A stretch of 39,227 bases of DNA, taken from NCBI GenBank assembly GCA_937888435.1, contig CALAQS010000233.1, forward strand, positions 1 through 39,227, read 5' to 3'. The position numbers and the translations under genes are program-made. The notes beneath the pieces were generated by a model. It searched no databases. It was given only the letters and a program-made list of their open reading frames with translations, and was not told where the DNA came from. Positions 1 through 39,227 of this stretch are shown here, in pieces (within the stretch, counting starts at the first letter, position 1; each line of letters starts with the position of its first letter). The DNA comes from an uncultured Acidobacteriota bacterium. Lineage in GTDB: Bacteria > Acidobacteriota > Thermoanaerobaculia > UBA5066.

Positions 1-356
1 AGGTGAAACGGCCCCTTCGGAAGCGCGCCGCCTTTCGCGCCTTCGAGCCACACGACCGCGTTCGCGAGACCCCTGTCCTTCGCGAGGACGAGCGCCGGCG
101 AGAGCCTGTCGGCCTTGCCGCAGATCGCGACGTCGGCGTTCACGGGTCGCGGCGCGAGCTTCGGGACGGGACCGGAGAGAGTAACTTTGCCAAAGACCCC
201 GCTCGCGGGCGCTGACGGCGCACTGCCTGCTGCCGGTTCGGCTCGTGTATCGGCACTTTTCTTAGAAGGTGAAGAGGAAGAAATTCCTTTCAAAGAAAAA
301 ACAAGCGATCCGGCGAGCATGAACGCCTGCACGAGGCGCGAGGGTCTTTGGCTCAC
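1..356 (-). CDS. Cupredoxin / carboxypeptidase-regulatory-like exported protein (3' end cut by window)
   Basis: About 118 N-terminal residues are visible; the gene runs off the window start. It begins with a hydrophobic stretch (residues 12-26) that looks like a signal peptide or anchor, then a Ser/Ala/Pro linker. The recognisable block is G-x-V-x-LSG, then D-x-x-x-CGK, then SPALV and LANAVVWLEG. That pattern is common in periplasmic cupredoxin-like or carboxypeptidase-regulatory-like proteins found beside cytochrome complexes. The GTG start at 356 lies 4 bases after the stop of the octaheme cytochrome gene; an in-frame ATG at 320 would remove most of the hydrophobic region. It is the last visible gene of the bc-type operon, so a role as small electron carrier or assembly factor is inferred. 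Copper ligands would lie outside the window. Confidence 0.6.
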   Translation of the reverse strand, partial: MSQRPSRLVQAFMLAGSLVFSLKGISSSSPSKKSADTRAEPAAGSAPSAPASGVFGKVTLSGPVPKLAPRPVNADVAICGKADRLSPALVLAKDRGLANAVVWLEGAKGGALPKGPFH

Positions 357-360
357 GGCC

Positions 361-3300
361 CTAGTTTGCCGCGACGACCGCCGGCGCTTTCACCTTGTTC
401 GGCGCCTTCGGCGCCGGCGACGCCGTGAGGAAGTCGTTGCCGAGCGACCAGATGTGGTCGCGCAGGGCCTTCGTGACGCGGTCGGGATCGCCGATGTAGG
501 CTTTCGCCTCGGCCTCGGAGCCCCAGATCGCGACGAGGTCCTTCTTGAGCCCCGCGAACGCGGGCGCGTCGAGCGCCGGCGCGAGAGGCGAGAAGCGCTT
601 CGCGGGCTTGCCCGGCCCCTCGTCGATCTTCGGGAAGTTCGTGGGCATGCGCGTGCCCGGCATCCACTCTTCGGGCCGCTTGATCCAGTCCGCGATCCAG
701 TCGTACCGCAAGCGCGTGTGCGCCGCCGCCAGAATGGGCGCGAGATCCGCCGGCGTCTTGCCGGCCCGGAGCGCGAGTTGGAATGCGTCCTGCGACGTCG
801 GATGGCACTGGGCGCACTTCAGCGCGTCGAACGTCTTCGCCCCCGCCGCGCGCGAGCGCGCGTCGAGCGCCTCGACGCGATTCTCGAAGGGATATCGCGC
901 CCTGTCGAGAGACGCGAAGTACGACGTGAGACCGTTGAGCTGGTCCGGGTTGAATTCGAAGGTCGGCATGCGGACCTTCAGCCACGGCCGGATCTGGCCC
1001 GAGCGCGGCGCGCCGAGGAACGAGAAGAGCCAGTCGCTCTGCACCTTGGCGCCCTCGCCGCGGATGATTGGCGGCGCCAGCGCGAGGTCGATCTTGTTCG
1101 CCGTCATGGCCTCGCGGATCGCTCCGCCCTTGTCCTCCAGGATGTGGCAGCCCTGGCAGTTGTAGTCCTTCACGATGCGGCGCCCGGCCTCCACCGCGCC
1201 ATGCGAGCCGGCGGCCTTCACGACGAGCGCATCGGACATGTCGTCCCTCTGCATCCCGAGGATCGCCGTCTGGACGGCTTCGATCTCCGCGGGCGAGAGC
1301 GAGAACTGCGGCATCTTGAGCTTCTCCTGGAAGCTCTTGACCTTCTCGCGGTCGAAGGAGCGCGGCTGCCCCGCCTTCTGCGCGAGCCAGTCCGCGCGCG
1401 TGTGCGGCAGGTGCACAAACCCGAAATCGAGGAGATGGACCGGCTTGTTTCCCCACTCGGACAGCTCGACGCCGATCGGCTTGGCCTTCTCGAAGCCGGG
1501 AATCACGTGACAGGAATAGCAGCCGTAGTGGGCGATGATCTTCTCGCCCACGAAAAGGTTCTTCTCCCTGAGCGTCATCCTCGCGACGTCGGCCTTCGCC
1601 TCCACGACGGACTTCGTCTGCGTGAGGTAGTCGTAGACGAGCGCGTCGCGCTCCTTCTCGTCCGCCTTCGGCGGGCGGCTGCGCGCGAACTCGGGCTGCG
1701 CCGGCCGGCTCATGAGGTACGCGACGAGGTCGGCGATCTCGTCGTTCGCGAGACGCAGGTTCGGCATCCGCGTCCCGGGGTTGTAGGCCTTCGGATTCTT
1801 CAGCCAGGCGGCGAGCCACTCGGGCGCCACTTTCTGCGAGAGGCCGATCAGGTTCGGGCCGTGCTGGCGCCAGCCGTCCATCACGTGGCGTTCGGCCCCC
1901 ACCTCGGAGATGTGGCAGCCCTGGCAACCCACGTTCTCGAAGAGCTGCTTGCCGCGCGCCGCGTCTCCCGCCGCGACCGCGGGCCACGACACCTTCTCCG
2001 ACTTCTCGAAGAGGTAGGCCGTGACGCCGGCGATCATCGTGTCCGTGAGACGGTGCCCCGCTTCTCCCTCGAAGTTCTCGAGGTAGAAAAAGCGCGGCAT
2101 CTTCGTGTTGTTCCGGAAGGCGCGCGGGTTCACGAGCCAGCGCTCCGCCCACTCCGGCGTCGTCTTGGACGCGATCCGGGAGAGATTCGGCCCGACGCGC
2201 GGCAGATCCTCGAAGCCTTTCATCTTGTGGCAGCTCCAGCAGCCGAGCTGCTCGACGAGCTTGCGGCCCTGGTCGAGCTTGGCCGCCTTCGGGTGCCCGG
2301 CGTCGCTCCGGTGGCAGCGGAAGCAGCCGGCCTCCACGGCCTTCATCGGGTACATGGGCAGATCGTCGAACTTGTCGACTTCCCAGTCGTATTCCCTCAT
2401 CCAGCGGCCCGTCTGCGTCTCGTCCATCGTCTCCCGCACCGCGTCGTCGTCCGTCGGCAGGCCCTTGTCGTCGTGCCCCTCCTCGAGCTGCGCCGCGAGG
2501 TGCTCGTATTGCCCGTAGTCGTTCGGCATGTGGCCGGCGCGCGTGAAGTCGGTCGCGCGGTCGCGCCCGCCGTGGCACGACGTGCAGCCGAAAGTCGCGT
2601 ACGGATGCGGGGAGTTCGAGTCGACGAAAAGGTCGAGGCGCGGATGCGTCCTCAGGACGGACTGCGGGTACTTTTCCTTGTCTTCGAAGCCCCGGGTCTC
2701 GGCCGCGATGTGGCACGTCATGCAGCGGTCGACGCGCTGGCTCCTGAGGAAGTTCACGTCGTTGTAGAGGCCCTCGAGCTGGACCTGCTGGATCTTGAGG
2801 GACGGGGCGAGCATGTCCGCGATGGGCGCGTTGCGCACGAAGTAAAAAGTGTCGTTCTGCCGGAGGGTCCCGAGCTTCGCCTGGAACCGGTCGTAGTCGG
2901 CGTCGAGCTTGACGAGCGCTTCCTCGGCGTCCTTCTTCGTCCGCTCGAGCGCGTCGAGCTCGGCCTTCGCCGCGTCCCGTCGCACGCGCGCGGCCTGCTC
3001 GACGATCGTGCTCGCCTCGTATGCCGCCTTCAGGCGCGCGTAGTCATTCCGGGCCGACTCGGTGCCCGCCGATTTCGGGCTCTCCTTCTGGCGCGTCTCG
3101 AAGTTGTAGCGCGCGGTGTCCATCTCGGCCTTCTTGAAACGGAAGTCCTGGTCGGCTTCGTACCAGGCTCCTTCGGCCTTCTTCGTCCGGTCCTCCGCTT
3201 CCGAAACCGCCGTGCGATTGCGGCGCATCTCGCGCGCGCCCTCGCGTTTCTGCTCGAGGTACTTCTCCTCGGCCTCGGGATCGATCTTCTCGGAGGCCGC

Positions 3301-3498
3301 TCGGAGCGCCGCGCGCGTCCTCTTGCGGTCGTTCTCGACGAACTTCTTCTGCCAGAATTTCCAATCGCGCCCGTAGTCCTGCCACGTCATCCATCCGAAT
3401 ACCGGCAGCACGAGAATCGACGTGATCGCGAAGACCTTCGTCAGCCGCTTGATGTCGTAGTGGTGATCGATCGGTTCGGGGGGAGGAGCCTTGGCCAT
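361..3498 (-). CDS. Membrane-anchored octaheme cytochrome c with N-terminal coiled coil
   Basis: A 1045-residue protein with eight CxxCH heme-binding motifs at about residues 259, 305, 392, 420, 525, 660, 781 and 895. Several are followed 40-70 residues later by a Met-Pro motif (KMPRF, TRMPN, KMPQF, RMPTF, TRMPT) of the kind that supplies the distal methionine in class I cytochrome c. Residues 22-38 form a single membrane anchor. Residues 50-215 are rich in Lys, Glu, Arg and Ala and look like a long coiled coil. The protein should sit in the inner membrane with its hemes in the periplasm and accept electrons from the bc-type complex encoded just upstream (1 base between its start and the stop of the subunit-IV-like gene). 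It looks like several mono-heme domains joined in series. The exact family is not recognised. Confidence 0.85.
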   Translation of the reverse strand: MAKAPPPEPIDHHYDIKRLTKVFAITSILVLPVFGWMTWQDYGRDWKFWQKKFVENDRKRTRAALRAASEKIDPEAEEKYLEQKREGAREMRRNRTAVSEAEDRTKKAEGAWYEADQDFRFKKAEMDTARYNFETRQKESPKSAGTESARNDYARLKAAYEASTIVEQAARVRRDAAKAELDALERTKKDAEEALVKLDADYDRFQAKLGTLRQNDTFYFVRNAPIADMLAPSLKIQQVQLEGLYNDVNFLRSQRVDRCMTCHIAAETRGFEDKEKYPQSVLRTHPRLDLFVDSNSPHPYATFGCTSCHGGRDRATDFTRAGHMPNDYGQYEHLAAQLEEGHDDKGLPTDDDAVRETMDETQTGRWMREYDWEVDKFDDLPMYPMKAVEAGCFRCHRSDAGHPKAAKLDQGRKLVEQLGCWSCHKMKGFEDLPRVGPNLSRIASKTTPEWAERWLVNPRAFRNNTKMPRFFYLENFEGEAGHRLTDTMIAGVTAYLFEKSEKVSWPAVAAGDAARGKQLFENVGCQGCHISEVGAERHVMDGWRQHGPNLIGLSQKVAPEWLAAWLKNPKAYNPGTRMPNLRLANDEIADLVAYLMSRPAQPEFARSRPPKADEKERDALVYDYLTQTKSVVEAKADVARMTLREKNLFVGEKIIAHYGCYSCHVIPGFEKAKPIGVELSEWGNKPVHLLDFGFVHLPHTRADWLAQKAGQPRSFDREKVKSFQEKLKMPQFSLSPAEIEAVQTAILGMQRDDMSDALVVKAAGSHGAVEAGRRIVKDYNCQGCHILEDKGGAIREAMTANKIDLALAPPIIRGEGAKVQSDWLFSFLGAPRSGQIRPWLKVRMPTFEFNPDQLNGLTSYFASLDRARYPFENRVEALDARSRAAGAKTFDALKCAQCHPTSQDAFQLALRAGKTPADLAPILAAAHTRLRYDWIADWIKRPEEWMPGTRMPTNFPKIDEGPGKPAKRFSPLAPALDAPAFAGLKKDLVAIWGSEAEAKAYIGDPDRVTKALRDHIWSLGNDFLTASPAPKAPNKVKAPAVVAAN

Positions 3499-3499
3499 G

Positions 3500-4576
3500 T
3501 CAGATATTGAAAGAAAATTCCTGGATGTTGACGATGTACTTGAGGTTGAAGATCCACCGCAGGTACATCTTGATCGGCACCGCGAACATGATGAGAAACA
3601 GGTTCACGCCCACGAAGAAGCGCACCATTCCCATCTTTTCGTAGAAACGTCTGAAGAGCGTCTTCCCGAGGAGGCCCGGCAGCGCGCCGAGATAAAAGAG
3701 GACCAAAAGGATTCCCGGCAGCTCGCGCTTCAACCAGAACGTCGGAAGCGCCGTCTTCAGCCATTTGACCCAGAAGATCTCCGAGACGCTCACGTTGTTC
3801 AGCGGAACGAGCTTGTTCGGATCCCAGTACTCGTACGGGCCGAAGAAGTTCCAGTTCGGCCCGCGCAGGAACGTCCCGAGGATGATGAGGACGACCCACA
3901 GGATGATGAACCCGAAGCAGAACATGACGATCTCCCACTTCCTCTCGCGGAAGGAGAAGTAGCCGTTCCCGCGCGGGTTCGTGTCGATGTACGGGATCGC
4001 CATGAGGCCCACGATGATCAGTGTCGGCAGGACGACGCCGGCCATCCATGGATCGAAGTAGACGAGCAGCTCCTGCAGCCCGAGGAAGTACCACGGCGCC
4101 TTCGCCGGGTTCGGGGCCGCGCCGGGGTTCGCGGGCTCCTCGAGCGGCGCCTTGAGCACGATCGACCAGACGATCAGGACGATCGAGCAGATGATCAGCG
4201 AGACGAGCTCGACGTACACGAGGTCGGGCCACGAGAAAACCTTCTTGTCGCTGTCGTCCTTTTCGAGAGGCGGCAGGCCCACCGAAAGGCGCGCGTCGTT
4301 CAGGTGCGCCTGATACATGGCGTACCAGAAGAAGAACCCCACGAGGAACAGCATTCCGAGGATCGGGACGTTGTCGGGCATGGTCGCGACGATGCGGAAG
4401 TTCGGATCCGTGAAGCTGAACGCGAACCCGCCCACGAGCGTCGCGAAGAGCACGAGCCCGCCCTTTTTCGTCCAGATCGGCTTGTAGAACATCGCGCCGA
4501 CGAGAGAGAGCATCGACAGTGTCACCGCGATGGCGGGCGATGCGAGCCAGTTGATGAATGACTTCAGGCCGTTCAT
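3500..4576 (-). CDS. Enlarged cytochrome b C-terminal half (subunit IV-like) of a bc-type complex
   Basis: A 358-residue, roughly eight-helix membrane protein. Residues 147-198 match the core of cytochrome b6f subunit IV / C-terminal cytochrome b: an EEPANP loop, then the Qo-site segment APWYFLGLQEL, then a long helix ending in AIPYID. The usual PEWY Qo motif reads APWY (160-163), without its acidic residue; such variants are known in menaquinol-using complexes. At 358 residues it is about twice the usual subunit IV length (~160), with three extra helices before and at least three after the core, plus a FRGPNWNFFGP segment. It follows the b6-like gene by 27 bases, so the two proteins together make a split cytochrome b. 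No heme-c motif is present. Confidence 0.85.
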   Translation of the reverse strand: MNGLKSFINWLASPAIAVTLSMLSLVGAMFYKPIWTKKGGLVLFATLVGGFAFSFTDPNFRIVATMPDNVPILGMLFLVGFFFWYAMYQAHLNDARLSVGLPPLEKDDSDKKVFSWPDLVYVELVSLIICSIVLIVWSIVLKAPLEEPANPGAAPNPAKAPWYFLGLQELLVYFDPWMAGVVLPTLIIVGLMAIPYIDTNPRGNGYFSFRERKWEIVMFCFGFIILWVVLIILGTFLRGPNWNFFGPYEYWDPNKLVPLNNVSVSEIFWVKWLKTALPTFWLKRELPGILLVLFYLGALPGLLGKTLFRRFYEKMGMVRFFVGVNLFLIMFAVPIKMYLRWIFNLKYIVNIQEFSFNI

Positions 4577-4603
4577 AGCGGCCTGCTGATCCCCTCGCTC
4601 ACA

Positions 4604-5398
4604 TCAAAGAGGCCCACTGATTCCTCCATCTTTTCTTACTCGCCAGAAGTGGACGGCCATGAGGAAGGCGGCGACGAGCGGGATGAACACGCAGTGGAGG
4701 ACGTAGAACCTGAGGAGCGCGTTCGCGCCCACGATGCGCCCGCCGAGGAGGCCGAAGCGCGCGTCGCTGCCCGCCGTCACGAGGTTCACGCCGTTCACGG
4801 CGAGCTGCGCGGCGAACGGCCCTTCGTTGCCCGCGAGCGGCGTCGCGCGCGCCATGTTCGAGCCGACCGTGATGGCCCAGATCGCGAGCTGGTCCCACGG
4901 GAGGAGGTAGCCCGTGAAGGAAAGGAGCAGCGTGAGGACGAGCAGGACGACGCCCACGTTCCAGTTGAACTCCCGCGGCGGCTTGTAGGAGCCGGTCATG
5001 AACACGCGGAACATGTGGATCCACACGGAGATCACCATCGCGTGCGCGCCCCAGCGGTGCATCTCTCGCATGATTCCGAAGGGCACCTGCTCGCGCAGGT
5101 CGAGCATGTCGCCGTAGGCGTACTCGATCGTCGGCCGGTAATAGAACATGAGGAGAAGGCCGGTGAACGTGAGCGTGAGGAACAGGAAGAACGTCATCCC
5201 GCCCGCGCACCACGTGTAGCGCATCTTGACGCCCGACTTGCGCGTCTTCACCGGGTGCAGGTGCAGCACGACGTTGCCGAGCATCGCGAGCACGCGCTTG
5301 CGGTTCGTGTTCGGAATGCCGACGCGAAAAATGGACTTCCAGATCTGCGTCTCGACGACCTGCTGCTGGATCTTTTTCCAGTGGCGCTCGAGGCTCAT
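4604..5398 (-). CDS. Cytochrome b6-type N-terminal cytochrome b subunit
   Basis: A 264-residue four-helix di-heme protein. Heme-ligand histidines are H114 and H128 (13 residues between) and H235 and H250 (14 between); the 14-residue gap in the second pair is the b6f type rather than the bc1 type. FYYRPT (86-90), [10 protein letters not shown] (134-143) and [10 protein letters not shown] (161-170) are hallmark b6 segments. Cys64, in YTWCAGG, lines up with the cysteine that in b6 covalently holds the extra heme ci (also called cn). The product should form the quinone-binding core with the downstream subunit-IV-like protein and the upstream Rieske protein. Start: ATG at 5398, 58 bases after the Rieske stop. 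Confidence 0.92.
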
Positions 5399-5456
5399 GC
5401 GCCGGCGGCTCCTCTTTCCCTTTCAGAAGACATCTCTTGGTCCCTCAATCCTTCTC

Positions 5457-5999
5457 CTACGTCGTCTTGATGAAGGCCGCCGGATCGGTCCACTGGCCCT
5501 TCTCGTAAAGGAACTTCCGCGCCTTGTCGATGAAGATCTGCCCGTCGTCGGGCGAGATGGAGATGGCCGCGCGCTCGAGCGGGCGCGGCGTGGGCCCCTC
5601 GAAGTTGATGCCCGAGCGGTAGTACCCCGAGCCGTGACACGGGCACTTGAACTTGTTCTGCGCCGGGAGCCAGTTCGGAATGCAGCCGAGGTGAGTGCAC
5701 ACGGTGATGAGCGCGTAGATCATCTCCGTGTTGCGCACGACCCAGATCTGGTACTTCTCCTTCCAGCGCTCGTCGACCTCGCCGACCTGGTAGTCGGCCG
5801 GATAGCCCGCCTTAAAGGACGACGGTGGCTCGAACAGGACGTTCGGAAACAGGAAACGCGCCATTGTGGTGACGAACGCGCCGACGCCGGCGGCGAACGC
5901 CAGCCAGCCGACGGCGAGCCAGTTGACGAAACTGCGGCGCGTGGGGGCAGCGGCCGCGTTTTCCGCGACGGCGACTCCCGCCGAACCCGTTTCCGTCAT
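5457..5999 (-). CDS. Rieske [2Fe-2S] subunit of a bc-type complex
   Basis: A 180-residue protein with a Tat-like N terminus (twin arginine at 21-22 followed by SFVNW), one membrane helix at about 25-48, and a periplasmic Rieske fold. The cluster motifs are CTHLGC (101-106) and CPCHGSGY (119-126): ligands C101, H103, C119 and H122, with a likely disulfide between C106 and C121. It shuttles electrons from quinol at the Qo site to a c-type heme, here most likely in the octaheme protein. GGGGGCGG lies just upstream of the ATG as a plausible ribosome site. It is the first of the core complex genes and may also have its own promoter in the 52-base gap after the HEAT-repeat gene. Confidence 0.93.
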   Translation of the reverse strand: MTETGSAGVAVAENAAAAPTRRSFVNWLAVGWLAFAAGVGAFVTTMARFLFPNVLFEPPSSFKAGYPADYQVGEVDERWKEKYQIWVVRNTEMIYALITVCTHLGCIPNWLPAQNKFKCPCHGSGYYRSGINFEGPTPRPLERAAISISPDDGQIFIDKARKFLYEKGQWTDPAAFIKTT

Positions 6000-6020
6000 C
6001 CGCCCCCTCGAGAAAACACC

Positions 6021-6035
6021 TGAGACAAAGTCTCA
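6021..6035. promoter_or_regulatory. Perfect 6-3-6 dyad in the HEAT-Rieske gap, possible operator
   Basis: TGAGAC-AAA-GTCTCA is a perfect inverted repeat in the gap between the HEAT-repeat gene and the Rieske gene. On the minus strand it is preceded by a run of six T and, 14 bases further upstream, by TTGACG (6050-6055), which resembles a -35 box and includes the HEAT-gene stop. A weak -10-like GACTTT falls within the dyad at 17-base spacing. The T run precedes rather than follows the stem on the coding strand, so it is not an intrinsic terminator. An internal promoter with an operator is possible but unproven. Confidence 0.3.
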
Positions 6036-6051
6036 AAAAATGCGGGCTCCG

Positions 6052-6963
6052 TCAAGGCGCGTCTTTCGGCCGTGGTGCCGCGGACGCCTTCTCTCCGAGG
6101 AGGATCCTTTTCGCCTCGCGCCTCACGCGCAGCGACGGGTCCGTGTCGGACATCTTCCCGCCGAGCGCCTTCGCCGCCGGGTCGTGCAGGAGAACGAGAC
6201 CGCGAAGGCCGTTGAGGAGCGCGTCTTCCTGCTGGTCCGCGGAAAGCCCGGGCGTCGACCGCAGACGTTCGCGGTCGCACATGCCGACGAGGACGTCGCG
6301 CCCGGCGGGGTCGTCGAGCGTCGCGAGGGCGAGCGCCGCGTTCCAGCGGACGTCCGTGACGGAATCCGCGAGGAGCTTCTTCAGCGCCGGGACCGCCTCG
6401 CCGTCCTCCATGCGCCCCAGGGCATACGCCGCGGTCTTGCGGACTCCGGCGTCCTCGGACTCGAGCAGCGGCCGCACGCGTGGCGCCGAGGAAGGATCTC
6501 CGACGAGAGCGAGCGCCCACAGCGCATACAGGCGCGTCTCGGGGTCCTTGTCGTCGAGCGCTTTCTCGAGGAGCGGAACAGCCCGCGGGTCTCCGAGGCG
6601 GCCGAGGACGAGCGTCAGGTACCGCCTCACGCGCGGGTCATCGTTCTCGGCGCCCTCGAACGCGCGCAGAGCCGCGGCCGAGAATGCCGCGCGCTCTTTC
6701 GGATCCGTGAGGGCAGGCAGCTTCTTCGTGAGCTCGAAGGCCGACTGCCAGCGCTGGTTCCGGCTCCCCGTCCGCACGTCGTTCAGCAGCTCGGCGGCGT
6801 TCTTGCGGTCGACGGCGATGGCGCCGAAGAGCCAGAAAACGAATACCGCCACGCCGACGACGAACAGCGGGATGACGAAGAACTGGACGAGGAGTCGGCC
6901 AGCCGGGGTCGGGGAGGAAGAGGAAGATTCTTCGAAAGGGGGCTCGGGCGTTACATCACCCAT
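6052..6963 (-). CDS. Membrane-anchored HEAT-repeat protein
   Basis: A 303-residue protein with an acidic/Ser-rich N terminus, one strong membrane helix at about 24-50, then about five HEAT/PBS-lyase-like repeats (roughly 100-270), each with a D-P-x-x-R or D-x-x-x-R turn followed by an Ala/Leu helix pair (for example DPRVRRYLTLVLGRLGDPRAV). Such repeats are protein-binding scaffolds. It lies between the ferredoxin gene (3 bases upstream) and the Rieske gene in one operon, so an assembly or docking role for the electron-transfer complex is inferred from position only. No catalytic motif is seen. Confidence 0.75.
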   Translation of the reverse strand: MGDVTPEPPFEESSSSSPTPAGRLLVQFFVIPLFVVGVAVFVFWLFGAIAVDRKNAAELLNDVRTGSRNQRWQSAFELTKKLPALTDPKERAAFSAAALRAFEGAENDDPRVRRYLTLVLGRLGDPRAVPLLEKALDDKDPETRLYALWALALVGDPSSAPRVRPLLESEDAGVRKTAAYALGRMEDGEAVPALKKLLADSVTDVRWNAALALATLDDPAGRDVLVGMCDRERLRSTPGLSADQQEDALLNGLRGLVLLHDPAAKALGGKMSDTDPSLRVRREAKRILLGEKASAAPRPKDAP

Positions 6964-6966
6964 TGA

Positions 6967-7416
6967 TTAGAGGACCGGCAGGTACTGCTTGGCCTGCGTG
7001 ACCGGGTTCGGGACGTAAATGGCGTCCTTGTCGCAGACCGTCTCGCAGAGGCGGCAGGACACGCACGGGGCCGCGTCCACCTCGGCCACCTTGTAGTGGA
7101 GGTTCGGAGCGAGCGGGTCGGCCACGAGGTGAATACAGTCGAACGGGCAGATGTCGATGCAGAACTCGCACGCCGTGCAGAGCTCGCGGTCCACGATCGC
7201 CTTCGGGATGTCCTTAGGCTTGACCTTCATCACGAGGTCGCCGTGCTGGTCCTGAATGCACGAGACGGGGCAGTAAACCGCGCACACGGAGCAGTCGATA
7301 CACCGGTCCTGGTGGATCACGAACTTCTCGTTCTTGCCGCCCGTGATCGTGTGCGTCGGGCACTTGATCTCGCAGACACCGCACCCGATACACGTGTCGT
7401 GAATGAAATGAGGCAT
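6967..7416 (-). CDS. Ferredoxin with four [4Fe-4S] cluster motifs
   Basis: A 149-residue protein containing four CxxCxxCxxxC motifs starting at C9, C39, C80 and C118. The first three end in the usual CP; the last ends in CD. Two extra cysteines (C53, C94) lie just after motifs two and three. With no membrane helix or signal it should act in the cytoplasm or on the inner face of the membrane as a multi-cluster electron wire. The ATG at 7416 was preferred because GGAAGGGCGGGCC precedes it; an in-frame ATG 15 bases upstream lacks a ribosome site. It is the first gene of the bc-type operon, unusual for a classical bc1 locus and suggestive of electron exchange between a cytoplasmic donor and the quinone pool. 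Confidence 0.88.
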   Translation of the reverse strand: MPHFIHDTCIGCGVCEIKCPTHTITGGKNEKFVIHQDRCIDCSVCAVYCPVSCIQDQHGDLVMKVKPKDIPKAIVDRELCTACEFCIDICPFDCIHLVADPLAPNLHYKVAEVDAAPCVSCRLCETVCDKDAIYVPNPVTQAKQYLPVL

Positions 7417-7529
7417 GGCCCGCCCTTCCATGAAAAGCTAGCATCGGCGGCGGGGAATGTCCATGCCGGAGGACGGCGGGAACCTTTTCCCTTCCGCCCT
7501 CGTTCCCCTCTCTGGAGCCGGAGGCCATC

Positions 7530-8117
7530 GTGAGCCAGCCTGTTGGAAAAGAGCTTCGATCCGTCGTCAACGCCCTGTTCCTGTTCGCCCTGTTCCTCCT
7601 CGCCTATTCGGCGCTCGTGCCGGGGCACACGCGCGGGAGCGTCCGAGGGCCCCGCTTCCTGAGGATGCAGGTTGAGGACCTCCGGAACGACCGGCATCGG
7701 GTCTCCTTTTCGGTCCCCTACGCCTTCGTCTCCGGCGCGCTGCGCTTCGCCTCTCTCGGGAAGGTGCGGCGCGAAATGGATCTCCACTTCGACCATTCCG
7801 TGGACGCCAGCGAGATCCGCACGATCGTGCAGGAGTTGAAAGACAAGCCGGACGGCACGGACGTCGTGCGCACCCATGAGGACGCCGAGATCCACGTCAA
7901 GAAGAACGGCGAACAGGTGACCCTGGAGGTCCAAAAGCACGGCCGCCCGGAGGAGACCGTGACCCTCCGGCTACCCTGGCGCATCGTGGACGCCGTGTCG
8001 ACGGCCGACCGCGATCTCGACGTCGATGCCCTCGTCGGGCAGCTGAGAAACGCCGAGCGCGGCGACCTCGTGGAGATCAGCGCCCCCGACGCGCACGTGA
8101 GGATCTGGATCGACTGA
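7530..8117 (+). CDS. Membrane-anchored protein with two related beta-rich modules, function unknown
   Basis: A 195-residue product with one membrane helix (about 13-30) and an otherwise soluble region. Two segments, about 43-75 and 120-195, share a pattern: a short strand pair, an aliphatic VPY/LPW turn, then a hydrophobic helix. The second ends with DLDVDALVGQLRNAERGDLVEI and a terminal RIWID. This resembles the SHOCT-like modules that sit at the end of DUF2089/YvlB-like proteins, but the match is from memory and weak. The GTG start at 7530 has GGAGG about six bases upstream. It is divergent from the ferredoxin operon across 113 bases and ends 31 bases before the convergent stop of the next gene, so it appears to be a single-gene unit. 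Confidence 0.6.
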   Translation: MSQPVGKELRSVVNALFLFALFLLAYSALVPGHTRGSVRGPRFLRMQVEDLRNDRHRVSFSVPYAFVSGALRFASLGKVRREMDLHFDHSVDASEIRTIVQELKDKPDGTDVVRTHEDAEIHVKKNGEQVTLEVQKHGRPEETVTLRLPWRIVDAVSTADRDLDVDALVGQLRNAERGDLVEISAPDAHVRIWID

Positions 8118-8148
8118 GCCGACTTCGAGACGCTCTGACGCCCCTCGA

Positions 8149-8742
8149 TCACTCGTCCTCGAACGGGTCTTTGCCCATCTCCTCGATGACGCGGTCGAGC
8201 CGGTACTGACTCGGCCCGAACACGAAGCGCATCTCCCCGTTCTCGCACACGACGTCCTTGACCTGCACGGAGAGCTCCGGCGGCATGACGCCGTTGAGGT
8301 TCACGACGACGATCCGCTCCTCGGGATAGAAGAACGCGCGCCCCTCGGGCTGCCTTTCGACGATCTTCGAGATGACCCAGTTCGGAATCGGCACCACCCC
8401 GAAGATGTGGAGGTCGGCGATCGTGAACCCGAGAAAGCCGTCCTTGAAGCGCAGGGACTCGAGATGGCCGCGGAAGGCCACCGGGATTCCCTTCTTGATA
8501 TAGCGGACCGACAGGCCGAGCCGCCCGTCTTCGGGCTCGATGAGGATCTCCCGCACCTCGGGCACTTTCCGGGTGGCCTTGCGGGCGATCGTGTTCAGGG
8601 TCGTGGCGTCGATCGCGACTACGAGGCCCTCCCACCGCACCGTGAGGGCCGGCAGGTCGGGCGAGGGGATGGAATAAGCGGGCTCGGCCACAGTCTTCCC
8701 GATCCTACGCTCGCGAGCCGGGTTCACAAAAGGCGCTCTCAT
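8149..8742 (-). CDS. Conserved-looking protein of unknown function, possibly lipid-associated
   Basis: A 197-residue product with no clear signal peptide or membrane helix. It is rich in alternating hydrophobic strands: a LTVRWEGLVVAID strand, a helix with two basic residues, then LGLSVRYIKKGIPVAFRG and FTIADLHIFGVVPIP, with a short acidic tail. The layout recalls DUF2993/AsmA-like or LptC-like beta-taco proteins that handle hydrophobic ligands, but no diagnostic motif is visible. The ATG at 8742 overlaps the UbiA gene stop as ATGA, so it is translationally coupled to the prenyltransferase. A lipid or isoprenoid connection follows from that position only. It is the last gene of the long minus-strand run. 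Confidence 0.6.
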   Translation of the reverse strand: MRAPFVNPARERRIGKTVAEPAYSIPSPDLPALTVRWEGLVVAIDATTLNTIARKATRKVPEVREILIEPEDGRLGLSVRYIKKGIPVAFRGHLESLRFKDGFLGFTIADLHIFGVVPIPNWVISKIVERQPEGRAFFYPEERIVVVNLNGVMPPELSVQVKDVVCENGEMRFVFGPSQYRLDRVIEEMGKDPFEDE

Positions 8743-9722
8743 AAGAGGTAAGCCGCCGCGAAGCCGATTTGCGCCAGCATGAGCATGAGGTACATGTGAG
8801 TCCACGACGGATGGTTCTCGGTCGTGCCGAGCTCGTCCGGATTCTTCCTCAAGAGGTGCACCGTGTAGGCGCCCCAGGCGGCGAGGAGGAGGCCGAGCGC
8901 CGTGAGGAGGGCCGGGTTGCCGCTCAGAAGCCGGTGCGCTCTCGCCGCGGGATCGGGTGTGCGGGCGAGCACCGGCAGGAGCAGCCACGGCAGGACGAAG
9001 AAGGGCGAGATGATCGCGACCGCCTTACGGTTCCCGTACTTCACGGGCAGCGTCATGCAGCCGCCCGCGCGGTCTCCCTCGGCGTCGGAGAAATCCTTCG
9101 TCGAGGTGGCGCCGAGGAGAAAGAGCCCGAAGATCGACCCGATCGCCCAGGGCTCCGCGGAGAACGCGGACGCGACGAGCGTCCAGCCCGCGACCTTGAG
9201 AAGGCACCCGCGGGGAATCGCGATCGTCACGTTCGCCCATATTCCGAGGCGCTTCGTCCTCCCGAACGAGGGGGTCGAATAGATCAGCGTCGCCACGAGG
9301 CCGGCGAGGAACAGAAAGAAGCACTGGTGGTCGGCGAGCGGGGCGGCGGCCCGCGCAAGGAGTCCGGGAGGCCTCGGCACGACGATCCACCACGTCGGAA
9401 CGAGGGCGAGAAAGTACAGAGTCCAGGTCAGGCGCCACGCCGCCGCCAGGGACACCTCGCCGGTGACCAGAGGCCGGTCGGGTTTGTTGACGCGATCCAC
9501 CTCGAGGTCGGTGATCTGGTTGAGCACGTTCGAGGCCGCGTTGAGGAGCGACGCGCAGAGCGATCCCAGCGCGACGATCCCGAGAAGCTCCCCCGTCACG
9601 CGCCGCGCGGGATCGGGGTTGTGCACGCTGCCGAACGCACACACGGCTCCTGACAGGATCCCGAGGAGAGGAGGCAGAAGCGTGAACGGGCGGGCGAGGC
9701 GCATCGCCTGGCGTACGTTCAC
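8739..9722 (-). CDS. UbiA-family prenyltransferase
   Basis: About 327 residues with seven to nine membrane helices. The first Asp-rich motif reads NQITDLEVD (N68, D72, D76), followed by RVNKPDRPL; the second is KDFSDAEGD followed by a TLPVKYG segment, the two Mg-diphosphate sites of the family. Members move a prenyl chain from prenyl diphosphate onto an aromatic or polar acceptor (quinone, chlorophyllide, glycerol phosphate). The KDFSDAEGD segment is closest to the chlorophyll-synthase / homogentisate-phytyltransferase branch, but the acceptor cannot be read from sequence. The GTG start at 9722 overlaps the upstream stop as GTGA; an ATG at 9704 is the alternative. It is coupled to a polyprenol-kinase/DUF92 fusion that could supply the prenyl diphosphate. 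Confidence 0.9.
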   Translation of the reverse strand: MNVRQAMRLARPFTLLPPLLGILSGAVCAFGSVHNPDPARRVTGELLGIVALGSLCASLLNAASNVLNQITDLEVDRVNKPDRPLVTGEVSLAAAWRLTWTLYFLALVPTWWIVVPRPPGLLARAAAPLADHQCFFLFLAGLVATLIYSTPSFGRTKRLGIWANVTIAIPRGCLLKVAGWTLVASAFSAEPWAIGSIFGLFLLGATSTKDFSDAEGDRAGGCMTLPVKYGNRKAVAIISPFFVLPWLLLPVLARTPDPAARAHRLLSGNPALLTALGLLLAAWGAYTVHLLRKNPDELGTTENHPSWTHMYLMLMLAQIGFAAAYLL

Positions 9723-11059
9723 GAGAGGCTCCCGAGGGCCCGCAGAAGCGCGGGCGCGGCGACGGCTCCCGCCAGCGTGTTCACGAAGTTCAGGACGTGG
9801 CCGTTCGAGACGCGCCAGGGCGCTCCCGCCCTGCCGAGAAGGCTCTCGAGGACCGTGCCGAGGCAGGCCGCGAGCACGACGGCCACGGCGCCGAGCGCCG
9901 TGAGAAGGGTCGTCGCTAACCCAGCCGCCGCGAGGACCGCGGCCGCCGCGAGACCTGCCAGCGTGCCCGCCACGGAAACGGCACCGTCCGTGCCCGGCGA
10001 AACCCGCCGGAGATCCGGCAGGAGGGCCGTCGGCGACGCGATGGCCTGGCCGACCTCGGTGCCGACCGTGTCCATGAGGGCCGTCGCGAGTGCGGCCGCG
10101 GCCGCGAGCCGGAAGACGTCGCCGCTCGGTACAAGGCCCGCCACGAGCGCGCAGAACGCCGCGACGGACACGTTCGCGAGGACGTTCGCCGCGCCCCGCC
10201 GCCCGCTCTCCTCCTCCGCCTTCCCGATCGCCTCCTTGCGCGCCCTGTGAAAGCGCGTGGCGAGCGTCCCGACGCCGAAGAAGACCCAGAGGGAAAGATA
10301 GAGAGGCGCGCCGCCGAACGCGAGGACGACAGTTCCGAGGAGCGCCCCAAGGAGCGCGCCGGACGGGCGGACGAGCCGGAGGGCGAGGGCGGTCGTGGAG
10401 ACCGCGACGTTGATCCCGAGGGCGACGAGCCCACCGCGGAGCGCTCCCGGCTCGAGAACGTCCGACCAGCCTGCCCGTGTGAAGAGCAAACACGCGAGAA
10501 CCGCGGCTCCCACGAGCGGCGGCAGGACGTTGTCGTCCAGCTCGGACGGAAGGCTCTCGATGGCTGCGCCCGCGAACGCTGCCGCGAAGAGGCAGATCAG
10601 CTCGGAGGAAGAGGGAACCCGGGAGGAGACGAATCCATAGAGACAGGACGCTCCGAAAAAGCCAAAGACGACATAGCCGAGGAAGCCGGAAAAGGTCTTC
10701 CCCGAGTTCCATGGAAGCCGCCGTCCGCCAATTGCCATTCCCGCGAGCGAAGCAAAACCATCTCCAAACGCCAAGTATCCCCATCCCGCGGCGGCGACAG
10801 GAAGATTTCTGCGAAAAAGGAGAAGAAGAGCAAACACGACGAGCGGATAGAGCGTGATCCCGACCGAAAAGCCCCTGTCCCCCTCTTCCTTTCTAAGAAA
10901 ATACGGGGTCACCCGGGGCAAGAGGAATGCATTGAAGAGAACGGTGAATCCCGCAGCCGCCAATGCCGCTCCCCACGAGAGCGAAGGCAGGAGCAGCGCG
11001 AAGAGAGCCATCCCGATGTGCAGCGCCTTTCGCGCCGCCTCGGACCTCGTCAACGTCAT
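9719..11059 (-). CDS. Fused polyprenol (phytol/dolichol-type) kinase and DUF92 prenyl-phosphate kinase-like protein
   Basis: A 446-residue membrane protein made of two families. Residues 8-195 match the CTP-dependent phytol/dolichol kinase family (VTE5, SEC59, DGK1): RKALH near the start, then AFGDGFASLAG (97-107) and GKTFSGFLGY (120-129). Residues 205-446 match DUF92 (VTE6/TMEM19): SGALLGALLGT (233-243), ATRFHRARKEAIGKAEEESGRR (267-288), and later MDTVGTEVGQ plus VSPGTDGAVS. In plants and cyanobacteria VTE5 turns phytol into phytyl phosphate and VTE6 turns that into phytyl diphosphate, so one protein could carry both steps. The start overlaps the rmlD stop as ATGA and the stop overlaps the UbiA start as GTGA. 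Confidence 0.9.
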   Translation of the reverse strand: MTLTRSEAARKALHIGMALFALLLPSLSWGAALAAAGFTVLFNAFLLPRVTPYFLRKEEGDRGFSVGITLYPLVVFALLLLFRRNLPVAAAGWGYLAFGDGFASLAGMAIGGRRLPWNSGKTFSGFLGYVVFGFFGASCLYGFVSSRVPSSSELICLFAAAFAGAAIESLPSELDDNVLPPLVGAAVLACLLFTRAGWSDVLEPGALRGGLVALGINVAVSTTALALRLVRPSGALLGALLGTVVLAFGGAPLYLSLWVFFGVGTLATRFHRARKEAIGKAEEESGRRGAANVLANVSVAAFCALVAGLVPSGDVFRLAAAAALATALMDTVGTEVGQAIASPTALLPDLRRVSPGTDGAVSVAGTLAGLAAAAVLAAAGLATTLLTALGAVAVVLAACLGTVLESLLGRAGAPWRVSNGHVLNFVNTLAGAVAAPALLRALGSLS

Positions 11060-11913
11060 GGGGCGGGGCGCGCGGGCGCGGCGGCACGGCGCTCGGCGAG
11101 GTAATCCCCGAGAGCCTCTCGCCAGGAGCGCGGCGCGCCGCCCGTGATGCGCTCGTAGAGCGACGTGTCGAGGACCGACCAGCGGGGGCGCCGCGCGGGC
11201 CGGGGAAACTCGGACGTGGAAACCGCCTTCACGCGGACGTCCGCGTGACCCTCTCGCGCAATCGCCTCCGAGGCGAGCTCGTGCCACGTGGCTTCTCCCG
11301 CGTTCGCAAAGTGCACGACACCCGTGACCCGCTTTTCGAGGAGCTGGCGGATTGCCCGCGCGACATCGGCCGCGTACGCGGGCCGCGCGACCTGGTCGTT
11401 CACGACCGAGAGGTCGCGCGCGCCGCTCTCGACCTTCTTCAGGATCGTGTCCACGAAGTTCACGCCGCCCATGCCGAAGACCCACGAGGTCCGGAGGACG
11501 AGCACCTCGTCGCCTTCCTCGAACGCGCGCCGCTCCCCCATGAGCTTGGCGCGGCCGTACGCGTTGATGGGGTCGACGGGATCGTCTTCGCGATAGGGAC
11601 GGATTCCCTTTCCGGAGAAGACGTAATCGGTCGAGACGTGCACGAGCGTCGCGTCCAGCTTGCGGCAGAGAGCCGCGAGCGCTCCCACCGCGACGACGTT
11701 GACCACGACGTGGTGCGGGTCGGTTTCCGCGGCGTCGACGCGCGTGTCAGCCGCGGCGTTCAGGACGAGGCGCGTGTCCGGGGCGAGAGCCCCGCGAAGG
11801 GCGACGCCATCGGTGATGTCGAGGGCCGCCCGGGTGAAGCGCTCGGCCTCCGGGAACTCGCGTCCGAGCGCCCGCCCGAGCATTCCACCGGCTCCGAGGA
11901 TGACCGTCTGCAC
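11056..11913 (-). CDS. rmlD: dTDP-4-dehydrorhamnose reductase
   Basis: A 285-residue Rossmann-fold enzyme (also called rfbD) that reduces dTDP-4-dehydro-L-rhamnose to dTDP-L-rhamnose for O-antigen or exopolysaccharide. Visible signatures are the NADPH loop GAGGMLG (7-13), STDYVFSG (94-101) with the catalytic Thr, and YGRAK with the catalytic Tyr119 and Lys123. Length matches the family. The start is GTG at 11913. No rmlA, B or C is present in the window, so the other dTDP-rhamnose genes must lie elsewhere. It sits in an envelope-related run downstream of lptD, 33 bases after the secreted-protein gene. Confidence 0.92.
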   Translation of the reverse strand: MQTVILGAGGMLGRALGREFPEAERFTRAALDITDGVALRGALAPDTRLVLNAAADTRVDAAETDPHHVVVNVVAVGALAALCRKLDATLVHVSTDYVFSGKGIRPYREDDPVDPINAYGRAKLMGERRAFEEGDEVLVLRTSWVFGMGGVNFVDTILKKVESGARDLSVVNDQVARPAYAADVARAIRQLLEKRVTGVVHFANAGEATWHELASEAIAREGHADVRVKAVSTSEFPRPARRPRWSVLDTSLYERITGGAPRSWREALGDYLAERRAAAPARPAP

Positions 11914-11946
11914 GAACGAGGAAGTCTACACGGGCGACGGCGCCCC

Positions 11947-13311
11947 CTACTTGCGCAGCGGCACCGCGAAGGGGTCGTTCGTGCCGGCCGCCGTGTTCCC
12001 GTCGACCACGTAGGCGGTCCCGGCAACGGTGCAGCCTGTCGTCACGTTTTTCACGAGGACGGACGCATCCCGCACGTCGGCCGCGAACCCGAACGTGTCC
12101 TTGAGCCGGTTTTTCTGGATCATCGTGTGCGGCGGGACCGTGAACGTTCGGGCGTCACCCAGCAGGTTCCCGCCACCGTCCAACACCTCGGACTGGACGG
12201 CACAGGGGGACATCGACGTGTTGACGAACGCGAGATTCGTCCGCGTTGACGCGTCCTCGCGCATGGCGATGAACCGCCCCGTCTCGCCGTAGGCGAGCGC
12301 GAGGGGCAGCGAGGTGCCAGAGGAGACGTCGACCGCCTCGGTGAACTGGCCGAAGGAGCCGACCCCCGCGGGAGCCGGTGTCGCGGTCCGGGCCCCGATG
12401 AGCAGCCGGTTCGTCGACTGGACGAGGATCGCCCCGTAGTCCGAGGAGATCGAAAAGAGCCCGGAAAGGATGTCCACGAACTCGCGCGAGCCCAAGGCCC
12501 CTATGCTCTGCGGGCTCGAAACGGGCTGAAGCGGCGGCACGTTCTGGTCGCCGTCGTTTCCGTGCCCGAGGTACTGGATGACGAACTGGCCGTCCGCCGC
12601 TTCCGCGTTCGTGACGTTGACGTCGCTCGTGTAGCCGCCCGTGCGCGCGACCGACGTTACGACGTAAGCGTAGGCGTATCCGACCGCCACGCGGGAGACG
12701 TTCAGCTGGAGGACGCCGCCCTTCGAGGGCTCGAACAGGCCCGTGAAGCCATCGGGCTGTCCGATCCCGCCGACGGCGATCGTGTACGTCGTGCCCGCCT
12801 CCAGGAGGAGCGTCACCGACGACTGGAGCGATCCGGGCGCGTCGTCGGGAAAAAAGCCGTTCTGGCGGCAGATTCCCGAGACGGGATTGAGCGATCCGCA
12901 GGAGCCCGTGTTCACGCCGAGGATCGTGTCGTAGTCGGCCGCGGGCGCCGTGCCGATCGTGTCGATCCGGTAGGTGTCCGAGACCGTGGGCGTGAAGGAG
13001 AACCAGACGATGTGCGACGGAGGCGCCTGCCCGCCCGACGGAAGCTGTCCCTTGGTGTAACAGGGAAAGACCGGAGGATTCCCGTCACCGGGAATGTCGG
13101 TGGTGTCGATGCCCGCCGAGGACCAGGGGAGCGCTCTCGGGTCGATGACGAGCGCCGAGGCACAGGTCGCGTTCGTCACCGCCGCGTCGCCCCGAAGCGC
13201 AGAACACGGGAGAAGGAGAAGGAGAAGGAGAAGGCCGAGAAACGTCCGGATTCGTCCCACGGTGGGAGTGTCGCGACGGGGCAGAATCTCTCTCGCGGCG
13301 AAAAGGGTCAC
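11947..13311 (-). CDS. Secreted protein with PPC-like domain, function unknown
   Basis: About 454 residues. After a long basic N-region comes a hydrophobic core of eight consecutive leucines, then ALRGDAA as a likely signal-peptidase site. Residues ~45-195 look like a bacterial pre-peptidase C-terminal (PPC) domain: TCASA, PWSSAGIDT, PCYTKG, IVWFSFTP, YDTILGVNTGSCGS, and AGTTYTIAVGG. Four cysteines in that domain could pair. The remaining ~250 residues are beta-rich with a recurring V-N-T-x motif (NVTNAE, FVNTS, VKNVTT), typical of surface proteins but of no family recognised here. The GTG at 13311 was chosen because it overlaps the lptD stop as GTGA and has GGGAG six bases upstream; GTG at 13260 would give a more standard signal peptide. 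Confidence 0.7.
   Translation of the reverse strand: MTLFAAREILPRRDTPTVGRIRTFLGLLLLLLLLPCSALRGDAAVTNATCASALVIDPRALPWSSAGIDTTDIPGDGNPPVFPCYTKGQLPSGGQAPPSHIVWFSFTPTVSDTYRIDTIGTAPAADYDTILGVNTGSCGSLNPVSGICRQNGFFPDDAPGSLQSSVTLLLEAGTTYTIAVGGIGQPDGFTGLFEPSKGGVLQLNVSRVAVGYAYAYVVTSVARTGGYTSDVNVTNAEAADGQFVIQYLGHGNDGDQNVPPLQPVSSPQSIGALGSREFVDILSGLFSISSDYGAILVQSTNRLLIGARTATPAPAGVGSFGQFTEAVDVSSGTSLPLALAYGETGRFIAMREDASTRTNLAFVNTSMSPCAVQSEVLDGGGNLLGDARTFTVPPHTMIQKNRLKDTFGFAADVRDASVLVKNVTTGCTVAGTAYVVDGNTAAGTNDPFAVPLRK
13210..13233. repeat. Hexanucleotide tandem repeat (GAGAAG x4) in a signal-peptide core
   Basis: Four perfect copies of GAGAAG in tandem, reading as CTTCTC on the coding (minus) strand and encoding the eight-leucine hydrophobic core of the secreted protein's signal peptide. 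The unit is two codons long, so a slip would lengthen or shorten the core without changing frame. Confidence 0.95.
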
Positions 13312-15542
13312 GGAAGGCTCCCGGTGAAGTCGAGAAAGCTGCCCACGTTTTTCAGGGTCAGCGCCACCCGGAAATCCCTCGAAGGCACGATTCCGGTGCG
13401 CAAATCCCGGTATTCCGCGAGTATTTTGAAGCATGCTGCCTGAAGGGTCAACAGACTCCGGGATTCGAGCATGCGCCCTTTCGTCAGATCGTAGTTCGCT
13501 TCCACGTCGAATCTGAGCTTCTTGGGGAGGATCGGCACCCCGCCCGAGACGCGCAGCTGGGCCGAGGCGCCGGGGTCCAGCGAGGCCGGAATGATCACGG
13601 GGTGGCTGTCGAAGAGCGAGAGCGCGAGGGTACGCTCGGCTCCCGACAGGACGGCCGTCATACTCGCGGCCGTGATCTGGTTCGCGTGAGGGTCCCAGGT
13701 CGTCCTCGCGTCCAGGTTCAGGGCCGATGTCGCGTTGACGCGGAGAATGAAGTCCAGAGGCGAGTTCTTCTGGACGCTGGGGTCGAGCGGAAAGGCCGTA
13801 CTCTCGCCCGGGAGCCTCACGAAATAGCTGCGTGCGATCTCGAACGAGGCGATCTCGCGCGAGCCGCCCTGGTCTCCCTTGGCGAGGAAATGCTGGAGCA
13901 GCGAGTAGCGGACCACGTTCGTGGGAATGAGGGAGTCGACCTCGTCGAAGAGCGGCGTCGGCGCGAAGTCGTCCCGCCCCGCGAGGTAGTCCCAGATGAT
14001 GCGCGGCTCGATCACGTGCTTGAACTTCGTGAACGGCCCCAGCTTTCCCTCGAAGAGGCGCGAGAAGGCGGGGCCCGTCAGGGAGACTTCCGTCGACAGC
14101 GCCTCGCGGTCGTAGGGCTTGTCCACCAGGGTAATGCCGTCCGCCGCGAGGGACTTGCCGTAACTCGTGATCCTGACGCCCGCCGTGCCCTCGAGCGACA
14201 GCCAGGGGAACAGCGAGAGCGGCACGTTCACCTTCGGGAAGAAATCGAGCCGGTCGTATGTGCCGGCCGGCAGGCCGTCGCCCCGGTCGGTGCTCAGAAA
14301 GCCGGCCTGCCCCGACGCCTCGACGAACACCGCCTGCCCGAAGAATGGCGTGGGGCGCATGTTCGCCTCGAGCACGGGCAGGCGTTCAGTCACGATGTTG
14401 CCGGTGCCGTACCCGAGCGCCTCGTCGCGCGTTATCCGGAGATTCAGGGCGAACGGGTCGGGGCTCCAGGTGACGAAAGCTTCGCTCCCGATGGTCCGCG
14501 CCGAGGAGAGGCTGAAATTCGCGTTGAAGCTCTGGAAGAACGTCGGGTCCGAAAAGTCGAGCCAGGTGACCACGGCGCGCAGCTTCGGCCCGAGGTCGTT
14601 CGAAACGAGCGTCCCGATCGTCTGCCACTGCCAGTGCTGCACCGTGGGGTCGTAAATCGTGTAGTACGTGCCCTCGAAGCGCGTGCCTTCGGATGGGCGC
14701 GCCCGGAGCTCGGTGCCGAGGCCGTAGTACCCCTTCGTGTAGAAGTCGCCCGAGAACGTGGCGTCGGCGGAGCGCGAGATCGCCCAGTAATACGACGTGC
14801 CGAAATACCCGCCCCGGTTCGAGTTGTAGCCGAGACCCGGGATGAGGAAGCCCGAGGCCCGGTCCCTCAGCGCAGGCCAGATGAGATAGGGCGTCCAGAG
14901 GAGCGGAACGTCGCCCATCAGGAACGTCACGCCCTTGAGGCGCGCGAAATCCTCGAGCGTCACCCGGGCGCTCCTGACCCGGAACCTCCATGCCGGATCC
15001 TGGCCTTCGCAGATCTCACAGGAGGTGACGACGCCGTCCTGGAGCGTGAAGCTGCGCGGCCCGACCTTCGCGAGCGTCGCGCCCTTCAGATGGAGGCCGC
15101 CCTCGAGGTCGATGCGGCCGTCCGTGAGGACGCCCGTCTTCTGGACGAGGTCCAGCTCGAGCCTCAAGCCCTGCATCCGCGAAGCCCCCTGCTCGAACGT
15201 CACGTCGCCCTCGGCGACGACGGTCTTCTCCTTCAGGCTGCCATGGATGCTTCGCGCCCGGAGCTTCATGTCCTGGTACTCGATCGTGACGAATTTGCCG
15301 GGCGGCGCATCCGCGGTGAAGAGGTCCTCTTCGATGAACGTCTGCTTGCCCTGCGGCCCTCCGGGGTCGCCCGCGTCGATCGTGATACGGATCGACCCGC
15401 CTTTCTCGGGCAGCTTGAATTTCGGCTCGAACCCGCCCCGCTCCCGGAAGTGCGCCGCGAAGGGATCGGTGTCGAAGGAGGACTGGGAGAGGGCGGAGCC
15501 CGCGACCAGGAGCCCGACCAGACCGAGGCCGATTCGACACAT
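13308..15542 (-). CDS. lptD: LPS-assembly outer-membrane protein LptD
   Basis: A 744-residue protein that forms the outer-membrane part of the lipopolysaccharide exporter. An N-terminal signal peptide (1-20) is followed by an OstA/LptA-like beta-jellyroll (about 45-165: repeated GDVTFEQG, RLELDL, GRIDLEGG strands), then the conserved C175-x-x-C178 segment EICEGQDPAW, then a long beta-barrel domain with LLWTPYLIWPALRDR and many alternating aromatic strands. A late cysteine in QAACFKILAEYRDL matches the C-terminal cysteine region that, in E. coli, pairs with the N-terminal one. ATG at 15542 was preferred to a GTG three bases upstream. It sits between CoA-transferase genes (29 bases upstream) and a secreted protein, an uncommon setting. 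Confidence 0.9.
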   Translation of the reverse strand: MCRIGLGLVGLLVAGSALSQSSFDTDPFAAHFRERGGFEPKFKLPEKGGSIRITIDAGDPGGPQGKQTFIEEDLFTADAPPGKFVTIEYQDMKLRARSIHGSLKEKTVVAEGDVTFEQGASRMQGLRLELDLVQKTGVLTDGRIDLEGGLHLKGATLAKVGPRSFTLQDGVVTSCEICEGQDPAWRFRVRSARVTLEDFARLKGVTFLMGDVPLLWTPYLIWPALRDRASGFLIPGLGYNSNRGGYFGTSYYWAISRSADATFSGDFYTKGYYGLGTELRARPSEGTRFEGTYYTIYDPTVQHWQWQTIGTLVSNDLGPKLRAVVTWLDFSDPTFFQSFNANFSLSSARTIGSEAFVTWSPDPFALNLRITRDEALGYGTGNIVTERLPVLEANMRPTPFFGQAVFVEASGQAGFLSTDRGDGLPAGTYDRLDFFPKVNVPLSLFPWLSLEGTAGVRITSYGKSLAADGITLVDKPYDREALSTEVSLTGPAFSRLFEGKLGPFTKFKHVIEPRIIWDYLAGRDDFAPTPLFDEVDSLIPTNVVRYSLLQHFLAKGDQGGSREIASFEIARSYFVRLPGESTAFPLDPSVQKNSPLDFILRVNATSALNLDARTTWDPHANQITAASMTAVLSGAERTLALSLFDSHPVIIPASLDPGASAQLRVSGGVPILPKKLRFDVEANYDLTKGRMLESRSLLTLQAACFKILAEYRDLRTGIVPSRDFRVALTLKNVGSFLDFTGSLP

Positions 15543-15571
15543 CACGCGACGCGCCGCAAGACGGGGGCCAG

Positions 15572-16234
15572 TCAGACCTTCATCTCGGGCACGTCGCCGC
15601 TGATCTCGAGCGGCGGCTGGGTGGCGGCGCGGATCTCGTCCACCGAGACACCCGGCGCGCGCTCGACGAGGACGAGGCCTCCGCCCTTCTTCACGTCGAG
15701 GACGGCGAGGTCGGTGATGATGCGGTGGACGCAGCCCTTGCCCGTGAGAGGAAGCGTGCAGCGGTTCAGGATCTTCTTCTCGCCGTTTTTCGCGACGTGC
15801 TCCATCGTGACGACGATGCGCCGCGCCGCCGCGACGAGGTCCATCGCGCCGCCCATCCCCTTCACGAGCTTACCGGGGATCATCCAGTTCGCGATCGACC
15901 CCTCGGCGTCGACCTGCATCGCTCCCAAAATGCAGAGGTCGATGTGGCCGCCGCGGATCATCACGAAGGAGTCGGCCGACGAGAAGAATGCGGCGCCGGG
16001 AACGACCGTCACGGTCTCCTTCCCGGCGTTGATGAGGTCGGGGTCGACCTCGCTCTCGGTCGGGTACGGACCCATGCCGAGGATGCCGTTCTCGGACTGG
16101 AGGATGACCTCCATGCCCTTCGGGATGAAGTTCGAGACGAGCGTCGGCATGCCGATGCCGAGGTTCACGTACATCCCGTCGTTGAGCTCTCTGGCCGCGC
16201 GCCGGATGATGCCGTCCCGGTCGAGCTTCGCCAT
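15572..16234 (-). CDS. scoB: 3-oxoacid CoA-transferase subunit B
   Basis: A 220-residue subunit. [12 protein letters not shown] (47-58) contains the catalytic glutamate E48 that forms the glutamyl-CoA intermediate; GIGMPTL and [20 protein letters not shown] are further family blocks, and GMGGAMDLV is the typical C-terminal-domain motif. Together with subunit A (2 bases upstream) it exchanges CoA between succinyl-CoA or acetyl-CoA and a 3-oxoacid such as acetoacetate. With the thiolase upstream this gives a route between acetoacetate and two acetyl-CoA, as in ketone-body or butyrate/leucine breakdown. The exact acid substrate cannot be read from the sequence. Confidence 0.92.
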
Positions 16235-16236
16235 CC

Positions 16237-16950
16237 TCAGCCCTTCCGCACGGTGCGCCGTTCGATGCGCTTGACGCGCGGCGCCACGACGACGCGTTTG
16301 ACGAAGATGCCGGGCGTGTCGATCTCGTCCGGATCGAGCGCGCCAGGCTCGACGAGCTCCTCGACCTCGGCGACCGTGATCCTCCCGGCCGTCGCGGCCA
16401 TCGGATTGAAATTGCGCGCGGTCTTCCGGTAGACGAGGTTGCCGAGCCGGTCGGCCTTCCACGCGGCGACGAGCGCGAAGTCGCCCGTGAGGCCGCGCTC
16501 CAGAACGTATTCCCGGCCGTCGAAGACCTTCGTCTCCTTGCCCTCGGCCACGATCGTACCGGCGCCCGTCGGCGTGTAAAAGCCGGCGATGCCCGCCCCG
16601 CCCGCTCGCATCCGCTCGGCGAGCGTGCCCTGCGGGCAGAACTCCAGCTCGAGCTCGCCCGCGAGGTACTGCCTTTCGAACTCGGCGTTTTCGCCGACGT
16701 AGGACGAGATCATCCTCCGGATTTTTCTCTTCCCGAGGAGGATGCCGAGGCCCCAGTCGTCCACGCCGCAATTGTTCGAGACGCACGTGAGCCCGGTGAC
16801 GTCGCTCGCCGCGAGCGCCGCGATGAGATTCTCGGGAATTCCGCAGAGGCCGAATCCGCCCACGACGAGGGTCGCGCCGGACGAGACGTCCTGGACGGCT
16901 TTCGCAGCCGCCTCCCGAGGCGAGGCCCCGCGAACGACCTTGTCGATCAT
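16237..16950 (-). CDS. scoA: 3-oxoacid CoA-transferase subunit A
   Basis: A 237-residue subunit with the CoA-transferase I pattern: [18 protein letters not shown] at 29-46, then [42 protein letters not shown] and FYTPTGAGT, the oxyanion and CoA-binding segments of the family. It pairs with the adjacent subunit B. It follows the thiolase by 10 bases, so thiolase, scoA and scoB are one transcription unit. Length is typical. Its start, ATG at 16950, fits the alignment of the first beta-alpha unit. Confidence 0.93.
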
Positions 16951-16960
16951 CGGCCCGATT

Positions 16961-18139
16961 CTAGAGCGCTTCGACGACGACGGCCGTCGCTTCGCCGCCC
17001 CCGATGCAGATCGAGGCGAGGCCGAACTTCTTCTTGCGGGCGCGGAGCGCGTGGATGAGCGTCGTCACGATGCGCGAGCCCGACGAGCCGATCGGATGGC
17101 CAAGGGCCACGGCCCCGCCATTCACGTTCACTTTGTTCGGGTCGAGAGCGAGGTCCTCGATGAACGCCATCGCGACGACCGCGAACGCCTCGTTCACCTC
17201 GAAAAGGTCGATCTGGGAGAGCGGGATCCCGGCCTTTTCAGCCGCCTTCCGCGCGGCCGCGACGGGCGCCGTCGTGAACCATTCCGGCTCCTGGGCGTGC
17301 GACGCCTGCGCGACGATCCGGGCGATCGGCTTGCCATTCCCCAAGGCCGCCTCGGAGACGAGGACGAGCGCCGACGCGCCGTCGTTGAGCTTCGACGAAT
17401 TCGCGGCGGTCACGGTGCCGTCCTTCTGGAAGGCCGGCTTGAGGGTCCCCATCTTCTCGAGCTTTTCGAGCGGCGTCGCGAACGGCTCCTCGTCGCGATC
17501 CACCGTGACGGGGCCCTTCTTGGCCTCGATCGTCACGGGAGCGAACTCGGCGTTGAAGTCGCCCGCTTCGTTCGCGCGGCGCGCGCGCTGGTAGCTCTCG
17601 AACGCGAACGCGTCCTGCGCTTCGCGCGTGAACGAGTACTTCGCCGCGCACAGCTCCGCGCAGTTGCCCATGTGGACGTTCTTGTATGGGTCCCAGAGGC
17701 CGTCCGAGATCATCGAGTCGAGGAGCTGGCCGTGGCCCATGCGCAGGCCGGAGCGGCCCTTGGGAAGGAGGTATGGAGCGTTCGACATGGACTCCATGCC
17801 GCCGGCCACGGCCACGTCGAATTCGCCCGTGCGCAGCGCGTTCGCGGCGTCCATCACCGACCGCATCCCGGACCCGCAGACCTTGTGAACCGTGATGCAG
17901 CCGGTGGAGAAAGGCAGGCCCGCGGCGAGCGCCGCCTGCCGCGCGGGCGCCTGGCCCTGGCCCGCCTGCAGGACATTGCCCATCCACACCTGAGAGACCG
18001 AAGAAGCGGGAACTTCCGCGCGCTCGACCGCGGCTTTGATCGCGACCGCGCCGAGGCGCGAAGCCGAAAGAGGCGCGAGCGCGCCGAGAAACGTGCCGAC
18101 CGGCGTCCGGGCGGCGGAGAGGACGAAGACGTCGTTCAT
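16961..18139 (-). CDS. Acetyl-CoA acetyltransferase (thiolase II type)
   Basis: A 392-residue thiolase. The acylated nucleophile is C88 in [10 protein letters not shown]; the other catalytic residues are H348 ([10 protein letters not shown]) and C378 (CIGGGEA), with NEAF at 316-319 holding the substrate. VVSAARTP-like [10 protein letters not shown] opens the protein. It condenses two acetyl-CoA to acetoacetyl-CoA or runs the reverse cleavage; with the CoA-transferase genes it most likely works in acetoacetate activation and cleavage. GGAG lies eight bases before the ATG. It starts the nine-gene minus-strand run, divergent from ruvX across 100 bases. Confidence 0.94.
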
Positions 18140-18203
18140 GAGGATGTGCTCCCGCAGCCGGCTCCGGAGCGCGGACCGGCCAAGAGGGGAATTGTAGCCG
18201 GAG

Positions 18204-18232
18204 TGGACTTCGCCGAGGGGGCCTCCTACGAT
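18204..18232 (+). promoter_or_regulatory. Predicted promoter of ruvX-mltG
   Basis: TGGACT (18204-18209) and TACGAT (18227-18232) are 17 bases apart, matching four of six bases of the sigma-70 -35 consensus and the TANNNT form of the -10 box. The -10 box ends seven bases before the ruvX GTG, which would put transcription start at or within a base or two of the start codon. No Shine-Dalgarno is present in the gap. Confidence 0.5.
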
Positions 18233-18239
18233 TCGGGTT

Positions 18240-18668
18240 GTGCGTGTCCTCGCAGTCGATTTCGGCGAGAAGCGGATCGGCCTCGCCGTCTCGGACGAGA
18301 CCGGCCGGGTCGTCGTGCCTGTGGGCGTGGTGCCGCGCACGAGCGACGCGCAGGCCACGGCCGCCATCGCCGCCGCCGCGAAGGAACGCGACGTCCTCCG
18401 CATCGTCGTGGGCCACCCGGTGAGCGCGGACGGCAGCGAAGGCACGTGGGCGCGCCGCGTGCGGAACTTCGCCCGGCGCCTCCACGAGTCGTCGGGCCTG
18501 CCGGTGGACCTCCACGGAGAGGGTCTGACGACCGCCGCCGCCGAGCGAGCCCTCGTCGACGCCGGCCTTGGCGCGCGGCGCCGAAAGTCCGCCCGCGATG
18601 CGGAAGCGGCGGCCGTCCTCCTGCGCGACTACTTCTTCGAGCGCGACGAGGCGCGGGGCACGCGCTGA
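18240..18668 (+). CDS. ruvX: RuvX/YqgF Holliday-junction resolvase-like nuclease
   Basis: A 142-residue RNase H-fold protein. VDFGEKRIGLAVSD opens it, with catalytic D7; E94 in HGEGLTT and D120 in KSARDAEAAAVLL complete the acidic triad; VVGHP is the family's central strand. Members act as putative pre-16S rRNA nuclease or Holliday-junction resolvase. Length is standard. The GTG start is the only one that preserves the first strand, and it seems to be leaderless. mltG follows 20 bases downstream, a pairing widely seen in bacteria. Confidence 0.9.
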   Translation: MRVLAVDFGEKRIGLAVSDETGRVVVPVGVVPRTSDAQATAAIAAAAKERDVLRIVVGHPVSADGSEGTWARRVRNFARRLHESSGLPVDLHGEGLTTAAAERALVDAGLGARRRKSARDAEAAAVLLRDYFFERDEARGTR

Positions 18669-18688
18669 GGCGCCCGCCGAAGCCGCCC

Positions 18689-19753
18689 GTGCTCGAGCAC
18701 CGCTCGTCCCACAGGCGCCACGTCACGCCCCTCCTCGCGTGGGTGCTCGCCCTCGTCGTCGTCGCGATCGCCGTGGGCCTCGCGCTCGTCTCCTTCCTCC
18801 TCCGGACGCCGTATCAGGGTTACCCGGGCGAGGAGGTCATCGTGTCGATCGCGCCCCGCACGCCGTCCGCGAGCGTCTTCGGGACGCTCGAGTCGAAAGG
18901 CGTTCTCCGCGACTGGCGGCTCGGCATGGTCGCCCTCAAGGTTTTTCATCAGGGCAAGACGCTCAAGGCGGGCGAATACCGCTTCGCGGGGCCCCGCACG
19001 CCCGAGCAGGTCGTCCTTTCGATCGTCGCGGGCGACGTCGTGACCTACCGGATCACCGTCCCCGAGGGGTTCACCGCCGACGAGGTCTTCACGCTGTTCT
19101 CGTCGCAGAGCTTTTCCACGCCGCGCGACTATCAGGCGCTCTTCCAGAGACCGGACGAGCTCGACGGAGTCCCGAAGGACGCGCCCACGCTCGAAGGGTT
19201 CCTCTTTCCGGACACGTACATCGTCACGCGCTCGATGGGCGCGCGCGAGATTCTCGGCGCGATGACGCGGCAGTTCGCCCGCCGGCTGCCCGACGGTTTC
19301 GAGCAGAAGGCGCGCGCGCAGGGGATGACGCTGCTTCAGGCCACGACCCTCGCTTCGCTCGTCGAGAAGGAAACGGCCGTCACCGCCGAACGGCCGATCG
19401 TTGCGGCGGTCTACCGGAACCGCCTGCGCAAAGGCATGCTCCTGCAATGCGATCCGACGACGATCTACGCCCTGAAACGGCTCGGGGTGTGGCGTGGCTC
19501 TCTCGCACGCTCCGAGCTGGCCGTGGACGAGCCCTATAACACGTATGTGAATCCGGGCCTGCCGCCGGGACCGATCTGCAACCCGGGGCTTGCGTCCCTG
19601 AGGGCGGCGATCGCCCCCGCGGACGTCTCGTTCCTCTACTTCGTGGCGGCGGGCGACGGGTCGCACTCTTTTTCCGCAGACTACGAAGACCAGCAGCGGA
19701 ACGCGGCACGCTACCGCCAGACACGCCGGGCGGCGCAGGCCGCCGACCGCTAG
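18689..19753 (+). CDS. mltG: Endolytic murein transglycosylase MltG (YceG-like)
   Basis: A 354-residue inner-membrane enzyme that cuts nascent glycan strands during peptidoglycan synthesis. One membrane helix at about 13-38, a LysM-like region (48-115), then the YceG catalytic domain: EGFLFPDTY (169-177), LASLVEKETA with catalytic E226, YRNRLRKGMLLQCDPTTIYAL, and the NPGLPPGPICNPG loop. The GTG at 18689 is the last start before the helix; upstream in-frame codons overlap ruvX, and no good ribosome site is visible, so the exact start is uncertain. The stop codon is embedded in the left arm of a perfect inverted repeat. Confidence 0.92.
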   Translation: MLEHRSSHRRHVTPLLAWVLALVVVAIAVGLALVSFLLRTPYQGYPGEEVIVSIAPRTPSASVFGTLESKGVLRDWRLGMVALKVFHQGKTLKAGEYRFAGPRTPEQVVLSIVAGDVVTYRITVPEGFTADEVFTLFSSQSFSTPRDYQALFQRPDELDGVPKDAPTLEGFLFPDTYIVTRSMGAREILGAMTRQFARRLPDGFEQKARAQGMTLLQATTLASLVEKETAVTAERPIVAAVYRNRLRKGMLLQCDPTTIYALKRLGVWRGSLARSELAVDEPYNTYVNPGLPPGPICNPGLASLRAAIAPADVSFLYFVAAGDGSHSFSADYEDQQRNAARYRQTRRAAQAADR

Positions 19754-19795
19754 CGCGCCGCGTGCTTCGCACGCGCCCGGGAAAGGCGCGCTAGC
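19749..19795. repeat. Nested inverted repeat spanning the mltG stop
   Basis: Perfect 11-base arms (19749-19759 and 19785-19795, starting GCTAGCGCGCC) enclose a second 6-base stem (GCGTGC-TTC-GCACGC, 19760-19774). The mltG stop TAG is inside the left arm. The structure would fold as a forked hairpin and stands directly in front of a second long stem. Confidence 0.9.
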
Positions 19796-19808
19796 AACTG
19801 CGAGCGAT

Positions 19809-19834
19809 GGGGGAAACACGGTCGTGTTTCCCCC
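19809..19834 (+). terminator. Strong 11-base hairpin, likely transcription terminator
   Basis: GGGGGAAACAC and GTGTTTCCCCC (19809-19819, 19824-19834) pair perfectly around a four-base loop, which could shrink by a further C-G pair. Only two T follow before more C, so it lacks the classical U tract, but position after mltG and before the next promoter fits a terminator. The AAACAC part alone breaks the otherwise GC-only stem. Confidence 0.6.
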
Positions 19835-19872
19835 TTGCCCCCTTCACCGGTCGAGGAAGGTCAGTTCCCTGC

Positions 19873-19878
19873 TACACT
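19873..19878 (+). promoter_or_regulatory. Possible -10 box of the pseudokinase-TonB gene
   Basis: TACACT matches the TANNNT form and lies 24 bases before the ATG. No convincing -35 box is seen at 16-18 bases upstream. Confidence 0.3.
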
Positions 19879-19902
19879 TTAGAGCCCACTTCCGAAAAGC
19901 TC

Positions 19903-21825
19903 ATGAGCGCTTCCGCACCGAGCCCGCGGCCGTTCGGGCCTTATGTCCTGACTCACGCCCTTGGCACGGACGCCCTCGGTGAGGCCTGGCGGGCCGGAAC
20001 GGCCAGGGCGCCCCGGCTGAAGCCGTTCCTTCTCGTGCGTACGTTCACGGCGGCCGCGATCGACCGATCCGCGCTCCTGTCCGCGATGGAAACGGCCGTG
20101 AACCTCGTCGACGACGTCCAGGGCCCCACGATCGCGCGCGGGACGGTGATGGGCGCAATCGACGACATCCCGTTCCTGGGCACTCTGTACGTCGAGGGGC
20201 GCACGCTCGACCACCTTCTCGCCGCGCGCCTCCTCGGGTCGCCCCTGCCGGTCGAGCACGGCCTCCTCATCGCCGAGAGGCTGCTCACTGCCCTCGAAGC
20301 TGGAGCGCCCGTCGAGCGCTTCACGGGTGCGGCACACGGTTTTCTCGTGCCACCATTTGTCTGCATCTCGAACGAGGGCGAGACGCGTGTCTTCGGCCAC
20401 GGCCTCGGCGCGGGCCTTCTTCCGGCCCTGAAAAACGCGCGCACGCGACAGACGTTCGCACCCTACGTCGCCCCGGAAGTCCTCGCCGAGGGAAAACCGT
20501 CGACGCCCGGAGACTTGTATTCGGTGGGTGCGATTCTCTACGAGGCGCTCACGGGCCGGGCGCCGCCACCGGGTGTCGCCCTGGAGTCCGTCGAGGGCGC
20601 GAACCTCGCCGTGGACGGCACACCCGTGCCCGAGGACATCCGCCGCCTGCTTCGGCGCGCCCTGCATCCGGACCCGCGCATGAGGGATCGCCAGATCTCG
20701 TCTTTCCGAAGGGATCTTTCCGCGCTCCTTTATGGCGGCCCGTACGCGCCCTCCACGTTCAACCTCGCCTTTTTCCTCCAGAAGCACTTCGACAAGGCGA
20801 TCCAGCGCGAGAAGCTCGAGCTGGCCGCCGAAGAGGAGATCGACCCGAAAACGCTCGCCGTCCCTCTTGTTCCCACATCCGCTCCCGCCGGCGAGCCCCT
20901 CCGCCGTCGCGCAGTCGAGGGGAGCGGCTCGCGCCGGCTCGAGTCCTCCACCGGCTCGCGCCGTCTGCCCGTGCCGCCCGCCCGGCCTCCGGAGCGCACG
21001 CCGCGCTCGGGGCCCGTTCCGGTACGGGCCGTCGCAGGACCCGCGCCCAAGAAATCGCTCGGCGGGGCGCCGCTGTGGGCCGTCGCCGGCGGAGCCGTCC
21101 TGCTCCTTGCGGCCGGCGCCTTCGTCGCGCTCAGGCCCTCGGCTCCGCCGCCCCTTCCGGTGCCGACGCCCGCGCCGGCGCCCACCCTCGCGCCGCCCAC
21201 GCCGGCCCTCACGCCGGCTCCCGTCGTCGTCGGAAAGGAAGATCCGCTGTTCGTGGCCGCTGTCGAAAAGAAGCTCCAGGACGAGCTCAAGAAGCGCGAG
21301 GCGAAGGCCACGCGCGACCAGGAAGCCGCTGCGAAAAAGCGCCAAGCCGAGATCGACAAGACGTCCGAGGAGGCCGGCAAGTCGAAGGACAGCGAAGAAA
21401 CTGCCCGTGCCCTGCGCGAGAAAGCAGACCGCGGGGAGGCATCGCGTCTCGCGCGCGAAGCCGTCGCGCGCCGCAAGTCCGAGGCACAGCGGGCGGCGGC
21501 CGCCGCGGCGGCGCCGGCCGTGAAGGACGGCGATCTCGTGGAGACCGAGCTGATCGACACGCTCCCCGTGTCCGTGCGGCAGGTCAACCCGCAGGCCACG
21601 CGCCTCGCGATCCAGCATCACACCTCGGGGACCGTCCTCCTGCGCGTCCTCGTGGACGAAAACGGGGAGCCCGCCAAGGTGGAAATCCTGCGCGACACGG
21701 CGCTGAAGGTGGGCCTGGGCGACGCGAGCAAGTCCGCCCTCGAGCAGTGGCGGTGGAAACCTGCCACGAAGGACGGCCACAAGGTCAAGACCTGGATCGT
21801 GGTCCAGGTGCCATTCAAAAATTAG
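19903..21825 (+). CDS. Pseudokinase - membrane helix - TonB C-terminal domain fusion
   Basis: A 640-residue protein in five parts. Residues 11-275 have the Ser/Thr kinase fold: APYVAPEVL (187-194) and D204-LYSVGAILYEALTGRAPP are subdomains VIII-IX, but the catalytic loop reads HGFLVPPFV (145-153) instead of HRDxxxxN and the DFG site reads GHG, so it should be inactive. A membrane helix (389-410) is followed by a Pro-rich spacer (411-440), a charged coiled coil (450-530) and a TonB-type C-terminal domain (555-638) with TSGTVLLRVLVDENG, ALEQWRWKPA and a beta-strand ending in VVQVPF. Topology: kinase-like part in the cytoplasm, TonB part in the periplasm. An outer-membrane energy- or signal-coupling role is inferred. 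Confidence 0.85.
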   Translation: MSASAPSPRPFGPYVLTHALGTDALGEAWRAGTARAPRLKPFLLVRTFTAAAIDRSALLSAMETAVNLVDDVQGPTIARGTVMGAIDDIPFLGTLYVEGRTLDHLLAARLLGSPLPVEHGLLIAERLLTALEAGAPVERFTGAAHGFLVPPFVCISNEGETRVFGHGLGAGLLPALKNARTRQTFAPYVAPEVLAEGKPSTPGDLYSVGAILYEALTGRAPPPGVALESVEGANLAVDGTPVPEDIRRLLRRALHPDPRMRDRQISSFRRDLSALLYGGPYAPSTFNLAFFLQKHFDKAIQREKLELAAEEEIDPKTLAVPLVPTSAPAGEPLRRRAVEGSGSRRLESSTGSRRLPVPPARPPERTPRSGPVPVRAVAGPAPKKSLGGAPLWAVAGGAVLLLAAGAFVALRPSAPPPLPVPTPAPAPTLAPPTPALTPAPVVVGKEDPLFVAAVEKKLQDELKKREAKATRDQEAAAKKRQAEIDKTSEEAGKSKDSEETARALREKADRGEASRLAREAVARRKSEAQRAAAAAAAPAVKDGDLVETELIDTLPVSVRQVNPQATRLAIQHHTSGTVLLRVLVDENGEPAKVEILRDTALKVGLGDASKSALEQWRWKPATKDGHKVKTWIVVQVPFKN

Positions 21826-21828
21826 AGG

Positions 21829-23055
21829 TCAGTGGCCGCCCGCGGCCGGCGTCTTTGCGGCGGGCGTCGGGAGGGGAAGGCCTCTCCCTCCGAGATACGT
21901 CTTCCTCAGGAACTCCTCCATGATGTTGTCGGCGAACCACGAGACGTAGACGCCGTCGATGAAGTAGGTCGGCGTCGAGCGCACGCGCATGGCCCAGCCT
22001 TCGGCCAGGTCGGCGTGGATTTTCTCGCTGGCCTTCGCCTGGAGGTAGCAGGCGCGAAACGTCCTCTCGTCGATGTCGTTCGCGACCGCGAAGTCCAGCG
22101 CGAAGGCGTCGACCTGCGGCACGGAAAGCTCGTCCTGCTTCGCGTAGACGTTCGACTTCCAGCGGAAGAAGAGGTCCGCTCCGCCCGGGCCGTCAAAAAG
22201 GCAGCGGCCCGCCGAGGAGGCCCGGAACGCCCACGGGTGCGCGCCCGTGAGCGGGAACGACTTGACGTAGCGGCGGATCCTGAGCTCCTTGCTCAGCTTC
22301 TCGACGAGGTTCTCGAAGTCGAGCGTCCGCTTCTTGCAGAAGCCGCACTGCATGTCGGAGTACTCGACGACGGTGACCCGCGCATCGGCCGGGCCCGTTG
22401 CGGGCGTTCCGGCGAGCTTGATGTACTCCTTCCGCTGCTCGACGACGGAACGCGCGCGATCCCACCACCGGCCGAGGACGAGGAGCGTCCCGTCATCCGC
22501 CTTCACCCAGCCGGCCATCGGGTAGCTCCCGTATCCGGTGTCGACCTTCACGATCACGGCCTTCCAGCCCTTGCGGTCGCTGGCGGGGTCCAAAGCCAGC
22601 GAGAACGCCCCGACGAGATACTGCTTGAGCCGGGCGCGCAGTCCGTCGAGATCGGCCTCCGTGCGGACCGGGGCCGGCTTTTTCGCGCGCTCCTCGTCAT
22701 AGATGGCGTCCCCCACGAGCACCGTCTTCGCGCCGCCCTCCACGACGAGATAGGCCTGGTCGTTCATGCGCGCGTCGGCCGTGAAGGTCTTCCTGGCCAC
22801 GACGAGGCGCGCGCCGCCGCCGAAGACGACCTGCGGCATCGTTTCGAGCGTGACCTTCCCTTCCCCCCACGCGAAAAACGCGTCGACCCATTCGAGGAGG
22901 GCGTCGTTCGAGGTGGGTCGGGCGGCCGCGGCGGCTGAAGACGCGGGAGCGGCCGGCTTCGAAGCCGCTGGTTGTCCCGCGGCGGAAGACGACGCCTCGT
23001 ATCCGAGGGCGGCGGCGAGCAGGGCGATGACAGGAAGCGTGACGCGTGACTTCAT
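21829..23055 (-). CDS. Exported DsbA-like thioredoxin-fold protein
   Basis: A 408-residue protein with a signal peptide (1-26) and an Ala/Pro/Ser linker to about 47. A 150-residue N-terminal region of unknown type precedes the thioredoxin-fold part that begins at about 225: VTVVEYSDMQCGFCKKR holds the redox pair C237-x-x-C240, and RSTPTYFIDG holds the cis-proline. This arrangement is the Thioredoxin_4/DSBA group that makes or reduces disulfides in the periplasm. Two further cysteines occur in the helical insert (GRCLF, RACYL). The gene is 15 bases downstream of the biotin-carrier gene and its stop is 3 bases from the convergent pseudokinase stop. TAATCT lies seven bases before the ATG and may be an extra promoter. 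Confidence 0.85.
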   Translation of the reverse strand: MKSRVTLPVIALLAAALGYEASSSAAGQPAASKPAAPASSAAAAARPTSNDALLEWVDAFFAWGEGKVTLETMPQVVFGGGARLVVARKTFTADARMNDQAYLVVEGGAKTVLVGDAIYDEERAKKPAPVRTEADLDGLRARLKQYLVGAFSLALDPASDRKGWKAVIVKVDTGYGSYPMAGWVKADDGTLLVLGRWWDRARSVVEQRKEYIKLAGTPATGPADARVTVVEYSDMQCGFCKKRTLDFENLVEKLSKELRIRRYVKSFPLTGAHPWAFRASSAGRCLFDGPGGADLFFRWKSNVYAKQDELSVPQVDAFALDFAVANDIDERTFRACYLQAKASEKIHADLAEGWAMRVRSTPTYFIDGVYVSWFADNIMEEFLRKTYLGGRGLPLPTPAAKTPAAGGH

Positions 23056-23070
23056 GGGGCGAAGATTAAC

Positions 23071-23601
23071 TTAACCTCGTTCGCCGCCGGCCTCGAACCG
23101 CACGAGCACGTCTCCCGCCGAGACGGCCTGCCCGGCGGCGGCTTCCACCGAGGCGACCACGCCGTCCCGCGGAGACTTCACCTCGTTCTCCATCTTCATC
23201 GCCTCGAGCACGAGGAGCGGCTGACCCTGCGTGACTTCTTCGCCCGGCGCGACGAGGACTCGAAGGACCCGGCCCGGCATCGCGGCCGCGGCGTGGGCGA
23301 CACGGCGCGTCGACCCGCCTCCCGTCGCCGCCAGCGCCCGCGCCGTCAGCTCATCGAGGAGCTCGAATCCGAACAGGCAGCCCGCCGCGTAGGCGCGGAC
23401 GGAGCCGTCGGTCTGGAACGCGATACTCACCTCGATCTGCCGGCCGTCCGGCCCGACGAGGGACCAAACGCCGTCGCGCACCGCGAGGGCGTCTCCGGAC
23501 AGCGGCACGCCCTCCAGCGTCGCCTCGAACGAGGGGGCGCCGACCGTCACGTCGAGCGCGCGGCCCGCCTTGTCGTCGGAAAACCGGGTGCGAAACTTCA
23601 T
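23071..23601 (-). CDS. Biotin carboxyl carrier subunit with BT-like domain of an acyl-CoA carboxylase
   Basis: A 176-residue protein. Residues 105-173 are the biotinyl domain with the biotinylated K136 in EAMKMEN and the MPGRVLRVLV and GDVLVRFE strands. Residues 1-95 are a beta-barrel-like region comparable to the BT domain that links carboxylase and carrier in propionyl-CoA carboxylase alpha subunits. Here they are split from the carboxylase into a separate gene whose ATG overlaps the accC stop as ATGA. It carries carboxyl-biotin from the carboxylase to the carboxyltransferase. The split could be natural or reflect a frameshift in a fused alpha gene. Confidence 0.9.
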   Translation of the reverse strand: MKFRTRFSDDKAGRALDVTVGAPSFEATLEGVPLSGDALAVRDGVWSLVGPDGRQIEVSIAFQTDGSVRAYAAGCLFGFELLDELTARALAATGGGSTRRVAHAAAAMPGRVLRVLVAPGEEVTQGQPLLVLEAMKMENEVKSPRDGVVASVEAAAGQAVSAGDVLVRFEAGGERG

Positions 23602-25090
23602 TCGCGCGATCCGAAGGACGCCCGCGCGGTTCTCCACGCCCCGGGTCCCGATCCGCAGCCCGGGGCGGCCGGGGGCCGGCGTTTCTTCGCCCCGTCCATC
23701 GACTCCAGAGCGGCCGCGACCATCGACGCCGCGGCGACGTCCTCCGCCGGACGCTTCGGCACGTACGTCCAGCCATCGAGAAACTGCGTGGAAATGCGGT
23801 TCGCCACGACGTCCGGATCGTCGAGGAGCGACAGGAAAAAGGGAATCGACGTTTCGATGCCGTCGACCCGTGACTCGGCGAGAGCGCGGCGCATGCGCCG
23901 GAGGGCCTCGTCGCGATCCTGTCCCCATGCGACGAACTTCGCGATCATCGGATCGTAGTCGAGCGGCACGATGTCGCCGCCCTCGACGCCGGAGTCGACG
24001 CGGATGCCGGGCCCCTGCGGCCTTCTGAGGCGCAGGATACGGCCGGGTGAGGGAGCAAAGCCGCGCGCGGGATCCTCCGCGTAGATGCGGCACTGGATTG
24101 CGTGGCCGCGCGGCGCCGGCTTCTCGCGCAGCGACATCGGCTCGCCGCGCGCGATCCGGATCATCTCCGCCACGAGGTCGACGCCGTACACCATCTCGGT
24201 CACGGGATGCTCGACCTGGATCCGGGTGTTCATCTCGAGGAAGAAGAAGCGTCCGTCTTTCGCGAGGAGGAACTCCACCGTCCCGGCGGACACGTAATCG
24301 ACGGACTTCGCCGCCGCGACGGCGACGGACTCCATGCGCGCTCGGAGATCGGGACTGACCGCGGCCGAGGGACACTCCTCGAGGACTTTCTGGTGCCGCC
24401 TCTGGAGCGAGCACTCGCGCTCGCCCAAGGCGATGATGCGCCCGGTCGCGTCGCCGAGGACCTGGACCTCGACGTGCCGCGGGTGCTCGACGAAGAGCTC
24501 CGCATAAACGGCGTCGTCGGCGAAGTAGGAGCGGGCCTCGCTCCGGGCACGCGCGAAGGCTTCGGGAACCTCCTCCGCGCTCCTCACGACGCGCATCCCC
24601 TTCCCGCCGCCGCCGGCTGCGGCCTTGAGGAGCAGCGGGAAGCCGTTTTCCCGGCCGAATTCAGCGATCTCCTGGGCGGACCTGGCCGGCGCCGTCATGC
24701 CGGGCACGATGGGAACTCCGGCCTGAAGAACGCGCCGGCGCGACTCGGTCTTGTTCCCCATGGCCGCGATGGAATCCGGCGAGGGGCCGACCCACGTGAG
24801 GCCCGCCTCCACGACTCTCCGCGCGAAGGCCGCGTTCTCAGAGAGGAAGCCGTAGCCCGGGTGGAGCATCGTCGCACCGGTCTTCTTCGCCGCGTCGAGG
24901 AGCTTGTCCACGACGAGGTACGAATCGCGCGCGGGCGCCGGGCCGATCGGGACGGCCCAGTCCGCGAGCCGCACGTGGAGCGCGGCGCGGTCCGCCTCGG
25001 AGTAGACGGCGACCGGCGAGATTCCGAGGTCCCGGCAGGCGCGGATGACCCGGATGGCGATCTCGCCGCGGTTCGCGATCAGGAGGCGCG

Positions 25091-25094
<4 letters not shown>
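23598..25094 (-). CDS. accC: Biotin carboxylase subunit of an acyl-CoA carboxylase
   Basis: A 498-residue ATP-grasp enzyme. [19 protein letters not shown] opens it; GGGGKGM (161-167) is the ATP loop; the active-site segment [16 protein letters not shown] is near residue 290; [10 protein letters not shown] is present. It carboxylates biotin using ATP and bicarbonate. The C-terminal ~30 residues (after AALESMDG) are Arg/Pro/Gly-rich and unlike the family, ending where a fused carrier domain begins in propionyl/methylcrotonyl alpha subunits. The GTG start overlaps the carboxyltransferase stop as GTGA. Confidence 0.93.
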
Positions 25095-26653
<1,559 letters not shown>

Positions 26654-26664
26654 GAGACTCCCGC

Positions 26665-26943
26665 TCAGAGGGGGATTTTCTTCTTCTGGGCGAGCATCCT
26701 CTTCGCCTTCCGGAACATCTCCGCGTAGTCGACGTTCGCGCCACGAATCGTCGCAGCGTTCTTCTCGAGGAGCTTCTTCACCTCTTCGTCGAGCGCCCGC
26801 TCCCGGTTGCGGTCCTCGACGAGCGCGGCCTCGAGGGCATGGCGCACGTCGGCCGCCGAGGCGGCCACGACCAGCCTCTCGGAGAGGAGCCGGCGGGCCA
26901 CGAAAGCCGCCTGGGCCGAGAGGCGAACGTCGGAGAGGGCCAT
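26665..26943 (-). CDS. DUF507 family small helical protein
   Basis: A 92-residue, highly helical protein ending in [15 protein letters not shown]. The pattern of an acidic-basic helix ([16 protein letters not shown]) followed by N-V-D-Y-x-x-M-F and a lysine-rich tail matches DUF507, a family with no known function. It is the first gene of the carboxylase operon, whose other members follow at 11 bases or by overlap. The ATG at 26943 was chosen over an in-frame GTG at 26964. TATCCT, nine bases before the ATG, may act as a -10 box. Confidence 0.7.
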
Positions 26944-27001
26944 GAGCTCGCGAGGATATCCCACGATCTGACGCGATGCCCGCGAGATTTCCGCGCGCTC
27001 C

Positions 27002-27007
27002 TACAAT
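27002..27007 (+). promoter_or_regulatory. Likely -10 box of the tldD-tldE operon (leaderless)
   Basis: TACAAT ends eight bases before the TTG start codon; the normal distance from -10 box to transcription start would place the first base of the RNA at or beside the codon. No Shine-Dalgarno exists in the gap, and no good -35 box is seen at 16-18 bases. Confidence 0.5.
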
Positions 27008-27015
27008 CCCACTCG

Positions 27016-28371
27016 TTGAGCGACGTCGTCGAGGTTTTCCGCCAGGACGCCGAGGACGCGGTCCGGATCGTCTCGGGATTGCTGCGTCGGGGCGAGAGTG
27101 GCGAGGCCTTTCGCGAGAGGCGGCGACGCGTCTCGTGGACCGCGACGGAGGCCGGGCTTCTCGCACCGGCGTTCGCCGACGAGCGCGGCACCGCCGTGCG
27201 CCTCAGGCGCGGCCGCGAGTCGCTTCTCGTCGCCCGCGAAGGAGACGGGCCAGAGGCGCTTCGGGAAGCGGTGCGCGAAGCTTCGCGCCGAGCGGGCGGA
27301 TCCCCGTTCCTGAAATCCCGGGGAGTCGCGCAGGCGCGCGCGGAGGCCGAAGCCTCCGCCCCTGACGAGGAGGAGCGCGCCGCCCAGCTCGGCGCCGCGC
27401 TTCACCGGGCGCTTCCCGATCCGCGCGGGCTTTCGCTCTCGCTCACGGTCGCGCGCGTAGCCGTCTCGCGCGCGGTCGTGACGGCGCGGGAGATCGTGGC
27501 GTGCGGAACGGTGCGGTGTCTCGAAGCAACGGGCGTCCTCAGGCGCGCGAGCGCGGCCCGGCCGTTCGCCTTCCAGACGTCGGCGCCGTGGGCCCCGGCG
27601 CTCGACGCCCTCGCGCGCGCCCTTTCGGAGGCCGCACGGCCCGTCCCCGCGCACCGGGCCGCGGGGGGGCGGGTGGACGTCGTCTTTTCGCCCGGCGCCG
27701 CGTCCGTGTTCTGGCACGAGGCGGTCGGCCATCCTCTGGAGGCGGAAGGCGGGGAGCGGGGCTCGGTCCTCACGCGCGTCGCGCGGGCCGCCGTTGCGCC
27801 CGCCGGCGTCTTCGTCACGGCGGATCCGACGCGCGGCGATCTCCCCGGCTCGTATCTCGCGGACGACGAGGGAACGCCCGCGCGCTCCGTCGCGCTCCTG
27901 ACCGACGGGTGCGTGGACGGCCTCGTGACGGACCGGCGAACCGCCGGCCAAGCGTCGAACGGACACGCGCGCTGCGGTGATTTCCGCCGGCCGCCACGCC
28001 CGCGCCTTTCCAACGTCGTCGTCTCGCCGGGGCGCGCGAGCCGCGACGAGCTCCTCGAGGCGTGCGGAAACGGGCTCTACGTGCGGGAGATCTCGGCCGC
28101 TCACGCGGACCCGGAATCCGGCCGCTTCACGCTCTTCGTCGAAAGCGCCGACCTCGTGCGCCGGGGCGCTCTCGGCGCGCCCCTGGGCCCCTTCGCCCTC
28201 ACGTCCGACGTCCTCTGGGCTCTGCGTCAACTCCACACGGAAGTCGGCGACGTCTCGCATCCCGCGAACGGGCTCGGCCTCTGCGTCAAGGGTGGCGAAG
28301 GTGTGGCCGTCGGCGGCGCGTCGCCCGCCATTCTCATCCGCGGCCTCACCGCGGTGCGAGGTCGCTCGTGA
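27016..28371 (+). CDS. tldD: TldD family metalloprotease subunit
   Basis: A 451-residue protein with the catalytic HExxxH as H234-E-A-V-G-H239 in [14 protein letters not shown], and the late cysteine C423 in [10 protein letters not shown] matching the third metal ligand of E. coli Tld[14 protein letters not shown] and [18 protein letters not shown] are further family segments. TldD and TldE form a zinc protease that degrades small unfolded peptides and, in E. coli, removes the leader of microcin B17. It starts with TTG at 27016, since no other start is available upstream of VVEVFRQ. Its stop overlaps the next gene's GTG as GTGA. No ribosomal-peptide precursor is seen nearby. Confidence 0.88.
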
Positions 28372-29708
28372 GCCCCGGACGCGACGGGCTGCTCGAGCGC
28401 CTGCTCGCGGGATCGCGGTGCGACGCGGCGGCGGGCGAGTCTGCAGAGGCTTACGAGCGCCGCGGGACGTCGATCGAGCTCGTCGAGGACGCGGACGGCA
28501 CGCGGCTGTCGGTCGTCGCCGAGCGGGGCTTCGCGCTGCGCCTCTTCCGGTCGGGGCGCACCGCGTTCGCGGCTTCCCCGCCCGAGGCCGTGGACCGCCT
28601 TCCTTTCGAAGCGAGACTCGTCCTCGGCCGGGCACGGACGCGCCGCGGGGCCCGCGCGGCGGGGCCTGTCGTTCTAGACCGCGCCTCGGCGCTCACTCCG
28701 CCCCCGCCTCCAGACGAGGCGTCCGCGCGCGCTCTCCTCGCGTCTTTCCGGAGCGCGCTCCTTGCCGAGGGCGAGGGCGCCGTATCCCTGACCGAGGCGA
28801 TCCTCACCGTCGGCGCGCGTAAAGAGCGCGTCGCGACGACGGCCGGACGCGACGTCGCCTTCGGCAGCGGAATCGCCACGCTCGTCGCGACCGTGACGGG
28901 ACGGACCGCGGCCGGCAGCGTATCGGCACGCGTTCTCGCGTCGGCGTCGCGGCCCGAAGAGCTCTTCCTCGCACGCCTCGCGCACCAGGCGGTGGACCGC
29001 GCCCTCCTCCCTCTGCGCGGCCGGCCGCTCGCGCCCGCGCGCGGCGACCTGCTTCTGGACCCGAACGTCGCGGCGCCGGTCGTGGGCCGCCTCGCGCCCG
29101 CCTTTTTCGGCGACGAGGGAGACGCGCTCCTCGCGTCGCGCACGCGAGACGGACGCGACGCCTTCGGCTCGCCCGCTCTCTCCCTCGTCGACGACGCGTC
29201 GGCCCCCGGCGGCCCGGTGAAGGCGACGCACGACGGCGAGGGAACGCCCCATTCGCGCACCGTCCTCGTGTCGCGCGGGATCGCGGCCGGACGGCTCTCG
29301 GACTCCGCGGCGGCGATCCGCCTCGAAAAGCCCCCTACCGGCAACGCGATGCGGCGCGCTTACACCGACCCGCCCGCGATCGGTGTCACGAACTTCTTCG
29401 TGGATCCGTCGCGGGGCGTCGCGCCGCTCGAGCTTCTCCGGGCTCTCGCCCGCGGCTTCTACGCGGCTGTCCTTCTCTCGCGGCCCGAGGTGGACTTCGC
29501 CGCGGACCGCTTCCGCCTGCATGCCGCAGGTTACTGGGTGGAGAAAGGGCGGGTGGCCGAGGCCGTTTCCGAAACGCTCGTGGAAGGCCGCCTGTCGGAG
29601 CTCCTGCGCGCCGTCGAGGCCGTGGGAGACGATCTCAAGTTCGTGCCCTCGGGTTCGGGCGGCGCGGGCTCGCCGACGCTCTTCGTCCCGAAGTGGAAAG
29701 GCGCCTGA
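28368..29708 (+). CDS. tldE: TldE/PmbA family partner of the TldD protease
   Basis: A 446-residue protein of the PmbA_TldD family without an HExxxH motif, as expected for the TldE partner. ARGDLLLDPNVAAPVVGRL, SLVDDASAPGGPVKATHDGEGTP and TGNAMRRAYTDPPAIGVTNFFVDPS are the recognisable blocks, the last typical of the C-terminal half. It should form the heterodimer with the upstream product in the cytoplasm. Translational coupling through the GTGA overlap supports joint action. Length is typical of TldE. Confidence 0.85.
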   Translation: MSPGRDGLLERLLAGSRCDAAAGESAEAYERRGTSIELVEDADGTRLSVVAERGFALRLFRSGRTAFAASPPEAVDRLPFEARLVLGRARTRRGARAAGPVVLDRASALTPPPPPDEASARALLASFRSALLAEGEGAVSLTEAILTVGARKERVATTAGRDVAFGSGIATLVATVTGRTAAGSVSARVLASASRPEELFLARLAHQAVDRALLPLRGRPLAPARGDLLLDPNVAAPVVGRLAPAFFGDEGDALLASRTRDGRDAFGSPALSLVDDASAPGGPVKATHDGEGTPHSRTVLVSRGIAAGRLSDSAAAIRLEKPPTGNAMRRAYTDPPAIGVTNFFVDPSRGVAPLELLRALARGFYAAVLLSRPEVDFAADRFRLHAAGYWVEKGRVAEAVSETLVEGRLSELLRAVEAVGDDLKFVPSGSGGAGSPTLFVPKWKGA

Positions 29709-29711
29709 CCC

Positions 29712-30677
29712 TCAGCCCACGCCGGGGCCGGGCGGACGGGGCGTCGGCGTCGGAACCGGAGCTGGAGCGTCCTCTTCTCCGCCCTGGCCCGGCTGCACGC
29801 GCCTGGGCGGCACGGGCCCGGCGGGGGACTGCTCGGGGAAGTCCGACGGAATCGGCTCGTTCGCGCGCGTGACGGTCGGTATGGCTGGCCGAGCGGAGAC
29901 GCTCGATCCCGGTGGGGGCGCCGGGCGGCTCATGCCGACGGGGGGCACCGACGTGATGACCGGGCCGCCCGGCCCCAGTTTCGCGGCGCGATCTTCCGGG
30001 ACCGGGGCGCCGGCCGGCACGGGCGCACCCGAGACGGCGAGAACCGCGACGTGCCCGTGCTGAAACGAGGTCACGAGGTCGGGCTGCGCCATCTGCTCCG
30101 CCGCGGGGAGAGCGAGGCGATACACCCGGGCATCGAGCGACTCGAGGAGGACACGTCCTTTCAGGCGCGTGCGCGCCGCGAACGGGTTGCGGCGCACGTC
30201 GAACAGCGACGTGTCCACGCGAAGCGACGTCTTGTACGCGGCGATCGCGGCGCCTTCGTTGCCGCGCTGCTCTTCGGCGAAGCCCAGCATCCACCATCCC
30301 GCCCAGTTGCCGGGCCCGCGCGAGACGGCCTTGCGGAAAGAGGATGCGGCGCTCCCCCATTCGCCGCGCATCGCGTGCACGAGGCCCGCGTTGTAAAGCG
30401 GGCGGCTGTCCGCCTTGTCGAGCTTCGCGGCGACGCCGAATTCGCGAAGGGCGTCACGCCAGAAGCCGTCCCGCGCGATGAGGCACGCGAGGTCGTTGTG
30501 GAGCGAGGCGTCGTTCGGCGTCTTCTCGAGGCGCTCGAGGAGATCGAGCGTCGCTCGGTGCTGGGGATTCCCCGGATCGAGGAAGCCCCGATAGACGTCC
30601 CGGGCGGCGAGCGGCCAGGCGAGGGCGGCGCACAGGGCGAGCGCGCCGGCGAAGCGGGCGCGGCGATCGACCTTCAT
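29712..30677 (-). CDS. Exported TPR-like protein with proline-rich tail
   Basis: A 321-residue protein with a signal peptide (1-25, ending ARD or AAR). Residues about 35-170 hold two to three tetratricopeptide-like repeats: NDASLHNDLACLIARDGFWRDALREF, DSRPLYNAGLVHAMRGEWGSAASSF, and WAGWWMLGFAEEQRGNEGAAIAAY. The last 110 residues are Pro/Gly/Ala-rich and probably disordered. GAAAGGAAC is a good ribosome site. It overlaps the stop of the upstream gene as ATGA. It should act in the periplasm or on the surface as a scaffold. No specific partner can be named. Its stop is 3 bases beyond the convergent tldE stop. Confidence 0.75.
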   Translation of the reverse strand: MKVDRRARFAGALALCAALAWPLAARDVYRGFLDPGNPQHRATLDLLERLEKTPNDASLHNDLACLIARDGFWRDALREFGVAAKLDKADSRPLYNAGLVHAMRGEWGSAASSFRKAVSRGPGNWAGWWMLGFAEEQRGNEGAAIAAYKTSLRVDTSLFDVRRNPFAARTRLKGRVLLESLDARVYRLALPAAEQMAQPDLVTSFQHGHVAVLAVSGAPVPAGAPVPEDRAAKLGPGGPVITSVPPVGMSRPAPPPGSSVSARPAIPTVTRANEPIPSDFPEQSPAGPVPPRRVQPGQGGEEDAPAPVPTPTPRPPGPGVG

Positions 30678-31267
30678 GGTGTTCCTTTCGTCGAGGTCTG
30701 AAGAGAGCGGCCGACGAGGCGCACTTTCCCGTCCCGCGTCTGCACGTCGAAGGCGAGGCGCGTCGCGCCCGTCACTTTCCGGATCTCGGCGGCCTGTTTC
30801 TTCACGAGCTCCTCGAATCGATCGTAGCGGAGGCGCGAGGCGTCCTCGCCGAGAGCCGCGCGCGCCGCGCAGTACCGGTCGAAGAGAGACCTCAGGTCGC
30901 CCCGCCCGGAGCCTTTTACGGAGGCCGCCGCCCCCGCGTCGCCCGAAGGAGTTGCAGCCGGCTGCTCGGCCGGTCGCACGCGGATCGGCGGCCGGACCCG
31001 GCCGCGGCCCTCCTCCCTGGCCACGAGCCGCTTCTCCCACAGCTCCGAGAGCGCCGTGAAGCGGCTCTGGAGCGCCTGCAGCCGGAATCGCTCCTCCGCC
31101 TTGTCGAGGGAGGCGTTGCCGACCCGGCGGAGCACCTGCTCCACGCTCTTGCGGGCGGGCAGCGGAGGCACCTTCAGGTCGCCCGAAAAGAAGCGCTCGT
31201 AATCCAGCCTGAGCGACGCGATGCTCTTGTCGAGCAGATCGAGGTCGCGTGCGATCGAGACGGCCAT
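30674..31267 (-). CDS. MXAN_5187 C-terminal-domain-like helical protein
   Basis: A 197-residue soluble protein with no signal. Residues 1-85 are a helical, coiled-coil-like region. After a Pro/Ala/Gly linker, the last 75 residues read RSLFDRYCAARAALGEDASRLRY then KKQAAEIRKVTG and TRDGKVRLVGR, which resembles the MXAN_5187 C-terminal domain described in myxobacteria and relatives. Function unknown. It shares an operon with the TPR protein through a 4-base overlap. It is divergent from selA with only 29 bases between starts, so the two promoters overlap. No ribosome site is obvious upstream of the ATG. Confidence 0.6.
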   Translation of the reverse strand: MAVSIARDLDLLDKSIASLRLDYERFFSGDLKVPPLPARKSVEQVLRRVGNASLDKAEERFRLQALQSRFTALSELWEKRLVAREEGRGRVRPPIRVRPAEQPAATPSGDAGAAASVKGSGRGDLRSLFDRYCAARAALGEDASRLRYDRFEELVKKQAAEIRKVTGATRLAFDVQTRDGKVRLVGRSLQTSTKGTP

Positions 31268-31282
31268 CGGCGAAAAGTAGTC

Positions 31283-31288
31283 TACATT
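31283..31288 (+). promoter_or_regulatory. Likely -10 box of selA (leaderless)
   Basis: TACATT ends eight bases before the ATG, the same spacing as at tldD. No Shine-Dalgarno is visible in the gap, so a leaderless transcript is likely. The -35 region is inside the divergent MXAN_5187-like gene. Confidence 0.5.
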
Positions 31289-31296
31289 CGGCGCGC

Positions 31297-32667
31297 ATGG
31301 ATACCGAGCCCCCGCGCCCTCCCGCCATGGACCGCCTCCTCGAGAGCGCCTCCGGGAGAGCGCTGGCTGGCAGGCACGGACGAGCCCGCGCGAAGGAGGC
31401 CCTCCGCGAGGCGGCCGACCGGTGGCGCGCGGAGGGTCCCCGGGGGGACGACGCGGCCGAGTCGATTCTGGCCGCCGCCGCCCGGGCGCTCGAGGAGAGA
31501 GCCCCGGCCGGGCCCCGGCGCGTCGTGAATGCGACGGGCGTCCTCCTGCACACGAACCTCGGGCGCGCTCCGCTCGCCGCCCAGGCCGTCGCCGCGGCGG
31601 GCCGCGCGGCGGGTTTCTCGACGCTCGAATACGACCTCGTGGCCGGGACACGCGGGCGGCGCGGCGAGCACGTGAGGCCGCTCCTCCTCGCGCTCTTCGC
31701 GAAGGATAGGAACGACCTCGACGCCCTCGCGGTCACGAATGCGGCCGCGGCGCTCCTCCTCGCCCTCGACACGCTCGCGAACGGACGGAAAGTGGCGGTC
31801 TCGCGCGGAGAGCTCGTCGCGATCGGCGGAGATTTCCGCGTGCCCTCGATCCTCGCGAAAAGCGGCGCCACGCTCCATGAGGTGGGCACCACGAACAGGA
31901 CGACGCCCCGAGACTACGAAGAGGCGCTCGAGGCCGGCGCCGGCGCGATTCTCAAGGTCCGGCCTTCGAACTACCGCATCGTGGGGTTCACCGAAGAGGT
32001 CTCTCTCTCCGCGCTCGCGGCGCTCGCGCACGCGCGCGGCGCGCCCGTGATCTTCGACGCCGGGGCGGGCGCTCCCGCGCGCTTCGCCGAGCCTTCTCTC
32101 GCGGACGAGCCCGTACCGCTCGAGGCCCTCGACGCGGGCGCGGACCTCGTCTGCTTCTCGGGCGACAAGATCCTCGGCGGCCCGCAGGCGGGAATCCTGA
32201 TCGGCAAGAAGGACCTCGTCGCGCGCGCGGGGGCGAACCCGCTCGCCCGCGCGCTGCGCCCGGACAAGCTCGTCCTCGGCGCGCTCGCCGCCACGCTCGA
32301 CCTGCATCTGTCCGGGCGGCGTCTCGAGATTCCCTTTTACCGGATGCTCGAAGCTTCTCTCGTCTCCCTGCGAGACCGTGCGGAGATGCTCGCGGCGGCC
32401 GCGCGCGCGGCGGGCTTCACCGCCGCGGCGGTCGACTCCATCGCGACGGCGGGCGGCGGCGCGGGCACCGAGTCCACGCTGCCCTCGAAGGCCGTCGCTC
32501 TCTCACGCCCCTCGTCCTCCGCCGACGCTCTCGCGGCGGCGCTCCGCACGGGAGAGCTGCCCGTCATCGCGCGGGTCGAGGGTGGCCGCGTCCTCCTCGA
32601 CCTCCGGAGCGTCGCCGAATCCGAGGACGAAGAGATCGTCCGCGCCCTCGAGGCGCTCGGCGGCTAG
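31297..32667 (+). CDS. selA: L-seryl-tRNA(Sec) selenium transferase
   Basis: A 456-residue PLP enzyme that converts seryl-tRNA(Sec) to selenocysteyl-tRNA(Sec) using selenophosphate. VVNATGVLLHTNLGRAPL (76-93) is the SelA signature, VGTTNRTTPRDYEEAL and LKVRPSNYRIVGFTEE are the substrate-binding blocks, and K291 in FSGDKILGGPQAGI carries PLP. The N-terminal helical domain that binds tRNA is present. No selB, selD or tRNA(Sec) is in the window. Its TAG stop and the stop of the convergent NtrC-type gene overlap within CTAG. Confidence 0.94.
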   Translation: MDTEPPRPPAMDRLLESASGRALAGRHGRARAKEALREAADRWRAEGPRGDDAAESILAAAARALEERAPAGPRRVVNATGVLLHTNLGRAPLAAQAVAAAGRAAGFSTLEYDLVAGTRGRRGEHVRPLLLALFAKDRNDLDALAVTNAAAALLLALDTLANGRKVAVSRGELVAIGGDFRVPSILAKSGATLHEVGTTNRTTPRDYEEALEAGAGAILKVRPSNYRIVGFTEEVSLSALAALAHARGAPVIFDAGAGAPARFAEPSLADEPVPLEALDAGADLVCFSGDKILGGPQAGILIGKKDLVARAGANPLARALRPDKLVLGALAATLDLHLSGRRLEIPFYRMLEASLVSLRDRAEMLAAAARAAGFTAAAVDSIATAGGGAGTESTLPSKAVALSRPSSSADALAAALRTGELPVIARVEGGRVLLDLRSVAESEDEEIVRALEALGG

Positions 32668-34025
32668 ATCCCCAGCTCCTTCATCCTTTGGGCGAGCTTT
32701 CTGAGCGGCACGCCGAGCTCCTCGGCGGAGCGCGTCTTGTCGCCTCCCGTGGCCTCGAGCGCACGCCGGATTCGCGCCGCCTCGCCCGCCCGCCGCCACC
32801 TTTCCGCCGTCTCTTCGAGCGTCCCGTCGAGCGAGGGGTATCGTGGCTGCGTCTCGCCCGGGATGCCGACGACGACGTCCGCCGGCCGGATGACCTCTGA
32901 CGCCGCGAGGAGGACGGCCCGCTCGACGACATTGCGAAGCTCGCGCACGTTTCCCGGCCAGTCGTGCGCCGCGAGCCGCTCGAGCGCGGCCGGCGAGAAC
33001 GAGGGCACCTTCTTCTTCACCTGGCGCGCCGCGGAGACCGCGAAGCCGTTCGCGAGCGCGGGGATGTCCTCCTTTCGAGCGCGGAGCGGCGGCAGGCGCA
33101 CTGGGAAGACGTCGAGGCGATAGAAGAGGTCCTCACGGAATGCCCCGGCCTTGACGAGAGACGCGAGCTCGCGGTTCGTGGCCGCCACGATCCGCACGTC
33201 CACCGCGATCGGCACCGTGCCGCCCACGCGGAGAAACGTGCGCTCCTCGACTGCTCTCAGGAACTTGGCCTGCGCGCCGGCCGGCAGCTCGCCGATCTCG
33301 TCCAAAAAAAGCGTGCCCCCGTCGGCCAGCTCGAAGCGCCCCGCGCGCCGCTCGCTCGCGCCCGTGTACGCGCCGCGCTCGTGCCCGAAGAGCTCGTTCT
33401 CGACGAGGCTTTCCGGCAGGGCGGCGACGTTCACGGCGACGAACGGACCCGGCGCCCGCGGCGAGAGCGCGTGCATCGCGCGCGCGAAGAGCTCCTTGCC
33501 CGTGCCGGACTCGCCGGTCAGAAGGACGGTGACGTCCGAGGCGGCGGCCAGCCGGATCCGTTCCAGAGCCTCGGCGAGCGCCTGCGACGTGCCGACGATG
33601 TCGGGCATTCCCGTGAGGCCCGCCTCGGCGGCAAGGAGCCCGTGCGCGACGGCCGAGCGCCGCGCGCGCACGTGCCGCGCGACGAGGAGCAGCAGGAGGT
33701 CGGGGTCGACCGGCTTGCTCAGGAAGTCGGCCGCTCCCATCTTCATCGCCGTGACCGCCGTCTCGACGGTGCCGAATCCCGTGAGGACGACGACGGGGAT
33801 GGCGGCGTCGGACGCCGTCGCCGCCCGGAGGACGGCGAGACCGTCGGCGCCCGGCATCTTGAAGTCCGTGAGGACGAGCGTGTAGCGACGGCCCTCGGCG
33901 AGACGGCGCAGCGCTTCGTCGCCGGTCGCGACCGCCTCCACGCTGTAGCCCTCTCGTGTCAGCGTCTCCGCGAGCATCGCGCGGAGAGATTCGCGGTCTT
34001 CGACGAGCAGAATCTCCGCGGGCAT
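32664..34025 (-). CDS. NtrC-family sigma-54-dependent response regulator
   Basis: A 453-residue transcription activator. Receiver domain 1-120 with E9-D10, phospho-accepting D54 (TDFKMPG) and K104; AAA+ domain about 142-370 with Walker A GESGTGKE (171-178), the sigma-54 contact loop GAYTGA (218-223, Tyr in place of the common Phe), Walker B LFLDEIGE, and [20 protein letters not shown]; Fis-type helix-turn-helix at the C-terminus ([20 protein letters not shown]). It should drive sigma-54 promoters on phosphorylation. No histidine kinase is adjacent. It follows the FxLYD gene by 19 bases and so belongs to the pilus-related operon, whose expression it may govern. Confidence 0.92.
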
Positions 34026-34044
34026 CAGAGTCCGAGAAGGCTAA

Positions 34045-34932
34045 TCAGGTGCTCGGGGGGTTCGGTGAAGGCGTCGTCGTGTCGTTCTGCGGGATGAAAG
34101 TACCGTTCGCCGGATTTCCGGTCGGCGCGTTCGCCGCGGGCGGCGAAACGTCGGGTCGCGGAACCGGCACGAACGTTGGGGCCGGTGGCGGGGTCGGCGC
34201 GGGCGTCGGCCCGCCTTCGGCCTCGGGCTTCGAAGCAGCGCCTCCCGGCGCCTTCGCGTCGCCGGCCGTCTTGACCGGAATCCGAACCTGCCAGCGGGGC
34301 ACATAGCGGTACGAGGCGGCATCGCCCTCCATCGACGTCGACGCGGTGAACGTCGATTTCTCGCCGGGTGAGAGCGTGTCCTTCGCGAGCTGCGCGAACG
34401 CGGACGAGAACGTCTTGCCGTCCTTGCCGACGACCTCGACCGTGACCGACACGCCGGAGACCTCCGACGCGCCGCCGTTGATCACCGAACCGGAAAAAGA
34501 GTAACCGTCCTTCGTCTTCGTGGCGGACGTGTTCGCGACATCGACCCGGCCCTCGCCCTCGCCTTCCTTCTGCTCGCCGCCTTCCTCTCCAATTCCGTGC
34601 GCCACGGAGTCGTCCGTGAGGACGACCGCGGCTCGGCGGCCGCTCTTCTGCTTCGCCGCTTCGACGGGCGTGAGGGGTTTCAGGACGCTCGCGGTCGGCA
34701 CCGGCGTGGCCTCCGCGGCGCGCGCCTTCTCGGCGGCCGTCTTGGCGAGGTCGATCTCCGAAAGCGGGATGGACAGGAGAACCCCGTCCGTCGTCGTGAG
34801 CAGCGCGAGGCTGCCTTTCTGAACGAGCGGCTTTTTCGTCACGATCCGGCGACCGTCCTTGAGCCAGATCTCGTCGGCCCCCGCGATGCCGGCGAGACAC
34901 GCGAGAACTACCACCACCAGGAGCCGTCGCAT
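34045..34932 (-). CDS. Secreted FxLYD-domain protein
   Basis: A 295-residue protein with a signal peptide (1-19). Residues 20-65 form a short domain (DEIWLKDGRRIVTKKPLVQKG, LLSIPLSEIDLAK) that recalls a surface SH3-like fold. An acidic linker (GEEGGEQKEGEGEG) leads to an FxLYD domain at about 138-205: DGYSFSGSVINGGASEVSGVSVTVEV and TLSPGEKSTFTAS. The tail is Pro/Ala/Thr-rich. A perfect ribosome site precedes the ATG. Function unknown. It lies between the PilW-like gene and the regulator. Confidence 0.75.
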   Translation of the reverse strand: MRRLLVVVVLACLAGIAGADEIWLKDGRRIVTKKPLVQKGSLALLTTTDGVLLSIPLSEIDLAKTAAEKARAAEATPVPTASVLKPLTPVEAAKQKSGRRAAVVLTDDSVAHGIGEEGGEQKEGEGEGRVDVANTSATKTKDGYSFSGSVINGGASEVSGVSVTVEVVGKDGKTFSSAFAQLAKDTLSPGEKSTFTASTSMEGDAASYRYVPRWQVRIPVKTAGDAKAPGGAASKPEAEGGPTPAPTPPPAPTFVPVPRPDVSPPAANAPTGNPANGTFIPQNDTTTPSPNPPST

Positions 34933-34935
34933 GGG

Positions 34936-34944
34936 ACCTCCTTT
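34936..34944 (-). promoter_or_regulatory. Consensus Shine-Dalgarno of the FxLYD gene
   Basis: AAAGGAGGT, the full anti-16S match, sits just upstream of the ATG at 34932. It is the strongest ribosome site in the window and stands in contrast to the SD-less starts of ruvX, tldD and selA. Confidence 0.85.
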
Positions 34945-34963
34945 CGAGGCTGATCGCTTCTCT

Positions 34964-34969
34964 ATTTTA
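34964..34969 (-). promoter_or_regulatory. Possible -10 box of the FxLYD-NtrC unit
   Basis: TAAAAT on the minus strand, in a short AT-rich patch, would give a ~25-base leader containing the ribosome site. No clear -35 box is seen; the sequence there is GC-only. Confidence 0.35.
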
Positions 34970-34982
34970 CACCCGGAATGGG

Positions 34983-36239
34983 CTAGCGCGCCGCGGCGGG
35001 CCCGGCGCCGGGAGGAGAGATGACGACCTCTCGCGTCGTTCGCTCGAAAGGGATGCGCCGGCTCTCGTCGGAGCTCCATCCCACGGGCCCGACGCCGTGC
35101 AGCGAGTCGGGTGCGGGTGCGTTCAGGAGCGGCACGAAATCGACCGGCGGCTGGGGGCCGTCCCCGCGCACGTAACGGTGCTCCGCCTTCGCCGTCATCG
35201 CGACCTTCAGCGCACCGAGGAGCGGCTTTCCGGCTGGATCCACGAGGTCTTTCGCCTTCGGCGCCGGACTCCCGGCGACGCCGCCCCGCCACGTGAGCGC
35301 GTCTCGGGCGCCGGCGAGCCCCCAGGCGACCTGAAGCTCCTCGACGTCCTCCCCCACGCGCGTGACCTCCCAGCGGCCGTCTCCCGCGAAGGCCGCGACG
35401 GCCAGATACGGGTGCGGAAATCTCATCGACGGCGGATCGCTCGCCGCGTCGTAATCCGGAGGGCGCCCCTCCGGCCCCCGCGCGACGAACCACACGAGAT
35501 CATCCAGAAGTCCCCCGGTCACGACCTCTCCGAGTGCGCGGGCGGCACCCGCCTCGCCGCCCGGGCTCAGGCTCACGGCGTCCGTATCCGTGAAGTCGAG
35601 GAAAAATTCCACGGTCCGAGCTGGAGCCGGAGAGGGATTCCACGCGTTGACGAGGGCGACGGCGTAACGGCCCGCGGAATCGGCGACGAGAAAGAACCGT
35701 TTCGGGCGCCGCGCCGGATCCCCGAGATGCTCGATCACGGACTGGAGGCTCTTCGCGCCGTCGGGGTCCTCGCGTGGCGGGCCTGCCCGAAGAGGCACGG
35801 AAGATGCGTTTCTCAGGATCCCTTCGGGGACGCCCGCCCCGTCCGGTTCCCGGCGAGGCTCGACGCCGAGCCGGGACGACCGGATCACCCCGCGAAGGCG
35901 GAGCTGGTCGGTGCCCGTTCGAACCGCGACCTCTCCTCCCGCGTCGCGGTAGGAAGTCACGCCCTCGGCGCTCGTGTTGTCCTCGACCGGGCGGATGGCC
36001 TCGGGAAGGGCCACGCCGCCGCGAAAAGCGCCTTCCAGGTCACGTGAGACGGAGCGGACCGCGACCTCCAGGACTCCGCCGAGTCCGGAAGCGTCCTTTT
36101 CGACGAGGAGGAGCTTCGTCCTGAGGTCGATCAGCCTGACCGCGACGGCGACGACGACGCCCACGAGAAGCAGCGTGAGAGTGAGCTCTCGCATGGAGAA
36201 CCCCCTCTTCTCGAGGAACGGCCTCGCCCCCGCGACCAC
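34983..36239 (-). CDS. PilW-like type IV prepilin
   Basis: A 418-residue minor-pilin candidate. A basic leader of 13 residues ends in KRG, then F-S-M-R-E: cleavage after G13 would put the conserved glutamate at +5, followed by a hydrophobic helix TLTLLLVGVVVAVAVRLIDL, as in class III / PilW-like pseudopilins. The rest is a large mixed domain. Typical length for PilW-type minor pilins is 200-400, so it is at the upper end. The GTG at 36239 is the only start that keeps a full leader. It follows the PilY1-like gene by 41 bases. Confidence 0.75.
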   Translation of the reverse strand: MVAGARPFLEKRGFSMRELTLTLLLVGVVVAVAVRLIDLRTKLLLVEKDASGLGGVLEVAVRSVSRDLEGAFRGGVALPEAIRPVEDNTSAEGVTSYRDAGGEVAVRTGTDQLRLRGVIRSSRLGVEPRREPDGAGVPEGILRNASSVPLRAGPPREDPDGAKSLQSVIEHLGDPARRPKRFFLVADSAGRYAVALVNAWNPSPAPARTVEFFLDFTDTDAVSLSPGGEAGAARALGEVVTGGLLDDLVWFVARGPEGRPPDYDAASDPPSMRFPHPYLAVAAFAGDGRWEVTRVGEDVEELQVAWGLAGARDALTWRGGVAGSPAPKAKDLVDPAGKPLLGALKVAMTAKAEHRYVRGDGPQPPVDFVPLLNAPAPDSLHGVGPVGWSSDESRRIPFERTTREVVISPPGAGPAAAR

Positions 36240-36280
36240 GCTCGGAGTCTAGCCGAAGCTTCCCTCTCGCCTCCTTGCGC

Positions 36281-39227
36281 TTACCTCTGCTCCTTCCACC
36301 ACACGGGGCGGAAGTTCGGCGCGCCAGGCAGCGAGGGCTTGGGAATGTCGACCTTGACGAGCGTCGCCTGGTTCTTTCCGACGCCGCTCTGCCCGACGAA
36401 CGCGCCGTTGTCCGTCACGACGAATCCAGACGCGGCACCCGCGCCCGCGGCGTAAACGGTCGTCGCGTTCGTCGCGCTGAAAACCGGCGCGGAGCCCCCG
36501 GAAATCTCGAACTCCACCTTGATGACGTACGAGTAGCCGTTGCAGCCGTAGTCGGGATCGAAGACGGTGAAGAAGACATCCTGCGTCGTCGAATTCACGT
36601 TCCCCACGAGCAGCGGCGAGGACGTGACCTGGGTGTGGATGCCGAGGCGCGTGTGGACACCCGCGACGTACGTCGGGTCGGTCACCTGGAGCGGGATTCC
36701 GGTCGTCTCGCCGCCGATGACCTTGCTGATGACGTGCGGCGCCATGGCTCCGGAGCCGAGCGGCACCGAGGCGAAGGCGGCGTCGGTGATCTTGTTGGGA
36801 TTCGTCGCGACGAAGAGAGTCGGGACGAAGGGGGGAAGCGAGGTGTCGTAGCCCGAGCCCGAGGGTGGGTCTCCCACGCGGTTCACGTTCCAGCCCGAAA
36901 CGGCCGGGCTCGTCTCGTAGAAGCTGCCGCTTGCGAGAGCGTAGACCTGGAAGCCAAGAACCCCGACCCCGTTCGCCGCCGGCGAGTAGTAGAGCGGCTG
37001 AGGAATAACCTGATCGGCACTCGTAGGAACTACGCCAGCGTTTCCCGCCGCCGCGTTCAGGTCGATGAGGACGCCCGAGGTCGGGCTCGCCCAGTTCCCC
37101 CAGAGCGCGTTGACGCGGCCGTTCTCGTCGCCCTGGAGCACGAGATTCGCTCGGTTGTCGTTCTGGAAGCCCGGGGCGTTCGTCTGGAAAAAGATCGAGT
37201 CGGTGAACGTCTGGAGGCCCACGAGAGGGCTCGGCGAGGCGAGAGGCGTGACCACGGTCGTGGACAGGAGTTTGCCCGGGATGACCGGGTCGGCCGGGTC
37301 GACCACGAAGATGTCCGCGTTCTTTTGATCGGCGGCTTTGTAGAGGCTCGTCGGGTTGATGCCGGCGCCGAACGTCAATTTGCTCGTGGTGAACGTGTCG
37401 TTCGCGACCGCGGGCACGCTCCAGCCGCCGAAGAGGCCCGCGTAGTTCGAAGAGTCCTTCGTCCAGAGGATCTCGACCGGCTTCGCCGGATCGTAGTTCG
37501 GGTCATGGGGAACGGCCGGGGTGCTGGCGCGGTCCGGATAGGGGTGCGTGATGTCGATCGCGGCGATGAGGCTGCCTCCCGGTCCCTCGGTCAGGAACCC
37601 GACCGTCTTGTAGGCGTTCGTCGGAGCGCCGAAATACACGTCCGCGAACCTCAGGGAGCTCGCGACCCCCCAGGTGTGCTCGTCGAACGTGAACCCTTCG
37701 TTCTGTCCGGTGTCCGTCGAAACCTGCGGGTCCGGGTCGAGGAAGGTGTTGTAGAGCGTGATCTGGCTCGCGATCAGGTTCGGGGGCAGGAGGCCGATCA
37801 CTTCAGCGCCGTCGTCGAGATCGAACGCATGCAGGAATCCGTCGTCGGCGCCCAGCCACGCGAGCTTGCGCCGGGTCGCGTACGTGGCCTCGAAGGACTT
37901 ATGATCCACGACGTTTCCCGCTTGGAAATACTGCTGCGCGGGGCCCACGATCGCGGGCGTCACGTTGATGGACGGACCCAGCAGCCAGGCGCGCGGGAGA
38001 CCCTTGTTGGGGTTGGGAACCAATACGTTTCCCGGTCCAAGAATGAAATCCCGGGTATCGATTCCACGGATGAAATCGATGACCGTGGAATCGACGCCCG
38101 TGGGCGGGTTGAGTGCCACACAGGGGGCGCCGCAGAGGGCTTGGATCGTCCCGGCGTTGCCCGCGACGATCGCAATCAGGGCACCGGTGCCCGGATCCCA
38201 CGTGTAGAGCTGCCGGGTCGCGGGCGTCGGCTGCCACGGCTTTGTCAAGTCCGGGTTCGTCAGGACGTCTCCCGCGTCCCAGAGGTCGACGATGGCGAGC
38301 GGGTTGGTCGTGTCCTTCGCCTTGATGTGGCCGTGCCAGAGCGGATACGTCGCCGAGGTCAGGACGACCGTGTTTCCGAGGCTCACGGACGCTCCCGAGA
38401 CGGGAGAGCTCGTCGTGTAGTCGCCGCTCGCCGAACCCCGCACGATCGCGAGGAAGGCGTCATAGAGCGCCCGGGCGTCGCTCGCGAAGAAGGCGTAGTC
38501 GTTGTTGTCCGGCGACGCCTGGTCCGGGCCGAACCGGTTGACGGTTGGCAAAGTCACCGTCTGCAGGGGTGGGAACGGGGGGGGCATAGGGCCGGGGCAC
38601 GCGGTCGTGCCGGGGGCGGCCGCCCCGCTATCGTCAGTCGGGACCGAGGTCCCGGCGGTCGGACCTTGATTAGTGGTCGGGTTGATGTGCGGCAGGCGGA
38701 CGTCTCCGCGCAGGGCCGGCGGGTCGAAGCAATCGTAAAGGACGAACCCGGCATCCTTCTTCGCCGCACTCGCGTCGGTGCGGCCGCGATACGCTGTGCG
38801 GTTCAGCTCGCAACGTGAGACGTCGGGCGAGATTCCGATCGCGAACGTCCGGGCCCGCACGATGGCGTCTCCCGCCGCTGCCTGGCGCGCGTCCAGATAC
38901 ATCGCTTCCGCCTTACCCGGAGGGAAGTTCGTAAAATCGGTCCCGCCCGTGTCCAATTCGCACGCCGTCGGCGCAACGTCGTTGTCCCATTCCCAGTCCG
39001 GTCCCTTTGATGTGCCCGTATTGCAGGTGTTCGACTGGCCGTCCGTACACAGAATGACCCCGTAGGCCCGATTGCAGGCCTTCTTTGGATCCGCTCCCCA
39101 GGTGCTTTCCGTGCCGTCGGCTTTCATGCCGTCGGGTGGGAGGCCGAGGAGGGAGGTGTCCGCCGCGGCGATTCCGCTCCTCGTCGCAGTCCAATTGACC
39201 GTCGCGAGGCCGCCCAGGAACCTGAGT
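36281..39227 (-). CDS. pilY1: PilY1-like pilus-tip adhesin (5' end cut by window)
   Basis: At least 981 residues are seen; the reading frame is open to the window end, 33 codons above the first ATG (39127), so the true start lies outside. Near the visible N-terminus is part of a von Willebrand A-like domain (ILCTDGQSNTC, FAIGISPDVSRC). The centre has the PilY1 features LWDAGDVLTNPDL, RGIDTRDF and, in the C-terminal half, KLAWLGADDGFLHAFDLDDG followed by repeated beta-propeller strands. PilY1 caps type IV pili, binds calcium and surface ligands and affects retraction. A prepilin gene follows, as in minor-pilin operons. Cysteines are frequent in the vWA part. Confidence 0.85.
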   Translation of the reverse strand, partial: LRFLGGLATVNWTATRSGIAAADTSLLGLPPDGMKADGTESTWGADPKKACNRAYGVILCTDGQSNTCNTGTSKGPDWEWDNDVAPTACELDTGGTDFTNFPPGKAEAMYLDARQAAAGDAIVRARTFAIGISPDVSRCELNRTAYRGRTDASAAKKDAGFVLYDCFDPPALRGDVRLPHINPTTNQGPTAGTSVPTDDSGAAAPGTTACPGPMPPPFPPLQTVTLPTVNRFGPDQASPDNNDYAFFASDARALYDAFLAIVRGSASGDYTTSSPVSGASVSLGNTVVLTSATYPLWHGHIKAKDTTNPLAIVDLWDAGDVLTNPDLTKPWQPTPATRQLYTWDPGTGALIAIVAGNAGTIQALCGAPCVALNPPTGVDSTVIDFIRGIDTRDFILGPGNVLVPNPNKGLPRAWLLGPSINVTPAIVGPAQQYFQAGNVVDHKSFEATYATRRKLAWLGADDGFLHAFDLDDGAEVIGLLPPNLIASQITLYNTFLDPDPQVSTDTGQNEGFTFDEHTWGVASSLRFADVYFGAPTNAYKTVGFLTEGPGGSLIAAIDITHPYPDRASTPAVPHDPNYDPAKPVEILWTKDSSNYAGLFGGWSVPAVANDTFTTSKLTFGAGINPTSLYKAADQKNADIFVVDPADPVIPGKLLSTTVVTPLASPSPLVGLQTFTDSIFFQTNAPGFQNDNRANLVLQGDENGRVNALWGNWASPTSGVLIDLNAAAGNAGVVPTSADQVIPQPLYYSPAANGVGVLGFQVYALASGSFYETSPAVSGWNVNRVGDPPSGSGYDTSLPPFVPTLFVATNPNKITDAAFASVPLGSGAMAPHVISKVIGGETTGIPLQVTDPTYVAGVHTRLGIHTQVTSSPLLVGNVNSTTQDVFFTVFDPDYGCNGYSYVIKVEFEISGGSAPVFSATNATTVYAAGAGAASGFVVTDNGAFVGQSGVGKNQATLVKVDIPKPSLPGAPNFRPVWWKEQR

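What the first reader, a model, noticed from the sequence alone, without database searches (positions are those of the whole stretch)
8149..11059. Fused VTE5-like and VTE6-like (DUF92) protein coupled to a UbiA prenyltransferase: a possible polyprenol salvage cassette
In plants and cyanobacteria phytol is phosphorylated twice, by VTE5 and then by the DUF92 protein VTE6, to feed UbiA-family enzymes. Here the two kinases are one 446-residue protein translationally coupled (GTGA) to a UbiA enzyme, which is in turn coupled (ATGA) to an unknown protein. In a non-phototroph this points to recycling of a polyprenol into a quinone, membrane lipid or another prenylated compound, perhaps one not yet described.
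Basis: partly seen in the sequence, partly recalled or inferred. Interest (0 to 1): 0.7.

Follow-up and report, generated by a model that had tools for sequence, protein, structure and literature searches.

The report
Fused prenol kinases with orphan prenyltransferase
A non-photosynthetic soil-type bacterium carries, in one operon, a single protein that looks like both plant phytol-recycling kinases joined together, followed by a membrane enzyme that attaches isoprenoid tails to an unknown molecule; the pair is conserved across its phylum, so it probably marks an unexplored route for making a prenylated compound.

Summary
On the minus strand, 9719-11059 encodes a 446-aa fusion: an N-terminal domain of the CTP-dependent lipid-kinase kind (VTE5/Sec59/Dgk1) and a C-terminal DUF92 (VTE6) domain. 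The 'unknown' third gene is lineage-specific and not core. The host is a Thermoanaerobaculia-like Acidobacteriota MAG. In 247 genomes of the phylum the same UbiA occurs in 73, and all 73 carry the fusion; 52 of the 53 same-contig pairs lie under 3.5 kb apart, three of them convergent. The UbiA is not MenA/MqnP, CtaB, chlorophyll synthase or an archaeal-lipid enzyme. It forms its own clade (100/100). All 33 members examined carry NQxxDxxxD plus KDxxDxxGD, the pair described as typical of plant homogentisate prenyltransferases (VTE2-like). The genome has separate MqnP and CtaB and the futalosine pathway; GGGP synthase and tocopherol cyclase were not found. Most likely: a two-kinase prenol salvage enzyme feeding prenyl diphosphate to an uncharacterised UbiA. 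Prenol and acceptor are unknown, and no activity has been shown. New variant of a known kind; whether the fusion itself is unreported could not be checked (key papers not held).

The parts
9719..11059 (-). Fusion protein P0001, 446 aa: N-terminal VTE5/Sec59/Dgk1-type CTP-dependent kinase-like domain and C-terminal DUF92 (VTE6-like) domain
10436..11059 (-). N-terminal domain, about residues 1-208: RK..H, GI.LYP, GDG.A...G, (P)WN..K[ST]..G, E....DDN motifs
   Evidence: invariant columns in 30 fusions; CTP_transf_1 hit in 9/29 members
9833..10411 (-). DUF92 (PF01940) domain, residues 217-409: GRRGA..VLAN, MDT.GTE.GQ, PGTDGAVS..GTLAG motifs
   Evidence: PF01940 E 2e-40, 7.1e-41 on the genome
8739..9722 (-). 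UbiA-family prenyltransferase P0002, 327 aa, GTG start overlapping the fusion stop (GTGA); NQITDLEVD at residue 68 and KDFSDAEGD at residue 209
8149..8742 (-). Small protein P0003, 197 aa as called (180 aa if the conserved start at codon 18, GTG near 8691, is used); no family known; lineage-specific
11056..11913 (-). rmlD, dTDP-4-dehydrorhamnose reductase (TIGR01214 above its cut-off), overlapping the fusion start (ATGA); upstream member of the coupled chain
   Evidence: also upstream in relatives
13308..15545 (-). LptD-like LPS-assembly protein, conserved upstream neighbour in many families of the phylum

Best explanation
The fusion is a bifunctional membrane enzyme. Its N-terminal domain phosphorylates a prenol, using CTP, to prenyl phosphate; its DUF92 domain phosphorylates that to prenyl diphosphate. 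The overlapping UbiA gene makes an intramembrane prenyltransferase that joins this prenyl group to an acceptor other than those of menaquinone, heme O, chlorophyll or archaeal lipids. The two catalytic motifs are those of homogentisate-type (VTE2-like) enzymes, so a small aromatic or phenolic acceptor is the favoured guess. Shown: the domains, motifs, operon, genome-wide co-occurrence and exclusion of the usual UbiA families. Inferred: both kinase activities, their order and the hand-over to UbiA. Unknown: the prenol (phytol, geranylgeraniol, farnesol or longer), its source (environment or turnover of the cell's own lipids) and the acceptor.
For: DUF92 E 2e-40. N-domain placed in the CTP-transferase/dolichol-kinase superfamily by CTP_transf_1 hits, by its profile finding CdsA and Sec59/Dgk1-like proteins, and weakly by CarS (5guf, prob 0.84, E 0.62) in a fold search. 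Catalytic-type residues of both halves invariant in 30 fusions. Same UbiA in 73/247 genomes, all 73 with the fusion; 52 of 53 same-contig pairs under 3.5 kb apart, including three convergent arrangements. UbiA clade 100/100 apart from reference families; NQxxDxxxD and KDxxDxxGD in 33/33 members and together in none of 29 other UbiAs; these motifs are described as typical of homogentisate prenyltransferases in PMC11380790. VTE5, FOLK and VTE6 are CTP-preferring kinases of this pathway, with genes known only from plants and cyanobacteria (PMC9782597). Genome has its own MqnP, CtaB and MqnA/MqnD-type genes. In one species (L072) the UbiA follows an IspA-type prenyl diphosphate synthase. A relative inferred to be a Chloracidobacterium-like phototroph has the fusion and three ChlG-type UbiAs.
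Against: No activity tested. The window's N-domain gives no direct family hit. The neighbourhood (LptD, dTDP-rhamnose genes, heat-shock genes) names no acceptor. The UbiA lies far from the NCBI homogentisate phytyltransferase model (59 bits, cut-off 226) and scores higher, though still far below cut-off, with ChlG models. No canonical geranylgeranyl reductase above cut-off in this genome. Co-occurrence counts ignore shared ancestry.
Confidence: 0.52

Rival explanations
1. The kinases act on long polyprenols (undecaprenol-type) and serve the lipid carriers of LPS or O-antigen assembly; UbiA acts on a polyprenyl phosphate or sugar lipid in the same pathway.
For: The fusion lies beside LptD and dTDP-sugar or epimerase genes in many families, and rmlD overlaps it in the window. 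The N-domain is also related to dolichol-kinase-like proteins.
Against: The polyprenyl-phosphate type of UbiA is a different gene (L004, decaprenyl-phosphate phosphoribosyltransferase-like) and falls elsewhere in the tree. In many genomes the UbiA sits away from LPS genes. A second phosphorylation by DUF92 has no evident use in carrier-lipid recycling.
Confidence: 0.15
2. UbiA takes its prenyl diphosphate from de novo synthesis (IspA-type); the fusion only repairs or recycles prenol lost from the same compound during turnover, as in chlorophyll re-use, so the pair is a biosynthesis-plus-repair unit rather than scavenging from outside.
For: IspA-type gene directly before UbiA in L072. Every genome with this UbiA has the fusion, but 39 genomes have fusion or DUF92 matches without it, so the kinases are the more widespread part. 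The fusion is kept in a Chloracidobacterium-like phototroph with three ChlG-type enzymes.
Against: The translational coupling in the window places the kinases, not IspA, with UbiA. This differs from the main reading only in the source of the prenol.
Confidence: 0.18
3. The N-terminal domain is a cytidylyltransferase (CdsA/CarS-like) and UbiA a DGGGP-synthase-like enzyme: an archaeal-type ether-lipid module.
For: Fold search hit to CarS 5guf. The second UbiA motif KDFxDxEGD is also in DGGGP synthase. CTP_transf_1 superfamily.
Against: No GGGP synthase (PF01884) in the genome. The CdsA signature pattern is absent from all 30 fusions. The first UbiA motif is NQ, not ND. DUF92 would be unexplained.
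Confidence: 0.07

Closest known systems
VTE5 phytol kinase (plants, Synechocystis) and FOLK farnesol kinase
   Same: N-terminal domain has the CTP-kinase superfamily layout (RK..H, GD..A...G, K[ST]..G, E....DDN) and sits next to a second prenyl kinase and a UbiA
   Different: Fused to DUF92; no direct family-model hit for the window protein; host not known to be phototrophic; substrate unknown
VTE6 phytyl-phosphate kinase (DUF92, COG1836)
   Same: PF01940 well above cut-off
   Different: C-terminal half of a fusion; below the TIGR00297 cut-off (131 vs 206 bits)
Homogentisate phytyltransferase VTE2 / HST / HGGT
   Same: NQxxDxxxD and KDxxDxxGD motifs in 33/33 members
   Different: HPT model score far below cut-off (59 vs 226 bits); no tocopherol cyclase in the genome; homogentisate supply not tested
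Chlorophyll/bacteriochlorophyll synthase ChlG/BchG
   Same: Nearest references by family HMM (83 bits) and near the top by NCBIfam; same UbiA architecture
   Different: ChlG motifs NDxxDRxxD and NDFKSxxGD not met; separate clade; about 25-29% identity
Archaeal DGGGP synthase (6m31)
   Same: Best solved-structure hit by sequence; second motif shared
   Different: First motif NQ instead of ND; no GGGP synthase in the genome

Membership tests
DUF92 / VTE6-type | PF01940 match over gathering score | tested here: met
   139 bits vs 27.5
DUF92 / VTE6-type | prenyl-phosphate kinase activity | not testable with these tools
   needs an enzyme assay
VTE5 / Sec59 / Dgk1 CTP-dependent lipid kinases | membership of the CTP-transferase superfamily | tested here: met
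   CTP_transf_1 in 9/29 members (best 5.6e-5); profile finds CdsA and Sec59/Dgk1-like proteins; window protein alone gives no hit
VTE5 / Sec59 / Dgk1 CTP-dependent lipid kinases | direct similarity to a characterised VTE5 or dolichol kinase | not tested
   no characterised member available in the collections used; no solved structure found
CdsA cytidylyltransferase | CdsA signature pattern | tested here: not met
   0 of 30 fusions
UbiA prenyltransferase superfamily | PF01040 match and two Asp-rich motifs | tested here: met
   106 bits vs 34.2; motifs in 33/33
Homogentisate prenyltransferase (VTE2-like) | NQxxDxxxD and KDxxDxxGD | tested here: met
   33/33 members, 0/29 other UbiAs carry both; motif definition from PMC11380790
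Homogentisate prenyltransferase (VTE2-like) | HPT model PRK12887 over cut-off | tested here: not met
   59 bits vs 226
Chlorophyll synthase ChlG/BchG | NDxxDRxxDxxxxxxR motif and model cut-off | tested here: not met
   NQxxDLxxD instead; 90 vs 313 bits; separate clade
MenA / MqnP / UbiA quinone prenyltransferases | clade and model membership | tested here: not met
   separate clade; MqnP-like gene is L001
Heme O synthase CtaB | TIGR01473 cut-off | tested here: not met
   28 vs 210 bits; CtaB is L002
DGGGP synthase | partner GGGP synthase in the genome | tested here: not met
   PF01884: no match in the genome

The most novel reading that the evidence does not exclude
A non-phototrophic bacterial phylum makes a tocochromanol- or plastoquinol-like prenylated aromatic (a membrane antioxidant or quinone not yet described) through an operon that parallels the plant VTE5-VTE6-VTE2 branch, using salvaged or recycled prenol.
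Probability: 0.13. Interest if true: 0.85.

Novelty: new variant of a known kind. Interest (0 to 1): 0.55.

Why it matters
Genes for the two-step prenol salvage pathway are known only from plants and cyanobacteria (PMC9782597). A natural fusion of both steps, tied one-to-one to an uncharacterised UbiA across a bacterial phylum, gives a compact, expressible system to test whether DUF92 is a general prenyl-phosphate kinase. It also points to a prenylated compound of Acidobacteriota that standard annotation misses.

Tried and rejected
MenA/MqnP, CtaB, ChlG/BchG, DGGGP synthase and DPPR-synthase identities for the UbiA. Archaeal-lipid module: no GGGP synthase. Tocopherol pathway by its cyclase: absent here; the 7 phylum genomes with a hit are none of the 73. 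Geranylgeranyl reductase as a fixed partner: the model is too broad, own genome only weak. LmeA/TULIP idea for the third protein: LmeA model does not match, no PDB hit, structure prediction unusable at pLDDT 37. PDB sequence search for the fusion: nothing useful. Plasmid tblastn of the fusion: nothing. Fold search of the fusion: no significant hit, only CarS plausible at E 0.62. Literature: no open paper found on the fusion; vom Dorp 2015 and Seaver 2014 are not held, so earlier mention of VTE5-VTE6 fusions cannot be excluded.

Full report
What is there. The three ORFs of the finding are real and on the minus strand: fusion 9719-11059, UbiA 8739-9722, small protein 8149-8742. The fusion stop and UbiA start overlap as GTGA, the UbiA stop and next ATG as ATGA. 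The chain also begins one gene earlier: rmlD (11056-11913) overlaps the fusion start as ATGA. The window belongs to a 3.70 Mb MAG whose named relatives are Acidobacteriota, including Thermoanaerobaculia.

The fusion. Residues 217-409 match DUF92 at E 2e-40, and it is the only DUF92 in the genome. The first 208 residues have no direct hit in the window protein, but 9 of 29 homologous N-domains hit CTP_transf_1, best 5.6e-5. A profile of the domain finds, across the phylum, CdsA proteins, PlsY-linked proteins and stand-alone proteins with the layout RK..H / GD..A...G / K[ST].EG / E.LP..DDN. From general knowledge this is the layout of Sec59/Dgk1/VTE5 lipid kinases. The CdsA signature is absent from all 30 fusions. 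The corresponding residues and the DUF92 motifs are invariant in 30 diverse fusions. AlphaFold gave a moderate model (pLDDT 74); its only sensible fold match is the cytidylyltransferase CarS, not significant at E 0.62. The VTE5-like call is therefore well supported at superfamily level and inferred at function level.

Distribution. Matches occur in 112 of 247 genomes of the phylum; some are stand-alone DUF92 (one family) or stand-alone N-domains (for example G004 and G242), so both split and fused forms exist. The same UbiA occurs in 73 genomes and every one of the 73 has the fusion. Where both are on one contig, 52 of 53 pairs are within 3.5 kb; 49 are on the same strand and three convergent. 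A naive hypergeometric value is 3e-34 and ignores shared ancestry. The convergent cases, and the 20 genomes with the genes on different contigs, argue for a functional tie beyond operon inheritance.

The UbiA. The genome has four UbiA genes: an MqnP/UbiA-type one, CtaB, a HAD-linked DPPR-synthase-like one and this one. MqnA/MqnD-type genes are present, so menaquinone and heme O are accounted for. In a tree of 62 proteins the window UbiA and 32 relatives form a clade with 100/100 support on a long stem, apart from ChlG/BchG, DGGGP synthase, MqnP, CtaB, MenA and DPPR types. By family HMM the nearest references are BchG/ChlG (83 bits) and DGGGP synthase (62 bits). Yet the ChlG motif NDxxDRxxD is replaced by NQxxDLxxD, and NDFKSxxGD by KDF[SA]DxxGD. 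Both NQxxDxxxD and KDxxDxxGD occur in 33/33 members and together in none of 29 other UbiAs. A recent paper describes this pair as typical of homogentisate prenyltransferases (PMC11380790). The homogentisate phytyltransferase model itself scores only 59 bits against a cut-off of 226, so this is a resemblance, not membership.

The third gene. P0003 is found in 10 of 247 genomes, all in the same class, and is unlinked to the fusion in several. Its homologues start about 17 codons later. It has no family, no LmeA match, no solved relative, and its structure prediction failed. It is not a core part.

Neighbourhood. Upstream are usually LptD and dTDP-sugar or other short-chain-dehydrogenase-type epimerase genes; downstream of UbiA in several families are grpE, hsp20, clpB and htpX. 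In one genome the UbiA stands alone behind an IspA-type prenyl diphosphate synthase (L072). None of this names the acceptor. A two-contig genome with three ChlG-type UbiAs, inferred to be Chloracidobacterium-like, has the fusion but not this UbiA. That fits a general role of the fusion in feeding UbiA enzymes.

Mechanism. Best reading: prenol to prenyl phosphate (N-domain) to prenyl diphosphate (DUF92), then transfer by UbiA. The known plant and cyanobacterial kinases of this pathway prefer CTP, and their genes are known only from those groups (PMC9782597). Kinase activity, substrate and acceptor are inferred or unknown. Acceptors excluded by evidence here: those of menaquinone, heme O, chlorophyll and archaeal ether lipids. 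Tocopherol is unlikely because no cyclase was found. An aromatic acceptor is the favoured but weak guess.

Novelty. The parts are known kinds; the fused pair tied to an uncharacterised UbiA clade in non-phototrophs is a new variant. Prior mention of such fusions in subscription papers could not be checked.

Noticed in passing
361-7431: Electron-transfer cluster next door on the same strand: cytochrome c domain, cytochrome b close to ExtP (263 of 290 bits), Rieske protein, HEAT-repeat protein and a multi-cluster ferredoxin.
   Followed up: no
L143:678-1874, L144:2-1195, L149:1-1167: Other Acidobacteriota have PlsY glycerol-phosphate acyltransferase fused to a Sec59/Dgk1-like domain, a second unusual lipid-kinase fusion.
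   Followed up: partly
L057, L061, L063, L077, L087, L088, L089: The UbiA is repeatedly next to heat-shock genes (grpE, hsp20, clpB, htpX), which might hint at a stress-protective lipid.
   Followed up: partly
L092-L095: Weak tocopherol-cyclase (PF14249) hits in 7 genomes of the phylum, none of them among the 73 with this UbiA.
   Followed up: no
23071-27166: Biotin-carrier and carboxyltransferase ORFs (acyl-CoA carboxylase type); a CoA-transferase pair lies at 15572-16950.
   Followed up: no
L006 / L035 downstream of the fusion: The UbiA of the nearest named relative is broken by an assembly gap (N), so it appears in two pieces.
   Followed up: no
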